Under the pieces are notes generated by a model. That model was not told where the DNA came from. It searched no databases and saw only the letters and a program-made list of their open reading frames with translations. This document shows positions 1 to 64,000 of a DNA stretch of 64,000 nucleotides, in pieces. The stretch is from an uncultured Marvinbryantia sp. Lineage in GTDB: Bacteria; Bacillota; Clostridia; Lachnospirales; Lachnospiraceae. The stretch covers positions 65,788-129,787 of the forward strand of contig CAKRVB010000003.1 of assembly GCA_934408725.1 (NCBI GenBank). Direction: 5' to 3'. Both the position numbers and the translations under genes were made by a program. Position 1 is the first letter of the stretch. Each line of letters starts with the position of its first letter.

Positions 1-1
1 A

Positions 2-1198
2 TCCGGTATTGCTTTTGCCAGAGAACGTACCCTGTATCCAGATCTCGATCTGTATTACAGCGCCGGTGACCGCCTTCATCCTAATGTGGCCGGAAGCTAC
101 TTATCCGCCTGCTGTATCTACTCTACTTTATTTGGCAGATCCGCAGAAGGCATCAACTATTATCCGGCTATAAACGGCAAGACATCTGCACAGTCTCAGC
201 AGATTGAGCAGAATATGCAGTCCCTGGCTGCTGATGTGGCGCTTCGTGGAAACCTGAATATTTCCCAAAAGGCCACTTTCAAAGATCCAGGTTATACCAT
301 CAACAGAGGGAAAACTCTGCAGCTTGCCTTTTCCAAAAACGGTTACCACGGAATCGCTTATCAGTCCAGCAATCCATCCTGCGTAACCGTCAGCCAAAGC
401 GGTCTGGTTTCTGCAAAAGAATATGGCAGTGCCGTCATTACCGCAACGTTAAATAACGGCACCACCGCAACCTGTGACATCATTGTCTGCTCCGGAAAGT
501 TTACGCTTACTGTTGGCGATAAATATACCTTCAAATTTAATAACAACTTTAGCTGGCGTTCCTCAAATGGATCCGTTGCCTATGTAAGCGGCAACCAGAT
601 CTACGCCGCAGGTTCCGGCAGTGCCACTCTGGTAGGCACCAATTCCAATGGTACTACCGTTACTCTTCAGGTAACAGTAAAAGGAACTTCATCCACAAAG
701 AGCAAGGTGAAGCTGAATTCCAAATCTTTGTTCCTGGCAGTCGGCAAGAAGGCAAATCTGAAGACTCAGGTTCTCTCCGGATCGAATTTCTCCGGTCTGA
801 CCTATAAGTCCAGCAACAAATCAGTGGCCACTGTTACAAAGAAAGGTATCGTAACAGCGAAACGTCCGGGAAAGGTTAAAATCACCATCACCCCGAAAAA
901 GGGGAAAAAGATGACACTTACCATCACCTGCGGCACTCAGGTCAAAAAACTTGCATTCTCTAATGTGAAGTCCGGTGCAAAACTAAAAGTAGGTAAGAGC
1001 AAAACCTTAAAAGTCAAATTCACTCCATCCAAGGCCAGCATCAAAAAGCTGAGCTGGAAGAGCAGCAATACTAAGGTTCTCACCGTAAGCAAAAACGGTA
1101 AAATCAAAGCGAAAAAACCTGGTACTGCCAAGATCACTGCCACCGCTACTGATGGATCAAAGAAAAAAGTTACCGTAAAGATTAAAGTAGTGAAATAA
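2..1198 (+). CDS. SGNH-hydrolase C-terminus with Big_2 repeats (5' end outside window)
   Basis: The frame is open from the window edge, so this is the C-terminal 398 residues of a larger surface protein. A GTG at 86 is only an internal codon. Visible residues 19-40 hold GDRLHPN followed by GSYLSACCIYSTLFG, which matches the last block (Asp-x-x-His) of SGNH/DUF4886-type esterases. The rest is a string of about four Big_2 Ig-like repeats with the usual pattern of SSN..VATVT..G.VTAK.PG.A.ITA (roughly residues 85-160, 165-225, 235-315 and 318-398). The C-terminus is very lysine-rich and there is no LPXTG motif, so attachment could be through charge to wall polymers. The product is probably exported; its signal peptide would lie outside the window. 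It converges on the dlt-like operon, and a link to that operon is possible but unproven. Confidence 0.8.
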   Translation, partial: SGIAFARERTLYPDLDLYYSAGDRLHPNVAGSYLSACCIYSTLFGRSAEGINYYPAINGKTSAQSQQIEQNMQSLAADVALRGNLNISQKATFKDPGYTINRGKTLQLAFSKNGYHGIAYQSSNPSCVTVSQSGLVSAKEYGSAVITATLNNGTTATCDIIVCSGKFTLTVGDKYTFKFNNNFSWRSSNGSVAYVSGNQIYAAGSGSATLVGTNSNGTTVTLQVTVKGTSSTKSKVKLNSKSLFLAVGKKANLKTQVLSGSNFSGLTYKSSNKSVATVTKKGIVTAKRPGKVKITITPKKGKKMTLTITCGTQVKKLAFSNVKSGAKLKVGKSKTLKVKFTPSKASIKKLSWKSSNTKVLTVSKNGKIKAKKPGTAKITATATDGSKKKVTVKIKVVK

Positions 1199-1205
1199 AA
1201 CAACT

Positions 1206-1234
1206 ATGGGGCTGTCTATTTGCGACAGCCCCAT
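1206..1234. terminator. Bidirectional intrinsic terminator
   Basis: A perfect 11-bp inverted repeat (ATGGGGCTGTC / GACAGCCCCAT) with a 7-nt loop lies between two convergent genes that end at 1198 and 1278. Short T-rich tracts flank it on both strands, so it can serve both. Confidence 0.85.
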
Positions 1235-1277
1235 TTACTGTTTCATATTGTTCTATAGCCGGCTTCTATCATACGTT

Positions 1278-3317
1278 TTACTCTACCCAGTTGATCACAT
1301 TTGTCTTCTTCGCCAGTTCTTTTCCCGCCTTTGCCGGATATCCCATCACTACCGTAGACCATACAATATGTGTATCTGGGATACCGAATCCCTGCAGCAT
1401 TTCCCGAATTTCCGGTTCATCACAGATCGTCATCAATGCATTGATCCACGCAGAACCGATACCATAAGAATTCGCTGCCAGCATCATATTCTGTACTGCA
1501 CAGGAGCTGTCCTGAATACCATCTGCATTTCTCCGGTCATTAGATACCAGTACGATAGTCTTCGGATTATTAAATCCATAGAAGTGCACCTTCTTTTCTT
1601 TGGACACTTTTTCCACAATCTGACGGAACGCATGGATCTTTTCCGCATTCTGGATCACGGTAAACTTCCAGGTCTGCATATTATGTCCGCTTGGTGCATA
1701 ATAACCACACTGCAGGATCGTCTCCAGAACAGCTTTTGGCACCTGTTCCTCTGTAAAGTCACGAATACTTCTTCTGGATAAGATATTCTGCACCACTTCG
1801 TTGACCATCTGCTGATCTCCGTTCTCTTCCCAGCGTCTGTACAGAGCCTTGCGATCCAGCTTCTTCATACGATTTCTCGGAAGCTCCCGGATATTCAGAT
1901 AACGCTGTGGCAGCTTATAGCGCTCCATACGCTCTGCCAGGAACTTTGTCAGTTCCTCTTCATTTACCGCAGAGCCTTCCGGCACGATATAGAGCACCGG
2001 CACTTTTCCAAGAATGCCATCCGGATCATCCACCCCGATGCAGGCACACTCCCGGATCTCCTCAAATTCCTGTGCAATATTTTCCACTTCCACTGGAGAT
2101 ACCTTTTCTCCACCTACATTGATGATATCATCCGCACGCCCCAGCATATAGATATAGCCATCTTCGTCCAGATATACCATATCATTGGTATACAGCCAGC
2201 CATCCACCAGCGTCTGTGCATTTGCCTCCGGCATCTGGTAATATCCCATCATCTGCATTTTTCCGCGAAGTACCATACGGCCCGCTGTATCAATATCTCT
2301 GGCCACGATCTCATTTCCTTCCGTGTCCACAGTCTTCACCTCGACGCCTTCGATTGGCTTGCCAAGTGCGGTCAGCTTATCTGGATTCTCTGATACAATC
2401 AGGAAAATGGCTCCACCAGTCTCTGTCGAACCCCAGGTATTGACAATCTTCGTATTTGGCAGCATATTCACCAGCTTCTTCTTCATATCATAGCTAAGCG
2501 ACCCTGCTCCGAACTCCATATAACGTAAGTTTCCCATAATCCCGGCAAACTTATCCTGCATCTGACGATAAACCAGCTCGATGGAAGCAGGTACACTGAC
2601 CAGTCCCGTACAATGAAAGCCTTCGATATTCTTCTCCAGCTCCTGTGCAAAGGTAAATCCATTCTGCAAAATCAAAGTCGCACCAATATAGAAAATCGTT
2701 CTGGTGACACGCATTCCTACAGAATGATTCAGAGGCAGTGGAAGCAGTACCACATCATCTGCCTGCATTCCTACTCCATGCCAGGTATTGTGTGTACTGG
2801 CATAAATATTCGCCACACTCAGCATCGTTCCCTTTGGCTTTCCAGTGGTTCCTGTAGTAAACAAAATCTCTGACAATTCCTCATCCGAGCGTTCCTGATA
2901 AGCCACCGTCAGTTCCTCTTCCGGGATCTCCAGACAATCTGCATATACCCCTTTCAGAGATGCCACACGAATCTTCTCATGCAGCACCTTGCCGTCTGCC
3001 AGCAGGATCTTCGGCTGTGCATACTCATAGACATCCAGAATATTCTCCAGCTTGGCTGACTTATCAATCGGAATGGACACTCCGCCAAGGTACTGCACTG
3101 CCAGATATCCCACGATATACTCCGGCTTCGACACTGCTGAGATCATGATAAAATCTCCCTTTTCAATGCCGAACTCCTGCTGCAGCTTCTGTGCAAAAGC
3201 TCGCACCTGTATGCCCAGTTCCCCATATGTTACACGAATCTTCTTAAATCCAATGGCCAGCTTATCCGGCGTTTCTTTTGCATGCGCCAGCACCGCCTGT
3301 ACAATTGTCTGATACAT
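1278..3317 (-). CDS. Adenylating ligase-nitroreductase fusion of a dlt-like operon
   Basis: This 679-residue protein has an ANL-superfamily adenylation domain at about 1-495. Visible motifs are ILFTTGTTGKPKG (A3), NTWGSTETGG (A5), YTNDMVYLDEDGYIYMLGR then DDIINVGGEKVSP (A7-A8), and PRNRMKKLDRKAL with the C-terminal lysine (A10). A nitroreductase domain follows at about 505-679: SRRSIRDF, APSGHNMQTW and GIGSAWIN are FMN-binding signatures. The start is the ATG at 3317, preceded by GGGAGG. It sits downstream of a carrier-protein gene and an MBOAT gene, like DltA, C and B. However, the A4 region reads LPLNHSVG and lacks the FDxS aspartate of amino-acid-activating domains, so the substrate is more likely a carboxylic or hydroxy acid than D-alanine. 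The nitroreductase may oxidise or reduce the carrier-bound group; that is inference. Confidence 0.85.
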   Translation of the reverse strand: MYQTIVQAVLAHAKETPDKLAIGFKKIRVTYGELGIQVRAFAQKLQQEFGIEKGDFIMISAVSKPEYIVGYLAVQYLGGVSIPIDKSAKLENILDVYEYAQPKILLADGKVLHEKIRVASLKGVYADCLEIPEEELTVAYQERSDEELSEILFTTGTTGKPKGTMLSVANIYASTHNTWHGVGMQADDVVLLPLPLNHSVGMRVTRTIFYIGATLILQNGFTFAQELEKNIEGFHCTGLVSVPASIELVYRQMQDKFAGIMGNLRYMEFGAGSLSYDMKKKLVNMLPNTKIVNTWGSTETGGAIFLIVSENPDKLTALGKPIEGVEVKTVDTEGNEIVARDIDTAGRMVLRGKMQMMGYYQMPEANAQTLVDGWLYTNDMVYLDEDGYIYMLGRADDIINVGGEKVSPVEVENIAQEFEEIRECACIGVDDPDGILGKVPVLYIVPEGSAVNEEELTKFLAERMERYKLPQRYLNIRELPRNRMKKLDRKALYRRWEENGDQQMVNEVVQNILSRRSIRDFTEEQVPKAVLETILQCGYYAPSGHNMQTWKFTVIQNAEKIHAFRQIVEKVSKEKKVHFYGFNNPKTIVLVSNDRRNADGIQDSSCAVQNMMLAANSYGIGSAWINALMTICDEPEIREMLQGFGIPDTHIVWSTVVMGYPAKAGKELAKKTNVINWVE

Positions 3318-3358
3318 GATTTATCCTCCCACACACTTTATTTCCATATATGACAAAA

Positions 3359-3405
3359 GCACCCCGGCTTCAGGAAAACATATCGTTTCCAGTCTTCCGG
3401 AGTGC
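3359..3405 (-). terminator. Hairpin between carrier and ligase genes (possible attenuator)
   Basis: On the minus strand, GCACTCCGG pairs with CCGGGGTGC (one G-T pair) around a nested GGAAAC/GTTTTCC stem, and TTTTGTC follows. It lies in the 110-bp gap inside the operon, so it may be a weak terminator, attenuator or mRNA-processing site that lowers ligase relative to carrier protein. Confidence 0.5.
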
Positions 3406-3427
3406 CCGTTCTTCATTCGCTCTTCTT

Positions 3428-3655
3428 CTAGTCCATCAAGCGCTCTACCATAGAAGCCATACCATCTACAGAATTAAAATTTTCTTCAATGATCTCTTCA
3501 TATGGAATCGTAATACCGAATTCCATGGTCAATGCTGCAATGATACCAGTCAGTGTCAGAGAATCCAGGATTCCGTCATCTACCAGTTCATCAGAAGATA
3601 AGAAATCAATCTCCGGGAATTCCCCTTCTAATACTTCTAAAACTTTATCTCTCAT
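3428..3655 (-). CDS. Acyl/D-alanyl carrier protein (DltC-like)
   Basis: This is a 75-residue acidic four-helix carrier protein. The phosphopantetheine attachment serine is Ser32 in GILDSLTLTG, the DSL motif. The start is the ATG at 3655, preceded by AAGGAG at 9 nt; the longer upstream frame has no such support and its translation looks random. Its length matches DltC and ACPs (75-80 residues). A good promoter sits 60-90 bp upstream (3714-3742). It should carry the group activated by the ligase at 1278-3317 and hand it to the MBOAT protein at 3850-5466. Sequence alone does not say whether the cargo is an amino acid or another acid. Confidence 0.88.
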   Translation of the reverse strand: MRDKVLEVLEGEFPEIDFLSSDELVDDGILDSLTLTGIIAALTMEFGITIPYEEIIEENFNSVDGMASMVERLMD

Positions 3656-3713
3656 TATCGAAATCTCCTTTTTATAAAGGTTCCTGCCTTTCAGAACCCA
3701 TACTGATGGAATC

Positions 3714-3742
3714 ATCATACCATATTTGCGCCAGTTCGCCAA
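3714..3742 (-). promoter_or_regulatory. Promoter for carrier and ligase genes
   Basis: On the minus strand, TTGGCG (3737-3742), a 17-bp spacer and TATGAT (3714-3719) form a sigma-A type promoter. A TG one base before the -10 box makes it extended. The transcript would start near 3707, leaving a leader of about 50 nt. Confidence 0.65.
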
Positions 3743-3849
3743 GGTATTTTTGTGAGCCCTCCCTGTCCCAAAAGCCAGATTGGGGCAGATACCCACCCCC
3801 TGACCACGAACTCACCTCTTTTCTTTTTTCCCAACTTATTTTTTACTTA

Positions 3850-5466
3850 TTAGTACTGCATATATGTGAACGCCACATTACTGAATCCAGCTCCCCATAT
3901 TCCAAAGATAATTACGGAAAAGAATGCCACGTAATAGATCAGCCAGCGTACTACAATATTATTTCTGGCAATCATTTCCCGTACAGAGCCTCGCTCCTGC
4001 AGCATGCTGACACACCACAGTACAAAGATTCCCAACATGGCCATAAAGAAGTTCTTCTCGTTCAGTCCATAATTAAATAACGTTCCGTCAAATAAGATCC
4101 AGATGTCGAACTGCTTGCAGATCTGTTTCAGAATATCCCAGGTAGTCTGCAAATGACCAGGAATGGTGATCAATCTGGCAAACGTAAAGATGATGAAAGT
4201 ACGGATCATCTGCACCACACCCCAGCTTCTGGCTTCCGTATTGATACGAAGCAGCCTGGTCAGCTTCTTGATCTCTGGTGCGAATACGATCGACAGGATC
4301 ATCAACAGCCCCCAGTAAATGCCCCATGCCAGATAATTATACCCAGTTCCATGCCACAGACCGGTCAGGATCCAGACGATCATCGTCGGGATAATGGTCA
4401 TTACATTCTTGCTGGCTCTTGGTCCTACATGCGTTTTGAACCATTTTGCAATATTCATCATACGTGGTGAGATCGCCAATGGCATATAGATATAATCCTT
4501 AAACCATGCCCCCAGTGTAATATGCCATCTGCGCCAGAACTCTGCCGCACTTTTTGAGAAAAATGGATGGTTAAAGTTCTTTTCCAGGTCAATACCAAGG
4601 ATCTGGCAAAATCCTCCCGCCATATCCATGCATCCGGAGAAATCACAATACAGCTGAATACTTCCAAAGATTGCCGCAATCACAAAGATCAGACTGCCGC
4701 TTTCCCCATATACATTTCCAAATACCGAATTTACAAAAATCGACAAACGATCTGCGATTACCAGCTTTTTGAAATAGCCCCAAAGTGCCAGCTGCACGCC
4801 AAAGCACACTCTTTCATAGTCAAAAACATGTCCTTCGTTGATCTGCTCACCCAGCTTCTTATGTCTGGCGATTGGTCCCTGGAGAATCTTCGGGAAGAAG
4901 AGTACCCAGGTCAGGAACTTCAGGAAGTTCTTCTCTGCCTTATCTTTTCTCCAGTACACATCTGCCAGATAACCTACCATAGAAAACGTATAATAAGAAA
5001 TACCCAGTGGCACAATCACTGTCATCCAGAATGGTCTGGCTGAAGTGTCCAGTTCTCCTGCTGCATTTAGTACATCATAACCCAGAAGACTGCCCAGACT
5101 GTTCATAATCTTACTTCCAGCCTTGGTATAGATCAGCACCAGAATCACCAGCACAGACACCAGCATATGTACACGCTTTGCCCGCTTCTTGGCCCGGAGC
5201 TTGCGCTCCTTCTTCTCTGCCGGAGTCATACCCTCCCGCTTCAGATCCTCATCCTGTTTCACATAGATCGTATCAATCCTTCTGGCAGCCAGATACACCA
5301 TCAGGCTGGTCACCAGAACCACTGGCAGCGCCTGCCAGCCCCAGGACAGATAAAATACCACACTGGAAAGCAGCAGCACAAACCACCGCGCTTTCAAAGG
5401 GAAAATAAAATACAATAAACATGTTACAAATAAAAACACAAAAAATATACCTGATAAAAATGTCAT
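3850..5466 (-). CDS. MBOAT membrane O-acyltransferase (DltB-like)
   Basis: This polytopic membrane protein of 538 residues has the MBOAT/DltB fold. The conserved WRRWHITLG..FKDYIYMPL stretch lies in the middle, and the invariant catalytic histidine is His372 in LTGLWHGTGYNY. The start is taken at the ATG at 5466 (MTFLSG), which has AAAGGA about 9 nt upstream. An ATG at 5505 in the same frame has no ribosome binding site and abuts the upstream stop codon. The family moves acyl groups from a carrier protein or coenzyme A across the membrane onto wall polymers (DltB) or exopolysaccharides (AlgI, PatA). Next to a carrier protein and a ligase it is most simply the transfer step of a dlt-like surface acylation pathway. 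No DltD lies in the operon. Confidence 0.9.
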   Translation of the reverse strand: MTFLSGIFFVFLFVTCLLYFIFPLKARWFVLLLSSVVFYLSWGWQALPVVLVTSLMVYLAARRIDTIYVKQDEDLKREGMTPAEKKERKLRAKKRAKRVHMLVSVLVILVLIYTKAGSKIMNSLGSLLGYDVLNAAGELDTSARPFWMTVIVPLGISYYTFSMVGYLADVYWRKDKAEKNFLKFLTWVLFFPKILQGPIARHKKLGEQINEGHVFDYERVCFGVQLALWGYFKKLVIADRLSIFVNSVFGNVYGESGSLIFVIAAIFGSIQLYCDFSGCMDMAGGFCQILGIDLEKNFNHPFFSKSAAEFWRRWHITLGAWFKDYIYMPLAISPRMMNIAKWFKTHVGPRASKNVMTIIPTMIVWILTGLWHGTGYNYLAWGIYWGLLMILSIVFAPEIKKLTRLLRINTEARSWGVVQMIRTFIIFTFARLITIPGHLQTTWDILKQICKQFDIWILFDGTLFNYGLNEKNFFMAMLGIFVLWCVSMLQERGSVREMIARNNIVVRWLIYYVAFFSVIIFGIWGAGFSNVAFTYMQY

Positions 5467-5505
5467 GTTATAAAATCCTTTGCTATTTATTGATATTGCA
5501 CTCAT

Positions 5506-6945
5506 CTATTCACTATAATACAGCTGCCGCGGACTCTTTGGTTTATCCGGTAAGCTCATTTTCAGCTGTCCCGCTTCTATCAGCGGCAATACATGCTTCT
5601 GAATCGCATAAGTTACCGAAGTAAGTCCCAGATATTCGCAGATCTCTTTTCTGGTTCTCGGTGTCCTGCAAAACAGAATTAAATCCATAGCCTCTTCTGT
5701 ATGAATAGCCTCTGTCTTTTCTTTTGTTTTATGATATAGCCGCACGATAAAACTTCCCCGTTCATCCACGAATTCCGGTTGCTCCAGCTGATAGCGGTCC
5801 ATCTCCATCCGTATCGTTGGAATTCCGGAATATCGATTTTCGGTAATGTGCATGACCTCCAGCGCAGAAGCCAGTACCGGATTCCTGGTATCTGGCTGCA
5901 CTTTTCCTAATTGATCTACTCGCATTCTGCCATAAATTCCACCTGGATTGCGGATCTCCAGCCTGTCCTGAAACATAATCAGCTGTATCGGCATTCCCTC
6001 AGTATGAATACTATAATCTCGATGCACCAACGCATTGAGCACGGCCTCTCTTATGGCTGTAACCGGATAATCGGTTCGATCTTCTCTCTGTCCGGTTTTT
6101 TCATTAATAATCGTTTTGGTACGCATATTCCGTTTCACAAATTGCAGCGCACCACTTAGCATATCCTGGATATTTCCCTCTATTCTCTGATTATCCAGAA
6201 AACGTTCTCCTGCCACTCCGGTTTCCCCCAGTTTCGTTCCTGGAACGACAATTGCCGTGATACATAACTGTGGAAAATAAGCCTGTGGATACGGGCTGAA
6301 CAGTAAGGTTGTACTCAATGTTATTTCGCTGTTTCGTTTTATGCTTACCAGTTCATAAATCATCTCATCCTTCATGGATGACAGATGAGGCTTTCCTTGC
6401 TTCAAAAGCGTAATATACTGATTCAGACTTTCCTGATCCAGTGCGGCCATCGTTACTCGTGGGACCTCTCTGATATCATCCTGATATTTCTTTCGAAAGG
6501 CTTCATAACTGTACACTTCATATTCCGTCATCGGTTCGTCACTGTCTCCGATGCGGGTATAAGAACCCTTCAGCCGCCCTCTTCCCTGATAATAACATGG
6601 CCGCTCCACCAGATCCATCCCCGGTATCTCCGCTGAAACAAACTTCTTCCCGTCTTTTTCCACTACCGTAATCAACGGCCTGACAACCGGAGTCATCTGC
6701 AGACACTGCTCATTAATCTTCTTCTGAATATCCTGCGCATCATACACACCAGTCTCTTTATAATTCTTTTCTTCATCAATCCCAAACACAATCATTCCGC
6801 CATCATCCTGATTCGAAAAGCTGGACAAAGTATCATACAGACGTTTGGGGCATCCATATTCCGCTGATTTCAATGCCAGTGTCTGTGTTTCACACCTCAT
6901 TTTCTGAATTGTGAGTAATGTTTCATATAATTCTTCCGAAGTCAT
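5506..6945 (-). CDS. AlbA_2 / HATPase_c_4 ATP-binding regulator (Schlafen-like)
   Basis: This 479-residue protein has an N-terminal AlbA_2 (Schlafen-like, DNA- or RNA-binding) domain at about 14-130, with the GGMIVFGID core. A GHKL-type HATPase_c_4 domain follows at about 295-375, with the AVLNALVHRDYS N-box and EIRNPGGIYG. A winged helix lies at about 430-475 (RKEICEYLGLTS). Proteins with this layout (COG2865) are treated as transcriptional regulators, but their ligands are mostly unknown. The start ATG at 6945 follows GCAGGAGGAACTTAA. Its upstream region is packed with GGAACT half-sites and palindromes, one touching the -35 box, which suggests self-regulation. It may also act on the three similar promoters elsewhere in the window (see findings). 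Confidence 0.8.
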   Translation of the reverse strand: MTSEELYETLLTIQKMRCETQTLALKSAEYGCPKRLYDTLSSFSNQDDGGMIVFGIDEEKNYKETGVYDAQDIQKKINEQCLQMTPVVRPLITVVEKDGKKFVSAEIPGMDLVERPCYYQGRGRLKGSYTRIGDSDEPMTEYEVYSYEAFRKKYQDDIREVPRVTMAALDQESLNQYITLLKQGKPHLSSMKDEMIYELVSIKRNSEITLSTTLLFSPYPQAYFPQLCITAIVVPGTKLGETGVAGERFLDNQRIEGNIQDMLSGALQFVKRNMRTKTIINEKTGQREDRTDYPVTAIREAVLNALVHRDYSIHTEGMPIQLIMFQDRLEIRNPGGIYGRMRVDQLGKVQPDTRNPVLASALEVMHITENRYSGIPTIRMEMDRYQLEQPEFVDERGSFIVRLYHKTKEKTEAIHTEEAMDLILFCRTPRTRKEICEYLGLTSVTYAIQKHVLPLIEAGQLKMSLPDKPKSPRQLYYSE

Positions 6946-6971
6946 TTAAGTTCCTCCTGCTTGCATTTTAG

Positions 6972-7000
6972 ATACTAACACTTTTTTTAAGTTTATGCAA
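6972..7000 (-). promoter_or_regulatory. Promoter of the AlbA_2/HATPase gene
   Basis: On the minus strand, TTGCAT (6995-7000), a 17-bp spacer and TAGTAT (6972-6977) form the promoter. The motif AAGTTCC touches the -35 box on its upstream side, the same layout as in the three dispersed elements at 10.55, 29.74 and 32.79 kb. Confidence 0.65.
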
Positions 7001-7086
7001 GGAACTTAAATATTATTACAGAAACTAAAAAGGAACTCAAATACTTGCAGATTATTTGAGTTCCTTGCGAGTTACTATTTAGTTTC
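6999..7086. repeat. Nested inverted repeats with AAGGAACT(C/T)AAAT half-sites
   Basis: AAGGAACTTAAAT occurs at 6999-7011 and AAGGAACTCAAAT at 7030-7042, with its exact inverse at 7054-7066 (13-bp arms, 11-nt loop). Outer arms GAAACTAAA (7021-7029) and TTTAGTTTC (7078-7086) enclose it. The position upstream of the regulator promoter suggests an operator. As RNA on the minus strand it could also fold as a hairpin at the end of the preceding transcript. Confidence 0.7.
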
Positions 7087-7120
7087 TATTCGTCACGTCC
7101 TGGTACAGTTTACAATTAAT

Positions 7121-7164
7121 ATTTTACGAGTGCTAATCGAGTTTTTTTCGAGTTCCACTCGATT
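7121..7164. repeat. 44-bp direct repeat, copy 1
   Basis: This copy matches 7247-7290 with one mismatch seen by eye. Each copy contains an inverted pair AATCGAG ... CTCGATT and one AGTTCC motif. A third CTCGATT follows at 7168-7175. It is a putative protein-binding repeat or hairpin in the 343-bp gap between genes. Confidence 0.75.
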
Positions 7165-7246
7165 CTCCACTCGATTATTTCACCTCACAATACCCATAAT
7201 GTTGGAACTTCCAACAACAGATAAGCATAATTATGCTCAAATATCT

Positions 7247-7290
7247 ATTTTACGAGTGCTAATCGAGTCTTTTTCGAGTTCCACTCGATT
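7247..7290. repeat. 44-bp direct repeat, copy 2
   Basis: This is the second copy of the repeat at 7121-7164. It overlaps the stop codon of the chimeric gene (7289-7291). Between the two copies lies a small palindrome, GTTGGAACTTCCAAC (7201-7215), again centred on GGAACT. Confidence 0.75.
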
Positions 7291-8893
7291 ATTTAAGTTC
7301 ATATTTGGTTGCACGACCATTTCCTGTTTTGATGATAATATCTTCATTCATCATCTTGCCAAGCGTTGTTCTGGCCTGTTGCTTAGTAAATCCACATAAT
7401 TCTCTGACTGTACTATTATTAATAACGCTATTTCGTTTAAGATATTCTGCTATCATATCCTTTGCCTTAATATACTGCACTACTCTATCACGTGTATAAT
7501 CAACATCTGATTTTATGGCTTCATACACTCTTGCTGTAAGCATATATTTTTTTCCAGAAAGTTCTATTAATCCATAATTCATCAAATCCAAACAGCATTT
7601 CTTTGCTTCATTATTGTCTATCTGCGCAATTCTCTGTGCATCTGCTAATTTTATTCTTCTGTTTTCAGCAACGTACCTTAGTATCATTAATTGAGCCAGT
7701 GAAAACGTAATTTGTCTTGAATCCTGCTCTTTGACTACGAATTTTACAAAATCAGGATCTTCCATTGCACTGCTCAACGTAAGCTGCACAGCATCATTGA
7801 ACACTCTATAGGACGGATATGGCTTTCCCATCGATACCATTTCCCTAAAAATAATGTCTACTCCCTGCCCGGTTCGCTGTACATACCGCAAATTCTGTAA
7901 TGTTTCGGTAATAAGCTTATTTCTTGGAACGGACGGATGTGTAATGATATTATCTGCTGTAATACCATCCAAAAATCCGCCAGGATTTTCAATCATAATT
8001 TTATCTGGGTAATGCTTTACATACACTGCCCCCTGTTGCCTATAATCCCTATGTGAAAGTGCATTCAATAATGCCTCCTGAAATACTTTTTCAGAATACT
8101 CTGATACTTCTAACCTAAATAAGCCAATTTGCACAGACTCAATTTTATTATCATTTTGTATTTTTTCTGTAAGTCTGTCCAGAACTGTAGTAATTGGTTG
8201 TTTCATATCAATTCGAGCATTATATTCTTCAAGATTGTCCTTTCCATAATGTAAATAAATTACCTCCGCCTGTGGAAGCAGTCTCTGGATAGATGCATCC
8301 TTTCCAACAAATAACAATCCGGCTATCGTCAATTTAATCTGTCCGTCTTCATCAACTATCAGCTTTAAATCCCTTAAAAATGCCATATCCTCCATATCAG
8401 GAAGCGTAGACGCCGGATCACGAAGTCTCAACTTTTCTTTTAATGCGTATACAACCATACGATTAATATCATTCACCGAGCTCTCCGCTATAATCTGTGA
8501 TGAAAAATCATTCGTATTTGCTATTGTATACACATGTGCCATTTCATCAGAATAAAACGGTTTAGAGTTCTTCCCTAATCTTTTAAGGCATCTTCCATCG
8601 GCAGTTGTATATGTCTTTCCATCTCTTTCAACAGAAATAGCAATCCCATAGGTCCAAATATCATTCCGGTCTTCATTACGGAGACGTTCATCATACCGTT
8701 TTTCCCGTATCTGATTCATCGCTTTTTCACAGGCTTTTTCCAATCCATCGTAAGTCTGTGCATACTTTAATTCGATGATGATCCCGGCATTCGGATCTTC
8801 AGGTTCAATCAGGATATCTACATAATAAAAGTTCTCTTTTCGTAACTTTTCAAAGTTATCCATACCAACTGGCAGTTTTAACATTGCATCCAT
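7289..8893 (-). pseudogene. Chimera: PD-(D/E)XK fragment joined to an AlbA_2/HATPase protein
   Basis: The 534-residue frame is open but looks recombined. Residues 1 to about 88 match the C-terminal nuclease part of DUF1703 AAA-ATPase proteins (YYVDILIEP, GIIIELKYA, then QIREKRYDERL and TYGIAI). From about residue 90 (GKTYTTADGRCLKRLGKNS) it continues as the second half of an AlbA_2 domain, followed by HATPase_c_4 (ALLNALSHRDYRQQ, IMIENPGGFLDG) and winged helices. The first half of AlbA_2 is therefore replaced. Its neighbours are an intact HATPase regulator (5506-6945) and an intact DUF1703 gene (8916-10511), so both parents are local families. The start ATG at 8893 has only a weak ribosome binding site. 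It may be a scar of deletion or a new functional fusion; the intact frame argues that it is young or selected. Confidence 0.65.
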
Positions 8894-8915
8894 TCCTGTA
8901 ACCTGCCTTTCCTGC

Positions 8916-10511
8916 TCACCATTCTTGCTTCTGATATTCTTCTATCACACACTGATGTTCTTTTTTCTCTTTGTCATAATTAATCCCCACCAAAAGAATG
9001 TTTCCTGTATAATCCAAAAGAGACTCTGGATACTTCTTGTCCCGGATTTGCTGTAAAGCCGTATCTGCCGTCTTATTCCACTTTAATTCCACGACGAGTG
9101 CCGGATAGCCATTACGATATTCCGGTTTCGGCATAAACACAAAATTTGCAAAGCCACGTCCTGTCGACATTTCCCGCACCGGTTTAAAATAATACTGCAT
9201 CGCACTCAAATAGGCAATAGCCAGTACACTTCCCAATGAACTTTCATTGTTGTAATGAATTGCAGATACATATTCTGTATGAATCTTTTCTATTTGTTCT
9301 GCCACTTTGCTGCAATCCATATCCAACGTAGCATTTAAAAGTTCCTCTGACTGTTTCTGAAACTCCACAAATTCATTCCATTTATTACACTCTACCGCTG
9401 TCGTCAGTTCCTGCCGGATCTCTTCATTTGGTACAAAAGCAGTTCTTTCATCCTGATTATAACTCAGGTAACCCAGATGGATCAGATACGTAAGCACATC
9501 ATCTCTATTTTTGAAGTTTACCGTATCATTGGTAAACTTCGCCGTATTCAGTTTCACAGATGTGCCAGACAGCATCTCAATCAATGCAGTCTTCAGCCCA
9601 TCAAAATCCATATTAATCAGTGGAACAATTGCTTCATAAGAGCCTGTCTCCGACCAGTAGCTTCTGAATTTACTTTTCTGCATTACACTAACCACTGCTT
9701 TCGGATTATAAACTGCAGTATCTTCCAACAGATATCCATCATACCATCTTTTTACTTTTTCAAAATCTTTCTGATATGTTTCGCACAGATCTCTTACTTC
9801 CTCTTCCGTAAATCCAATATAAGGCGCAAGGTTACTAGCCTCCAGCATCGTAAACTCATCAAAATTATTCAGTGCAGACTGTTTCTTCTCTTTTTTAATC
9901 GGCAGAATTCCAGTCAGATAAGCCAGCTGAATATATTTTGTCGGCTCAGTTTCTTTAAACATGCCCTGTAAAAAACTGATATATTCATTCTGTACTCTTA
10001 CATTCGCAGCCTCATCACGAATCAGCACATCCCACTCATCAATAATCACAATAAACTTTTGTCCCGTTGCATTCTTTATCCGTGAAAGGGCATCCGGCAA
10101 TGTCACCACTCCCGTTGTGATTACTTCAGGATAGCATTCCCGTAGTTCAGCTAATATAACATCTGTAATATATTCCACAATATAATCCAGCTTGTTTACA
10201 TTAGACAAAAACCATTGTATATCAATATGAATGACATCATAACGATTCAGATGCTTTCGAAAATCGTTCTTTTTCCCAATCGCCAACGGTGCAAACATCT
10301 CTTCCGAATCACAGCCCTTACTATAATAGGCTGTCAGCATATTCGCTGTAATTGATTTACCAAATCTTCTGGGACGACTGTTGCAGATATAGGCATCCAT
10401 GGTGTCCAACACGCTATTGGTATATTCCAGAAGTTCTGTCTTATCCACATATATTTTGGAATTCAATGTCACACGAAATGCACTGTTATCCGGATTCACA
10501 AATCTACCCAT
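8916..10511 (-). CDS. AAA-ATPase / PD-(D/E)XK family protein (DUF1703 type)
   Basis: The protein has 531 residues from the ATG at 10511 (MGRFVNPDNSAF, the usual family start, with GAGAGG 8 nt upstream). An ATG at 10535 adds 8 residues. A Walker A variant RPRRFGKS lies near residue 45 and Walker B FIVIIDEWD near 155, in an AAA-ATPase-like domain. The C-terminal PD-(D/E)XK domain has ALVVELKWNK, but the expected first aspartate (GxADLVF in relatives, from memory) is asparagine here (GFANFVF), so cleavage may be lost. The family is very common in anaerobes and its role is unknown; defence or regulation has been suggested. It lies just downstream of palindromic promoter element A. Confidence 0.8.
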   Translation of the reverse strand: MGRFVNPDNSAFRVTLNSKIYVDKTELLEYTNSVLDTMDAYICNSRPRRFGKSITANMLTAYYSKGCDSEEMFAPLAIGKKNDFRKHLNRYDVIHIDIQWFLSNVNKLDYIVEYITDVILAELRECYPEVITTGVVTLPDALSRIKNATGQKFIVIIDEWDVLIRDEAANVRVQNEYISFLQGMFKETEPTKYIQLAYLTGILPIKKEKKQSALNNFDEFTMLEASNLAPYIGFTEEEVRDLCETYQKDFEKVKRWYDGYLLEDTAVYNPKAVVSVMQKSKFRSYWSETGSYEAIVPLINMDFDGLKTALIEMLSGTSVKLNTAKFTNDTVNFKNRDDVLTYLIHLGYLSYNQDERTAFVPNEEIRQELTTAVECNKWNEFVEFQKQSEELLNATLDMDCSKVAEQIEKIHTEYVSAIHYNNESSLGSVLAIAYLSAMQYYFKPVREMSTGRGFANFVFMPKPEYRNGYPALVVELKWNKTADTALQQIRDKKYPESLLDYTGNILLVGINYDKEKKEHQCVIEEYQKQEW

Positions 10512-10550
10512 GCCGCCGCCATCCTCTCTGCTCATATTTATCAGTTTCCA

Positions 10551-10649
10551 CTATTATAAAATAGTTCCCTGCCTCATGGCAAGGAACTACTTCTCCGATT
10601 TCCTGTTTATTTTTCAGCTGTCACATCTTTATACAATTCTTCATCATAC
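10551..10649. repeat. Dispersed element A (promoter/terminator plus 3' coding end)
   Basis: About 84 of 99 positions match 29737-29835 by eye. The element holds the palindrome TAGTTCCCTGCC / GGCAAGGAACTA (10562-10589), a TATAAT box, and the last dozen or so codons of the upstream gene (EELYKDVTAEK then stop). The same tail (EELYKDVTTGK) ends the unrelated gene at 29793-30758. Confidence 0.8.
10553..10589 (-). promoter_or_regulatory. Palindromic promoter/terminator, element A
   Basis: On the minus strand, TTGCCA (10577-10582), an 18-bp spacer and TATAAT (10553-10558) could drive the DUF1703 gene. The palindrome covers the -35 box and most of the spacer. As RNA it forms a 12-bp hairpin with one mismatch, followed by TTTTATAA, 17 nt after the stop of the upstream gene, so it may also terminate that transcript. 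Confidence 0.65.
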
Positions 10650-12532
10650 TTTATCATTCTATAACCTAACTGCTCTAATTTTTCTTTTAACTGCTTTCCT
10701 TTGACATACACAATATCGTAATCAGCATTTTTATAGTCAAAAGCTTCAAACAAATAGTAATCATCCTCATACCAAGTAATATCTATATCATCTTTTGCAC
10801 TGATAATAAAATAGTTATCCGTATTCACCTGCTCTTCCTGCTTTTTCCCAAACATCTTGTAATTCATCAACTGTGACTGATAAAACTGAACTTTAACGCC
10901 GGACAGACCGCCTTTCAACACATATGGATATTCTTCCGTCACTTCATTTTCAAATTGGCACATAAAGTGAACCACATCACTGGTTGCTTCCACGACATAA
11001 TCATTTGATGCTTTTCTGACTTTCATATAATTAACCTGAATAAAAAGCAAATCACTTAATAAAATAACTGCCAACATAACATATGTCATATTACGTTTTT
11101 TTACTTGCGACAACAAAAGAACTACTGTCATCAAAATCAACCCCAGAAGCAACATTCCTATCAGGCTTTTCCCTGTATATTGTCCTCCTGACAATATCTT
11201 TGCCGGTTCGACGATTACATTAAACGTATTTAATATAATCGTATTATAAATATATCCTTTATATTTCAGAATATATGGAAATGCTTTCCACAGAAAAATT
11301 GCACTTATTCCAACATATATTACTACTGTCCCGATTCTTTCAGGTAACCGGAGCCATCCCTTTCTGCAACAAAGCGCATACAATGCCATGAATACTACCA
11401 TTCCTGCCCCACAGATCGCATATCGATCGTATAGAACACGATCAACCCGTTTCTCCAGTGCGCCAATTCGTAATTCATGATATGCCCCTTTAAAATAAAG
11501 TGCACCAATCGCATAATATCCCAAAAAAACAAGAATACTAAAAAATATTACTGCTTTTTCTTCCTTTGAAATGTCTTCATTTTTTGTAATCCATATTCTC
11601 CATACCATCAGCAATCCTACTACTGTTCCAATCAGCACCAGTCCCTGCGTGGTAGATGTCAGTGTATACATCCAGCATATGCAAAGCATCAGGATACTTT
11701 TCAGCATAGATAATGACAATACATTAAAATATGCTCCCATATCCGTTGTCTCTACCGCATTTGCACTTACTCCACCAATGGAATATAATGCATTTTTTAA
11801 TGCTCCACCGACCTTCTGATCTGCCCAAAACAATAAACCCAGTATCAAAAATAACACTGGCCAGTGCAGTGACTTGATTTTTTCAGAGAAAAATAAGATT
11901 ACCGCACAAAAAATGACTGCAACGCTTAATACGATCCCCCTTGTATGTGCCATATAAGCCAGTGCACAACATCCTGCTATCATTACGGTACATACAATAC
12001 GTTCTATTTTATGTCCAGCATCATATGCACGGATTGTTTCCAGAAAGAAAAGCAATGCAAACCACGGCAAGACACCTAAAAGATAATCTCCTCGATAATA
12101 GAGTGTATACAATGCCATCGCTGGGATCAGACAAACTGCCATTCCGATCAATACCGATACACCACGTTCCTTTACTTTGAGATAACGTCTGCAGATCACA
12201 TACACAACCGGAACTATGCTGCTTTGAATAATCGCCTGCAGAACCATACTCCAACGATATATATACGCCGGATCATCAAACCATTTAAAAAATGGTATCG
12301 TCATAATTGCCTGAGCATATCGATAATACAGCCCACCTAATGCTGCAATCATAAAACTCCAGTCATACCCTTCCAGCCAGGCCGCATTTCCCATGGTAAC
12401 TGTTTCATCCCCAATCACCGGAACAGACAGCTGAACTGCATATATACTTAAAATCACTGCTGTTATCAGAGTTCCAATTATTACATATTGTGGTCTTTTC
12501 TCTGAGTTCGATGTCCGAAGCATATCAATCAC
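10607..12532 (-). CDS. Polytopic membrane protein, GT-C-like glycosyltransferase
   Basis: This 641-residue protein has about 12 hydrophobic segments and a soluble C-terminal domain of about 130 residues. Shortly after the first membrane segment comes VIGDETVTMGNAAW, an acidic first extracytoplasmic loop of the kind that binds metal or donor in GT-C enzymes using lipid-phosphate sugars. It is the last gene of the Wzx module and overlaps the flippase gene by 4 bp (ATGA). It likely decorates the glycan outside the membrane, or it could be the missing polymerase; neither is shown. Its final residues EELYKDVTAEK match the tail of the nucleotidyltransferase at 29793, in a shared DNA repeat. Confidence 0.65.
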   Translation of the reverse strand: MIDMLRTSNSEKRPQYVIIGTLITAVILSIYAVQLSVPVIGDETVTMGNAAWLEGYDWSFMIAALGGLYYRYAQAIMTIPFFKWFDDPAYIYRWSMVLQAIIQSSIVPVVYVICRRYLKVKERGVSVLIGMAVCLIPAMALYTLYYRGDYLLGVLPWFALLFFLETIRAYDAGHKIERIVCTVMIAGCCALAYMAHTRGIVLSVAVIFCAVILFFSEKIKSLHWPVLFLILGLLFWADQKVGGALKNALYSIGGVSANAVETTDMGAYFNVLSLSMLKSILMLCICWMYTLTSTTQGLVLIGTVVGLLMVWRIWITKNEDISKEEKAVIFFSILVFLGYYAIGALYFKGAYHELRIGALEKRVDRVLYDRYAICGAGMVVFMALYALCCRKGWLRLPERIGTVVIYVGISAIFLWKAFPYILKYKGYIYNTIILNTFNVIVEPAKILSGGQYTGKSLIGMLLLGLILMTVVLLLSQVKKRNMTYVMLAVILLSDLLFIQVNYMKVRKASNDYVVEATSDVVHFMCQFENEVTEEYPYVLKGGLSGVKVQFYQSQLMNYKMFGKKQEEQVNTDNYFIISAKDDIDITWYEDDYYLFEAFDYKNADYDIVYVKGKQLKEKLEQLGYRMIKYDEELYKDVTAEK

Positions 12533-13986
12533 CTTTCTTTTTTTATATTTCCCAGCATTCTTTTCGCATCACACATTAATTGAATAAAAAAATCATCTTT
12601 CAAAACAGCAAGCACCGCTGCATAAATCAGAAACGTAATTATTACAATCAGAATGCTGCTCAACCATACTGATGATGTTACATTCATAATCTGTTTTCCT
12701 ATCACAAATACCGGAACGGATGCCAGTACAACCTTTACCAGATGTACCATGAATTTATGAATCTCCATATATTTTACAGAATTCATCAGACAGATTATAA
12801 ACACCATTCCTTCTGACACCAGTGTAGCAACTGCTGCACCATTAATTCCAGCAGCTGGTATAAGAACCAAATTCAAAACAAAGTCTGTTATCGCACCTAC
12901 AATTGTTGCTCCCAGTAACACTTTATCCTTCCGGTTTGGCACCAGAATCTGCCATCCGAGGTATCCGTCAATTGCTGAAAAAAATAAATTAACGGCCAGG
13001 ATTCTGGTTGCCGGTACTGCATCCAGAAATTCTCTTCCACTAAAAAGAATAATTGCCTGATTCGCAAGCACAATCATACCAAATGCACATGGTATAGCAA
13101 TGGAAACAATCAATCCTGCCGATACCGATGCCAGCTCCTTAAATTTCTTTTTTTCCTGTGTTCCTGCGTAATAAGATAACCTTGGAAGAAAAACAGCACA
13201 CACAGCTGTAATCAGCTGTACCACCAGCCTGCACAGCTTCGACGCTGCCGTATACAGCCCAACGTCTGCATCTCCTCTCATGAATCCCAGCATCGTTGTA
13301 TCCAAAAGAGAATAAATACTGGATGAGATCACGATTCCAAACACCAGCATCATAGGTTTTATATGTATCTTCAAATCATACTTTTCTCGTTGAAACATTA
13401 CCAGTTTTTTGCGAGCATTTTTCAGGTTTCCAAGAAATGTCCCTATATAAGGGAAAATACATATAAATGCATACCACCCAATATCTGTTCTGTCTTTCAC
13501 GAAAAGAAACAGAATCAGAACCGAAAGGCCATATACCACAGCCGTTCGAATCGTAATATATACATAATCTTCTAGGACATTAAAGATCCAGTCCAGATTC
13601 ATTCCATAGAAAAATACATATAGTATATATAACAACAAGAGTCCTCGATAATCTGCGAATTTCGTCAACCCAAATAATCCGCAGTATACCAGTAAAGCCA
13701 ATCCCGTTGTAATCAGATTAATATAAAACAGTTCTGTACAGAACTTTCCCAGTTTTTTTCTGTCATGCTTCAGTTTTGCACCTTCTCTGATTCCATAAGA
13801 AGTCACTCCAAATGTTGCAAATAGCTGAAAATAAGAGGCAACCGACTGAATATACTGTACACGTCCAATTCCTTCCTTTCCCAGGACACGGGATGCGTAA
13901 GGAAAAATAAGCAATGGTACTAATATCATGATGACAGTTCTGAAAAAACTGATCAGGAAATTCTTTTTCATAGATTTTTCTTTCAT
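12529..13986 (-). CDS. Wzx-type polysaccharide flippase
   Basis: This 485-residue protein has about 12-14 membrane segments. It opens with FFRTVIMILVPLLIFPYASRVLG, cut here only for naming, which is the typical start of polysaccharide-transporter (MOP superfamily) proteins. It moves undecaprenyl-linked repeat units to the outer face of the membrane. It overlaps the GT2 gene upstream and the GT-C-like gene downstream by 4 bp each, so it is translationally coupled. The presence of Wzx implies Wzy-dependent assembly, but no protein in the window is a clear Wzy; the membrane proteins at 10607, 18971 and 22205 are the candidates. Confidence 0.85.
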   Translation of the reverse strand: MKEKSMKKNFLISFFRTVIMILVPLLIFPYASRVLGKEGIGRVQYIQSVASYFQLFATFGVTSYGIREGAKLKHDRKKLGKFCTELFYINLITTGLALLVYCGLFGLTKFADYRGLLLLYILYVFFYGMNLDWIFNVLEDYVYITIRTAVVYGLSVLILFLFVKDRTDIGWYAFICIFPYIGTFLGNLKNARKKLVMFQREKYDLKIHIKPMMLVFGIVISSSIYSLLDTTMLGFMRGDADVGLYTAASKLCRLVVQLITAVCAVFLPRLSYYAGTQEKKKFKELASVSAGLIVSIAIPCAFGMIVLANQAIILFSGREFLDAVPATRILAVNLFFSAIDGYLGWQILVPNRKDKVLLGATIVGAITDFVLNLVLIPAAGINGAAVATLVSEGMVFIICLMNSVKYMEIHKFMVHLVKVVLASVPVFVIGKQIMNVTSSVWLSSILIVIITFLIYAAVLAVLKDDFFIQLMCDAKRMLGNIKKER

Positions 13987-14987
13987 CGACTAACTTCCTT
14001 ACACTTGAAAAAAAGACTCAATATGTCCTGCATGACAATTCCTTTTTTATCTACATACTTTTGATACATTCCCCGTCTTGCATCCTCCAGAATCTGAGCC
14101 ATTCCAGACAATTTTCCCCTCTCTTTTAATGACTCTCGTCTTACTGAAAATTCATACCATTTATCAATCTGCTCCTGATATACCTTTGCTGAACTGTTTC
14201 CAGAAAAACTGTCGTAAAAAAGTTTTAACTCTTTTGCTCTTTTGGCACGCTTTTCTCGGTCGGCTGGAAGAATTTGGACAGTATGAATCCATCTCTTAAT
14301 TTTTCCGACTATTCCCTTTACCGGAGCTCCCATTACATTTTTTTCATGTTGACGATAACACAACTCCGCTTTTTTCAGCATGGCAATACTCCCATAAACC
14401 GGAGCACATAACGCAAACCAGTAATCATGCAGCGTTCCTTCCGGTGTCGGAGGGCAGGACATCGCAAATTCTTTTTTCACAGCCATTGCCGCACCTGTTA
14501 CCATATTATCAGAAAATAATACCTTATAATATCGACCCTGTTCAATCCAACCTTGCTTCTCTCTATCAAAACCAGAGGCCGCCCACATACTTTCCTGTAT
14601 CGTGTTAAGTTTTGCATCTGTGATGTGTGCATCAGAAAAAACCATCACACAATCTGTTTTTTCTTCAAATATTTTTACGAAATCTGCCGTTTTTTCTTCA
14701 AACCATACATCATCCTGATCGCAGGTAAAAATCCAGTCTCCTTTTGCAAGATGGGTACCTTTTTCAAAATTCTTCGCTGCACCAAGATTTTTTTCATTTA
14801 CAATAATCCGATACGGAATTTCTCCAGATAGCAATATTTTTTTTGCAATGTCAATCGTATGATCTGTGGAACCGTCATCAAGCATGATGATTTCATCCAC
14901 AGGTCGTGTCTGCCTTAAAATGCTGTGTAACTGTTCTTCTATATATTTCTCTCCGTTATATGTGCAGAGCACTACTGATATTGTCAA
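13983..14987 (-). CDS. Family 2 glycosyltransferase
   Basis: The 334-residue protein has a GT-A fold. ISVVLCTYNGEKYIEEQL opens it, MLDDGSTDHT follows, and CDQDDVW holds the DxD-like metal site. The layout is that of rhamnosyltransferase-like GT2 enzymes, cytosolic and acting on a lipid-linked glycan. It overlaps the flippase gene by 4 bp. The acceptor and donor cannot be told from sequence. Confidence 0.85.
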   Translation of the reverse strand: MTISVVLCTYNGEKYIEEQLHSILRQTRPVDEIIMLDDGSTDHTIDIAKKILLSGEIPYRIIVNEKNLGAAKNFEKGTHLAKGDWIFTCDQDDVWFEEKTADFVKIFEEKTDCVMVFSDAHITDAKLNTIQESMWAASGFDREKQGWIEQGRYYKVLFSDNMVTGAAMAVKKEFAMSCPPTPEGTLHDYWFALCAPVYGSIAMLKKAELCYRQHEKNVMGAPVKGIVGKIKRWIHTVQILPADREKRAKRAKELKLFYDSFSGNSSAKVYQEQIDKWYEFSVRRESLKERGKLSGMAQILEDARRGMYQKYVDKKGIVMQDILSLFFKCKEVSR

Positions 14988-14991
14988 ACCG

Positions 14992-15891
14992 TTACTCCTC
15001 TTTTCTGTCAGATTCCATCAGTTTTTTCAATACACCAAGACTATCCAGTGTATTTCGATAAATAAAAATACTTTTCTGAATAGATCTGGAAAATCTTTTT
15101 TGGGTTGCCTGTCCCTCCAGATGTTTTACACGCAAAGATGGCGTATACTGTATGCCATACCCCTTCTTTTTACACAGATAATATAAAATATCTTCTTCTC
15201 CATAAAGAAAAGTATCTTTACAAAAAGCAATTTCTTCATTTTTCACAAATGCCGGAAGAAAAATCAGGCAGGCTCCCTGAAGGACTATATTATTCTGTCT
15301 TTCATTCCATGAAATCTCGGACCTTCTCTGTCTTGATTTTCGTTCAAACATATTCTCTAAAATAAATATACGGTTCTCCAGATGCAGAAACTTTTTCAGA
15401 TAAAAATACCATAAAAAAATCGTCTTATTGCGAATCGCTTTTTTTACATCTGACAGTTCATAAGGTTTCTGACGGAACGGATTCTGGTGCTGCTGTGACA
15501 ATGTCACTATGTCAGGTCCAACTACTCCCACTGAAGCATCCTTCCATGCTGTTTCTTGATTTTCAAGTTCTTCCAGAAACTCCCGCTGTTCAAAAATAAT
15601 ATCATTATTCAGAATAATTACACAATCAGCCTTCCATTCTTTTCTGGCATAATGGTAACCTCGATTATTACCTCTGGCAAAGCCTTCATTCCTTTCACTG
15701 ATCAGTACTTTTATATCTTCATCCTGCGCATATTCTTTTTCAAGAAGAACCCCTGATCCGTCTGGAGACGCATTATCTACAATCACAATTTTTTTCTTTT
15801 TGTTCCCCTGCAGCTTACGTATAGAATCGACACACTGTCTTGTTACTTCCGGTACATTATAATGCAGAACTACAAATGCAATGGTATCCAA
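14992..15891 (-). CDS. Family 2 glycosyltransferase (rhamnosyltransferase-like)
   Basis: The protein has about 299 residues with IAFVVLHYN, VDNASPDGSG, NEGFARGNNRGY and the ILNNDI metal-binding motif, a pattern common in GT2 rhamnosyl- and galactosyltransferases. No ATG fits. The best start is the TTG at 15891, with GGAAAGG 9 nt upstream and the preceding stop only 4 bases away; a TTG at 15909 is the alternative. It resembles the gene at 44043-44924 in layout. Confidence 0.8.
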   Translation of the reverse strand: MDTIAFVVLHYNVPEVTRQCVDSIRKLQGNKKKKIVIVDNASPDGSGVLLEKEYAQDEDIKVLISERNEGFARGNNRGYHYARKEWKADCVIILNNDIIFEQREFLEELENQETAWKDASVGVVGPDIVTLSQQHQNPFRQKPYELSDVKKAIRNKTIFLWYFYLKKFLHLENRIFILENMFERKSRQRRSEISWNERQNNIVLQGACLIFLPAFVKNEEIAFCKDTFLYGEEDILYYLCKKKGYGIQYTPSLRVKHLEGQATQKRFSRSIQKSIFIYRNTLDSLGVLKKLMESDRKEE

Positions 15892-15895
15892 TTTT

Positions 15896-16939
15896 CTAAT
15901 CCTTTCCAAATCTCCGTTTCAATCTGCACAGCAGATCTACTGCTCCGAAACACCTTTTCTGTATCAACCAGAACAACACTTTCTTTTCAAATCGAAAGGC
16001 ATTCAGCGTTGCCATTCCTGCCTGTTTTCCCATATCTGTCTTACAGGCATTCAGAAAATCCTTCCTTCTGACAGCGTATGTCTTTGGATTTTGTGGATGA
16101 CAAAAGTCCAACAGACAGCAGAATCCCAGAGACCATATACATCTCTGCTTATATACTTCCATATATTTTTCTGGTTTTTCTTCTGTGTCAATAAATTTTC
16201 GCATCTTCGTATGCAATAATTCAAAATCTGCAACTGCCTCTGGGTTATATTTCTTTGACACAGAATTTCCCCAGACTCTGTGCAGATAAAATTTACTGTC
16301 TATATACACACCTCGATCAGCATATTTATAGATCTCCAAATTAAATAAACAGTCTTCTCCTGTTGGAATACCTTTCGGGAATTGTATTCCGTGTTCTGTT
16401 AATAACTCTCTCCGGTAGAATTTACATGGTGTGGAAAGTTTTACCTTATGATAGTCATATTTTCCGGGATAGTCCCGATTAAATGCTGCATAAATAAATT
16501 CTTCAAAATCACTCCTGGAAAATATTTCTGTTTTTCCAGATAACGCTTCTGGAATCCTGCATGGAAATACCTGATCCTGCACTTCTTCATGATCAAAAAA
16601 GCATACATCCACATCTTCCGTGAGATATGGTGCAAACATCTGGCAAAGATTCGGCACCACGGCATCATCTCCGTCCACAAAACAGATCCAATCACCTTGA
16701 GCAGCTTCCATTGCGGCATTCCTTGCAGCAGATACCCCCTGATTCTCCTGATGAATCACCGTAATTCGTGAATCCAGCTGAGCATAGCTGTCACAAATCT
16801 CGCCAGATCTATCCTGACTTCCATCGTCTGCCAGAATAATCTCTATGTCATACATTCCATCCTGCTTCTGCAGACTCTCTATACATTGTCCAATATATTT
16901 TTCCACACAATAAACAGCAACAATAAAACTGACTTTCAT
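15896..16939 (-). CDS. Family 2 glycosyltransferase
   Basis: This 347-residue GT2 protein has SFIVAVYCVEKYIGQCI, ADDGSQDRSG, NQGVSAARN and CFVDGDDAV (the DxD site). The C-terminal 150 residues are helical, as in capsular transferases of the EpsJ/CpsI type. Its ATG directly follows the TAG of the upstream gene, so the two are coupled. It belongs to the operon that starts at the promoter at 18928-18956. Confidence 0.85.
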   Translation of the reverse strand: MKVSFIVAVYCVEKYIGQCIESLQKQDGMYDIEIILADDGSQDRSGEICDSYAQLDSRITVIHQENQGVSAARNAAMEAAQGDWICFVDGDDAVVPNLCQMFAPYLTEDVDVCFFDHEEVQDQVFPCRIPEALSGKTEIFSRSDFEEFIYAAFNRDYPGKYDYHKVKLSTPCKFYRRELLTEHGIQFPKGIPTGEDCLFNLEIYKYADRGVYIDSKFYLHRVWGNSVSKKYNPEAVADFELLHTKMRKFIDTEEKPEKYMEVYKQRCIWSLGFCCLLDFCHPQNPKTYAVRRKDFLNACKTDMGKQAGMATLNAFRFEKKVLFWLIQKRCFGAVDLLCRLKRRFGKD

Positions 16940-17926
16940 CTACTTCTGTTCCTCTTCGGATTCATATTTTTCGTCTGCAATCCGCATGATGCAGTCAGCC
17001 AGTGCCTGTGCATCTCCCATTGGGACAAAATATACCAGATCCGATTCTTCAAACAATTCATGATTCGCCCGTCCATCACCCAATATGATTTTTTTCTCCA
17101 TGGCACGGTAAATATAGGCCTTTCCTGGTATGGTACGGTGTGCTTTATCAATTGTTTTATTAAAATGTCCTGCCAGACATACATCTGCCATTGCAATATA
17201 GGTTGCAAGTTCTTCCTGCGAAAGCCATGAAATATACTCTATATTCTGACTCTGCGGTTTCTGATATTTATTTCCGACCTCACCAATCATATAAAAATGA
17301 AAGCGTTTTTCATTTTCAAGAAGACGGTAGGATTCCAGAACAACATCCACTCCCTGTAATGGCAAAACGCTTCCAAAATATAATACAATAAATTTACCTT
17401 TCAAATGCTCCGGCTTTTCCACTTCTCTTGGATAATAAATTGTTTTATCTGCCTCCAGATACAGAGTGGTCATTTTTTCCTTCTCCGCTCCAAATTCTTC
17501 CTCAAAGTATTTTCCATCTGCATTCGTATCTACAATGATCCGATCTGCATATTCTACGGTCTTCCGATCTATCCATCGCAGTAATTTTGCAGGAACTGAT
17601 TTTTCCGAAAATACTTTTCGGTCATTTACCAACGTATCATACATAGAAATAAAAAAATCAATCACTACCGTATTTTTCCGGAACTTCCGCTTCCAGAACG
17701 GCAATACAAGCTGTGGTGCAAAACCAATAAAAACTTCATCATAATCTGACGCTTTTACTGTCAACAGCTTACGATATACATAAAACAGTCGATTCAGATA
17801 TTTTCTGCTGGAAGATCCAATCACTGTAACTTCAGCTTTCTTTTCTTTTAACTGTCTGATCTCCTGCACATTACGTAAATAATCTACATTCTTGGTGGTA
17901 ATAAACAACGTCCTGTTATGATTCAT
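16940..17926 (-). CDS. Glycosyltransferase, GT4/GT-B fold
   Basis: The GT-B protein has about 328 residues. The C-terminal half has KFIVLYFGSVLPLQGVDVV, an EELATYIAMADVCLAG stretch and NHELFEESDLVYFV, as in GT4 enzymes, although the usual E(x7)E is weak. The start is set at the ATG at 17926 (MNHNRT), because GGGAGG lies 6 nt upstream; an ATG two codons earlier touches that ribosome binding site. It overlaps the upstream gene by 11 bp. Donor and acceptor are unknown. Confidence 0.75.
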   Translation of the reverse strand: MNHNRTLFITTKNVDYLRNVQEIRQLKEKKAEVTVIGSSSRKYLNRLFYVYRKLLTVKASDYDEVFIGFAPQLVLPFWKRKFRKNTVVIDFFISMYDTLVNDRKVFSEKSVPAKLLRWIDRKTVEYADRIIVDTNADGKYFEEEFGAEKEKMTTLYLEADKTIYYPREVEKPEHLKGKFIVLYFGSVLPLQGVDVVLESYRLLENEKRFHFYMIGEVGNKYQKPQSQNIEYISWLSQEELATYIAMADVCLAGHFNKTIDKAHRTIPGKAYIYRAMEKKIILGDGRANHELFEESDLVYFVPMGDAQALADCIMRIADEKYESEEEQK

Positions 17927-18878
17927 CTTCATCCTCCCGATGATCATAATCCAGCTTTCTGACATGATACTGAATATCTTCCAGAAGCTTACGGTTAGCT
18001 GCTATAATATCTCCCTGAAGCCCCACAATAATTGTCATTACACCAAGTATAATCATCATACTTGCCAGAATCAGAGACTGAATATGACCGGCTCCATTTC
18101 CAGAAAACAGGAAACACAGAAAACGGACTCCGATCCCCACTCCAACTAATCCCATGATACTGCCCAGGCTTGTAAAAAACATTAATGGACGATACATCAA
18201 AAATGCCCGGATAATCGTAAGCATAGACTTCTTCACATATCCCATCATACTGTTAAACAGTCTGGACGGTCTCAGTTCTCCATTTGTACGGATCGGTACT
18301 GAAGTAATTGCCATTCGGTTTCTTCCTGCCTGTACAATCGTCTCCAATGTATAGGTGTATTCATTTACAACATTCATTCTCAGTGCTGCTTCACGGCTAT
18401 ATGCCCGAAAACCACTCGGTGCATCTGGAATATCTGTCTTAGATGCCTTTCTGACTACCCAGCTTCCAAAATGCTGTAATTTTTTCTTCAATGGGGAAAA
18501 ATGCTCCGTCTGGTCAATTGGTCTCTCACCAATTACAATATCTGCCTCACCATTCAGGATCGGTCTCACCAGTTTCTCAATATCTGCTCCCACATACTGG
18601 TTGTCTGCATCTGTATTCACAATAATATCTGCGCCATTTCTCAGGCACGCATCCAGACCTGCCATAAATCCCTTGGCCAGTCCCTTATTCTGTTTAAAAC
18701 TGACAACATAATTTACACCCCAGTTTTTTGCGACTTCAACAGTGTTGTCCTTACTCCCATCATTAATAATGAGATATTCGATCTCATCTATACCATCTAT
18801 CTTCTTCGGTAAATCATTTAAAGCAATTTCCAAAGTCTCCGCTTCATTAAAGCAGGGAATCTGTATAATTAATTTCAT
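17916..18878 (-). CDS. GtrB/DPM1-like polyprenyl-phosphate glycosyltransferase
   Basis: The protein has 320 residues from the ATG at 18878, with AAGGAG upstream; an in-frame ATG at 18911 lacks this. It has IIQIPCFNEAETLEIAL, IINDGSKDNT, NTDADNQY (metal site) and SGFRAYSREAA, then two membrane segments near the C-terminus. This is the dolichyl-phosphate mannose synthase/GtrB family, which makes polyprenyl-phosphate sugars for transfer on the far side of the membrane. The GT-C-like protein at 10607 at the other end of the operon is a natural partner. It is the first gene behind a near-consensus promoter. Confidence 0.8.
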   Translation of the reverse strand: MKLIIQIPCFNEAETLEIALNDLPKKIDGIDEIEYLIINDGSKDNTVEVAKNWGVNYVVSFKQNKGLAKGFMAGLDACLRNGADIIVNTDADNQYVGADIEKLVRPILNGEADIVIGERPIDQTEHFSPLKKKLQHFGSWVVRKASKTDIPDAPSGFRAYSREAALRMNVVNEYTYTLETIVQAGRNRMAITSVPIRTNGELRPSRLFNSMMGYVKKSMLTIIRAFLMYRPLMFFTSLGSIMGLVGVGIGVRFLCFLFSGNGAGHIQSLILASMMIILGVMTIIVGLQGDIIAANRKLLEDIQYHVRKLDYDHREDEDES

Positions 18879-18927
18879 ATTCTTCTGTCTCCTTCCGACA
18901 TACTTCTTCATATATCGGTTTTTCTAT

Positions 18928-18956
18928 ATTCTATTACGAGACCTCAGCACTGTCAA
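18928..18956 (-). promoter_or_regulatory. Near-consensus promoter of the Wzx/GT operon
   Basis: On the minus strand, TTGACA (18951-18956), a 17-bp spacer and TAGAAT (18928-18933) lie in the 92-bp gap upstream of the gene at 17916-18878. Transcription would start near 18921 and could read through to 10607. Confidence 0.8.
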
Positions 18957-18970
18957 GCAACGCTGCTTTA

Positions 18971-20896
18971 TCAGATACATCGGTTCACAATAACAAGCTG
19001 CCAGAGACATTCTCCCATGAGAAGTAATATTCCTGACAATACAATCTTGTTATATGTCACTTCTTTCATATGCACTTCTATACGATTGTTCCAGAAAAAA
19101 TACCCAGCCGGGAGCAACAACGGAATAAAATATCTTGCCTGCACACCGCCTATACTGGACGCCCCCACCGGAGTAAAGAATAAATACATAGCTCCCCAGA
19201 CAGCAATTACACTCAGCACTACACTCAGACCAGTTATCCATTTTATTCTGCGCGTATTACTATGATTCCATTTTTCTGGTGCTACTAAAAAAATAAGCAA
19301 CAGCAGCGGAATTAGCAGCAGTGACCATTCATCTTTAATACATCCAAGATTTGCAAAATTCAAGAGCATTAAATTGGTCGGTAAATAATCATCCATTCCC
19401 TTTAATGCCAGGTTTCTGAAATTATCCATGGTAAGCATCTGTTGTATCATCATTCGTGTACTTTCAAACGGATGACTCAGCATAGATAACATCTGTGCAA
19501 TCACGCCGGTCTCTCCTCCCCGCACGTCCGCTCCATACATGACATTTCCATTTATTGCGGCATGAATTAATGGCACGAAGAAAATAGATAAGATCAGTAT
19601 TACAATGATTACCACCAGACTAACTAACAGTAGGGTTCTTTTTTTATCAGATCTTTTCTTAAAGATCAGTAAAAACAGTAAAAGTGGAAGATATACCGGC
19701 TTTATCAGACTGGTAAGTAAAATTAACATCACCGCCGTAGTAATTCTTATCCAATTATATTTCTGACTTTCTTTTTCCGCCTCATTCATCATAAGAACCA
19801 CTGCCAATGTCACCATTGCAACAATGATTCCATCATAAGTATACATGCTTGCCTGAAATACCGATGTAGGAAGCATCAGCACTGCTGCCGCCACCATTTT
19901 TCGTTTTCTGCAAAGCCAGATTGCCACACATCCTAACACCGCATACAAGAGCAGATTCCCCATCCTTCCCAGTAGAAAACTATTAGAAAAAGTCAGCCCC
20001 ATTGTCCTTCCTAATTTAAGCATAGCAGCCATCGTGACATATACAAACTGATCCCTCTTCCAAAAGGTATTCCAGTTTTCTTCACTTCCATTACTTATTT
20101 CCGACTGCTGATCCATATAGGCCTTCATAAGCCGCAGTTCTTCTGTCGTATTCACTTTCGGCAGTCCACCATCATACAACATTCTGGACGCTTCGTTCCA
20201 CTCTATATTTTTTCCATAAGACAGCGTATAGATATTTCGAAAGTGAACGGGTTCATCCCACGTTGTATATTTGGGTCCCGCACTCACATTAATCAACATG
20301 CCAAATCCCACTACATATATTACAAAAAACCAGTGAAGATTTTTTCGTATCCTTGTTTTGTATAGAAAAATGTATCCTGTTAATCCTGTTATAAGAGCAA
20401 CAAAAAAGCATCGATATCCATTTATGGCAGGGCCAGTCACCACCTGCAGTTGTGAGATTTGTACTTTTTCAAAATCTGGAAATGTAATTTTTACTGATTC
20501 CAGTTTTTCATTTATCGGCGACCATGCTTCCGAATAATATGGATATGCATTATCTTTCAGCTTCTTTGTTTCCGTTTTTTCAAAGTCATTTACATACTGA
20601 TATTCTACTGTATACTCCTGTTCTTCCTGAAACACTCCAAGTAAACGAAGTTTTCCCACATAATGCGGCTCAGAAAAATGAGACTCAACTACCAGTTTTC
20701 CTTTTTCTGTTTTTTGTTCCATCGGTACTTCTAAGCCATCATCCCGATACTTCCATGCGTTATAGTTACTGACTGTCTCTACAACAGTCACCATGCATAG
20801 CATTATAAATGGCAAAAGCACCCATTTTTTCCATTCCGCATTTTTTTTACTTTTTTTTCCCTGCTTCATTACTGCTCTGTTCCTTTGCTTTCTCAT
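18971..20896 (-). CDS. DUF2142-family polytopic membrane protein
   Basis: The protein has about 641 residues with a Lys/Arg-rich cytoplasmic start, one membrane segment, an extracytoplasmic domain of about 110 residues, then about ten more segments. TTWDEPVHF after a membrane helix is the DUF2142 hallmark; such membrane proteins are found in polysaccharide loci and resemble GT-C transferases in topology. The start is the ATG at 20896; a TTG at 20920 would overlap the ugd gene. The reaction is not known. It may be a transferase or polymerase acting on lipid-linked sugars outside the membrane. Confidence 0.7.
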   Translation of the reverse strand: MRKQRNRAVMKQGKKSKKNAEWKKWVLLPFIMLCMVTVVETVSNYNAWKYRDDGLEVPMEQKTEKGKLVVESHFSEPHYVGKLRLLGVFQEEQEYTVEYQYVNDFEKTETKKLKDNAYPYYSEAWSPINEKLESVKITFPDFEKVQISQLQVVTGPAINGYRCFFVALITGLTGYIFLYKTRIRKNLHWFFVIYVVGFGMLINVSAGPKYTTWDEPVHFRNIYTLSYGKNIEWNEASRMLYDGGLPKVNTTEELRLMKAYMDQQSEISNGSEENWNTFWKRDQFVYVTMAAMLKLGRTMGLTFSNSFLLGRMGNLLLYAVLGCVAIWLCRKRKMVAAAVLMLPTSVFQASMYTYDGIIVAMVTLAVVLMMNEAEKESQKYNWIRITTAVMLILLTSLIKPVYLPLLLFLLIFKKRSDKKRTLLLVSLVVIIVILILSIFFVPLIHAAINGNVMYGADVRGGETGVIAQMLSMLSHPFESTRMMIQQMLTMDNFRNLALKGMDDYLPTNLMLLNFANLGCIKDEWSLLLIPLLLLIFLVAPEKWNHSNTRRIKWITGLSVVLSVIAVWGAMYLFFTPVGASSIGGVQARYFIPLLLPAGYFFWNNRIEVHMKEVTYNKIVLSGILLLMGECLWQLVIVNRCI

Positions 20897-20906
20897 GCTG
20901 TCTTTC

Positions 20907-22145
20907 TTAATCTCTCTCAAAGATATCTCTTGTATAGACCTTTTCTTTCACATCATCCAGACTTTTATCATATCGATTTGCTATAATTGCCTGACTCTGC
21001 TTCTTAAATTCTGCCAGATTATTTATAATGCGGCTGCCAAAAAAAGTACTTCCATCTCTTAATGTCGGTTCATAGATAATTACCGTTGCGCCCTTCGCTT
21101 TCATTCGTTTCATAACACCCTGAATAGATGATTGTCTGAAATTATCAGAATGGCTTTTCATTGTCAACCGATATACACCAATCACTACCTCTCTCTCTTT
21201 TGATGCATCATAAATGCTTTCTTCACCGTAACCATAATACCCCGCCATTTGCAGCACTCTGTCCGCAATAAAATCTTTTCTGGTACGATTACTTTCAACA
21301 ATTGCTTCTATAAGATTTTCCGGGACATCCTGATAATTGGCCAAAAGCTGTTTCGTATCTTTCGGCAGACAATATCCACCATATCCAAAGGATGGATTAT
21401 TATACTGTGATCCGATTCGCGGATCCAGACATACTCCTTCTATAATCTGTCTGGTATTCAGTCCTTTCATTTCTGCATAGGTATCCAGTTCATTAAAATA
21501 AGATACACGCAATGCCAGATACGTATTTGCAAATAACTTTACCGCCTCTGCTTCTGTAAATCCCATAACCAGCGTATCAATATTCTCCTTTACTGCGCCT
21601 TCCTGCAAAAGACCGGCAAAGGTATTGGCCGCTTTTAGTAACCGCGCATTTTGCACATCTGTTCCAACAATAATACGAGACGGATATAGATTATCATACA
21701 AAGCTTTTGATTCCCTTAAAAATTCCGGGCTGAAAATAATATTATCACAATGATATTTTTCACGGATTGACGCAGTAAAACCTACCGGTATTGTCGATTT
21801 GATCACCATTATTGCATCTGGATTACACTGAATCACTAATTTAATAACAGCTTCCACTGCAGATGTATCGAAAAAGTTCTTATTGCTGTCGTAATTCGTA
21901 GGTGTAGCAATCACTACATAATCTGCTGCTCTGTACGCAGCCTCAGCATCCAGAGTTGCTGTCAGATTTAATTCTTTTTCTGACAGATACTTTTCAATAT
22001 ATTCATCCTGAATAGGTGACTGACGTCTGTTAATCAACTCCACCTTTTCTGGAACAATATCTACTGCCATTACATCGTGATGCTGGGACAAAAGTATCGC
22101 TATGGACAATCCGACATAGCCTGTTCCTGCTACTGCTATTCTCAT
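20907..22145 (-). CDS. ugd: UDP-glucose 6-dehydrogenase
   Basis: This 412-residue protein has the Rossmann motif GTGYVGLS at the N-terminus, [16 protein letters not shown], and the active-site cysteine in [14 protein letters not shown]. It oxidises UDP-glucose to UDP-glucuronate with two NAD+. Length and motifs match the short bacterial Ugd form. It lies within the operon between membrane glycosylation genes and presumably supplies glucuronic acid to the glycan. UDP-N-acetylmannosamine dehydrogenase is a relative, but the motifs fit Ugd better. Confidence 0.9.
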
Positions 22146-22204
22146 ATTCCTTATTTTCCTTTCATCTTATTGGCACACTCCTGCGTAGTCACCTCTCAGA
22201 CATT

Positions 22205-23596
22205 TTATTTCATGAAAACCGGTATTTCTGTTGACACGAACGTACTACTCCATACAGCACAACATATTCCCAACCCAATTATAAATGTCAGGCCAAATAT
22301 CATCCAGTATTCTTTCATCCATTTTACGATCTGTTTCCAATCCGCCCATGCAATCATGATATACATCATCAAAAACACCGGTATGAAAAATCGTGATTCC
22401 ACAGCGCCAAAAGAAATAAAAAAGCATGTTATCAACGTTGCCATCCATGTCAGCTTTATCATGGTATGTTTCTTAATTTTCAGATCATAAATCCCTATAA
22501 CAGATGCCAGATATAATACCATATAATTCAGTATAATGTAAATCTGTCTGCCCTGAAATGTATCAATGTAAACCTGTCCATAAGACAGACAAAGCCCATT
22601 AATCAGATGTTTAAACCATATTCCAAACATATCCAGCGGATACGACAGCCATAGACGTATATAATCTCCATAACTGGAGATTTCTCCAAACTGTTCTAAT
22701 ATTTGTTTTCCTGCTGCATCTGCATAATACATGGCATTAGACGGAAATATCTCCAGTGATCCAACCCAGGTATCATAATGCTGCATCTCCACGCCCCACT
22801 GCAGCTGCTTCAGGAACAATCCACCTTTATATCCAACAGATGTGAATACTTTGGGACTAAATGTTCCCAGATAATAATGATTGATCCGCATCTGTGGAAC
22901 AGCTGCCAAAAAGAGCCCTGCCAGCAGACCAATCAGGATGCTTCCTGTCTCTATCCCGGTAATACGCTCTTTTTTCTGATTCTGAAATAATAAAATGAAA
23001 AAAATAGCTGCAGCGGCAAATAAATAAATCGTTCTTGTATTATAAGCCAGATACAAACATGCTCCTGCTCCAAAGCTAAGCAATTCCTTTTTCCATGCAC
23101 AATTCTGTATACGAAATGCCTTTTCGAGCAGAAAGCCTCCTGCAAGGCAAAAATATACCGCCCACAAATCAGACAATGCCCAGCAAATCAAATCTTTCCA
23201 CCATATGAAGAATAATATCACTACAATCAGGTAACGCAAATCATATTTTACTTTGTATTCCTTCGAAACAAAAAATGGGAATAAAAATGCGCTTGCCAAT
23301 ACCAGACATATCGACTGTAAAATCAATATCGAGCCATTTTGCCCAATATGGAAGAAGCTTCCTATGGTTTTCGCCAGGAAATATACCAGGGGCAGCGCAT
23401 ATCCCCTGATACTTTCCGGAAAATTCAGAAAACTAAAATGACCATCCGCTGTAAATGAATCTGCCAGTTCTATATAATAATGTGCATCAAATGCATAATT
23501 TACATTGGAGTAGAAAAAATGTCCATAAATTATAAGCAAAATACTTGCTGATACCATTGAGCCATAAAACCATGCAATTTCTTTTTTAGTCTTCAA
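22205..23596 (-). CDS. Polytopic membrane protein, GT-C-like
   Basis: The protein has about 463 residues and about 11 hydrophobic segments. After the first segment it reads NYAFDAHYYIELADSF, which resembles the loop of mannosyl/arabinosyl GT-C enzymes. The start is a TTG at 23596, with GGGGAG 8 nt upstream; no ATG fits better. It overlaps the YfhO-like gene by 11 bp. Precise function is unknown; a polyprenyl-phosphate-sugar transferase or polymerase is plausible from context. Confidence 0.6.
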   Translation of the reverse strand: MKTKKEIAWFYGSMVSASILLIIYGHFFYSNVNYAFDAHYYIELADSFTADGHFSFLNFPESIRGYALPLVYFLAKTIGSFFHIGQNGSILILQSICLVLASAFLFPFFVSKEYKVKYDLRYLIVVILFFIWWKDLICWALSDLWAVYFCLAGGFLLEKAFRIQNCAWKKELLSFGAGACLYLAYNTRTIYLFAAAAIFFILLFQNQKKERITGIETGSILIGLLAGLFLAAVPQMRINHYYLGTFSPKVFTSVGYKGGLFLKQLQWGVEMQHYDTWVGSLEIFPSNAMYYADAAGKQILEQFGEISSYGDYIRLWLSYPLDMFGIWFKHLINGLCLSYGQVYIDTFQGRQIYIILNYMVLYLASVIGIYDLKIKKHTMIKLTWMATLITCFFISFGAVESRFFIPVFLMMYIMIAWADWKQIVKWMKEYWMIFGLTFIIGLGICCAVWSSTFVSTEIPVFMK

Positions 23597-26114
23597 TACT
23601 CATTCTCCCCATACATTTCTTTTTTCTGTACAACAGAAGCATTACTACAACCAGTAAATCATAGCAAGCCGTAATTGCCGCTCCCGCAAACCATTCCATC
23701 GGTCTGAACTTCATCAGAATGGTATGCTGGCCTTCTGACACATGCACTCCCATAAAACAGTTATTTACAAGGCTAATCTCTTCCTCTTCTCCATCCACAT
23801 AAGCCTTCCATCCCTTATGTTTTGACTGCAATACCGTTACATACCCTTCCGTCGGTGCTTCTACTGTCATCTGAATACTGTTAAATCCAAACCAGGACAC
23901 ATCCACAATGCCATCCGATGTCATTCTTTCTGTTTCTACCAACCTAATGTCTGTTGGTAGCTCTGCTTGTGTTGTTACTTGTATCTGCTGATATTCCTTC
24001 TCCACCGATGGGAAGTATACCTCAGCATAACATCCATTTTCCTGCTCTGTCAGATGATACTCTCCGCTTATCGTCTGCTGTGCACCGTCACTGTCTGTAA
24101 AGGTTAGTTCCATTGGGATCATATCTGTACTCATGGTACTCCAGTATATCCGAACTCTGCCAGTCTTATTTTTACCGGCACTCATCGTTCCATCGATAGC
24201 AAATCCCTGTTCCGTTGATGCCAGACTCAATGCATTTTCTTCGGTCACTGGTGCATTCAGCATCTGATATGAAGTAACACTTTCTTCCAGCTCCTGCTCC
24301 ACATAGATCTGTTCCGGTGTGTTATCTGCTCTGTTTACCCACTCTTCATAAGACATATCTTCTGGTGTGACCACATGATTGGTAAAATATACTTCCGGAT
24401 TTTGTTCTATAATATTTCTGAAATAAGTTGCTCCAAACTCTGCTGTTGCCGATAGAAGTAAAGAACAATATCCCGCTTCATCAAAAGTCTGATGAAATAC
24501 AATATTTTTGCTATTCAAGCCACTGGTACTTCTGCTGTGCCCAGCAAAGTTCTCGCCATGCTGTCGCTTATTATATTTCGTAAATTCTTTATCAATAGCA
24601 TCCTTTGTTTCCTGATTGCGGCTATACTCGCCCTGCTGATATCTGGCAATGGTAATTGGTGTTTCCCAATAAGACCAGGAAAAAACTTCCACCGCTACCA
24701 GTCCTATTACAAGACCTTTCCGCCAGATCTTTGCAATCTGTTTCTTATAAATTGCATAAAATAGTATAAAATACCCAATCAATATCACACCAAGTCGTAA
24801 TGCTGATTCAGAGAATGCCTTGATCACTTTCGTATCCTGCATTGCATCTGCGTTATGAATACTGGTAATGATTGCTGTGATTCCTCCGGCAGCTAAAATA
24901 AGCGCAGCCAGAACTGCTAAAAACTGCAATACCTTTCTGGATATTTCCCCTGATTCCAAAATTTCCTGTAATACCGGGGCTAACGTTAGTAATACAAATA
25001 CTGCTATAAATGCCCGATTCAAGGTTGGGAATCGAAAACTGGCATACATTGGACAGAACCGGTATAATAATGCATGTAAAAAAGATTTTTCACCCATACA
25101 CAATAAAAGTGCTGTCGCTGCCAGACACAGATACAGCTTTTTATTTTGCTGCTTCTTTACCAAAATCATCGGAATCAGCAAAATCGTCACCAGACCGACA
25201 TAATAATTTATCATACTTAGTTCATTACCTGTGATAAATCTGGTCATCTGTGGAAAAAGCACAGACAAAAATGTAGCCGGTGAATATCCATTCGGTATCT
25301 GTCCCAGACCATTTCCTCTGGTAATCAATCCCATATTGCATAAAAATGGCAGAAGAATCATTGCACCGGCACAGACCGTTCCAATACATACCACGAGGTA
25401 TTTTCCGGCACAGGCCAAAACATTTTTTATGAATGTGATATCTTTTCTGTATCCAAAGTAAAGTGTATACGGAATCAGGAAAAGAAATAAGTCAAAAAAC
25501 ATCTCCGGGTATCCACCCAACAGCAGCTGTGCTGCACAAAGTCCGGCTCCCAAAGCATACACAATATGCTTTTTTTCCAGATAGCTTCTCATCAACAGAA
25601 AAACATACGGGATCCATGCCGCAGATATGATAATCATAATATGCTGTGCATTAGACAGAAAAATACCACTGCCACAATATAACAGGCCTGCCAGGAAACT
25701 GGCCCAATACCCTTCCTCAGACAATGTATGTTCTTTTTTTAATTCCTGTCCTGCCAAAAGATACATTCCAAATCCACCAATTGCAATATGAAGTGCATAA
25801 GATACCGCCACTGTCACCGGTGTATAACCAATCCATGCAAGAATTAATGTTATCACATACCATACCGGAGTTCCCAGAACAGAATAATTCGGTGTTCCAT
25901 AACGCATCAGTGGATTCCATAATGGCAGTGTATGATTCGCCAGTGCCTCTGACATCAACACCTGCGATGGATATTCCGCATCCCAGATATCCCATTTCAT
26001 TAGATTCTCACCTATTAGCAATGACCAGTTCATCACAAAACTAACTGCTAAAAATACGATGAACACCCCTATATGAAGCCATATGGTCTTATTTTCTCTT
26101 TTTCTTCTGTTCAT
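23586..26114 (-). CDS. YfhO-family membrane protein (GT-C-like glycosyltransferase)
   Basis: This 842-residue protein has an N-terminal half of about 13 membrane segments, with MKWDIWDAEYPSQV in the first outer loop, and a large C-terminal extracytoplasmic domain. The C-terminus has HKGWKAYVDG and VSEGQHTILMKFRP, typical of YfhO, before a last membrane helix. YfhO in Bacillus and Listeria is the GT-C enzyme that puts sugars from undecaprenyl phosphate onto lipoteichoic acid. GtrA lies just upstream and GtrB nearby, so this is the likely transfer enzyme of a three-part system. The start ATG at 26114 has AAGGAAAAG upstream. Confidence 0.8.
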   Translation of the reverse strand: MNRRKRENKTIWLHIGVFIVFLAVSFVMNWSLLIGENLMKWDIWDAEYPSQVLMSEALANHTLPLWNPLMRYGTPNYSVLGTPVWYVITLILAWIGYTPVTVAVSYALHIAIGGFGMYLLAGQELKKEHTLSEEGYWASFLAGLLYCGSGIFLSNAQHIMIIISAAWIPYVFLLMRSYLEKKHIVYALGAGLCAAQLLLGGYPEMFFDLFLFLIPYTLYFGYRKDITFIKNVLACAGKYLVVCIGTVCAGAMILLPFLCNMGLITRGNGLGQIPNGYSPATFLSVLFPQMTRFITGNELSMINYYVGLVTILLIPMILVKKQQNKKLYLCLAATALLLCMGEKSFLHALLYRFCPMYASFRFPTLNRAFIAVFVLLTLAPVLQEILESGEISRKVLQFLAVLAALILAAGGITAIITSIHNADAMQDTKVIKAFSESALRLGVILIGYFILFYAIYKKQIAKIWRKGLVIGLVAVEVFSWSYWETPITIARYQQGEYSRNQETKDAIDKEFTKYNKRQHGENFAGHSRSTSGLNSKNIVFHQTFDEAGYCSLLLSATAEFGATYFRNIIEQNPEVYFTNHVVTPEDMSYEEWVNRADNTPEQIYVEQELEESVTSYQMLNAPVTEENALSLASTEQGFAIDGTMSAGKNKTGRVRIYWSTMSTDMIPMELTFTDSDGAQQTISGEYHLTEQENGCYAEVYFPSVEKEYQQIQVTTQAELPTDIRLVETERMTSDGIVDVSWFGFNSIQMTVEAPTEGYVTVLQSKHKGWKAYVDGEEEEISLVNNCFMGVHVSEGQHTILMKFRPMEWFAGAAITACYDLLVVVMLLLYRKKKCMGRMSIED

Positions 26115-26128
26115 AATTGCTTTTCCTT

Positions 26129-26653
26129 CTACCTTTTCTTAAAAGCCCAAAACTTGTTCATTAAAAAGTTAATCGGTACATTGATCACAATGTTAAAAAT
26201 CGGTGCAATCACTTTGGATATTCCCAGCAATTCTACCCATAACATAGACAATACCGTATTCAAAAATAATCCTGTGAATGCATAAGACACATAGGTTTTC
26301 CACAATGCCTGCAGCCACGGGACCTGTCCCTGATTCGCATCAAACACATACTTTCGATTCCAGTAAAAAGACCACAATACACTGAGCAAGAATCCCAGAA
26401 TCTGCGCAAGAAGATAGTCTGTCGTCTCAAACAGACTGTTTTTCTGCAATACTAAAAGGCTCACAATGTAGATCACATACGAAATCACCGTATTACTTAC
26501 TCCGATGATTCCAAACTTTACAAACTGCAGAAAGCTCTCCCAGTTCTTTTCCAGTATCGTTATATGTAACACTTTCACCACCATTACATACATTATTTTT
26601 TCGATCACGTTCCATGCTTTTTTTATCATACTTCTACCATTTTCTTTAAACAT
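26129..26653 (-). CDS. GtrA-family membrane protein
   Basis: The protein has up to 174 residues with four membrane segments and the GtrA opening FVKFGIIGVSNTVISYVIY, plus FYWNRKYVF in the second half. GtrA proteins are thought to flip polyprenyl-phosphate sugars made by GtrB. The start is either the ATG at 26653, which overlaps the GNAT gene by 8 bp, or the ATG at 26629; neither has a strong ribosome binding site. It sits between a YfhO-like gene and sugar-synthesis genes. Confidence 0.85.
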   Translation of the reverse strand: MFKENGRSMIKKAWNVIEKIMYVMVVKVLHITILEKNWESFLQFVKFGIIGVSNTVISYVIYIVSLLVLQKNSLFETTDYLLAQILGFLLSVLWSFYWNRKYVFDANQGQVPWLQALWKTYVSYAFTGLFLNTVLSMLWVELLGISKVIAPIFNIVINVPINFLMNKFWAFKKR

Positions 26654-27206
26654 CCATTTTTATTTCATCCAGATAGTCGTTTATCTGTGCCAGTCTGGAC
26701 AGAGTCATCTCAATCTCATCTTCCACACCGCCTGCCGGAGCTGGATGAGATCCGCATACCTGAAATCCTATCTTCAGATAACTCTTATATGCTGCCAGGT
26801 TTTCCTGATGAACGGACGCATAGATTCTCTTTAATCCCAGCTTCTGAAATCCTATCTTCATGGCAAGCACAAAGCTTTTTCCGCCAATTCCCATTCCCCT
26901 CGCATTCAAATCCCCGATCTGCAGCCGGCCAATTTCTGCTTCTTCACCATGGAAATTATATAAAGCCAGGCTGCCAACCATATGGTTTACATTTTCCGTT
27001 TCTTCAACAGCAAAAGTCAGGACATCCGGATCCTTCAGATAGCTTTCATACCAGCTTTCCTGCATCTCTTTCGTGATATGTCCAATATTTCTTAAAAATC
27101 TGGTCTGGTCTGTATCATTTCTCCATACCCTCAGCATCTCAATGTCATCTTTTTTCAATGATCGTATTTTTATATTCTGATACTCTGCACAATAATGATG
27201 TTCCAA
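26646..27206 (-). CDS. GNAT-family acetyltransferase
   Basis: This 186-residue RimL-like GNAT protein has IKIRSLKKDDIEMLRVWRN at the start and the acetyl-CoA site ARGMGIGGKSFVLA near residue 105. A TTG at 27206 with AAGGAAG 7 nt upstream is the start. It follows the sugar aminotransferase gene and overlaps GtrA, so it probably N-acylates the new amino sugar. The known FdtC and QdtC acetyltransferases are hexapeptide-repeat proteins, so a GNAT here would be a different solution, as in WecD for Fuc4NAc. Confidence 0.75.
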   Translation of the reverse strand: MEHHYCAEYQNIKIRSLKKDDIEMLRVWRNDTDQTRFLRNIGHITKEMQESWYESYLKDPDVLTFAVEETENVNHMVGSLALYNFHGEEAEIGRLQIGDLNARGMGIGGKSFVLAMKIGFQKLGLKRIYASVHQENLAAYKSYLKIGFQVCGSHPAPAGGVEDEIEMTLSRLAQINDYLDEIKMDV

Positions 27207-27208
27207 CT

Positions 27209-28312
27209 CTATGCTTCCTTTCCAAACTGATTCAGCCAGTAGATTATATAATCCTGTTCCTCATCTGTCATTCCATTATATAACGGAATAGATACCACTT
27301 CTTTTGCATACTGCTCTGTTATTGGAAGTGCCCCTTCCTTTACGTTCAGATACTGATAGGCTTCCGACAGATGTGGCGGGATTGGGTAATGAATGATGGT
27401 TCCGATCTCTTTTTCATTCAAAAATGCAATCAGTTCATCTCTGCGTTGGCAGTGAATAACAAACTGGTGCCATACCGTTGTTGCGCCTTGTCTCACCTCT
27501 GGCAGCTTCAGTAACGGATTCTGAATCTCCCGAAGATAACGTCCACAGATCTTTTCCCGTTCTTCTGTAATCTCTTTCATATGCTGCAGTCTTACTCTCA
27601 GCAGCCCTGCCTGCAGTTCATCCAGTCTGGAATTTGCTCCAACCACTTTGTTATAATACCGTTTTTCACTTCCATAGTTGCGGAATACTCTTACATCTCC
27701 TGCAATCTTCTCATCATTTGTCACGATTGCACCTGCATCACCGAAAGCCCCCAGATTCTTAGACGGGTAAAAAGAGAAGCATCCAATATCCCCAAAGGTG
27801 CCTGTCTGTGTTCCGTCAAAGCAGGCTCCATGGGACTGGGCACAGTCTTCCACCAGTCTTAAATGATATTTTTTCGCAAGTTCCACGATCTTTGTCATAT
27901 TGGAAGCCTGTCCGTAAAGATGTACCACCAGAATCGCTTTTGTCTTTTCTGTAATCTTTTCTTCGATCTTATCGGCATCTATATTATTGTATTCATCCGG
28001 CTCCACAAATACCGGGGTTGCCCCATTGATGGTGATTCCCATTACACTGGCAATGTATGTATTTCCCTGTACAATCACTTCATCCCCCTGGCCGATTCTC
28101 AGGACACGAAAAGCAATCCACAGAGCATCCAGTCCACTGGCCAGCCCTACACAATAGTCTGCCCCCAGGTACTCTGCAAACTCCTGTTCAAAACTCTTTA
28201 CTTCGTTTCCCAGAACATACCAGCCGGAACGCAGTACCTGCAGTGCCTTTTCTTCGAATTCTTTCTGGTACATTTCAAATCCACGGTCTAACCGATTCGG
28301 CATAATTTTCAT
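27209..28312 (-). CDS. DegT/DnrJ sugar aminotransferase (FdtB/QdtB-like)
   Basis: The 367-residue PLP enzyme has the VEDCAQSHGA motif and the Schiff-base lysine in FSFYPSKNLGAFGD, typical of the DegT/DnrJ/EryC1/StrS family. Next to an FdtA-like ketoisomerase it most likely aminates dTDP-3-keto-6-deoxyhexose at C3. It ends 3 bp before the GNAT gene start, and the ribosome binding site of that gene lies in its last codons. The exact sugar (Fuc3N or Qui3N) depends on the ketoisomerase and cannot be read here. Confidence 0.87.
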   Translation of the reverse strand: MKIMPNRLDRGFEMYQKEFEEKALQVLRSGWYVLGNEVKSFEQEFAEYLGADYCVGLASGLDALWIAFRVLRIGQGDEVIVQGNTYIASVMGITINGATPVFVEPDEYNNIDADKIEEKITEKTKAILVVHLYGQASNMTKIVELAKKYHLRLVEDCAQSHGACFDGTQTGTFGDIGCFSFYPSKNLGAFGDAGAIVTNDEKIAGDVRVFRNYGSEKRYYNKVVGANSRLDELQAGLLRVRLQHMKEITEEREKICGRYLREIQNPLLKLPEVRQGATTVWHQFVIHCQRRDELIAFLNEKEIGTIIHYPIPPHLSEAYQYLNVKEGALPITEQYAKEVVSIPLYNGMTDEEQDYIIYWLNQFGKEA

Positions 28313-28323
28313 AATTCTTCCCC

Positions 28324-29259
28324 TTATTCTCCGCTTTTTATTTCATTCTCATCTTCTACAATATATGTTGGACGGTTTCTTGATGCATCAAAGGTTCGCC
28401 ACAGATATCCGCCCAGGATACCAAGAGTCACCATGATGATTCCAAAACTACACAAATTAAAGATAAACAAGGTGGTCCATCCACTGACCTGTATCAGCCC
28501 CATAAGCTTACACACCAGTACAATCACACCCCAGATTACAGCCCCGATAAAAGAAATCGTGCCTATCATGGTCACCAGTGAAATCGGCAGCGTGGAAAAG
28601 CTGAACAGCGTATCTGCTACCAGCCGTATCTTTTTCTTCAGCGTCCATTTACTTGTACCGATTTCCCGCTCCAGCCGGACATATGGGATCTCTGCGGTCC
28701 GGAAACCGCTCCATAAGATCTGTCCTGTCAGGGCACTGTTTCTTTCATCCAGAGAAAGCAACACCTGGATCACCTTCCGGTCAAGCAGGTATACATCAAA
28801 CCCACCCTTTGGCATATTGGATAAAGCTGCTTTTCTCACCATCCAGTAATAGGTGTTGGCAAAAAGCTTCGTTCCGAAGCTTTCTTCCCTATCCTGTCTT
28901 ACTGCAAGCACTACATTGTTTCCCCTCTTCCAGCTCTCTACCATTTGCAGAATCAGTTCTGTCGGCTCCTGCAGATCTGCGGCTTTTACTACTGCACAGT
29001 CTCCTGTACACTTTTCCAGTCCACAGAGAATAGCTGCGTGGGATCCAAAATTCCTTGACAGGCTGACGATCTTGATATTCGGATCCTCCTGGCTTAGCTG
29101 CTTCATAACCTCATAACTCTTATCCTTTGAGCCATCATTGACCATCACAATTTCATACTCATAATCAATAACATCAATAAATTTCTTTTTCATATCTTTA
29201 TAAAGAGGAATCAGATTCTCTTCATTGTAATACACTGGTATAACGATTGATACTTTCAT
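28324..29259 (-). CDS. GtrB-type undecaprenyl-phosphate glycosyltransferase
   Basis: This 311-residue protein has SIVIPVYYNEENLIPLY, MVNDGSKDKS and VVKAADLQEP (metal site). Later come GGFDVYLLDRK and two membrane segments (about 230-255 and 265-290). This is the GtrB/ArnC/CsbB type that loads a sugar onto undecaprenyl phosphate on the cytoplasmic side. With GtrA (26129) and the YfhO-like protein (23586) it makes a full three-component glycosylation set. Its donor is probably the dTDP-amino sugar made by its immediate neighbours, from context. Confidence 0.85.
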   Translation of the reverse strand: MKVSIVIPVYYNEENLIPLYKDMKKKFIDVIDYEYEIVMVNDGSKDKSYEVMKQLSQEDPNIKIVSLSRNFGSHAAILCGLEKCTGDCAVVKAADLQEPTELILQMVESWKRGNNVVLAVRQDREESFGTKLFANTYYWMVRKAALSNMPKGGFDVYLLDRKVIQVLLSLDERNSALTGQILWSGFRTAEIPYVRLEREIGTSKWTLKKKIRLVADTLFSFSTLPISLVTMIGTISFIGAVIWGVIVLVCKLMGLIQVSGWTTLFIFNLCSFGIIMVTLGILGGYLWRTFDASRNRPTYIVEDENEIKSGE

Positions 29260-29274
29260 GTTTTCTCCATCACT

Positions 29275-29697
29275 CTATTTTTCTTTTGTATTTACGATCT
29301 GTACAAATTCATCGTAATTTCGAATATATTCTTCCGGATCATAATGTTCACTGGCCAGCACCAGTAATACGGAATCCTCACTGAAGTCATACATATCCTT
29401 CCATACCAGCTTCGGCAGATAGATACCGGTATGTGGTCTGTTTAACGAATAGACAGCCTCATTTCCTTTTCCATCCTTTACTTTTACCTTGCTGGTTCCT
29501 GCCACATTAATTAATACGAACTCACTCTTTCTATTTGCGTGCTGCCCTCTCACTACTTCTTTATCGGAACCGTAGATATAAAAAATTCGTTTTATATCAA
29601 AGGGAATATCCTGGTGACCTTCTACCACCACTAAATGTCCACGCTCATCTCCCCTTTGTGAAAACTCCAGCATATGCGCTAACTGAATTACATTCAT
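29275..29697 (-). CDS. FdtA/WxcM-like dTDP-sugar 3,4-ketoisomerase
   Basis: The 140-residue single-cupin protein has RGDERGHLVVVEG, RIFYIYG and VVRGQHANRKSEFVL, the WxcM/FdtA family signature. FdtA and QdtA convert dTDP-4-keto-6-deoxyglucose to the 3-keto sugar, the first step to Fuc3NAc or Qui3NAc. In the characterised enzymes the motif is HAH; here it is HAN, so one of the two active-site histidines is missing and the activity is not certain. It is the first gene after palindromic promoter element B and precedes GtrB and the aminotransferase. Confidence 0.75.
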   Translation of the reverse strand: MNVIQLAHMLEFSQRGDERGHLVVVEGHQDIPFDIKRIFYIYGSDKEVVRGQHANRKSEFVLINVAGTSKVKVKDGKGNEAVYSLNRPHTGIYLPKLVWKDMYDFSEDSVLLVLASEHYDPEEYIRNYDEFVQIVNTKEK

Positions 29698-29736
29698 CTC
29701 AATTCTCCCATATCACATTTTTCTCTTCATATCTAT

Positions 29737-29835
29737 CTATTATAAAATAGTTCCCTGCCATATGGCAAGGAACTACTTCTCTGATTTCTCATTCATTTCC
29801 CAGTTGTCACATCTTTGTACAGTTCTTCACTGTAC
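29737..29835. repeat. Dispersed element B (promoter/terminator plus 3' coding end)
   Basis: This is the partner of element A at 10551-10649, with 15 mismatches in 99 positions counted by eye. It covers the last codons of the nucleotidyltransferase gene (EELYKDVTTGK), its stop, and the palindromic promoter. Confidence 0.8.
29739..29775 (-). promoter_or_regulatory. Palindromic promoter/terminator, element B
   Basis: On the minus strand, TTGCCA (29763-29768), an 18-bp spacer and TATAAT (29739-29744) lie upstream of the fdtA-like gene. The palindrome TAGTTCCCTGCCAT / ATGGCAAGGAACTA (29748-29775, one mismatch) spans the -35 box and spacer. It sits 17 nt after the stop of the upstream gene, so it could terminate as well as start transcripts. 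Confidence 0.65.
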
Positions 29836-30758
29836 ACGCCGTCTTTGATCAGTTCTCGGAAGCTTTCTACTACCGCTGCTTTATCTTCTTTATAGGTCAC
29901 ACCAAACCATCTGTCTTTGGTCTCCAGTACCTTTACCGTACATTTTTTCTCTCTCAGCATGCCACCGATCAGAGTCGGAAGCAGATATTCTGCTTTCTGT
30001 GGATTAGCCGGAACAGCCAGTTCGAAAAATGTCTTGAATTCCCTTTCCAGCACTCCCATGAATGCCGGATCACTGCCCTCTTTTGCCGGAAATCCCCACA
30101 TATTCATAGACACATAGCATTCCGGATCCAGTGTGACACCATCTGCCTCTGCACCGATGTTACCATTGGCATCCACTTTCTTCACAATATTACTGGTCTC
30201 CACCACATCACTGATATGAGTATGGCCTCCTGCCACCTTACAGATTCCTCTGGTCACACCACCATTATCTGAAAGCGTATTCTTTAGAATAAATCCTGCC
30301 ATAGAAATGGCATTCTCTTCATGTTCTTCCACCAGCCAGTTATGTAACTGCCAAAATGCCTCTTTACCGTAATAGTCGTCCGCATTGATCACAATAAACG
30401 GCTCATGAATCAGATCCTTTGCTGCCAGTACCGCCTGTCCCGTTCCCCATGGCTTCTTGCGGTCTTCCGGTACTGCAAATCCATCTGGAATCGCCTGCAG
30501 ATCCTGGAACGCATAGGCTACTTCCACATCTAACTTCTTACACAATTCCTCAATTCGATTGCCAATCCGTTCCCTGAAGTCTTCCTCGATGTCCTTACGA
30601 ATCACAAATACAATCTTATTAAATCTAGCTTCGATGGCATCATGGATGGAATAATCCATGATAATCTCATCATGTAAACCGACAGGCTCCAACTGCTTGA
30701 TGCCTCCACCGAATCTTGAACCGATACCGGCTGCCATGATTAATAATGTTGTCTTCAT
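29793..30758 (-). CDS. Sugar-1-phosphate nucleotidyltransferase
   Basis: The 321-residue protein has LLIMAAGIGSRFGGGIKQLEP (nucleotide-binding GxGxRxG-like loop) and VINADDYYGKEAF (metal site). This places it with NTP_transferase proteins of the CHO/LicC-like branch rather than with RmlA. Together with the kinase at 31649 it could turn a hexosamine-1-phosphate into a UDP-sugar. It has its own promoter at 30808-30836. The C-terminus (EELYKDVTTGK) is shared with an unrelated gene at 10607, inside a DNA repeat, so the last dozen residues may be a later replacement. Confidence 0.8.
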   Translation of the reverse strand: MKTTLLIMAAGIGSRFGGGIKQLEPVGLHDEIIMDYSIHDAIEARFNKIVFVIRKDIEEDFRERIGNRIEELCKKLDVEVAYAFQDLQAIPDGFAVPEDRKKPWGTGQAVLAAKDLIHEPFIVINADDYYGKEAFWQLHNWLVEEHEENAISMAGFILKNTLSDNGGVTRGICKVAGGHTHISDVVETSNIVKKVDANGNIGAEADGVTLDPECYVSMNMWGFPAKEGSDPAFMGVLEREFKTFFELAVPANPQKAEYLLPTLIGGMLREKKCTVKVLETKDRWFGVTYKEDKAAVVESFRELIKDGVYSEELYKDVTTGK

Positions 30759-30807
30759 TCTTCACCTCATTTGTTTCTTTTTCGTTCTGTTGTATTTTGA
30801 TAAAGCT

Positions 30808-30836
30808 AGTATAACACATAGTCTCCATTTTGTCGG
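30808..30836 (-). promoter_or_regulatory. Promoter of the nucleotidyltransferase gene
   Basis: On the minus strand, CCGACA (30831-30836), a 17-bp spacer and TATACT (30808-30813) give a likely start near 30801, about 43 nt before the ATG at 30758. Confidence 0.65.
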
Positions 30837-31210
30837 CAATAGTCTGCTTTGCATCTCATTCTATACAGAATCGGACGTATACAATGGATTTGCTTCCCTG
30901 ATCGAATACACTTTTCACACCTATCAAACAATAAAATTGTATATTTCGATCCCAGTGAACCGTTTGCACGGCCACTTAGGGTTCTTCCGCAATTATCCGT
31001 TTATAGTACTTGAACAGATAAGTTTTGCAGCCAGAAGATCCTTTCCACAGCGGCCATACAATTAAGAATCTGCGATAGCAAACTCCGGTACAGTACAAGC
31101 GAGTGGATGATTTATAATAATCTCATAATTTTTGAAAATAAAATACAATTAACACCTACCACAATGTGACAGTAACATATCTGAAAGAATCCTAATATAT
31201 CTTCTCTGTC
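30837..31210. other. Gene-free stretch upstream of the nucleotidyltransferase promoter
   Basis: I see no convincing gene here. Open frames are short, without ribosome binding sites, and do not resemble a known family. No clear terminator follows the gene ending at 31211. Confidence 0.4.
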
Positions 31211-31630
31211 TTACTTCTTTATTACTTGCTCATACCTCCCGTTCCCTACAGAATACACGGTGCTGATTTTCCATTTCTTCATATGCGCCTTCATATAATT
31301 ATATATTTTCTTACAAATCACCACATCGTTTACTTCATACTTACTATTCAGCCACGCACAGATCTCCTCCACAGTTCTTTTTCCGTCATTTTTCCCCATA
31401 AATGCCACCAGTTCGCTTTCCAGTTCTTCTACCTGTCTGAGCAACATTTCCTTTCCGGAATCGTTGAGGATATAATAATCGATATATTCTTGATCGATTA
31501 CTGCATAACCCGCTAAAATAAATTTAACACGCGCTCCAGTGATATCGTCTTTTAAAACACCACACGGCTCTATACAAAAATCCACGATTAAATTTATGAT
31601 TTCTTTCTTATTAAACAAATGATCTGTCAT
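31211..31630 (-). CDS. Hypothetical protein, possible winged-helix regulator
   Basis: The protein has about 139 residues from the ATG at 31630; a GTG at 31645 is the other start. I do not recognise the family. It is soluble and charged, with a helical segment MLLRQVEELESELVAFMG in the middle. The end looks like a recognition helix and wing (NDVVICKKIYNYMKAHMKKW, then STVYSVGNGRYEQ). That would suit DNA binding, but no motif proves it. It follows the kinase gene by 18 bp and is presumably co-transcribed. Confidence 0.5.
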   Translation of the reverse strand: MTDHLFNKKEIINLIVDFCIEPCGVLKDDITGARVKFILAGYAVIDQEYIDYYILNDSGKEMLLRQVEELESELVAFMGKNDGKRTVEEICAWLNSKYEVNDVVICKKIYNYMKAHMKKWKISTVYSVGNGRYEQVIKK

Positions 31631-31648
31631 AGTTTCCCATCTCACTTT

Positions 31649-32764
31649 TTATTTCAGATATTTTCTGACAATTTTCTGCATTTGTTCCCACTTTTCTTCC
31701 ATATCTGCCACCAGCTTAAACTGTGTTCTTGCTCGATCCAGATTGTGAGTCGGATAATCTGTTTTGAAATAAGTATCGCCAGAAAGATAATCTGTCAGGA
31801 ATCTCATTCCACACTCATAGGTCATAACTTTTGCTCCCAACGGAAGACATTCGATTTCTGTATTAGTAAGAATACCGTCACATCCTTCAAGAAATCCTTT
31901 TGCATAGACATCATATAATTCCAGATCGCAGGATACCTTTGTCAGATCTTTTTCATCTTCTGCTGCCGTGCTTGCACCAAAGCGAATAGAATCCCCGAAA
32001 TCATTTACCGCCAGCCCTGGCATAACTGTATCCAGATCTATGACGCATAATCCCTTTCCGGTTGCATCATCAATCAGTACATTATTAGATTTTGTATCGT
32101 TATGTGTTACACGAAGCGGAAGCTTCTCTTCTGCTAGCAAATCACCTAATGCACAGGCTACATCATACCGATCCAGTACAAACTGAATCTCTTTCTGTAC
32201 GCATTCTGCTCGCTTGCATACATCTTCCTCTGTTGCTTTCTGGAAAGCAGCAAATCTTGCTTTGGTATCGTGAAAACCTGCAATTGTTTCATGAAGACTG
32301 TCTGCCGGAAAATCTGCCAACATCTTCTGAAAATGTCCAAATGCAATCGCACTTTCATAAAAGTCCTGTGGACTGCTCAGTTCTTCTAACGCATGCACAT
32401 CTTCAATAAAATGATAGGATCTCCAATATTCCCCATAGCTATCTACAAAGTATGGCTTTCCTGTTTTAGCGCGTACAAAATCCAGTGTTTCTCGCTGTGG
32501 ATCCCCACCTTGCTTTTGAATCTGTTCCTTCAGGTATTCCGTCACATGTAAAACATTCTCCATCAACGCTTCCGGATCTGTAAATACTCCACGGTTCATA
32601 TGCTGAAGTGAATATCTCTGCAATACCCCATTCTGTTCAAAAGTCATCATATAAGTATCATTAATATGTCCATTTCCACAGACATTGCATTCTCTAAAAA
32701 TACCGGGAATATCAAATCCGTGAATGGCCTCTTTTCTTCCTTCATCCAGTGTATTCTGGTTCAT
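31649..32764 (-). CDS. NahK-like N-acetylhexosamine 1-kinase (APH fold)
   Basis: This 371-residue phosphotransferase has QHMNRGVFTDPEALMENV, as in NahK/LnpB, then RVTHNDTKSNNVLID (catalytic loop, His-x-Asp) and CVIDLDTVMPG (Mg-binding Asp). NahK phosphorylates GlcNAc or GalNAc at C1 with ATP. The ATG at 32764 has GTGGAGG upstream and lies behind palindromic element C. With the nucleotidyltransferase at 29793 it could make UDP-HexNAc from free sugar. Other APH-family small-molecule kinases are possible, but the N-terminal signature is good. Confidence 0.8.
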   Translation of the reverse strand: MNQNTLDEGRKEAIHGFDIPGIFRECNVCGNGHINDTYMMTFEQNGVLQRYSLQHMNRGVFTDPEALMENVLHVTEYLKEQIQKQGGDPQRETLDFVRAKTGKPYFVDSYGEYWRSYHFIEDVHALEELSSPQDFYESAIAFGHFQKMLADFPADSLHETIAGFHDTKARFAAFQKATEEDVCKRAECVQKEIQFVLDRYDVACALGDLLAEEKLPLRVTHNDTKSNNVLIDDATGKGLCVIDLDTVMPGLAVNDFGDSIRFGASTAAEDEKDLTKVSCDLELYDVYAKGFLEGCDGILTNTEIECLPLGAKVMTYECGMRFLTDYLSGDTYFKTDYPTHNLDRARTQFKLVADMEEKWEQMQKIVRKYLK

Positions 32765-32787
32765 TTATTATCCTCCACTTTTTTTCT

Positions 32788-32824
32788 ATTATAAAATAGT
32801 CCCCTGCCTTATGACAAGGAACTA
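32788..32824 (-). promoter_or_regulatory. Palindromic promoter/terminator, element C
   Basis: On the minus strand, TTGTCA (32812-32817), an 18-bp spacer and TATAAT (32788-32793) are arranged as in elements A and B. The palindrome TAGTCCCCTGCC / GACAAGGAACTA (32797-32824) is less perfect. It lies 10 nt after the glmS stop and upstream of the kinase gene. Confidence 0.65.
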
Positions 32825-32834
32825 TTCCCAAATA

Positions 32835-34673
32835 TTATTCTACTGTTACACTTTTGGCCAAATTTCTTGGCTTATCTACATCCAGACCTTTCGCCACACT
32901 CACATAATATCCCATCAACTGCAATGGGATTACAGCCAGTGAAGTTGCAAACAGTGGATCTGTTTTTGGAATATACGTAACGAAATCTGCCGTATCTTCT
33001 ATGTTATAATTTCCATAACTGGTAACTCCACACAGATAAGCTCCTCGGCTTTTACATTCTACCATATTGGATAGTGTCTTCTCATAAAGGTCATTCTGAG
33101 TCAATACACCGATTACCATCGTTCCATCTTCCAACAGCGAAATCGTTCCATGTTTTAATTCTCCGGCAGCATACGCTTCTGAATGAATGTAACTAATCTC
33201 TTTCATCTTCAGACTGCCTTCCAGAGAAATCGCATAATCCAGACCTCTTCCAATAAAGAAAATATCATGTGCATTTGCCTGCTTTGCTGCAAACCACTGT
33301 ATTCTTTCCTTATCGTATAGAATCTTTTCAATCTTATCAGGAAGTTTCAACATTTCCGAAATCAGATTCTGATAACGCTCTATATTGATCATTTCACGTA
33401 CATATGCCATTTGAATAGCCATACAATAGGCTGCTATCAACTGAGTGCTGTATGCCTTCGTTGTTGCAACTGAAATTTCCGGTCCGGCTAATGTATAAAA
33501 TACCTTATCTGCTTCTCTGGCAATGGACGATCCGACCACATTCACAATGGCCAGTGTCTGAATTCCTCGTTTTTTTGCTTCTCTTAATGCAGCCAGACTA
33601 TCTGCCGTTTCTCCAGACTGACTAATAATGATTACCAGTCCATTGGGATCCAGAATCGGATTACGATATCTGAATTCTGATGCCAGTTCCACACGTACCG
33701 GAATGCGTATCAGTTCTTCAAAAATGTATTGAGCTGCTACTCCAACATGATATGCAGATCCGCATGCCACAATATATATTTGAGAAACGCTTTTGATCTC
33801 TTCTTCTGTAAGTCCGACACCACTTAAATCAATCGCATCATCTTTGATAACCGAATGCAACGTATCACGAACAGCTTTTGGCTGTTCATGAATCTCTTTC
33901 ATCATAAAATGCTCATATCCAGCCTTTTCTGCTGCTTCTGTATCCCACTTTACTTCTACCAGTTCTTTTTCGATCTCATCTCCATCCAGATTATAAAATG
34001 TAACTTTATCTTTCTGAAGACGACCAATTTCCAGATTCCCAATGTAATATACATTTCTGGTATATTTTAAAATTGCCGGCACATCAGATGCCAGATATGA
34101 CTCCTGCTCATTTACTCCAATGATCATCGGGCTGTCTTTTCTCGCCACATAAATCTCTTCCGGATATTCTTTAAACATAACCGCAAGCGCATACGATCCC
34201 CTGATACGGATCATAGCATGATTCAAGGCATCTACCGGAGTTCCAACATATTTCTTATAATAATAATCAATCAGTTTAATTGCTACCTCTGTATCTGTTG
34301 AAGAATAAAACTGATATCCTTTTCGAAGCAACTTATCCTTTAATTCCTGATAATTCTCAATAATGCCATTATGAACACCAACCACATTTCCATCATCACT
34401 GCAATGAGGATGCGCATTTTCTACGGATGGTTCTCCATGCGTTGCCCATCTGGTATGTCCTATACCACAAGTACCTTTCAGCGTACTTCCATCATTCGTC
34501 TTCTCTGCCAGAACTCTTAAGCGCCCTCTGGCCTTGATAATCTCCACTGGTTTTTCATTATCTCGCACAGCCAGGCCTGCTGAATCGTATCCTCTGTATT
34601 CCAGCTTCTCCAGACCACTTAATAAAATCGGTGCAGCTTGGTGCTCACCAGTATATCCTACTATTCCGCACAT
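32835..34673 (-). CDS. glmS: Glutamine-fructose-6-phosphate aminotransferase
   Basis: The protein has 612 residues from the ATG at 34673 (MCGIVGYTG). This start is required because Cys2 becomes the N-terminal nucleophile; GGAG lies 6 nt upstream, and the earlier in-frame start is not used. The glutaminase domain is at 1-240, with HTRWATHGEPS, and two SIS domains follow (SQSGETADS, SVATTKAYS). The C-terminus is the family-typical NLAKSVTVE. GlmS makes glucosamine-6-phosphate, the root of UDP-GlcNAc. It follows the gene ending at 34693 by 19 bp, so it is read within the polysaccharide operon. There is no room for a glmS ribozyme, and none is seen. Confidence 0.95.
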   Translation of the reverse strand: MCGIVGYTGEHQAAPILLSGLEKLEYRGYDSAGLAVRDNEKPVEIIKARGRLRVLAEKTNDGSTLKGTCGIGHTRWATHGEPSVENAHPHCSDDGNVVGVHNGIIENYQELKDKLLRKGYQFYSSTDTEVAIKLIDYYYKKYVGTPVDALNHAMIRIRGSYALAVMFKEYPEEIYVARKDSPMIIGVNEQESYLASDVPAILKYTRNVYYIGNLEIGRLQKDKVTFYNLDGDEIEKELVEVKWDTEAAEKAGYEHFMMKEIHEQPKAVRDTLHSVIKDDAIDLSGVGLTEEEIKSVSQIYIVACGSAYHVGVAAQYIFEELIRIPVRVELASEFRYRNPILDPNGLVIIISQSGETADSLAALREAKKRGIQTLAIVNVVGSSIAREADKVFYTLAGPEISVATTKAYSTQLIAAYCMAIQMAYVREMINIERYQNLISEMLKLPDKIEKILYDKERIQWFAAKQANAHDIFFIGRGLDYAISLEGSLKMKEISYIHSEAYAAGELKHGTISLLEDGTMVIGVLTQNDLYEKTLSNMVECKSRGAYLCGVTSYGNYNIEDTADFVTYIPKTDPLFATSLAVIPLQLMGYYVSVAKGLDVDKPRNLAKSVTVE

Positions 34674-34692
34674 AAAAATCTCCAATTAATAT

Positions 34693-36321
34693 TTATTCCA
34701 TTGCTCGCCATTGATTAATACCTGTTTCATACTGTGTTTGAACCAGTTCACTTCTTCTTGATGCTTGCGGGTTAACATTGGCAAACGTATCAAAATATAC
34801 ATTACTTAAAATTTCTCCATATTTTTTATTATATACAACAATGTTGAATCCCCGTCCACCTTGAATTACATTCTGGCCATTAAGCGAAATACTGGCCGCT
34901 ATGCCTGACAAATATCCTCCACTCACTATAGAATAATTAATATTATTTTCTAGGGTTCCTTCTAGAGACACTTTTCCTTTTTTCATCATTTCTTCTACAT
35001 GATTATTATCTATTACCGCTGCAAAACTATATCTAAATTTATCTTTCAAATCACTCTCTATTCCCAATTCAGACATTTGTTTTATTTCTTCATCTAACAG
35101 ACTTTCTGTAGCATCATCACTTATAGAAATAAAAATCGCATTATCTTTCGTATCAATCTTCTTTAATTCATTTAGATAGTTTCCAAAGCTTGTTGCTGAC
35201 AATAACGCAATCTTAGTTTCCATTATTCCCAATGCTTCTTCATAACGCTGCTTTTCATTCTCAAAATAATCATATTGGGGATTACCACGTTTATCTGTGA
35301 TTTGATAATTGCTTACCAAATATTCACCAAGATAATCTGTCCATTTCTTTGCGCCCATAATATTATGGTGATTTCCATCTGTTGAGTCAATGTTCCAGTC
35401 TATTCCTACTTCATCTTCGTACTGACTGATGTCAATAAATGGTAGATTATATTCTTTTGCAATCTCATCTATCATATTATAATCAGCATTTGATAAATAA
35501 GTATTTACTCCTGCTCCACGCAATAGAACTAAATCTACACCTTTTTCCTTGCATAGCTCTATTATCTTTAACAGATATTTTTTATTAAATTCCACCATTC
35601 TATTTGCAGAAACAGTTGAATCATAACTGGTATTAATGCTATTCCGTAGATCTGTTAATCCGTCCGCAATATCAAAGCTCATAAGATTACCATTCATAAC
35701 CATTTTTCCACTTTTTCGAATGAAATTTGGCTTATTAACGTTTTCCCAATTGGAATGATTATTATATAATGACGAAAAGTAACTTATTGTATCTATGCTC
35801 GATTTTAGAGTTTTTGCGACCTGCACAGCTTCATACTTGGTCTTGTAATCCTTCATTCCATCAACTGACAAATGCAAATAATAGTATTCATCGCTATCTA
35901 ATCTATTTTTTAGCATTTCAATAGAATAAAATAGTGCATTAATATCATAAAAAACAACTTGTGGAGACTGATCTTCCAAAGCATCTTTTAATGTATAATA
36001 TGATAAATAAACTGGCTGCTCCGGTTCACCAAGCGTTACCGATGCTATACCATATCTTGAATACAATTCTTCAGAACTAACATTCATAACGGCTATACTG
36101 GTTCCGCAAAAAATAACATCATAAGAATCAGGATTATCATGTACATATTTTAATCCACTGGCATCCCACTGTTCATTTTTAGGTCTTTTTAAAATATATA
36201 AGGCACCTTGCAGTATAATCAATATTCCAGCAATAAATACAATACACTTAAAAAAATTAATCTTTTTTCTCTTTTCTTTCAATACACCTTCTACAAGCTC
36301 CTTATTATAAATTTGAAACAA
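34693..36321 (-). CDS. Membrane-anchored SGNH-like hydrolase/acyltransferase (DltD-like)
   Basis: The protein has up to 542 residues with one N-terminal membrane segment (about 24-44) and an extracytoplasmic SGNH-type domain. VIFCGTSIAVMN carries the block I serine and DGNHHNIMGAKKW the Asp-x-x-His block. Related anchored proteins (DltD, AlgX-like, PatB) handle acyl groups on surface polymers. A C-terminal region of about 170 residues is not recognised. The frame begins at a TTG (36321) inside the glf gene without a good ribosome binding site; a TTG at 36282, nearer the membrane segment, is also possible. The DNA is AT-rich like its upstream neighbours. Confidence 0.65.
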   Translation of the reverse strand: MFQIYNKELVEGVLKEKRKKINFFKCIVFIAGILIILQGALYILKRPKNEQWDASGLKYVHDNPDSYDVIFCGTSIAVMNVSSEELYSRYGIASVTLGEPEQPVYLSYYTLKDALEDQSPQVVFYDINALFYSIEMLKNRLDSDEYYYLHLSVDGMKDYKTKYEAVQVAKTLKSSIDTISYFSSLYNNHSNWENVNKPNFIRKSGKMVMNGNLMSFDIADGLTDLRNSINTSYDSTVSANRMVEFNKKYLLKIIELCKEKGVDLVLLRGAGVNTYLSNADYNMIDEIAKEYNLPFIDISQYEDEVGIDWNIDSTDGNHHNIMGAKKWTDYLGEYLVSNYQITDKRGNPQYDYFENEKQRYEEALGIMETKIALLSATSFGNYLNELKKIDTKDNAIFISISDDATESLLDEEIKQMSELGIESDLKDKFRYSFAAVIDNNHVEEMMKKGKVSLEGTLENNINYSIVSGGYLSGIAASISLNGQNVIQGGRGFNIVVYNKKYGEILSNVYFDTFANVNPQASRRSELVQTQYETGINQWRAME

Positions 36322-37450
36322 TATCTAAAGCATTTCTTATTGTTTCTGCCATTGTAAAATACTTATAATTTGCTAATCTTCCAGCAAGAACTATCTGTGA
36401 ATAATTGTTTACCTCTTCAAGATATCTGGTATATAGGTCTTCACTTTCTTTTTTAGGGATTGGATATAATGGATCCAGTTTTTCATCATTATGGTCATAC
36501 CATGTTGAAAATTCCTTCATAATTGTTGTTTTTGGATGCTTTTGCATGGTCAATTTTTTAAATTCTGTAATTCTGGTAAATTCATAATTACAAGGATAAT
36601 TTACTGTAGCAACTGGCTGATACTCTTCTTTATCAATTGTGCTAAATTCAAAATGTAAGGATCTGTATGGCAGTTCACCAAACTTATAATCCATTAAAGC
36701 ATCTATACACGCTGTAAAAATAACTTTTCCAGTGAATTCTTTACCTTTTACTAAAACTTTATGATTCTTTTCATCCAATGAAATTATGTCATGATAATCT
36801 GCACCTAAAAGAGTTATGATATTTTTTTTGTTAATCATATTCTCCATCATTGCTGTATATCCATACTTAGGTACTCCCTGATATGGGTTCTGGAAATAGC
36901 GATCATCTGTTGAAACATAAACCGGAATACGAGCCATAGCTTTTCCACCAACCTCATCCGGTTTCATGCCCCACTGTTTCATGGTATAATATAAAAATAC
37001 CTTTTCATAAACAAAGTCTGCTAAATATTGTAAATCAGCATCATCCTGTGCATGCAGTTCAAGAATTGGTACCTTCGTATTATATCCATATTTGGCAATC
37101 AGCTTTTCTGTCATTCTGTTAGCCATTTCTTCTGGAAAAATCTTTTTAATAGATTTCAAATTAAATGGAATCGGAACTAATTCTCCATCCACATATCCCA
37201 ATACTCTGTGAAAATACTCTATAAATGGGGTAAACTCATTTACATAATCCCATACTTCCTGATCATATGTATTGAATATATGTGGACCATATTCATGTAT
37301 CAAAATTCCGTTCTGGTCATAATGGTCATAACAAGTTCCACCAATGTGTCTCTTCTTCTCAACCATATAAATCATATTTTCTGAATTTCTTGCAAGCTGC
37401 TCTGCGATTACACAACCTGTTAATCCAGCACCAACAATGATATATTCCAT
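36305..37450 (-). CDS. glf: UDP-galactopyranose mutase
   Basis: This 381-residue FAD enzyme opens with YIIVGAGLTGCVIAEQLA (FAD-binding GxGxxG) and HIGGTCYDH. HEYGPHIFNTYDQEVW and TMKQWGMKP follow, all typical of Glf. It converts UDP-galactopyranose to UDP-galactofuranose. It lies between a GT4-GT2 fusion and an SGNH protein in the first ABC-exporter module. A second Glf domain is found at 56733-58640, so the window encodes two. Confidence 0.93.
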   Translation of the reverse strand: MEYIIVGAGLTGCVIAEQLARNSENMIYMVEKKRHIGGTCYDHYDQNGILIHEYGPHIFNTYDQEVWDYVNEFTPFIEYFHRVLGYVDGELVPIPFNLKSIKKIFPEEMANRMTEKLIAKYGYNTKVPILELHAQDDADLQYLADFVYEKVFLYYTMKQWGMKPDEVGGKAMARIPVYVSTDDRYFQNPYQGVPKYGYTAMMENMINKKNIITLLGADYHDIISLDEKNHKVLVKGKEFTGKVIFTACIDALMDYKFGELPYRSLHFEFSTIDKEEYQPVATVNYPCNYEFTRITEFKKLTMQKHPKTTIMKEFSTWYDHNDEKLDPLYPIPKKESEDLYTRYLEEVNNYSQIVLAGRLANYKYFTMAETIRNALDIVSNL

Positions 37451-37473
37451 AATTACTTCCTCTCATCGTATTT

Positions 37474-39930
37474 CTATAAGTTTAATATTTTATCTAAACT
37501 TCCCTTTAAAAATTTAGATTTAGCTGCGGTTCTTCCCAAACTACTTACCATCAATTTCTGAAATGGCGGTGTACTTAATGTCCACCGAACTGCTGATGCT
37601 CCTCCATGAACTGCTACACTTCCTTTTTTCTCTAAAAAGATTGTTAAAGAATTTTTCACCTTTTTATAATCAAAATCATATCTTCTACAAACTGTTACAA
37701 TTCTCATTTTTCTTGGAATCCATTTATATAAATCTTTTCTGGTTTCCAAAAGGAACTTATCAAACTCACCGATTCTTTTATAACCCCTCTTTTTGTTTTT
37801 ATCATATACCAGACCTAATGCATATTGTGTGAGTAACAGTCTTTTCAAAATTGCATCATAATATTTCTTTTGTCCTTCATCCAGACTAACATTATTTCCA
37901 TATTTTAGTACACTTTCCATCACACGTGTATGATGATCATAACGTTTCACCATATTAGGAAGCGCAACACTCTGTTCCGCATTTCCTCTGGCATATTTAT
38001 ATATATATTCTTCTGTAAACAATATTGAATTAATAAATGGAACTGGATAAAGTATAAATTCAACATCAACATAAAATGTATTTTCATGTAAACTCATATT
38101 CATTTCTTTGAGCACTGATGTTTTTATCATCATACTCGCTAATGTTAAATAAATATTTTCCACCTTTAATTCATTAAAAGTATATGACTTATAAAATTCT
38201 ATATCTTCTTTCTGCTGTACAGGTGTTAATGTTGCTGTATCAATATCTACTTCATGATAATTCGAAGAAATAACATCAGCGTTAATATTCTTCTCCATAA
38301 TATTTGACAGTAATTGATTCAGCTGCTTACTGTCAACCCAGTCATCTCCATCAACAACTCTGAAATATTTTCCTTTCGCATGTTTCAATGCATAATTAAT
38401 GGTTGAACCATGACCACCATTTTCTTTCGTATACAGATATACAATTCCTTTATATCTTTCAACAAATTCCTTTGCAATTGCGGAAGTATTGTCCTTAGAG
38501 CCATCGTCGATCACTAATACTTCTGTATAGCCAGCCAATTTATAATCTACCAATGATGCAATACAACGATATAAATATCTTGCGACATTATAACTAGGAA
38601 TACAAATTGTCAGTAACTTATCGTCATGATTCTCCGGGCATACTGGCCAGGAATTATGTTGCTTCAGAATTTGTTCTCCATTTAATTCACTTACTTTATT
38701 ATCAAAATTTTTTGCAACCGTAACTGCGTTATACTGATTTCTGTATTCTTCATTTATCTCCGGTTGGAATCCGTTCGCTATATCCTTTAGTGCTTTTTCT
38801 ATTTCCGCTATTTCATATGGTGGACAACAAATTCCACCATACTGTTTTATAATTGTATCTGCCGGTGATTCTTTACCTGTAAAAGCCAATATAGGTTTAT
38901 CCGCTCCCATATAATCTGCAATTTTTCCTGCAAAGAATATTGAGCCGCCTGTTGAGATCTGATAAAAGAAAGCATCTACATGAATTAACCAATCTGCTTC
39001 CTGCATTAATTTAAGTGACTCATAATAGTCAACACTTGGAAGAACCTTTATATAATCATATAAATAAAAGTTCATTATCATATCCCGTATTTCTCCTGGG
39101 ATATTTCCTATAAATTCTATATCCAATTTTTCCAGACACTCAAAATTTTCCTCTTTTAATCTTTTTACAGCCTGTACAATTGGTTTTAAAGATCTGAGAG
39201 TATCTGAATATCCTATATATCTTAGTTTAATTCTTTTTCCTGTTGTTTCTTCTATTTTCTCAGGATAAAATCTTTTATCATAACTATGTGGTAATGCAAA
39301 GAACTTATGATTCCAATTTCCATTACAAATATATCTAAGCTGTGTTGCTGTCGGACTTATGATCAAATCAGCCTGGCTAAGAACTTCCTGCTCCCATTTT
39401 TTCAATTTTGCCAACAGCTGAATTCCACTTTCTGGTCTTTTTTCCAGTTCCTCAATTCCCCATAAATCAGACCTTTTTAATATATTTTTATAATATTCCT
39501 TCTGCTGTATTGTTAAACTCGTACTATCATCAATATATGCTTTTAATTCATATGGGTTATTAGCCACTGGATCTGCCAGTGATGCTATCCATTTGATTTC
39601 TGGATGACGTTTTTTTATTTCACGACCAACTAAAATGCTTTCAGGTGGTGTGCTTCTTGTCATAATACATTCGTATCTTTCTTCTTCATATTTACTTTCA
39701 AATTGTTTCACACACCATCTGACCCATTTATCAATGTCATCTGTTTCAATCGTATAAACAGTTATATTTTCATCATCAAATGTTCCCATTGCAGAACTGT
39801 AACTCCACTGCCTGCTTCCTGAACAAAATACATCATAAGTATGTGATGAGTTTCTTAATAATTTATATGTTACTATTCCCTCAGATGATGTTGTTGGTGG
39901 GAAAAACCAACTTGCTACAAATATCTTCAT
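37474..39930 (-). CDS. Bifunctional glycosyltransferase, GT4-like plus GT2
   Basis: This 818-residue protein joins two enzymes. Residues 1 to about 420 are GT-B/GT4-like (FVASWFFPPTTSSEG, SQADLIISPTATQL, LRYIGYSD). Residues about 440 onward are a GT2 domain: LLTICIPSYNVARYLYRC, VIDDGSKDN, ENGGHGSTINYAL and RVVDGDDWVD (metal site). A helical tail of about 150 residues ends it. Two transferases in one chain usually add two successive sugars, or the same sugar in different linkages. It sits next to Glf and an ABC exporter, so a galactofuranose-containing chain is a fair guess. No sign of a frameshift or interrupted frame is seen. Confidence 0.8.
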   Translation of the reverse strand: MKIFVASWFFPPTTSSEGIVTYKLLRNSSHTYDVFCSGSRQWSYSSAMGTFDDENITVYTIETDDIDKWVRWCVKQFESKYEEERYECIMTRSTPPESILVGREIKKRHPEIKWIASLADPVANNPYELKAYIDDSTSLTIQQKEYYKNILKRSDLWGIEELEKRPESGIQLLAKLKKWEQEVLSQADLIISPTATQLRYICNGNWNHKFFALPHSYDKRFYPEKIEETTGKRIKLRYIGYSDTLRSLKPIVQAVKRLKEENFECLEKLDIEFIGNIPGEIRDMIMNFYLYDYIKVLPSVDYYESLKLMQEADWLIHVDAFFYQISTGGSIFFAGKIADYMGADKPILAFTGKESPADTIIKQYGGICCPPYEIAEIEKALKDIANGFQPEINEEYRNQYNAVTVAKNFDNKVSELNGEQILKQHNSWPVCPENHDDKLLTICIPSYNVARYLYRCIASLVDYKLAGYTEVLVIDDGSKDNTSAIAKEFVERYKGIVYLYTKENGGHGSTINYALKHAKGKYFRVVDGDDWVDSKQLNQLLSNIMEKNINADVISSNYHEVDIDTATLTPVQQKEDIEFYKSYTFNELKVENIYLTLASMMIKTSVLKEMNMSLHENTFYVDVEFILYPVPFINSILFTEEYIYKYARGNAEQSVALPNMVKRYDHHTRVMESVLKYGNNVSLDEGQKKYYDAILKRLLLTQYALGLVYDKNKKRGYKRIGEFDKFLLETRKDLYKWIPRKMRIVTVCRRYDFDYKKVKNSLTIFLEKKGSVAVHGGASAVRWTLSTPPFQKLMVSSLGRTAAKSKFLKGSLDKILNL

Positions 39931-39955
39931 ATGTCTTTACCCTTCCTTATCTATT

Positions 39956-40690
39956 TTATATCATACTATACGCATCACATACTTCTTTGGTATTTCCAAT
40001 TATTTTAGTTTCTCCTTTTTCAATCCACATTGCTCTATCACACATACTCCGAATCTGATCTATACTATGAGACACTAATAAAATTGTTGCTCCATTTTCC
40101 ATAAGCCCACGTATTCTTTTCATGCACTTTTCCTGAAATTTAAAATCTCCAACAGCAAGTATTTCATCTGCAATTAAAATATCTGGTTTTACTGCTGTTG
40201 CTATAGAAAATGCAATTCGTGAAACCATACCTGATGAATAATTCTTTAGTGGCATATCTATAAAATCTCCGATTTCTGCAAATTCTACAATTTCATCATA
40301 ATGCTCATCTATAAATGATTCTGAATATCCTAATACCGCCCCATTTAAATATATATTTTCACGACCTGTTAACTCTGCATCAAATCCTGCGCCAAGCTCT
40401 ATTAATGGTGCAATTTTGCCATATGTAGCAATAGATCCTGTCGTAGGTGTCAATACTCCTGCAATCATTTTTAGTAATGTTGATTTGCCACTTCCATTAG
40501 TTCCTACAATTCCAAAAATCTCACCCTTGTATACTTGAAATGAAACATTTTTCACTGCCGCAAAATCTTGATAGTACAACTCTTTTTTTATTAACTTAGT
40601 TAAATATTCTCTAAAACTGTTTATCTTCTCTGATGCAATATTGAAATGCATTGACACATCTTGTACATCAATCGATATTTTCTCATCCAT
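39956..40690 (-). CDS. ABC exporter ATPase (Wzt/TagH-like)
   Basis: The 244-residue ATPase has Walker A GTNGSGKST, the signature NYSSGMVSR, Walker B DILIADEILAVGD and the switch histidine in LLVSHS. It is of the teichoic/O-antigen exporter type, with the PLIELGAGFDAELTGRENIYLNG stretch shared by the family. It lacks the C-terminal carbohydrate-binding domain of longer Wzt proteins. It pairs with the permease encoded 12 bp upstream to export lipid-linked polymer. It is a paralogue of the N-terminal half of the protein at 56733-58640. Confidence 0.9.
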   Translation of the reverse strand: MDEKISIDVQDVSMHFNIASEKINSFREYLTKLIKKELYYQDFAAVKNVSFQVYKGEIFGIVGTNGSGKSTLLKMIAGVLTPTTGSIATYGKIAPLIELGAGFDAELTGRENIYLNGAVLGYSESFIDEHYDEIVEFAEIGDFIDMPLKNYSSGMVSRIAFSIATAVKPDILIADEILAVGDFKFQEKCMKRIRGLMENGATILLVSHSIDQIRSMCDRAMWIEKGETKIIGNTKEVCDAYSMI

Positions 40691-40702
40691 TTTTCTTTTC
40701 CT

Positions 40703-41677
40703 TTAAATATGCAAAATAAACTTCTTTTGATGTCTATAAAAATAATAAATACCTATTGTAAACAACACTACTCCATAAAGCAATCCACCTGCCATCTCAT
40801 ATGGTCTTGGAAAACTATTATATACTAATATTTCTCTCATGCAATTAATATATATATACATTGGATTAAACGCAATTATTTTTTGAAGCGACGGCGAAAT
40901 AGATTCAAACGTATAAAATATAGGAGTTAAATATGTCCACAATACTAAAACTATTCCATAAAGATATTGCGTATCACGCATTGTCACCTGGAATGTTGCT
41001 AACACCAGTCCAATTCCAACTGCAAATAAAAAAAGAAAAAATGCCACAACTGGTATTAATACAATGTATTTCGTTATTGCAACTTTGTAATATATCATAA
41101 CCATTCCTACTGGTATCAATGATATCAAATAATTTATAAACGAAAACATTGCTTTACTTAGTGGGAAAATGTACTTTGGCATATATACTTTTTTTATGAG
41201 CTGTCCTGATCCTACTATAGATAATAACGCTAGCTGCGTTGCTTCACTGAAACAGTTGAAAGTAACATTTCCAATAATCAAATATAATGCATAGTTCTGC
41301 GTTGATATTTTAAAAATATATGCAAAAACCGCCGACATTACAATCATTGTTAACAACGGATTGATTATAGTCCACAAAAATCCCAAATAGCTTCTTCTAT
41401 ATTTTACTGAAAAGTCTCTTCCAACCAGCTGCCTTAACAAAAATTTATAGTCCGTAAAAACATGTACAAATTCATTTACTGGAGTTTTTATTGATTTTCC
41501 GTCTTTCCGGCCTTCATAAAATATGATAAGTGAAAATATTAACCATATTAATCCTATAACTAATGCCCCTGGTATATATACATGTCCTATTTCATTAGAA
41601 TAAAACATCTCATATATCCCACCAAATAAAATTATTAATAAACTTCCAAATAATTCTATCTTATACCAAATTTTCAA
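40703..41677 (-). CDS. ABC exporter permease (Wzm/TagG-like)
   Basis: The permease has about 324 residues and an ABC-2 fold. It carries DFSVKYRRSYLGFLWTIINPLL, shown in part only (family signature), and LTPIFYTFE near the fifth helix. An N-terminal extension of about 75 residues with two extra membrane segments precedes the usual start. The start is best placed at the TTG at 41677, which has AGGTGG 8 nt upstream; a GTG at 41689 lies inside that site. It forms the exporter with the ATPase at 39956. Confidence 0.85.
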   Translation of the reverse strand: MKIWYKIELFGSLLIILFGGIYEMFYSNEIGHVYIPGALVIGLIWLIFSLIIFYEGRKDGKSIKTPVNEFVHVFTDYKFLLRQLVGRDFSVKYRRSYLGFLWTIINPLLTMIVMSAVFAYIFKISTQNYALYLIIGNVTFNCFSEATQLALLSIVGSGQLIKKVYMPKYIFPLSKAMFSFINYLISLIPVGMVMIYYKVAITKYIVLIPVVAFFLFLFAVGIGLVLATFQVTMRDTQYLYGIVLVLWTYLTPIFYTFESISPSLQKIIAFNPMYIYINCMREILVYNSFPRPYEMAGGLLYGVVLFTIGIYYFYRHQKKFILHI

Positions 41678-41712
41678 TTCAAATACCACCTCTGCTTTTC
41701 AATAGAACCTTA

Positions 41713-42822
41713 TTAAACTTTAAAATATTTCTTTAAACATGTTACGATTCTTTCAGATGCATGGCCATCACCATAAGGATTTACTGCCTTGGCCATACTA
41801 TCATATTCTGCCTTATCTTCAATTAATTTCACTGCTTCATTATAAATAACGTCTTCATCTACGCCAACTACTTTTACTGTTCCAGCTTCTACCGCCTCAG
41901 GACGTTCCGTTTCAGTTCTCAAAACTAAAACTGGTACACCACAGGCAGGAGCTTCTTCCTGCAACCCACCCGAATCTGTCATTACCAGAAAACTTCTGTC
42001 CATTATATTATGCATATCTTCAACATCTATCGGTGGAATTAAATAAACATTTTCAATATTTCCAAGTATCTCATTTGCTACATCACGTACAGCTGGATTT
42101 AAATGTACCGGATATACAAAATTCATATCGTTATATTTTTCTGCTAAACGTTTTACCGCATTACAAATATTTCTTAAAGGCTGCCCTAAATTTTCCCGTC
42201 TGTGAGCCGTCATTAAAACGCACTTTTTATTTTCTAAATCTAATGTTCTAAGGGTTTCATCTTTAAACTGATAATTATCTTTAACAGTTGTTTTGAATGC
42301 ATCGATAACAGTATTCCCTGTCACATAAACATTTTTCGTTATTCCCTCATTTTCCAGGTTCTTTTTATTATTAATTGTTGGTGAAAAATGCATCTCTGCA
42401 ATTCTTCCAGTAAGGCACCGATTCATCTCCTCTGGGAACGGTGAATACTTATCAAAAGTTCTAAGCCCTGCTTCTACATGTCCTACAGGAATCTGCTGAT
42501 AAAATGCAGCCAAAGCAACTACAAAAGACGTTGTTGTATCTCCATGTACCAGTACAATATCTGGTTTTTCTTCTATTAATACCGGTTCGATTTTTTCCAA
42601 AATACTGCTGGTAATAGTCGTTAATGTCTGCCGCGGCTTCATAATATCTAAATTATATTTAACTTTTGTTCCAAATATATCTATAACCTGCTGCAGCATC
42701 TCTCTATGCTGTCCAGTCAGGCAAACTACACTCTCTATTCCTTCTGTATTTTCAAGTTCCTTTACTAATGGACACATCTTTATAGCTTCTGGACGTGTTC
42801 CAAATACACTCATTACCTTCAT
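41713..42822 (-). CDS. wecB: UDP-N-acetylglucosamine 2-epimerase (non-hydrolysing)
   Basis: The 369-residue GT-B-fold enzyme has SVFGTRPEAIKMCPLV, HGDTTTS, GHVEAGLRT, PEEMNR and SGGLQEEAPACGVP, the WecB/MnaA set. It interconverts UDP-GlcNAc and UDP-ManNAc, which many Gram-positives use in wall teichoic acid linkage units and capsules. A promoter lies 76-104 bp upstream (42898-42926). No UDP-ManNAc dehydrogenase follows, so ManNAc itself is the likely product used. Confidence 0.93.
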   Translation of the reverse strand: MKVMSVFGTRPEAIKMCPLVKELENTEGIESVVCLTGQHREMLQQVIDIFGTKVKYNLDIMKPRQTLTTITSSILEKIEPVLIEEKPDIVLVHGDTTTSFVVALAAFYQQIPVGHVEAGLRTFDKYSPFPEEMNRCLTGRIAEMHFSPTINNKKNLENEGITKNVYVTGNTVIDAFKTTVKDNYQFKDETLRTLDLENKKCVLMTAHRRENLGQPLRNICNAVKRLAEKYNDMNFVYPVHLNPAVRDVANEILGNIENVYLIPPIDVEDMHNIMDRSFLVMTDSGGLQEEAPACGVPVLVLRTETERPEAVEAGTVKVVGVDEDVIYNEAVKLIEDKAEYDSMAKAVNPYGDGHASERIVTCLKKYFKV

Positions 42823-42897
42823 AATTTTTCAGGAATATTTCCCGATCTCCTTCCGCTTATTTTTAATCTGTATTTCTATTCTTTCAATAACGTACAT

Positions 42898-42926
42898 ATT
42901 GTAGCATATCAAATTTCATAAAACAA
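42898..42926 (-). promoter_or_regulatory. Promoter upstream of wecB
   Basis: On the minus strand, TTGTTT (42921-42926), a 17-bp spacer and TACAAT (42898-42903) lie in the 147-bp gap that separates the two halves of the ABC-exporter region. It could drive wecB, the exporter genes, glf and glmS. Confidence 0.65.
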
Positions 42927-42969
42927 GAAACCATATTACATAGCTTTACAACATATCTTGCACTACTTA

Positions 42970-44046
42970 TCATAAAACTTTCACATATTTTTTCATCTCC
43001 TGGTATCTGACATCCCATGTATTATCCTGCAGAAACTTTTTCTGCATACCTTTATCATATTTACATCCGGCTTCACAATTTATTATTTTCTCCAATACAT
43101 CACAATACTGATTCGTAGTTGAATAAAAATAAACATATGGATCAAATCTCTTTATTTCATCATAATAAACTGAAATAATTGTTTTCCCCATACTTATGTA
43201 CTCATACAATTTAACAGGATCAACATCTTCAATTATCTCGTTTATTTTAAAAGGCATAATCAAGCAATCCATGTTTTTTATTTTTTCCCATAAACAGTGA
43301 TGTTCTATAACACCTTTGCATTTTATTCTTTCATTTTTTTGCAAATCTGACCTGGATGTTGGCCCCCATAAATAATATTCGATATTCGAATTTTCTTTTA
43401 AGCTCTTCTCAATTACTGAAAAATCAAACCACTCTGAAATCGTTCCAAAATACCCTATTTTAAACTTTTCTTTCTCTTTATAGTTTTGATTTTGTGGAAT
43501 ATGTATTTTATCAAAAGTTACTCCATTCCGAATGAGAATAACTTTTTCATCTTTTTTTCCTAAACACTTCTGTTCGATTTTTTTCTTTAACCCCATGCTG
43601 CTTGCAAAGATTAAATCTGCATCATTGATCAATTTACTCTCTGTCTCATGTATGGTAGCTCTTATTTTTTTATCATTACAAAGAGCTTCATGATTATCCA
43701 TACAATCATAAACTAATTTTCCTCTAAATGTATTGGGAATATATCTATATAATAAAGGATGACCTATCCATATAATGTCATAATTATTTACTTGTTTTTT
43801 TATATTATGAAACAATACATTCTGAATTCCAAATGCGATTTTATTTTTATCTCTATACGGAATGATTGGAACAGCAATGCTTTTAGGCAATTCATCTTTA
43901 TTTGCCCGCAACGATTGTTTCTGGAAAATCTCTTTTACATAAACCACGGTAATATCAAAATCTTTATTCAAATATTCTGCTATAATCTGTGGTCGTTGCT
44001 TTATCCAATACCAGTCTATTCCCATCAAATATAATATTTTTTTCAT
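42970..44046 (-). CDS. Glycosyltransferase, GT-B fold (TuaH-like)
   Basis: This 358-residue protein begins ILYLMGIDWYWIKQRPQ, followed by VYDCMDNHEAL and a C-terminal half with KIGYFGTISEWFDF and DPVKLYEYISMGK, which holds the GT4-type E-x-x-S region. The IKQRPQ and DCMD motifs resemble TuaH-like transferases. The gene is very AT-rich. It overlaps the upstream GT2 gene by 4 bp. The sugar it transfers is unknown. Confidence 0.75.
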   Translation of the reverse strand: MKKILYLMGIDWYWIKQRPQIIAEYLNKDFDITVVYVKEIFQKQSLRANKDELPKSIAVPIIPYRDKNKIAFGIQNVLFHNIKKQVNNYDIIWIGHPLLYRYIPNTFRGKLVYDCMDNHEALCNDKKIRATIHETESKLINDADLIFASSMGLKKKIEQKCLGKKDEKVILIRNGVTFDKIHIPQNQNYKEKEKFKIGYFGTISEWFDFSVIEKSLKENSNIEYYLWGPTSRSDLQKNERIKCKGVIEHHCLWEKIKNMDCLIMPFKINEIIEDVDPVKLYEYISMGKTIISVYYDEIKRFDPYVYFYSTTNQYCDVLEKIINCEAGCKYDKGMQKKFLQDNTWDVRYQEMKKYVKVL

Positions 44047-44924
44047 TTTATGTTTTTCACCATGTTCTTGTAAACTCCTGCTGCCTCTAGTGTCCTCTCA
44101 ATCCGGAACTTCATCTGTCTTCTCATACTTCCAAATGTCTTCCTGGTTGCTGCACCACTCTCATGAAGCACCCGCACAGATGGATCATATACAATCTTAT
44201 ATTTCTTTTTCTGACATCGGTATGTCAGTATATATTCTTCATAATAGAACTGTGTTTCCGGTTCAAATGCTTTTGCTTCATTCTGTATAAAGTCTTTTGA
44301 GAAAATCAGGCAGGCCCCAAATGGCACGATATCTTCGTGCCGTTTTTGATACCAGTCTGCTTTAGCTACTTTTTCTTCCAACTTTTTCTTTTCTGCATTT
44401 TGCTGTTGCAGATAAAGCACCGGATATAATAGTGTGAAGTACTTCAGTCCCAGACGATTCATGCGGATCGTGTATTCTGCTTCTTCCAGTGTTCGGATTC
44501 TGGTATCCATTGGATTCTGATGTTCCTGATTCCCGGCCTTCACCACATCTGGTCCAAGTACCGCAAACGAATTTTCCCCATATATACGATCCAGCCGTTC
44601 TGTAAAGTCCTTCTGAGTGAATTCTATGTCATTATTACAGATAATCATATAATCCTGATCATAATGTGATCTGGCATACTGATATCCTGCATTATTGGCT
44701 TTGGAAAATCCACAGTTACCCTGCATCTGCAGTACCTGTACCTGTGCACAGTCTCTGTATCTATCTTTCAGTTCCCTGCGCTTTACGTCTAGCTTTTGTG
44801 TATCATTGTCTACGATAATAACACGCAGGTGTTCGATATCATTCATTTTGAAAATAGAGGATACACAGGCTTCTGTTACAGATAAATCTCCATAATGCAG
44901 AATCACAAAACATGCTTTTATCAT
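44043..44924 (-). CDS. Family 2 glycosyltransferase (rhamnosyltransferase-like)
   Basis: The 293-residue protein has CFVILHYGDLSVTEACV, IVDNDTQ, NCGFSKANNAGYQYAR and IICNNDIEF as metal site. It resembles the GT2 protein at 14992-15891 in length and motif spacing, so it may do a similar step in the other module. It overlaps both neighbours by 4 bp (ATGA junctions). Its base composition returns to that of the upstream genes. Confidence 0.83.
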   Translation of the reverse strand: MIKACFVILHYGDLSVTEACVSSIFKMNDIEHLRVIIVDNDTQKLDVKRRELKDRYRDCAQVQVLQMQGNCGFSKANNAGYQYARSHYDQDYMIICNNDIEFTQKDFTERLDRIYGENSFAVLGPDVVKAGNQEHQNPMDTRIRTLEEAEYTIRMNRLGLKYFTLLYPVLYLQQQNAEKKKLEEKVAKADWYQKRHEDIVPFGACLIFSKDFIQNEAKAFEPETQFYYEEYILTYRCQKKKYKIVYDPSVRVLHESGAATRKTFGSMRRQMKFRIERTLEAAGVYKNMVKNIK

Positions 44925-45919
44925 TTGCTACTCCTACATACTACTTTTAAAAATGGATACAGTGCTCTCACTCTCACCATTTTTGTCATACTCCACACCG
45001 CCATTTTTTGCATAAATGGCACTTCTACTTTTGAATTCAGCTTTACCAGTGAATTCTCTCGATATTCTGGGAAGTAAGTCTTTATCATCCGATAGATATA
45101 ATCACTTAATTCCCTGATATCTTCATTTGATGCACCTTTGGCCAACTGTATGAATGTTGCCATAATCCGCAGAGTAAACAATTCAAAATTTTCCTTACTG
45201 TTACAGATGCCATACTGTCTGGCCTTTATCACGGCTTCTTCCACTGCCTGATATGGCAATTTATAGGTTTTCAGTCCCTGAAAGCTATGCATGGCAGATG
45301 AAGCATGCTGTACATAATAATATTCGGACTGTGACAATGTCTGGATACATGGTGCCACTCCACTGAAGAACAGACTGATTGGCATATCTTCCCCTCTCAC
45401 ACCAGTTGCAAATCGGATATTATGTTTCATCCAAAGTTCTCGTTTATATAGATGGGAACAGACTGCTGAGATTCGAAATGTCCATTCTTCCTTACACCCT
45501 TTCCGGTATTTCCCCGGGACAATATCCTGTAGGACTTTTCCTTGCTCGTCTACCATCTTCAGTCCACAGATCACCAGATCAACATCTTTTTCTTCGGCCA
45601 GGTTCACCAGATCCCTGATATAATCTTTTCCAATGTAGTCATCTGCATCCACAAAAGTAAGATAAGTTCCTGTTGCAGTATCGATCCCTCTGTTTCTGGA
45701 AATGGATACTCCACTGTTTTCCTGCGTAAGCAGCTGTATTCTCTCATCTGCCTGCTGACACTTTCTAATTAGTTCTTCTGTTCGATCACTGCTGCCATCA
45801 TTGATGACCAGAATCTCCAGATTCCCATAGCTCTGCTCAGTGACCGATTGCAGACATTTTTCAATATATGTTTCATTATTGTAAGCTGGAATGATCACAG
45901 ATACTTTTGCACTATCCAT
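44921..45919 (-). CDS. Family 2 glycosyltransferase
   Basis: This 332-residue GT2 protein opens VSVIIPAYNNETYIEKCL, then VINDGSSDRT, NSGVSISRNRG and TFVDADDYI (DxD site), with a helical C-terminal half. It is of the EpsH/CpsJ capsular type. It overlaps the DUF2304 gene upstream by 8 bp and the next GT2 gene by 4 bp. Substrates are unknown. Confidence 0.85.
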   Translation of the reverse strand: MDSAKVSVIIPAYNNETYIEKCLQSVTEQSYGNLEILVINDGSSDRTEELIRKCQQADERIQLLTQENSGVSISRNRGIDTATGTYLTFVDADDYIGKDYIRDLVNLAEEKDVDLVICGLKMVDEQGKVLQDIVPGKYRKGCKEEWTFRISAVCSHLYKRELWMKHNIRFATGVRGEDMPISLFFSGVAPCIQTLSQSEYYYVQHASSAMHSFQGLKTYKLPYQAVEEAVIKARQYGICNSKENFELFTLRIMATFIQLAKGASNEDIRELSDYIYRMIKTYFPEYRENSLVKLNSKVEVPFMQKMAVWSMTKMVRVRALYPFLKVVCRSSK

Positions 45920-46328
45920 GAAACTTCTCCATTTCTTCTTTTTCTTCCTCTTCTATCTTTTCTACTTCAGTCTCGATTTTCTGTTCATGTTCTTCAGCTG
46001 TCTCATGACTGCGAAGCGCTACTTCCGCAGACAATACCGTTATCTTTTCTTCCAGCTGAGAAACAATAATCGACAGTGTAAATACCTTCTCAAACAGAAT
46101 GATAATCATGATCAGGAAAACCAGATTCGCTGGTGACATAATTCCGATCATATCTGTTAGCTTATATACAATCTCCGGGAATACTCCCATCAGAAGCAGT
46201 ACTCCTGCAAAGAAGATCCAGAAAATGGTATCTTCCATCTTCACCTTTAACCTGCGGATTTTATATAAAATCCAGATAACGGTCGCTGCAGAGGCCATGA
46301 TCAACAATATTCGTAATGTTACTGACAT
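45912..46328 (-). CDS. DUF2304 membrane protein
   Basis: The 138-residue protein has three membrane segments (about 5-20, 35-55 and 65-88) and a C-terminal coiled coil ending in a very Glu/Lys-rich tail. DUF2304 proteins are regularly encoded beside a DPM1-like GT2, as here (46330), and probably form its membrane partner; the biochemical role is not established. It lies 1 bp after that gene. Confidence 0.85.
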   Translation of the reverse strand: MSVTLRILLIMASAATVIWILYKIRRLKVKMEDTIFWIFFAGVLLLMGVFPEIVYKLTDMIGIMSPANLVFLIMIIILFEKVFTLSIIVSQLEEKITVLSAEVALRSHETAEEHEQKIETEVEKIEEEEKEEMEKFHG

Positions 46329-46329
46329 A

Positions 46330-47031
46330 TCAGCTCTCCTTTCCCCGTTTTCTTACCCACTGGAACAGGAAGATGGAGAACATCATCTTCATCATATACC
46401 AGATGGAGCTCTTGAAGTTCAGATAACTGACTCCGGCGATTCGCTCATGCATCTGTACCTGCACTTCCTCGATCTTCACTCCACAATTCAGCAGATAAGC
46501 CAGAGTGTCCGGTTCCGGACTGTAATGCATATCATATCCGAACCGTTTGATCATTTTCTTATTAAAAAGACGCATACCAGAGGTCACATCTCCGATATAT
46601 TTTCCTTTTGTAGTAAGGAAAATAGCCGTTGTGATCAGCTGGCTGCCGATCATTCTGGAATTAATCGGTTTCCGCTCAGTCTTAAACCTGGATCCGATGA
46701 CGATATCTGCACCAGTCTGCTCCATACAGGCCTGCAGATCCCTGATATACATCGGATCATGCTGACCATCACCATCCAGCTGCAGTACGTAGTCATAGCC
46801 ATAGTAATTAGCGTAGCGCATACCACTCTTAATAGCTCCGGACAACCCCACATTAATCGGCAGATCCAGCAGATTATATCCTCTTCTGGCACAGATTTTT
46901 CTGGTATCATCTGTGGAACCGTCATTGATAATCACGTAATCATATTGAGGGTAGTTTTCGATGAGATTATCCACTACCCGTTCGATATTTTCCGCCTCAT
47001 TATAAGCCGGAATAATAATCAATATCTTCAA
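46330..47031 (-). CDS. DPM1-like family 2 glycosyltransferase
   Basis: This 233-residue compact GT2 protein has ILIIIPAYNEAENIERVV, VIINDGSTDDT, NVGLSGAIKSGM and QLDGDGQHDP (metal site). The start is a TTG at 47031, with AGGAG 8 nt upstream. It has no C-terminal membrane segments of its own; the DUF2304 protein encoded next may provide them. It probably makes a polyprenyl-phosphate sugar or acts on a polyprenyl-linked acceptor. Confidence 0.85.
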   Translation of the reverse strand: MKILIIIPAYNEAENIERVVDNLIENYPQYDYVIINDGSTDDTRKICARRGYNLLDLPINVGLSGAIKSGMRYANYYGYDYVLQLDGDGQHDPMYIRDLQACMEQTGADIVIGSRFKTERKPINSRMIGSQLITTAIFLTTKGKYIGDVTSGMRLFNKKMIKRFGYDMHYSPEPDTLAYLLNCGVKIEEVQVQMHERIAGVSYLNFKSSIWYMMKMMFSIFLFQWVRKRGKES

Positions 47032-47048
47032 ACGTATTTCTCCTCTTG

Positions 47049-47834
47049 CTATTTTTCATAGCTCTTGTAACCTATTTTATAAAAATGCATCAGAAGCTTT
47101 ACCACCGGCTTCGGCCAGAATTTTGCAAACATCTCCAGTTCTTCCTGTGTCTTCTCCTGATTCTTCAGACAGGCCTTAGTGGTCGCTCCATCATGAATCC
47201 GGTAATAGAACAGATTCTTTGGAATATAGGTAAATCTTCCTTTTTTCTTTGCAATCTCTACAAACATTTCCCAATCCAGTGCATAGTGATAACCGGACTG
47301 AAAAATACTCTCTCCCAGCATCGTTCTGTGATAACAGACCGATGGACAGCAGATGCCATTTCCCAGGGCCTGTACCCCCAGCTTCACCCACCGCTTATCT
47401 GCCAGAAATGGCACTCGCAGGGGCAGCTTCATGATCTGCTTAATCAAAAGGCTCACATCCCATCGTACTTCCTGATGCTGATTGATAATCCGATAATCGG
47501 TCATGGCAATCAGCGTATTCGGATACTTCTCCAGATACTGATCCATATACTTCAGATAATCCTTATGGTAGATATCATCCTGATGTGTGATTGTCACATA
47601 CTCTGTCCCAGCCTGATTATAAGCAAAATTCCAGTCTGCCTGCAGGCTGCTCTTGCCTTCTCTTACATAATAAGAAAGCTGATACTTCTTCGCCAGATTT
47701 TCAATATAGGCACATGGTGTGGAGGTACATACAATCACTCTGGATCTCGCCGACTGGTGTACCACCGATCGAATACTCTTCTCCAGATATGGAGATTCTC
47801 CATATGCACATACCGCAAATGTGTGACTGATCAT
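47049..47834 (-). CDS. Family 2 glycosyltransferase
   Basis: The 261-residue protein has a GT2 fold with TFAVCAYGESPYLEKSI, VICTSTP, LQADWNFAYNQA and ITHQDDIYH (metal site). The middle differs from the other GT2 proteins here and matches a branch often found at the head of Lachnospiraceae glycan operons (from memory). It is the first gene behind the promoter at 47916-47924; AAAGGCGG lies about 9 nt before its ATG. Confidence 0.8.
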   Translation of the reverse strand: MISHTFAVCAYGESPYLEKSIRSVVHQSARSRVIVCTSTPCAYIENLAKKYQLSYYVREGKSSLQADWNFAYNQAGTEYVTITHQDDIYHKDYLKYMDQYLEKYPNTLIAMTDYRIINQHQEVRWDVSLLIKQIMKLPLRVPFLADKRWVKLGVQALGNGICCPSVCYHRTMLGESIFQSGYHYALDWEMFVEIAKKKGRFTYIPKNLFYYRIHDGATTKACLKNQEKTQEELEMFAKFWPKPVVKLLMHFYKIGYKSYEK

Positions 47835-47915
47835 AAATTCCTAACCGCCTTTTGTATCTATTTTCATAAACCATATTCTGAAAAATATTACTTTTTGCAT
47901 GATATGGGCTATTAC

Positions 47916-47924
47916 ATTATAGCA
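47916..47924 (-). promoter_or_regulatory. Extended -10 promoter of the 47.8-42.9 kb operon
   Basis: On the minus strand, TGCTATAAT has a perfect -10 box and an extended TG. No good -35 hexamer is seen at 16-18 bp, which is usual for extended -10 promoters. The leader would be about 75 nt. Confidence 0.65.
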
Positions 47925-48033
47925 GAGTCTTTTGAAAAGAGAAACCCTGTAGTTTCTTAAAAATTCACTAAAAATCAGGAAACAATTGATATTCTGGTAT
48001 TTTCATGCCAAGAATTTATAATTGCCTTACCCT

Positions 48034-48166
48034 GAAATTTTCAAAAAGCACAATTTCCGGGGTCAATTTATCTGGAAATACGTTATGCCAAGCCGCGAAA
48101 ATTATCAAAAAGAATATCTCCGGGGCCCCATGTCTATAAAAAGAACAATATTAGTCCCCGGAAATT
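48034..48166. repeat. Imperfect direct and inverted repeats in a 416-bp gap
   Basis: A unit of about 30 bp (GAAA..T.TCAAAAAG ... CCGGGG) appears at 48034-48062 and again at 48097-48125. An inverted end, CCCCGGAAATT (48156-48166), exactly complements AATTTCCGGGG (48052-48062). ATGCCAAG precedes each direct copy. No gene is seen in this gap (47835-48250). Confidence 0.6.
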
Positions 48167-48212
48167 TCAAAAAACCATAAATTCATGGTTGCCAGACTAT
48201 TCTACGTCAGAA

Positions 48213-48236
48213 GAGCCACACCTCACGGCATGGCTC
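48213..48236 (-). terminator. Intrinsic terminator with GNRA tetraloop
   Basis: On the minus strand, GAGCCATGCC pairs with GGTGTGGCTC (two G-U pairs) across a GUGA tetraloop, followed by TTCT. It lies 15 bp after the stop of the fragment at 48251-48433. Confidence 0.6.
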
Positions 48237-48250
48237 ATCTGTATCTGTCA

Positions 48251-48433
48251 CTATTCTATTTCAAATTCCTTCAGCAACTGTTCCTTAAATTCTTTATCCT
48301 CTGTAGATTTCTTAAGATCATCCAGACGATTTTCCTCTAATAATCTGGCTGTTAATTCTGTAAGTTGGTTATCTTTTTTCTCCATGCCCTTTTTCACTCC
48401 ATCATCATAGAGCATCTGTCCAAGTCTCGTCAT
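48251..48433 (-). pseudogene. C-terminal remnant of an Rpn/PD-(D/E)XK transposase-like nuclease
   Basis: The 60-residue frame from the ATG at 48433 (GAGG 8 nt upstream) reads GVKKGMEKKDNQLTELTARL then EENRLDDLKKSTEDKEFKEQ. This matches the tail of Rpn-family (PDDEXK_2) recombination-promoting nucleases, normally about 300 residues long. The catalytic domain is missing. Upstream, an extended -10 promoter and an AGGAGG with no start codon at the proper distance are still present. This suggests an internal deletion that removed most of the reading frame. It may still be translated as a short peptide. Confidence 0.55.
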
Positions 48434-48488
48434 TGTCAATACCTCATTTTATCTTTTGTACTGTTCTTGGTATCCTCCTGTTCTCTCT

Positions 48489-48497
48489 ATTGTAACA
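48489..48497 (-). promoter_or_regulatory. Extended -10 promoter of the nuclease remnant
   Basis: On the minus strand, TGTTACAAT lies just after the JetD stop codon. It is followed by an orphan AGGAGG at about 48473-48478. Confidence 0.5.
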
Positions 48498-48502
48498 TAA
48501 CT

Positions 48503-50056
48503 TTACGTAAATGATACATTTTGTTTTAAATCAATATATTTTTCTATCAATCTCTCCTGATATCCTGCCACACCAAGCTCTCTGATTCGTTCTGCCACCG
48601 GTAGCAGTCTCTCATCTGTGATTCTTCCCAACATAGCCAGTCGCTTTTCTGAGATTTTTTCTTCTGATCGGCTCTGTTCATAGTCTTCTACTGTCATGTG
48701 CCAGTATTCTGTCTCTCCTTTATAATACTGGACGACCTTCTGTGCAATCAATAGTCCCTCTGGATCGAAGTCCCCGGCATAGCAGATCCGGATCCCGGCT
48801 TGTGCTGCCAGATCCAGAAGCAGTATAGATGCCAGCCTTGGCTGGCCATTCATACACATACAGGCACAGGTGCCTTTCTTCTTTTCGCAGATTGCCGCAA
48901 AAATAGACGGGTTCTCGACAATATATAATTTTTTGTTCAGGCAGTCTATTTTGCCCCATTTTGCCAGGACAGAAAGTGGCACCTGTACGCAGTCTCCTTC
49001 CTGACAGAATCCATTCATGCCTGCATGAGGAGTACCTTCTTTTTTCCATGCCAAAATGCCAGAAATCATACAGTAATTCGATATCTCATCCAGTAAAATG
49101 CCAGCTTTCAGATAAATCTTCTGTCGTTCCAATGCCGGGAACATTATATTAGCTGAACTTATCGTTTCTTCTGCCTTTTTCCCGCTCTTGTTGTTAAATC
49201 TATCTGCTACATCATCATGGATATTATGATCTGGCTGTAATGCTGTCTTTTCAGCTTTTTTGCTCTTTCTCCATCCACCTTGTATCACCTGATACAGCAG
49301 TTCTCCATCTGCTGTTCCCCGGTCAAATACATGAGGATTCCCAGTGACTTCAGCAGCAAAGACCGCCAGATACCTGGTACTGCCGATATGTACAGGCAGC
49401 ATCTCAAGAATCCGAATACTCAGTCGAAGCTGTCGTTCCCATTCCTGTAGATCTTTTGTCCTGCTGCCCCAGAGCCAGTTACTCAGATCGGTAATGTCAT
49501 TCTTTATCCGTTCTACCCCAATCTGCTCATATGTTGCATCACCTTTTCGTTCTCCTACATACTGCTCATCCTTATATTCTTTTGCAACAGTCTCACGCAC
49601 GGTGTCATTTTCTTTGTCTTTCTCATCCAACTCACCATCTTCATAGTAAGCCGCTTCTTCCCTAAGCTTTCCACAACACACTCCGCACTTCTCTTCCAGA
49701 ATCTTTTCCAGTATCTCTCGCCTGGCATCTTCTACCGCCATCTTCTGGCTTTTCTTCCCAACCAGCTTTTTTCCAAAATATACTTCAATCACTTTCTGAG
49801 CTTTCATTGGTGCGAATTTGGTGTGATCCAGTGCTTTCTGAAACTTCTCCGCCGAGATACTGATACTCTTCTGTCCATGAAAGCTTCTTCCAAAGAAGCC
49901 TTCCAGTTCTTCGATTTCCGTCTGTTTCAGGCACCGGAGGACTACGGTACCAGAAAAGCTGTCATAAGAAGCATACTTTTTCTGAAATCCTTCGAATACC
50001 TTTTTCCATACCGGATTCTGTCTGAAATATTCTGTTGCTTCCTGTAATTTGTCCAT
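48503..50056 (-). CDS. Wadjet type II JetD-like protein (TIGR02679/DUF2399, Toprim nuclease)
   Basis: The protein has about 517 residues from the ATG at 50056, with CGGAG 6 nt upstream; the longer frame from a GTG at 50149 runs through the 63-bp repeats. The N-terminus (EYFRQNPVWKKVFEGFQKKY) and the C-terminal Toprim part, with YIVENPSIFAAI and YAGDFDPEGLLIA, match TIGR02679. JetD is the topoisomerase-VI-like nuclease that cuts plasmid DNA in Wadjet, loaded by the SMC-like complex JetABC. Here JetD looks whole, but JetC and JetA upstream are truncated and JetB is absent, so the system should not work as Wadjet. Confidence 0.82.
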   Translation of the reverse strand: MDKLQEATEYFRQNPVWKKVFEGFQKKYASYDSFSGTVVLRCLKQTEIEELEGFFGRSFHGQKSISISAEKFQKALDHTKFAPMKAQKVIEVYFGKKLVGKKSQKMAVEDARREILEKILEEKCGVCCGKLREEAAYYEDGELDEKDKENDTVRETVAKEYKDEQYVGERKGDATYEQIGVERIKNDITDLSNWLWGSRTKDLQEWERQLRLSIRILEMLPVHIGSTRYLAVFAAEVTGNPHVFDRGTADGELLYQVIQGGWRKSKKAEKTALQPDHNIHDDVADRFNNKSGKKAEETISSANIMFPALERQKIYLKAGILLDEISNYCMISGILAWKKEGTPHAGMNGFCQEGDCVQVPLSVLAKWGKIDCLNKKLYIVENPSIFAAICEKKKGTCACMCMNGQPRLASILLLDLAAQAGIRICYAGDFDPEGLLIAQKVVQYYKGETEYWHMTVEDYEQSRSEEKISEKRLAMLGRITDERLLPVAERIRELGVAGYQERLIEKYIDLKQNVSFT

Positions 50057-50067
50057 CTCTTTCTCCG

Positions 50068-50361
50068 TTCTTGGCATCGGATTCTTCACTTTTTCTTCTT
50101 TCCGCTCCCCGTCACTCTGTCTTTCGCCTCTCCTCGACAGCGGATTCACAACTTACTTCTCTTTCCGCCGCCCGCCACTCTGTCTTTCGCCTCTCCTCGA
50201 CAGCGGATTCACAACTTGCTTCTCTTTCCGCCGCCCGTCACTCTATCTTTCGCCTCTCCTCGACAGCGGATTCACAACTTGCTTCTCTTTCCGCTGCCTG
50301 GCCCACCAGCTTTCACATCTCCTCGACAGCGGATTTCTCACTTATTTCTCTTTCCGCTGCC
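50068..50361. repeat. 63-bp tandem repeat (minisatellite), about 4.5 units
   Basis: The marker CGGATT recurs at 50078, 50141, 50204, 50267 and 50330, exactly 63 bp apart. Middle units are nearly identical and the end units diverged. The first unit overlaps the 5' end of the JetD reading frame, which reads NPMPRTEKE there and NPLSRRGERQ in the next unit. The unit is 21 codons long, so copy changes keep frame, but one unit has a TAA. Confidence 0.9.
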
Positions 50362-50410
50362 ACAGTGCCCCACGATACCATTCAGCTCCCGGCCAGTCAT
50401 CATCCATTCC

Positions 50411-51760
50411 TTACTCTTCCATCTCTCTTCCCCGTTCTTCTACCATCTGCTCGCTTTCCAGCATTTCTTTTGCTTTTCCATTCCACAGATATGGCATGAC
50501 GGTGACGAATTTTGCATTTTCCGGGCGAATGAGCTGATAGATGGCCAGCGCATCCAACGTATCACAGTCTCCCCACAGTACCTGAGAGTTAATGATAAAG
50601 TCAAATTCAAATTCTGTCATCAACCGGAACATATCCCGGATATTGCGGTTATCTACACCGGCAAATGCCTCATCCAGAGAGATCAGTCTCGGTGCATCGA
50701 TCCGACCGCCCTGATATTTGGCTACTACAGCGGAAAACAATGGCACGTACATGGACATAGCCTTCTCACCACCACTGAAAGTACCAAACACACTGTTGGT
50801 CAGCTCTTTCTGACGTTCTCCATTTTTCTGGGAAAATAGCTGGAATTCGAACCATTTTCGATAGTCCAGAGTATCCTTCATCACCTGATAGAAGGAGATC
50901 ATACCGCCGCTGTCTTTGGCCTGTCGTCTGGCTTCTTCCACCTTGGAACGGAAGTGGCGTGACAGCTTCGCAGCCTCTTCTTCTCCCATCAGGCGATAAT
51001 CCTTTTTCAGCAGATCCACCAGTTCTCTGATATCCAGCTGATCTTCTTTTTCTGCCGTCTTGCTGCGCCATCTCAGGTTCAACTTCAGACCACTGGAAGT
51101 ATTCATGGCTCCCATCAGGGAGTTCATCTTGTTGACCCACATATTCGATGCATTGATCTTGCTTCGAATCTTCCGGCTCACGGTATTAGCCAGAATATCT
51201 TCGAATAATTCCCGGTCACCGTCTTTGATCAGATTCTCCAGCTCTGCGATATCTTCCTCCAGATGGGCTGTCAGTTTCGTAAATGAGATCTTCACGCCCT
51301 GATAGCGGGCAGAGATATCCAGACGCTTGGCTCCCGGATCGCCCTTTTCTGACTGTTCCTCCAGTGTTTCAAATAAAGTGCTCTGCTGCAGCTGGTATTC
51401 TGCCAGAAATGGCCGGTTTTCAAAACATGCTTTATTCAGCTCCTGCAGCACAGATTCCATATGCTGGTTTTGAAGATCTGTATTCAGATACTGACAGATC
51501 TCTTTTGCCTTCTGGCCGCCATCCGCTTTGATCTCTTCTGACAGCTCCACATAATCCAGTGCCAGTTCTGCCTGATACCGCTGTGCCAAATATTCCAGCT
51601 TTCGTTTCAGTCGCTCCATCTGGACTTCCGCTTCTTCTTTTTCTGTTTCCAGGATCCGTACCTTGGACTGTTTTTCTGTGATCTCCACAATACAGCGTTC
51701 CCGCTCTGAAGGATATTTATGAAGCCAGTCCACACAGGCATCCAGCCGCTCTTTCACCAT
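50411..51760 (-). pseudogene. Truncated Wadjet II JetC-like SMC protein (TIGR02680), C-terminal third
   Basis: The 449 residues match the C-terminus of TIGR02680. There is a coiled-coil part, then the ABC signature FGTFSGGEKAMSMYVPL and Walker B RLISLDEAFAGVDNRN. The N-terminal Walker A half and most of the coiled coil are missing; full proteins are about 1,300-1,400 residues. The first ATG (51760) has no ribosome binding site, and the same frame is open for another ten codons upstream, up to a TGA inside the end of the JetA fragment. This is a deletion junction. Without Walker A the protein cannot form the ATPase head on its own. Confidence 0.85.
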
Positions 51761-51771
51761 TTCATAATCGG

Positions 51772-52629
51772 TCAGCTGCAGCTGTTGCCGGCTTCATTTT
51801 CCTGTCCGTTCTCAGCCACAAACCAGGCATAAATACTGGCATAACGACCATTGGTCTTATCCTCCAGCATACTTCTGGACACTTCCACATCCATTCGAGG
51901 AATCGACAGCTCATAATTCACCACTTTCTCAAATACCCTAAGCCGAATTTCCTCATCCAGCATCCGCAAGTCTTCTTCGATCACGCCTACATTTCGCTGC
52001 AATCCCTTGATAAAGCTGCGCAGATACTCCACCAGCCGATCCTTGAATACCAGAAACTCTTTGGTATGCATCATTTCTTCTGCTTTTACACTGTTCAGAT
52101 CTCTCATATAATCCTGATAGTTCTGATTCAGCCGTACAAAATCATTATTCAGATCATTCCACCAGGTATATACACTTATCTCATCCCGTTCTGCCATCTC
52201 AGGAAACCGCTGAATACTGAGGCGAATCCGCTCCAGAAGCGTCGGTTCCAGTGATGCCCCTTCGATAAACAGATTCTCCAGACGAACTACCAGACGCTCG
52301 ATCTCCACGCTATATTCTGACATCTGATACCGGTATTTTCGGTTCTTAAATTCTTCAATCGAAGTAACCTTTCTGGTATCCTGGATTGTATTCAGATTCT
52401 TCCACTCCGTCAGCGTAGTCAGATCCTGCAGGCACTGCTCCGGCCGATACTCTGCAAAATAGGGATCTTCCTTCATCTGCGCATAGACTTCTTCCTGGTA
52501 CATCCAGTAATGAAGTTTCTCATAATTTTCAAAAAAAATGCGCATAATGCATCGATATCGATCTACATTATCCGCATTCAAATACTTCACTTCCGTCAGT
52601 GAGCGAAGTAATTTATCAGTTATCTGCAT
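51772..52629 (-). pseudogene. Truncated Wadjet II JetA-like protein (TIGR02677/DUF2397), N-terminal part
   Basis: The 285 residues from the ATG at 52629 (MQITDKLLRSLTEVKYLN) match the N-terminal winged-helix and helical part of TIGR02677, which normally runs to about 480-500 residues. An ATG at 52644 lies in an inverted-repeat arm. The frame stops shortly after the junction, in AENGQENEAGNSCS. JetA is the kleisin-like subunit. The end of JetA, all of JetB and the start of JetC (by estimate some 4-4.5 kb) are gone between here and 51760. Confidence 0.8.
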
Positions 52630-52635
52630 GAGATT

Positions 52636-52694
52636 ATTTCCCATCTGAAATACATGTTATGATACTGTCAATCATAGCATTTCAGATGGGAAAT
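52636..52694. promoter_or_regulatory. 16-bp perfect inverted repeat at the Wadjet operon start
   Basis: ATTTCCCATCTGAAAT (52636-52651) and ATTTCAGATGGGAAAT (52679-52694) are exact inverses. The 27-nt loop contains a further TATGAT/ATCATA pair and, on the minus strand, a consensus TTGACA (52666-52671). With a weak TCAGAT box 17 bp on, this could be a promoter under an operator for the jet genes. It may instead be a hairpin ending the rml transcript; no T-tract is present. Confidence 0.6.
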
Positions 52695-52706
52695 GACAAG
52701 CTCTTC

Positions 52707-53315
52707 CTAGAACTTAAACGTATCCTTGATTCCCAGCCATTTCTGGTCTTTATCGCTGAGATTCAGTGCCGTACCATCTTCCATCACGTATCCCTCTGCG
52801 GATGCGCTTCCCTGATAGCTGCCCTTTACCTGTGGCCACTGGATGCCGATCTCCGGATCGTTCCATGCCATACCGCCTTCATCCCCTGGATGATAGAAGT
52901 CGGTACATTTGTAGCAGAATTCTGCCACATCGGATAATACCAGGAATCCGTGTGCAAATCCCTGTGGAATATAGAACTGCTTCTTGTTTTCTTCTGTCAG
53001 TTCGATACCATAGTATTTTCCGTAAGTCTCAGAATCACTTCTCAGGTCTACAGCCACGTCATAGACGGAGCCTTTGATCACGCGAACCAGCTTACCCTGT
53101 GGGAATTCCTTCTGAAAATGCAGTCCACGCAATACACCTTTGGTGGAGCAGGACTGGTTATCCTGTACGAATACCATGTCTAGTCCTGCTTCTTTCATAT
53201 CGTTTTCATTGTAAGTCTCCATAAAGTATCCACGGGAATCACCGTGCACGGTCGGTTCAATCACGCACAGTCCCTGAATGCCGCCTACATTTTTCTCTAC
53301 TTTAATCTGTCCCAT
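52707..53315 (-). CDS. rmlC: dTDP-4-dehydrorhamnose 3,5-epimerase
   Basis: The 202-residue cupin enzyme has DSRGYFMETYN, VLRGLHFQKE with the active-site histidine, and FYIPQGFAHGF, all RmlC hallmarks. It epimerises dTDP-4-keto-6-deoxyglucose at C3 and C5. It is the last gene of rmlABC, starting 3 bp after rmlB. RmlD, needed to finish dTDP-rhamnose, is not in the window. Confidence 0.93.
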   Translation of the reverse strand: MGQIKVEKNVGGIQGLCVIEPTVHGDSRGYFMETYNENDMKEAGLDMVFVQDNQSCSTKGVLRGLHFQKEFPQGKLVRVIKGSVYDVAVDLRSDSETYGKYYGIELTEENKKQFYIPQGFAHGFLVLSDVAEFCYKCTDFYHPGDEGGMAWNDPEIGIQWPQVKGSYQGSASAEGYVMEDGTALNLSDKDQKWLGIKDTFKF

Positions 53316-53317
53316 TT

Positions 53318-54337
53318 CTATCTGTCTCCGTACATTTTTTCATAGTAGTTCTGGTATTCCCCTGAAATAATGGTCTCCCACCATTCTCTGTTTTCCAGAT
53401 ACCACTTAATAGTCTTCTTGATACCGTCTGCGAATTTTGTTTCTGGCAGCCAGCCCAGTTCATTGTGGATCTTCGTTGGATCAATCGCATAACGCATATC
53501 GTGTCCCTTACGGTCTGTTACATGGGTAATCAGGCTTTCCGGTTTGCCCAGTTCCTTGCAGATCAGTTTCACAATATCAATATTTTTCATTTCGTTATGA
53601 CCGCCAATGTTGTAGACTTCTCCCACGCGGCCTTTATGAATAATCAGGTCAATAGCCTTGCAGTGGTCTTCAACATACAGCCAGTCACGGACATTTAATC
53701 CTTCTCCGTATACTGGAAGTGGCTTGTCATTTAATGCATTGGCAATCATCAGCGGAATCAGTTTCTCTGGAAAATGGTATGGGCCGTAGTTATTGGAGCA
53801 GCGGCTGATGGTTACAGGCAGTCCATAGGTTCTGTGATATGCCAGTACCAGAAGGTCAGCGCCAGCCTTGGATGAGCTGTACGGGCTGCTGGTGTGGATC
53901 GGAGTCTCTTCGGTAAAGAACAGATCCGGGCGATCCAGAGGCAGATCTCCGTATACTTCATCCGTAGATACCTGATGATAACGGGTGATGCCATATTTTC
54001 TGCAGGCATCCATCAGCACTGCGGTACCTTTGATGTTGGTATCCAGGAATACTTCCGGATTCTCAATAGAACGGTCTACGTGGCTCTCTGCTGCGAAGTT
54101 TACCACGATGTCCGGATGTTCTTCTTCAAATAATTTATAAACAGCTTCTCTGTCTGTGATGCTTTCCTTTACAAAACGGAAATTTGGATTGTCCATTACT
54201 GGTGCCAGTGTGGACAGGTTACCTGCATAGGTCAGGCAGTCCAGACACACGATACGGTAATCCGGGTATTTCTTTAACATGTGAAAAATAAAGTTGCTTC
54301 CGATAAATCCGGCTCCGCCGGTAACGATAATATTCAT
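53318..54337 (-). CDS. rmlB: dTDP-glucose 4,6-dehydratase
   Basis: This 339-residue short-chain dehydrogenase has VTGGAGFIGSNF (NAD site), VSTDEVYGDL (catalytic Asp-Glu) and YSSSKAGAD (YxxxK), the RmlB set. It makes dTDP-4-keto-6-deoxyglucose. That product feeds RmlC and probably also the FdtA-like enzyme at 29275, so this operon serves both a rhamnose and an amino-sugar branch. Confidence 0.95.
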   Translation of the reverse strand: MNIIVTGGAGFIGSNFIFHMLKKYPDYRIVCLDCLTYAGNLSTLAPVMDNPNFRFVKESITDREAVYKLFEEEHPDIVVNFAAESHVDRSIENPEVFLDTNIKGTAVLMDACRKYGITRYHQVSTDEVYGDLPLDRPDLFFTEETPIHTSSPYSSSKAGADLLVLAYHRTYGLPVTISRCSNNYGPYHFPEKLIPLMIANALNDKPLPVYGEGLNVRDWLYVEDHCKAIDLIIHKGRVGEVYNIGGHNEMKNIDIVKLICKELGKPESLITHVTDRKGHDMRYAIDPTKIHNELGWLPETKFADGIKKTIKWYLENREWWETIISGEYQNYYEKMYGDR

Positions 54338-54351
54338 GATAATAAGTCCTC

Positions 54352-55248
54352 CTAATACAACTGCTCTCTATATTTTCCATCCAGCACGTCCTTCAGATAC
54401 TGTCCGTACTGATTTTTCTTTACGATCTCGTAAGTCTTCATCACATCTTCTTTGCTGATCCATCCATTGAGATATGCAATCTCCTCCAGGCAGGCAATCT
54501 TGCGGTGCTGATGAGTCTCTACGGTTTTTACAAAGTTGGTAGCATCCACCAGGCTCTCATGTGTTCCGGTATCCAGCCAGGTGAATCCCTGTCCCAGAAG
54601 TTCCACATTCAAGTCACCATTTTCCAGATAGATGCGGTTCAGATCAGTGATCTCCAGCTCTCCTCTGGCGCTTGGCTTCAGGTTCTTTGCATACTCTACC
54701 ACACGATTATCATAGAAATACAGACCTGTTACACAGTAGTTGCTCTTTGGCTTAGCCGGTTTTTCTTCAATAGAGATCGCTTTTCCGCTATGGTCGAATT
54801 CCACGATTCCGAAACGCTCCGGATCGTCTACATAATAGCCAAATACAGTAGCGCCTTTGCCATTCTCTGCATTTTCCACTGCGGAAGTCAGTCTCTTCTT
54901 CAGGCCATGGCCTGCGAAAATATTATCTCCCAGTACCATAGCTACCGTATCATCACCGATAAAATCAGCTCCGATAATAAAGGCCTGTGCCAGTCCATCC
55001 GGGCTTGGTTGTACTGCATAAGACAGATTCACACCAAACTGATGTCCGTCACCCAGCAGTTCCTGAAAACGCGGTGTATCCTGTGGGGTAGAAATAATCA
55101 AAATCTCTCGAATTCCTGCACTCATTAACACTGACATTGGATAATAAATCATTGGCTTGTCATAGATCGGCAGTAACTGCTTGGAAGTTACCATGGTCAG
55201 CGGATATAAACGGGTTCCGGATCCTCCTGCTAAAATAATTCCCTTCAT
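54352..55248 (-). CDS. rmlA: Glucose-1-phosphate thymidylyltransferase
   Basis: The 298-residue protein has [38 protein letters not shown] and [16 protein letters not shown], the full RmlA signature. It makes dTDP-glucose from dTTP and glucose-1-phosphate. It is the first gene of the rmlABC operon. The promoter upstream has a 19-bp spacer with a palindrome, facing a divergent MerR-family gene. Confidence 0.95.
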
Positions 55249-55319
55249 TTCTTTCGTACTCTCCTATCCTGGCTCAACTTACGTCAGGCCACAAACAAAT
55301 CTTTACCAGTTATAACTGC

Positions 55320-55350
55320 ATTATAAAAGATGCCCTAAGGGCACCTTCAA
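55320..55350 (-). promoter_or_regulatory. rmlA promoter with 19-bp spacer and MerR-type operator
   Basis: On the minus strand, TTGAAG (55345-55350) and TATAAT (55320-55325) are 19 bp apart. The spacer holds the palindrome TGCCCTTAGGGCA. A long spacer with a dyad between -35 and -10 is the hallmark of promoters activated by MerR-family regulators, and such a gene lies divergently 100 bp away. Confidence 0.75.
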
Positions 55351-55421
55351 GTATTTTTTATGTAAAATTCGCAAATTTGTAGCAGATGAACAAAAATCAG
55401 ACGATTCTGACGGCCGATTTA

Positions 55422-55430
55422 TGGTACAAT
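55422..55430 (+). promoter_or_regulatory. Extended -10 promoter of the MerR-family gene
   Basis: TGGTACAAT lies 24 bp before the ATG at 55454, giving a very short leader that still includes AAGGAG. No clear -35 box is seen. Confidence 0.5.
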
Positions 55431-55453
55431 ATCTGGTAAGGAGTGTCTTAACC

Positions 55454-56635
55454 ATGAAATTACCAGGCTATTATTCTTCCGGTGAATTTGCCGCCAAGGC
55501 GCATATCACCAAGAAGACGATTCGATATTACGATGAACATCATATTTTAAAACCTTCTTTTGTCAATGAAAACGGTGCCCGTTTTTATACGGATGAGGAT
55601 TTTGCCAGATTACAACAGATTTTATTTTTAAAATATCTTGGCTTTTCTCTGGATGATATCCGGGAGATGACCATGCGAAACGGAGATCGTTCTTTTTTAT
55701 CCGAGTCCCTGCATATGCAGCTGGGCCTGATGGAAGAACGTCTGGAACAGATGCAGTTGATGAAGCAGGCGCTGCAAGAAGCCTCTGAGGCAGTGGATCA
55801 CGGCGATCAGGTGGACTGGAGCCATATGCTGCAGGTTGTCAATATCAACGAAATGGAACAGAAACTGAAGAACCAGTATCTGAATTCTTCCAATATCTCT
55901 GCCCGTATCAATCTGCATAAAGAATATGCGATAAATAAGCAGGGTTGGTTTCCATGGTTATATGAGCAGTGCCACATCCGTCCGGGTGATACGGTTCTGG
56001 AACTGGGATGCGGTGATGCTTCCCTTTGGCTGGAAAACCAGGAACGCATCCCGCAGAATGTTCGGATTATTCTGTCCGATCTCTCTGATGGTATGCTACG
56101 AGATGTCAGGCGTTCTATTGGAACCGATGATTACAGATTTTGCTTTGATGTTATGGATGCCCATCAGATTCATATGCCTGATCAAAGTGTCGATCTGCTG
56201 ATTGCCAATCATGTACTGTTCTACTGTGAAGATCTGCAACAGGTCTTCCGTGAAGTAAAAAGGGTACTCAAACCAGGCGGTGTCTTTATCTGCAGCACCT
56301 ACAGTGAACAGCATATGAAAGAAATCAGTGAACTGGTACAGGAATTTGATGACCGGATTGTTCTGTCAGCTGACCGACTGTATGAACGCTTCGGCAAAGA
56401 AAATGGCGAAACACTGTTACAAGAAGAATTTTCCCATATTCAATGGGTTCAGTATGAAGACTATCTGAATGTAACCGATACTGATGCACTGATTGCCTAT
56501 GTGCTATCCTGTCATGGCAACCAGAATCGATACATCGTTGACCGATACCGCGACTTTCGGGCCTTTGTAAAGAAAAAGACCGAAAAAGGATTTTATGTCA
56601 CCAAAGATGCTGGTGCGTTTATTGTAAAACGCTAA
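55454..56635 (+). CDS. MerR-family regulator fused to a SAM-dependent methyltransferase
   Basis: The protein has 393 residues from the ATG at 55454 with AAGGAG 10 nt upstream. Residues about 5-75 are a MerR winged helix (GEFAAKAHITKKTIRYYDE, then FARLQQILFLKYLGFSL), followed by a dimerisation coiled coil to about 125. Residues about 165-280 are a class I methyltransferase with VLELGCGDASLW and VKRVLKPGGVFICSTYS. In MerR proteins the C-terminal domain senses the signal, so the methyltransferase fold may serve as a ligand (SAM) sensor or be an active enzyme. It is read away from rmlA, whose promoter carries a MerR-like operator. Confidence 0.85.
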   Translation: MKLPGYYSSGEFAAKAHITKKTIRYYDEHHILKPSFVNENGARFYTDEDFARLQQILFLKYLGFSLDDIREMTMRNGDRSFLSESLHMQLGLMEERLEQMQLMKQALQEASEAVDHGDQVDWSHMLQVVNINEMEQKLKNQYLNSSNISARINLHKEYAINKQGWFPWLYEQCHIRPGDTVLELGCGDASLWLENQERIPQNVRIILSDLSDGMLRDVRRSIGTDDYRFCFDVMDAHQIHMPDQSVDLLIANHVLFYCEDLQQVFREVKRVLKPGGVFICSTYSEQHMKEISELVQEFDDRIVLSADRLYERFGKENGETLLQEEFSHIQWVQYEDYLNVTDTDALIAYVLSCHGNQNRYIVDRYRDFRAFVKKKTEKGFYVTKDAGAFIVKR

Positions 56636-56668
56636 CCATTTTGTACTTTCCTGTATGATTCTTATATT

Positions 56669-56710
56669 CCGTGGTCAGTTACACCTCTCTTTTAGCATAC
56701 CTGACCACGG
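56669..56710 (+). terminator. Intrinsic terminator of the MerR-family gene
   Basis: Perfect 10-bp arms, CCGTGGTCAG and CTGACCACGG, with a 22-nt loop are followed by ATTTTTCATTTTT. It lies between convergent genes, so it may also serve the minus strand. Confidence 0.75.
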
Positions 56711-56732
56711 ATTTTTCATTTTTCTTACACTA

Positions 56733-58640
56733 TTATTTTCCAAGCTCTTTCCGTGCTGCTGCCAGCGCCGCATCAATGACCTTATCCATGTCATAGTACT
56801 TATACTGTCCCAGTCTGCCGCCGAAAATCACGTTTTCTTCTTTTTCAGCCAGCTCCCGGTATGCTTCGTACAGCTTGCTGTTCTTCTCATCGTTTACCGG
56901 ATAATATGGTTCAATGCCTGGCTTCCACTCCGTAGAATATTCCCTGGAAATGATGGTATAATCTTTTGGCTCCTCAGCCTCCAGCTCTGGTTCAAAGTGC
57001 TTGTGCTCAATGATTCTGGTATATGGCACTTCTTTTGCCGTGTAGTTCACCACTGCATTTCCCTGATAGCTTGCGTCTTCGACCCTCTTTGTCTCGAATC
57101 GCACGGTACGGTATTCCAGATGGCCCAGCCTGTAATCAAAGTATTCATCAATCATACCAGTAAACACAATCTTTTTAAAATTATCATGTTCCCTGCGATA
57201 TTCAAAAAAGTCTGTTTCGGTCATCACATCTACATTCTCCAGAAGCTTCTCGATAATCTGCGTGTAACCGCCCTTCGGAATACCCTGATATACATCATTA
57301 AAATAATTGTTATTATAAGTAAAACGCAATGGCAGACGCTTAATGATAAAAGCCGGAAGATCTTTGCAGTCTCTTCCCCACTGCTTCTCAGTGTAGCCCT
57401 TAATCAGCTTCTCATAGACATCCCGTCCCACCAGGGACAATGCCTGTTCTTCCAGATTCTGTGGATCTGTAATCTGCAGGTCTGCGATCTGCTCTGCAAT
57501 CTTTGCCTTTGCTTCTGCCGGTGTCCTGATCCCCCACAGCTTACTGAAGGTATTCATGTTAAACGGCAAATTATACAGCTCATCTCCATAGACGGCCACC
57601 GGCGAATTAATATAGTTGTTAAACTCTGCATATTTATTGATATACTTCCATACCTCTTCATTACTGGTATGGAAAATATGGGCTCCATACTTGTGTACAT
57701 GGATACCATCCACTTCCTCCGTATAGATATTGCCACCGATATGATCCCGCTTTTCCAGCACCAGACAGCGCTTGCCGGCATTTTCCATTTCTCTGGCAAA
57801 TACCGCCCCATACAGACCCGAGCCAACAACCAGGTAATCATAGATCTTTCCGTTCTTCTCGAACTTCTTCGTTCTTTTCTTCTCCTTGCGTTCTCTATCC
57901 AGACGATCCTGTTCTTCCTGATAGGCATCGCAGACCTCTGTCACATCGCCACTCATCCGGGTAATACCTTTGTCCAGCCAGATCGCATGGTCACAGACCT
58001 CCCGTACTGTCTTGATATTATGAGACACAAACAGAAGCGTTGTACCGCCCTCCAACAGTTCAGCCATACGTTCCCGGCATTTTTTACGGAAATTCATATC
58101 TCCTACTTCCAGTGCCTCATCTACAATAAGTACATCCGGACAGTCTACCGTAGCTACTGCAAATCCCAGTCTGGCCTTCATACCGGAAGAAAAGTTCTTC
58201 ACAGGTGAATCCAGGAATTTTTTGATATTGGCAAATTCTACGATTTCATCAAAATGTTCATCCATAAACTCCTTGGAATGTCCCAGCAGAGTTCCGTTCA
58301 TATAGATATTCTCTCTGGCCGTCAGTTCCCCGTCAAATCCGGCTCCCAGCTCGATCAGGGGAGCAATCCTGCCCTTTACCTTAATCGTGCCCTTATAAGG
58401 CTTCAGAATGCCTGCTATCGCCTTCAGAAAGGTAGACTTACCAGATCCATTGGTGCCGATCAATCCCCAGGCTTCTCCTTTTTTTACCTTCAGAGATACA
58501 TCGTCAAGGGCCAGAAATTCCTGAAACATCAGCTGATGCTTCACCAGCTTGATGGCATATTCTTTTAAATTATTAATTTTCTCACTGGATAAGTTAAACC
58601 GGATCGTTACGTGATCCGCATCCACTACATACTTACTCAT
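56733..58640 (-). CDS. ABC exporter ATPase fused to UDP-galactopyranose mutase (Wzt-Glf)
   Basis: The 635-residue protein has an ABC ATPase at 1 to about 245: GTNGSGKST (Walker A), NFSSGMKARLGF (signature), DVLIVDEALEVGD (Walker B). A charged linker (DRERKEKKRTKKFEKNGK) follows, then a complete Glf at about 265-635 (YLVVGSGLYGAVFAREM, HIGGNIYTEE, HKYGAHIFHTSNEEVW, GYTEKQWGRD). In long Wzt proteins this C-terminal position holds the glycan-binding domain; here it is the enzyme that makes UDP-galactofuranose. The permease gene is 23 bp upstream. The frame shows no sign of being a sequencing artefact. Coupling of precursor supply and export of a galactofuranose polymer is a reasonable inference. 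Confidence 0.9.
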   Translation of the reverse strand: MSKYVVDADHVTIRFNLSSEKINNLKEYAIKLVKHQLMFQEFLALDDVSLKVKKGEAWGLIGTNGSGKSTFLKAIAGILKPYKGTIKVKGRIAPLIELGAGFDGELTARENIYMNGTLLGHSKEFMDEHFDEIVEFANIKKFLDSPVKNFSSGMKARLGFAVATVDCPDVLIVDEALEVGDMNFRKKCRERMAELLEGGTTLLFVSHNIKTVREVCDHAIWLDKGITRMSGDVTEVCDAYQEEQDRLDRERKEKKRTKKFEKNGKIYDYLVVGSGLYGAVFAREMENAGKRCLVLEKRDHIGGNIYTEEVDGIHVHKYGAHIFHTSNEEVWKYINKYAEFNNYINSPVAVYGDELYNLPFNMNTFSKLWGIRTPAEAKAKIAEQIADLQITDPQNLEEQALSLVGRDVYEKLIKGYTEKQWGRDCKDLPAFIIKRLPLRFTYNNNYFNDVYQGIPKGGYTQIIEKLLENVDVMTETDFFEYRREHDNFKKIVFTGMIDEYFDYRLGHLEYRTVRFETKRVEDASYQGNAVVNYTAKEVPYTRIIEHKHFEPELEAEEPKDYTIISREYSTEWKPGIEPYYPVNDEKNSKLYEAYRELAEKEENVIFGGRLGQYKYYDMDKVIDAALAAARKELGK

Positions 58641-58663
58641 GATTTTCTCCTGCTCTTTGCATG

Positions 58664-59452
58664 TTAGATATATAAGATAAATTTATCCTTCATTCTCTGG
58701 AATACCGTTACTCCGACGATCAGCATAAGAAATGCAATGATCCATCCACCGAAGAAAATTCTCGGTCCCGGAAGGCGGCAGCCGTAGATCAGATCACGGA
58801 ACTGTGCCACATAATAATACAGTGGATTCAGCCCCTTCACCAGTAGCTGCAGGGTCTTCGGCAGACGCTCCAGTGGATAGATGATCGGGGTCAGATACAG
58901 CCATGCTGTTGTAACCGCATTATAAATGTATGTAATATCACGGAAAAATACATTCAGGGTGGCCAGTAAGAATCCAAGTCCACAGCAAAAAATGTAGATC
59001 TGCAGTACCACAATTGGAAACAGCAGGAATGTCCATGAGAATCTTGCTCCGGTAACCAGCATAACGATAACCAGGGCTCCCATGGATAATACAGTATCTA
59101 CCATGCAGCTGGTGATCTTTGCCAGTGTAAAAATATACTTTGGTACATAAGTCTTTTTCAGCAATGCCGCATTGCCGGTAATGGATTTCATAGCACTGTT
59201 GGTACTGACTTTCAGAAAATCATACAGGATTCGACCTGTCAGCAGGTAAACCGGATAATTGTCGATATTCTTATTGAACATCGTAGAAAATACTATCGTC
59301 AATACCAGCATAATCAGAAGCGGATTCAGTACGCTCCACACATAACCAAGAAAACTTCTTCTGTACTTCAGCTTCAGGTCCCGGCTTACCAGTTCCCGAA
59401 CCAGATCTTTATACTGATATAACACATTGATTCTATACCGAAAGGTACTCAT
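58664..59452 (-). CDS. ABC exporter permease (Wzm/TagG-like)
   Basis: This 262-residue ABC-2 permease with six membrane segments has LVSRDLKLKYRRSFLGYVW and LTPIIYPLERLP, the Wzm/TagG signature. It has the usual length, unlike the longer permease at 40703-41677. It pairs with the ATPase-Glf fusion downstream. The ATG at 59452 follows an AGAGAGG site. Confidence 0.9.
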   Translation of the reverse strand: MSTFRYRINVLYQYKDLVRELVSRDLKLKYRRSFLGYVWSVLNPLLIMLVLTIVFSTMFNKNIDNYPVYLLTGRILYDFLKVSTNSAMKSITGNAALLKKTYVPKYIFTLAKITSCMVDTVLSMGALVIVMLVTGARFSWTFLLFPIVVLQIYIFCCGLGFLLATLNVFFRDITYIYNAVTTAWLYLTPIIYPLERLPKTLQLLVKGLNPLYYYVAQFRDLIYGCRLPGPRIFFGGWIIAFLMLIVGVTVFQRMKDKFILYI

Positions 59453-59528
59453 ATCTTTTTCGTTTTTCCTCTCTTTCTATGTTTTGATTGATAAATCTTT
59501 TTTCTGCCTGCAAGACCTAGCTATCATA

Positions 59529-61151
59529 TCATACTTTTCTGCAAACATCTACTTTTTTCCCTGAATAATCCCGCATTCCCTGGATTTCCAGCCCTGTCTG
59601 TCTCACTTCCCATATCTGACAGAGCAGTTCTTCTGTGATTCTCTCTCCCGGCACCACCAGCGGAATTCCTGGCGGATAAAGATAAATATACTCTCCACTG
59701 ATTTCTCCGATACTTCTCTCCAGATCCATCGTCGTATGCTCACATGCTGTTGCCTGCGCAATGGACAGAACCTCTGTTTCGCCCTTATTATCTGATGTTC
59801 CTGACAGATTCCTAATATTCGAGCTTACGTTCTTCTGTGGTTGTTTCTCTTTGTCTTCCACAGAATTTGTGGAGATATTCTCCTCAATGTGGATAAGTGC
59901 ATTTTTCAGTCTTTCGAATCCTTCGTCCGTATCCGCAATGCTGGTCAGGGCGATTATATATCCGGCAGCTTCCATCTCTACTTCCAGATGCTCTTTCCGT
60001 CGCAGAAACTCCGCCACCTCATGTCCATTCCATCCATCTGCAGCAATTACCAGTTTTCCGGGATCTGTTTCATATACCTGCTGCCGGACAGCATCCTCAT
60101 CGGTAAGCAGATGGATATGGGGCAGTTTTGCAACTTCTTTTTTAAAGCAGTGAAGTCTTTGACTGTAATCTTCAAAAAGTTCCTTTCCTCTTGCTTCAAT
60201 CAGACGCATACACTGATCCATTCCCGCCATAAATACATAGGACGGGCTGCTGGTCTCAAAGATATCCAGATATTTTTTCACATACTCCGTCCATTTTGTG
60301 GATTTCTCTCCAATGTGAAGCAATGCAGTCTGAGTCATAGAAGGCAATGTCTTATGCAGACTGTGGATCACAATATCTGCGCCTTTTTTCAGCGCATTTT
60401 CCGGAAAATCCGGATGAAATCCAAAATGCGCTCCGTGAGCTTCATCCACAATCAATGGTACCCCATGCGCATGAGCAATCTCACTGATTTTTTCCACATC
60501 TGATAAAATGCCATCATAAGTCGGAGAGGTAATCACCACCGCCTGAATCTGCGGATCCCGTGTCAACGCATCCTCCACATCCTCTGAACGAATAGAACCA
60601 TTGATCTGCGCCAGTTTCTTTCCCCATTTGACTGTATACTCATTTCCATCATCGCCGCTGCGCCTTTCTTCTGCATCAATGTCAGACTCTGGATACAGAT
60701 ACACCGTCTCCAGTTCCCGCAGTTCTACGGCATGATAAACTGCTTTGTGACAGTTTCGCGCCATCAACAGCTTTCCTCTCTGTGTAGTACAGGCAAATAT
60801 GGCTGCCAGAATTCCGCAGGTACTTCCATTAATCAGATAAAAACTTTTGTATGCCCCGTAAAGACTGGTCGCTCTCTGCTGTGCTTCCAGCAAAATCCCC
60901 TCTGCATGGTGCAGATTGTCAAATCCATCAATTTCTGTAATATCAATGCCATACGGCATCCTGTTTCTTCTTACCCTATCTTTTTCTTCTCTCCCAAGTG
61001 CATACATTTCCCGGATCAATGTCGCATTTCTTTTATGTCCGGGCATATGAAAAGGATATGCATCGGAACTGCAATATTCTTCCAGTTGTTCATACAGACC
61101 AGACAGCTGTTCTGTTTTTGGGTTTTCTATTTCTATTTTGTTCACTCCCAT
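59529..61151 (-). CDS. Orn/Lys/Arg decarboxylase family PLP enzyme (SpeA/YaaO-like)
   Basis: The 540-residue fold-type I PLP enzyme has FHMPGHKRN near the start, INGSTCGILAA, VDEAHGAHFGFHP and the PLP lysine in IHSLHKTLPSMTQTALLHI, cut here to the core. The C-terminal domain ends with YLYPPGIPLVVPGE. Substrate may be arginine, lysine or ornithine; motifs do not decide. A low-complexity insert of about 35 residues (around 440-475) separates the two domains. It is unlikely to be part of the glycan pathway. A promoter lies just upstream (61193-61201). Confidence 0.85.
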   Translation of the reverse strand: MGVNKIEIENPKTEQLSGLYEQLEEYCSSDAYPFHMPGHKRNATLIREMYALGREEKDRVRRNRMPYGIDITEIDGFDNLHHAEGILLEAQQRATSLYGAYKSFYLINGSTCGILAAIFACTTQRGKLLMARNCHKAVYHAVELRELETVYLYPESDIDAEERRSGDDGNEYTVKWGKKLAQINGSIRSEDVEDALTRDPQIQAVVITSPTYDGILSDVEKISEIAHAHGVPLIVDEAHGAHFGFHPDFPENALKKGADIVIHSLHKTLPSMTQTALLHIGEKSTKWTEYVKKYLDIFETSSPSYVFMAGMDQCMRLIEARGKELFEDYSQRLHCFKKEVAKLPHIHLLTDEDAVRQQVYETDPGKLVIAADGWNGHEVAEFLRRKEHLEVEMEAAGYIIALTSIADTDEGFERLKNALIHIEENISTNSVEDKEKQPQKNVSSNIRNLSGTSDNKGETEVLSIAQATACEHTTMDLERSIGEISGEYIYLYPPGIPLVVPGERITEELLCQIWEVRQTGLEIQGMRDYSGKKVDVCRKV

Positions 61152-61192
61152 GTTCCTCTGTTTCTCTTGATTTCCAGTAAAAATATAAGGTT

Positions 61193-61201
61193 AGTATACC
61201 A
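61193..61201 (-). promoter_or_regulatory. Extended -10 promoter of the decarboxylase gene
   Basis: On the minus strand, TGGTATACT lies 42-50 bp before the ATG at 61151. No clear -35 box is seen. Confidence 0.5.
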
Positions 61202-61217
61202 CAATCCTTATACATCA

Positions 61218-61226
61218 TGATATAAT
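61218..61226 (+). promoter_or_regulatory. Extended -10 promoter of the phosphatase/apbE operon
   Basis: TGATATAAT with a perfect -10 box lies about 48 bp before the ATG at 61274, divergent from the decarboxylase promoter. Confidence 0.6.
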
Positions 61227-61273
61227 CCTCTTGAAATACAGCGCAATAGAAATGAATATTAGGAGTATTGATT

Positions 61274-62047
61274 ATGGATTTAATAATTATCAGACATGGC
61301 GATCCTGACTATGAGCATGATACCCTGACCGAACACGGCTGGAAAGAGGCTGAGATTCTTTCTCATCGGATCAGTCAGTTAAACGTCAGAGATTTTTATG
61401 TATCACCGCTTGGCCGTGCACAGGATACCGCATCCTGCACTTTAAAGGTCATGAACCGGACAGCCACTACTCTGGACTGGCTTCAGGAATTCCCGGCCCG
61501 TGTCTATCTGGATCAGAATGAACATCTGCTGGAAGCCTATCCAGACCGACAGATCCGTGATGGCAGGCTGACTGCCAATGTATCCTGGGACATTCTTCCA
61601 TCTTATTTATGGAGTCACCCGGAATATTTTCATCCAACAGAATGGAGAAACAGTGAGATTGTAAAGGCCGGTGATTTTCTTTCCGTTTACGATCATGTGA
61701 TTCAGAAATTTGACCGCCTGCTTTCTTCTTATGGCTATGTCCGTGAAAATGGCATCTACAAGGTCACCCGCTCCAATCGGGACACCATTGTATTTTTCTG
61801 TCACTTCGGACTGGAATGTGTCTTGTTGTCTCATCTGATGGGAATTTCCCCATTTATTTTATGGCATACTACTGCTTTTGCACCGACCTCTGTGACAACC
61901 ATTCATTCCGAAGAACGAGAACAGGGCATTGCCTGTTTCCGCGCTGCACAGTTGGGGGATATTTCTCATCTGTGGGCTGCTGGTCTTAAGCCATCCTTCT
62001 CCGCACGTTTCTGCGAGACCTATGATACTGCAGAACAACGTCATTAA
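61274..62047 (+). CDS. Histidine phosphatase family protein
   Basis: The protein has 257 residues from the ATG at 61274 (AGGAG 8 nt upstream; a TTG at 61268 is less likely). It has LIIIRHGDPDYE with the catalytic RHG, VSPLGRAQDTA, and FFCHFGLECVLLSHL with the second catalytic histidine. The phosphoglycerate-mutase-like family acts on sugar phosphates, nucleotides or proteins; the substrate is unknown. A middle insert of about 70 residues (EFPARVYLD to SSYGYVREN) is longer than in small members. It precedes apbE by 18 bp. Confidence 0.85.
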   Translation: MDLIIIRHGDPDYEHDTLTEHGWKEAEILSHRISQLNVRDFYVSPLGRAQDTASCTLKVMNRTATTLDWLQEFPARVYLDQNEHLLEAYPDRQIRDGRLTANVSWDILPSYLWSHPEYFHPTEWRNSEIVKAGDFLSVYDHVIQKFDRLLSSYGYVRENGIYKVTRSNRDTIVFFCHFGLECVLLSHLMGISPFILWHTTAFAPTSVTTIHSEEREQGIACFRAAQLGDISHLWAAGLKPSFSARFCETYDTAEQRH

Positions 62048-62065
62048 GGAAGGGATTCAGACTTT

Positions 62066-63049
62066 ATGAAAAAAACAAAAACGATTTTTCTTTCCTGTCT
62101 GCTTCTGTTTTCTGCCACCGGATGTGGCATGCAGAAGAACCAGCAGTCCGACGAACAGCTTTATGAAAAAAACTTTATCTATTTTGATACCGTTATCGGT
62201 CTGCAGTTCTATGCCGGAGAAAATGGGCAGGAGCTTATGGATCACTGTATAGAAATGTGCGGAGAATATGAAAATACTTTCAGTCGTACATTGGAAACCA
62301 GTGAACTGTATGCCATCAATCATCGAACGGAAAATACTGTCACCGTATCCGATGACGTTGCCGAACTCATCTCTGTTGGCCTGAAATATTATCAGATCTC
62401 CAATGGGAAATTTGATATTACTGTTGCTCCATTATCAGATCTGTGGGATTTCAAAAGCGAAGACGCCAGCGTACCAGATGTAGATGATATTGCGGAAGCA
62501 CTAAGCAAAGTAGGCGCTGACCAGCTCTCTCTGTCCGGCAATACCCTGACCTTTGCTTCGGATGATGTGATGATCGACCTGGGTGCACTGGTAAAAGGAT
62601 TTGCAGCCGACCAGATGAAGACTTATCTGACTGAAAATGGCGTAACTTCTGGTCTTCTGAATCTGGGAGGTAATGTACTGACCATTGGCAGCCGACCAGA
62701 TGGATCTGACTGGAGTATTGGCATCCAAAAACCATTTGATGACAATGACCCTATCATTGACGTGGTAAAAGTAAAAGATCAGACTGTTGTCTCCTCCGGT
62801 ATCTATGAACGTTACTTCAAACAGGATGGTGTCATCTATCACCATATCCTGGATCCAGATACCGGTTATCCAATACAGAATGATCTCTGGGGCGTGTCGA
62901 TTATCTGTGATTCTTCCCTCACCGGCGATGCTCTAAGCACTACCTGCATGACACTTGGATATGAAAAAGCAAATGACCTGATTCAATCTCTGGATCAGAC
63001 AGAAGCTGAATTCGTCTTGGATGACTGCAAACTGAAAAAAACATTTTAG
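62066..63049 (+). CDS. apbE: FAD:protein FMN transferase, lipoprotein
   Basis: The 327-residue protein has a signal peptide with lipobox SATGC (Cys20), then FIYFDTVIGLQFY, ISNGKFDITVAPLSDLW, IDLGALVKGFAAD and GGNVLTIG, the ApbE set. HHILDPDTGYPIQN and SLTGDALSTTCMTLG hold Mg-binding residues. It attaches FMN to a threonine or serine of exported flavoproteins such as RnfG, NqrC or fumarate-reductase-like enzymes. No such target lies in the window. It is in an operon with the NusG_II gene 10 bp downstream. Confidence 0.93.
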   Translation: MKKTKTIFLSCLLLFSATGCGMQKNQQSDEQLYEKNFIYFDTVIGLQFYAGENGQELMDHCIEMCGEYENTFSRTLETSELYAINHRTENTVTVSDDVAELISVGLKYYQISNGKFDITVAPLSDLWDFKSEDASVPDVDDIAEALSKVGADQLSLSGNTLTFASDDVMIDLGALVKGFAADQMKTYLTENGVTSGLLNLGGNVLTIGSRPDGSDWSIGIQKPFDDNDPIIDVVKVKDQTVVSSGIYERYFKQDGVIYHHILDPDTGYPIQNDLWGVSIICDSSLTGDALSTTCMTLGYEKANDLIQSLDQTEAEFVLDDCKLKKTF

Positions 63050-63059
63050 GAATAATATT

Positions 63060-63434
63060 ATGAAGCAAAAACGAAATACTTATCTTTTTCTTCTAGTACT
63101 GCTGGTGATTATCGGTGCCGGCTTTCTGATTCAAAGATATTTCTTTGGAAAAACCGGTGCTACAGCTATCATTGAACAGGATGGAGAAACCATCAGCGAA
63201 TTAGATCTGAGTAAAGACACTGAGCTTGTCCTGGATGACGGTAACGGTGGCAGCAACACCATCACAGTAAAGAATGGAAAAATTGCTGTTACCGACGCTA
63301 ATTGTCCTGATCTTGTCTGTGTACACACCGGCTCTATCTCTCAGACAGGAGAAGTCATTGCCTGCCTTCCACATAAGTTAATTATTACGATTTCAGAGGA
63401 AAAAAATAGCGATTTAGATGCGATTGTCTGGTAA
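63060..63434 (+). CDS. NusG domain II-containing membrane-anchored protein
   Basis: The 124-residue protein has an N-terminal membrane anchor (about 7-27) and an extracytoplasmic NusG_II domain with VKNGKIAVTDANCPDLVCV and GEVIACLPHKLIITI. Two conserved cysteines are in NCPDLVC and a third in ACLPH. Such genes usually neighbour apbE, Rnf or heptaprenyl-synthase genes in Firmicutes, and their role is not known. The stop codon lies inside the arm of the terminator that follows. Confidence 0.85.
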   Translation: MKQKRNTYLFLLVLLVIIGAGFLIQRYFFGKTGATAIIEQDGETISELDLSKDTELVLDDGNGGSNTITVKNGKIAVTDANCPDLVCVHTGSISQTGEVIACLPHKLIITISEEKNSDLDAIVW

Positions 63435-63456
63435 CTAATAGTAGTTACCAGATTTT
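63428..63456 (+). terminator. Intrinsic terminator after the NusG_II gene
   Basis: CTGGTAACTA / TAGTTACCAG (10-bp perfect arms, ATAG loop) followed by ATTTTT overlaps the stop codon of the preceding gene. Confidence 0.85.
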
Positions 63457-63466
63457 TCTTTATGCG

Positions 63467-63495
63467 AAAAGGCTGTGCAATTTGCACAGCCTTTT
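63467..63495 (+). terminator. Second hairpin terminator
   Basis: AAAAGGCTGTGCAA and TTGCACAGCCTTTT form a 14-bp perfect inverted repeat that carries its own T-tract on both strands. It backs up the first terminator. From here to 63712 I see no gene, only small hairpins such as CGCAGCG/CGCTGCG at 63532-63551. Confidence 0.8.
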
Positions 63496-63712
63496 CAGGA
63501 AAGAGAAAAATTATATTTTGAGGGAGTACTCCGCAGCGTGTGGTCGCTGCGAAGTGTGAGTTATGAAATATATTAGCTCTTTGCTAATATGCTGTTAGTA
63601 TATACAACAAATGTGTTCAAATTATGTTTTCATCCTAAAGAAATCATAAAATTTCTTATGAAACTCTGAATTAAAATAAAAGTATTTATAGCCTTTCAGA
63701 GGTTTTTCTGAG

Positions 63713-63742
63713 CAAAAAAAATCCAGGATATGTTTCCTGGAT
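63713..63742 (-). terminator. Intrinsic terminator of the tRNA cluster
   Basis: On the minus strand, ATCCAGGA / TCCTGGAT (63721-63742) with a 6-nt loop is followed by eight T residues, directly after tRNA-Lys. Confidence 0.85.
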
Positions 63743-63748
63743 AAAAAG

Positions 63749-63821
63749 TGAAGCATCGGGGATTCGAACCCCGGACAACTTGATTAAAAGTCAAGTGCTC
63801 TACCGACTGAGCTAATGCTCC
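63749..63821 (-). tRNA. tRNA-Lys (UUU)
   Basis: This 73-nt cloverleaf is on the minus strand. The acceptor GGAGCAT pairs with ATGCTTC, the D-arm reads TAGCTCAGTCGGTAGAGCA, the anticodon loop CTTTTAA gives UUU, and the T-loop is GGTTCGAATCC. CCA is not encoded. Confidence 0.95.
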
Positions 63822-63836
63822 ATATAAAATTAAAAA

Positions 63837-63909
<73 letters not shown>

Positions 63910-63940
63910 TTATTACCGATGATTGATCATCAGGCAAAAA

Positions 63941-64000
63941 AAATTGCGGGGATAGGATTTGAACCTATGACCTTCGGGTTATGAGCCCGACGAGCTTCCA
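63941..64000 (-). tRNA. Initiator tRNA-fMet (CAU), 5' end outside window
   Basis: The visible 60 nt cover part of the D-arm to the 3' end. The anticodon stem TCGGG/CCCGA with loop CTCATAA has the three G-C pairs typical of initiator tRNA, and the 3' end is CCCCGCAA without CCA. It is cut by the window edge. Confidence 0.88.

Follow-up and report, generated by a model that had tools for sequence, protein, structure and literature searches.

A predicted carrier-fed acylation operon in which the acyl ligase is fused to an FMN nitroreductase domain

In the stretch of DNA analysed here (64,000 nucleotides, referred to as the window), genes for an MBOAT acyltransferase, a carrier protein and an AMP-forming ligase lie together, and the ligase carries an FMN nitroreductase (NTR) domain in the same reading frame. 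The locus raises the question of what such an operon makes and what the flavin domain contributes. The answer that we favour, with moderate confidence, is that the operon serves carrier-dependent surface acylation and that the NTR domain, acting while the acyl group is still bound to the carrier, reduces or oxidises that group ahead of transfer to a surface polysaccharide. No description of a system combining a ligase-NTR fusion, a carrier and an MBOAT was found in the open-access literature, which agrees with the original prediction, to whose author no described system of this kind was known.

Components of the operon and their neighbourhood

The window holds the following features:

2..1198, plus strand: protein in convergent orientation, truncated at the edge of the window, with an SGNH-like tail and Big_2 repeats
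1278-3317, minus strand: ligase-NTR fusion, one uninterrupted frame of 679 aa with an AMP-forming ligase and a complete FMN nitroreductase domain
1278..1832, minus strand: FMN nitroreductase-family half of the fusion, residues 496-679 (PF00881, E 1.9e-26)
1833..3317, minus strand: AMP-forming acyl ligase half of the fusion, residues 1-495 (PF00501, E 4.4e-60; PF13193, E 9.3e-12)
3428..3655, minus strand: discrete carrier protein, 75 aa, with a DSL motif (PF00550, E 8.3e-05)
3850..5466, minus strand: MBOAT acyltransferase, DltB-related (PF03062)
3853..3870, minus strand: acyl-shuttle motif FTYMQY (FxYxx[F/Y]), the last six MBOAT residues
34693..36321, minus strand: membrane-anchored SGNH/DltD-like protein with SGNH fold and catalytic residues
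52707..55248, minus strand: dTDP-rhamnose-type genes (3,5-epimerase, epimerase/dehydratase, nucleotidyl transferase; Pfam) of a polysaccharide cluster
56733..59452, minus strand: ABC-2 type exporter pair, the ATPase fused to a UDP-galactopyranose mutase (Pfam)

The ligase is indeed fused to a complete nitroreductase, as originally predicted. Its single frame contains three Pfam domains, PF00501 (residues 12-360), PF13193 (410-486) and PF00881 (nitroreductase, 512-660), and the RRS, PSGHN and GIGSAW motifs that had been claimed for it are all there. Nitroreductase and AMP-binding Pfam domains occur together in 120 of 120 homologues among the matches listed (57-99% identity), so a split of the two domains throughout the close relatives, which would have spoken against the prediction, is not what is seen. 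An alignment of 73 fused rows, made up of the window protein and 72 homologues of 40-87% identity, took in 56 of these 120 proteins, and conservation in it is equal across the ligase (0.687) and NTR (0.687) halves.

The genes are ordered MBOAT-carrier-ligase, which is not the order of the D-alanylation pathway as had been proposed, since the dlt genes are arranged differently. The discrete carrier is DltC-like, and its phosphopantetheine serine lies in the DSL motif (codon 3560-3562). Its best matches among solved structures include carrier proteins and DltC chains, and DS[LMI] is present in 21 of 21 carriers examined. The MBOAT reading frame spans 3850-5505 on the minus strand, with most homologues aligning from residue 14, which corresponds to the ATG at 5466. 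DltB is the sole solved MBOAT that the protein matches by sequence (86 bits to structures 8jem/6bug). The protein extends about 105 residues past the match to the DltB model and scores 135.6 bits against TIGR04091 (LTA_dltB), for which the NCBIfam cut-off is 375. All 23 MBOATs examined end in FxYxx[F/Y], the last letter being F or Y, and the available part of PMC12148441 describes FxYxxF as an acyl-shuttle motif known from PatA-type systems. The exact WHG triplet is absent from the MBOATs of two loci (L005 and L034).

The membrane-anchored SGNH/DltD-like protein is likely the fourth component of the system. The window's copy lies about 29 kb from the fusion, outside the immediate operon, and possesses the block I serine and block V Asp-x-x-His of SGNH/GDSL enzymes. 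S75 and H318 are invariant in 16 of 16 rows, and D315 is invariant in a 12-row set and conserved in less than 90% of the 16-row set. Among the structural matches listed, DltD gives the longest alignment (239-247 residues, 9-11% identity), with Z scores of 11.3-12.1, values that many GDSL enzymes reach as well. The convergent protein at 2..1198 is a possible accessory; at one other locus (L001) a gene 43% identical to it, in which DUF4886/GDSL and Big_2 are seen, directly follows the fusion.

A survey of the neighbours of the two-domain architecture, suggested along with the original prediction, covered 19 fused loci and showed an MBOAT in 17, a discrete carrier in 17 and an SGNH-like protein in 15 (E <= 1e-2). 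Within the stretch examined at each locus, no carrier was found at L064 and no SGNH gene at L006, and at L027 a DHHW/AlgX-type SGNH protein takes the place of the usual one. Two distant fusion homologues occur in other settings, one (L032) in a PKS/NRPS cluster and the other (L009) in a polysaccharide cluster, where a carrier gene and an N-acetyltransferase-like gene adjoin it. The parts, their motifs and their conserved neighbourhood, like the history of the fusion given below, are read from sequence.

A proposed pathway and the role of the nitroreductase half

For the pathway itself we infer the catalytic steps, the acid and the acceptor as follows. The ligase half would adenylate a carboxylic acid, though not an alpha-amino acid, and load it onto the discrete carrier. 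Once the acyl group is on the carrier, the fused FMN domain would reduce it with NAD(P)H or, less probably, oxidise it. The MBOAT would then unload the carrier and, by means of its conserved histidine, hand the acyl group, on the outside, to the tyrosine in the FxYxx[F/Y] motif at its own C-terminus, from which the SGNH/DltD-like protein would move it to its own serine and esterify a surface polysaccharide. The acceptor in the window is probably a rhamnose/galactofuranose polymer of its own cluster. The original prediction is partly supported, by the carrier-dependent MBOAT pathway, the surface-polysaccharide cluster and the conserved fusion; action of the NTR half on the tethered group and a glycan acceptor are its more tentative parts, and its link to D-alanine finds no support, a serine standing in the ligase in place of a key aspartate. 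The SGNH/DltD-like partner, the shuttle motif and the homologues in PKS/NRPS and N-acyltransferase settings strengthen the surface-acylation reading.

The NTR half belongs to the FMN nitroreductase superfamily by its PF00881 domain and conserved core motifs, and it is predicted to bind FMN and to work with NAD(P)H. Its closest solved structure is 3ek3 (122 bits). The half resembles ordinary standalone reductases, which are its closest non-fused relatives and whose core residues it keeps. Since these relatives sit in unrelated neighbourhoods in seven of seven cases inspected, the fold alone is silent on what gets reduced. The standalone habit of its relatives lends weight to an alternative that we rate as unlikely, namely that the acylation system is real and the NTR domain either acts on the free acid, so producing the substrate of the ligase, or is a separate reductase riding on the ligase. 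The occurrence of the system without an NTR domain in a sister group, and after two later losses, points in the same direction. The fusion is retained, however, through most of a divergent clade and also in the PKS/NRPS and N-acetyltransferase settings, and the fused group has conserved residues of its own, H544 in the PSGHN loop (68 of 73 fused rows), G580 and Q601 (73 of 73 each), which are present in none of 24 standalone NTR relatives and suggest a dedicated substrate.

The ligase tree fits one gain of the NTR domain and two losses. The domain is dispensable: it was lost at least twice, once in L008 and L031 and once in L034, which is on a long branch, and a deep sister group is without it. 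A split-gene partner was sought in five genomes with an unfused ligase, and in four of them the best separate NTR protein is 29-30% identical; the fifth, G256, yielded no separate NTR at E <= 1e-10. An NTR match at E <= 1e-30 occurs in 43 genomes, and the eight ligase-only genomes are all outside this set. There are also three shorter NTR proteins (188-193 aa, 64-67% identity) that start in the linker and may be split copies.

A second alternative, to which we give little credence, is that the NTR half is mainly structural, forming a homodimer that brings two ligases together and catalyses little or nothing. Members of the NTR superfamily usually form homodimers that hold FMN between the subunits, according to the available parts of the cited literature. 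Retention of the core residues of the standalone enzymes, and of H544 in nearly all fused rows, argues against a purely structural role.

The activated acid and the distribution of the fusion

Amino-acid-activating adenylation domains contact the amino group of their substrate through the A4 aspartate. Where LgrA module 2 has its A4 Asp, the window ligase aligns with a serine preceded by a histidine (two alignments), so it does not resemble a D-alanine ligase. The best 25 of its 113 NCBIfam matches are mostly acyl-CoA ligases and include no D-alanine ligase family, which tells against a known D-alanine ligase variant, one of the two outcomes named as refuting the original prediction. That this is a genuine D-alanylation operon whose ligase is unusual is very improbable on these grounds, the more so as the MBOAT falls far below the DltB cut-off and has its own shuttle motif. 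Both H197 and R202 (numbered in a 678-residue row without the start Met) are invariant in 22 of 22 ligase rows. A bolder guess makes the acid a dicarboxylate, perhaps an unsaturated one that undergoes reduction while on the carrier; this guess is allowed by an invariant arginine adjoining the ligase pocket and by the dicarboxylate-type (CitMHS) transporters that adjoin three unfused sister operons.

Homologues of the fusion protein number at least 2643 at E <= 0.001 among 7998 candidates. Of 397 genomes sampled from a relative's family, 12 have the fusion; it is also present in one of 299 genomes of a phylum sample (the centre genome itself) and in one of 197 genomes of the family of a Gemmiger relative (that relative itself); in the genus of G001, two of 13 genomes have a match, one of them unfused. 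The chance that faulty assembly or gene calling produced the fused frame is negligible because the fusion recurs in the 72 aligned homologues and the 12 of 397 genomes, hence in many separate assemblies, with a similar linker in 10 of 10 rows inspected of the 73, and C-terminal fragments among the NTR matches are all that speaks for such an error.

If carrier-dependent acylation with a redox step is correct, these bacteria could adjust acyl groups chemically in the cytoplasm before placing them on their surface sugars, and would not be limited to acetyl or D-alanyl; a flavin reaction new for carrier-bound acids would come into play. The way in which hosts perceive such bacterial surfaces could then be affected, since the relatives of the window's organism are Lachnospiraceae, a common gut family.

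Comparison with known systems

The oxidases of NRPS systems are a precedent for redox change of carrier-bound groups. Redox tailoring in NRPS/PKS systems likewise couples a redox domain to a carrier-loading enzyme, whereas the window's product would leave through the MBOAT and not enter a peptide. Desaturation of acylated amino acids by NTR domains is known, in OxzB by one that stands beside a ThiF domain (available parts of PMC10404671 and PMC12479983). OxzB (ThiF-NTR)/TyzC likewise pairs an ATP-using domain (ThiF) with a domain of the NTR family, which acts on the redox state of an acyl amino acid, but ThiF is not an AMP-binding ligase, and the same parts of these sources describe no carrier, MBOAT or surface polymer.

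The Dlt system (DltA-DltB-DltC-DltD and DltX), which D-alanylates teichoic acid, also has a carrier-fed MBOAT with an SGNH partner. The window differs from it in having a ligase without the amino-acid Asp and with an NTR domain, an MBOAT with its own shuttle motif instead of DltX, and a different gene order. PatA/PatB acetylation, in turn, shares with the window a C-terminal FxYxxF-type motif on the MBOAT and a separate SGNH protein. As far as the available part of PMC12148441 (2025) describes them, PatA/PatB-type pathways have no carrier protein and use an acyl-CoA donor, whereas the window operon has a carrier with its ligase, as do most fused loci (carrier gene in 17 of 19). Because its MBOATs end in the FxYxx[F/Y] of supposedly carrier-less PatA-type systems, the operon, judged by its genes, looks like a Dlt/Pat hybrid that is both carrier-fed and self-shuttling, and the NTR-less sister operons look the same. 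The 2025 model, in the same part of PMC12148441, separates carrier-fed systems with DltX from CoA-fed systems with a fused shuttle, a split that the proposed pathway, if true, would break. More tentatively, the operon may represent a third class of envelope acylation, one which combines Dlt-like carrier feed and Pat-like self-shuttling with a flavin domain, the task of which would be to adjust how oxidised the acyl group is when it leaves the cell.

The fused ligase and its history

The operon is encoded on the minus strand and comprises the following genes.
MBOAT protein: start at ATG 5466, minus strand, where most homologues begin aligning
Carrier protein, 75 residues: 3428-3655, minus strand
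AMP-forming ligase and nitroreductase (NTR) in a single frame, 679 residues (PF00501, PF13193, PF00881): within 1278-5466, minus strand

The original prediction that the ligase carries a complete nitroreductase domain is borne out by a complete PF00881 match (E 1.9e-26) C-terminal to PF00501 and PF13193 in the same frame. The fusion is real and conserved. A search for the two-domain architecture, a check proposed with the prediction, found both domains in all of the best 120 (57-99% identity) of at least 2643 homologues (E <= 0.001, from a capped 7998 candidates). In the family of genome G001, matching frames of 681-718 residues occur in 12 of 397 sampled genomes and the ligase alone in eight (E <= 1e-80), and an NTR query across the family recovers those same 12 fused frames. 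In a smaller sample of 299 genomes that overlaps the 397, 11 had a match at E <= 1e-100, eight of them full-length; in a phylum sample, also of 299, the one match was the centre genome itself. Fusions account for 73 of 82 rows, window counted, in an alignment of the window, 56 of the 120 listed homologues and 25 locus sequences, and mean column conservation is 0.687 in the ligase and NTR halves alike (73 fused rows among 82).

A maximum-likelihood tree of 35 ligase domains, of which 25 are fused and 10 are not, requires three changes of the fused label, fewer than any of 500 shuffles (mean 8.9). The changes are interpreted as a single gain plus two losses, the latter in L008 plus L031 and in L034, which sits on a long branch. 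The NTR domain is dispensable in relatives, which was counted against the model. When a close separate NTR was sought in five genomes with unfused ligases, the best match had 29-30% identity in four of them; the fifth, G256, gave no match at E <= 1e-10. Standalone NTRs with 38-48% identity are the sole NTR matches in 30 of 397 family genomes, and all seven inspected have unrelated neighbourhoods. A comparison with 24 standalone sequences shows that the core residues common to both are retained in the fused domain, which is set apart by H544 (68 of 73 fused rows) and by G580 and Q601 (each in 73 of 73), all absent from the 24. H544 is located in the PSGHN loop, which contacts substrate in related enzymes. 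Also counted against the model are three NTR proteins, 188-193 residues long and 64-67% identical, that start in the linker and may represent split genes; others of similar length start within AMP-binding_C and look like fragments. At L006 a second, standalone nitroreductase (12063-12629; about 40% identical) directly follows the fusion, and L105:9238-11093 holds a decayed whole operon, with short NTR, ligase, carrier, MBOAT and SGNH fragments in order within 2 kb.

Ligase specificity and other settings of the fusion

The link to D-alanine in the original dlt-like reading is not supported. In an alignment to LgrA module 2, an amino-acid-activating enzyme, His-Ser replaces Phe-Asp, and on this basis the ligase appears unlike a D-alanine ligase. 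H197 and R202 (numbers one lower than in the full protein, because the 678-residue row lacks the start Met) are invariant in all 22 ligase rows, fused and unfused alike. R205 and E267 are invariant in 73 of 73 fused rows, and are kept in three of eight unfused rows with Tyr and Gln in the other five; the sequence surrounding the pocket therefore differs between the fused group and the deep unfused sister. CitMHS/Na_sulph_symp dicarboxylate-type transporters adjoin unfused ligase operons at L035, L069 and L071, which hints at the kind of acid that these operons use.

Two distant fusions occur in other gene clusters.
L032:3327-19901: PKS/NRPS cluster with radical SAM/B12 enzymes and the ligase-NTR fusion
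L009:1466-5815: ligase-NTR and carrier beside Antibiotic_NAT-like and DUF4910/DUF2172 genes

The L032 fusion (41% identity) lies between KS-carrier and A-T genes. The L009 fusion (48% identity) is followed by a carrier inside a polysaccharide cluster that lacks an MBOAT; upstream of the fusion are DUF4910 and a gene resembling aminoglycoside-3-N-acetyltransferase. Carrier-based acyl chemistry at both loci favours a fusion that would act on acids destined for, or attached to, a carrier.

Genomic surroundings

Around the operon lies a polysaccharide cluster that includes glycosyltransferases, a flippase, dTDP-rhamnose-type genes, UDP-galactopyranose mutase and ABC-2 exporters. The SGNH gene of the window is at a distance from the MBOAT, carrier and ligase genes, a further point counted against the model. 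An exporter ATPase and UDP-galactopyranose mutase share one 635-aa frame (ABC_tran plus GLF; 56733-58640, minus strand). Upstream of the MBOAT gene (5506-10535, minus strand) are two genes with a RecG-C-type domain and one further gene.
5506-6945, minus strand: HATPase_c_4 with AlbA_2
7289-8893, minus strand: HATPase_c_4 with PDDEXK_9, one frame
8916-10535, minus strand: AAA-ATPase_like/PDDEXK_9 gene

Proteins that combine an SGNH-type part (DUF4886 or GDSL) with Big_2 are found repeatedly beside these operons and are possibly an esterase or second transferase acting on the same polymer.
Window 2-1198 (matched in the Big_2 part only)
L001:12059-13876
L035:12561-14162
L065:14164-15327
L066:2437-4332

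A strong hairpin followed by UUUU (3358-3406, minus strand; z -3.7 for the 110-nt stretch) between the carrier and ligase genes is a possible terminator or attenuator setting ligase level, and a symmetric terminator-like hairpin of 11 pairs (1206-1234) separates the convergent ligase-NTR and SGNH/Big_2 genes. Remnants of a Wadjet type II defence system (48503-52644, minus strand) include a JetD2 match and adjoining truncated JetC2 (model positions 926-1362 of 1365) and JetA2 (1-281 of 496), as after a large internal deletion. Three tRNA genes occupy the right edge (63749-64000, minus strand), where the end of the window truncates the last of them.

Proposed pathway and comparison with Dlt and Pat

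In the proposed pathway, the ligase would convert an acid to acyl-AMP and then acyl-carrier, the NTR domain would carry out a redox change, and the acyl group would pass to a Tyr of the MBOAT, then to a Ser of the SGNH protein, and finally form an ester on a surface polysaccharide. Lachnospiraceae are anaerobes, and because of this and the general use of NAD(P)H by the NTR superfamily, reduction is a likelier guess for the redox step than oxidation. Excerpts of PMC10404671 describe this cofactor use, and excerpts of PMC12479983 and PMC10404671 describe NTR-family enzymes that desaturate acyl tyrosines with O2.

Each of the 23 MBOATs examined ends in FxYxx[F/Y]; 16 of them come from fused and seven from unfused operons, and the cut MBOAT of L030 is excluded. 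WHG, whose His is likely catalytic, occurs in 21 of the 23, the exact triplet being missing from L005 and L034. The window MBOAT extends about 105 residues beyond the DltB model match, in a tail with two hydrophobic stretches. A carrier was matched at 24 loci, and DS[LMI] is found in all 21 of the carriers examined (those of L003, L035 and L073 lie outside the 21). Operons without the NTR thus share the Dlt/Pat hybrid make-up set out below.

Each part of the operon is from a known family. The combination of carrier, self-shuttling MBOAT, SGNH protein and NTR-fused ligase was not found in the open-access literature searched. According to PMC12148441, MBOAT-SGNH systems are arranged in two ways. 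Dlt has a carrier, and its FxYxxF acyl-shuttle motif is borne by the microprotein DltX; in Pat and others the MBOAT itself bears the motif, and the paper states that a carrier is absent because the donor is acyl-CoA. Against that account, the operon appears to be a Dlt/Pat hybrid, sharing the carrier with Dlt but bearing the shuttle motif on the MBOAT rather than on DltX, and sharing the MBOAT-borne motif with Pat but possessing a carrier as well.
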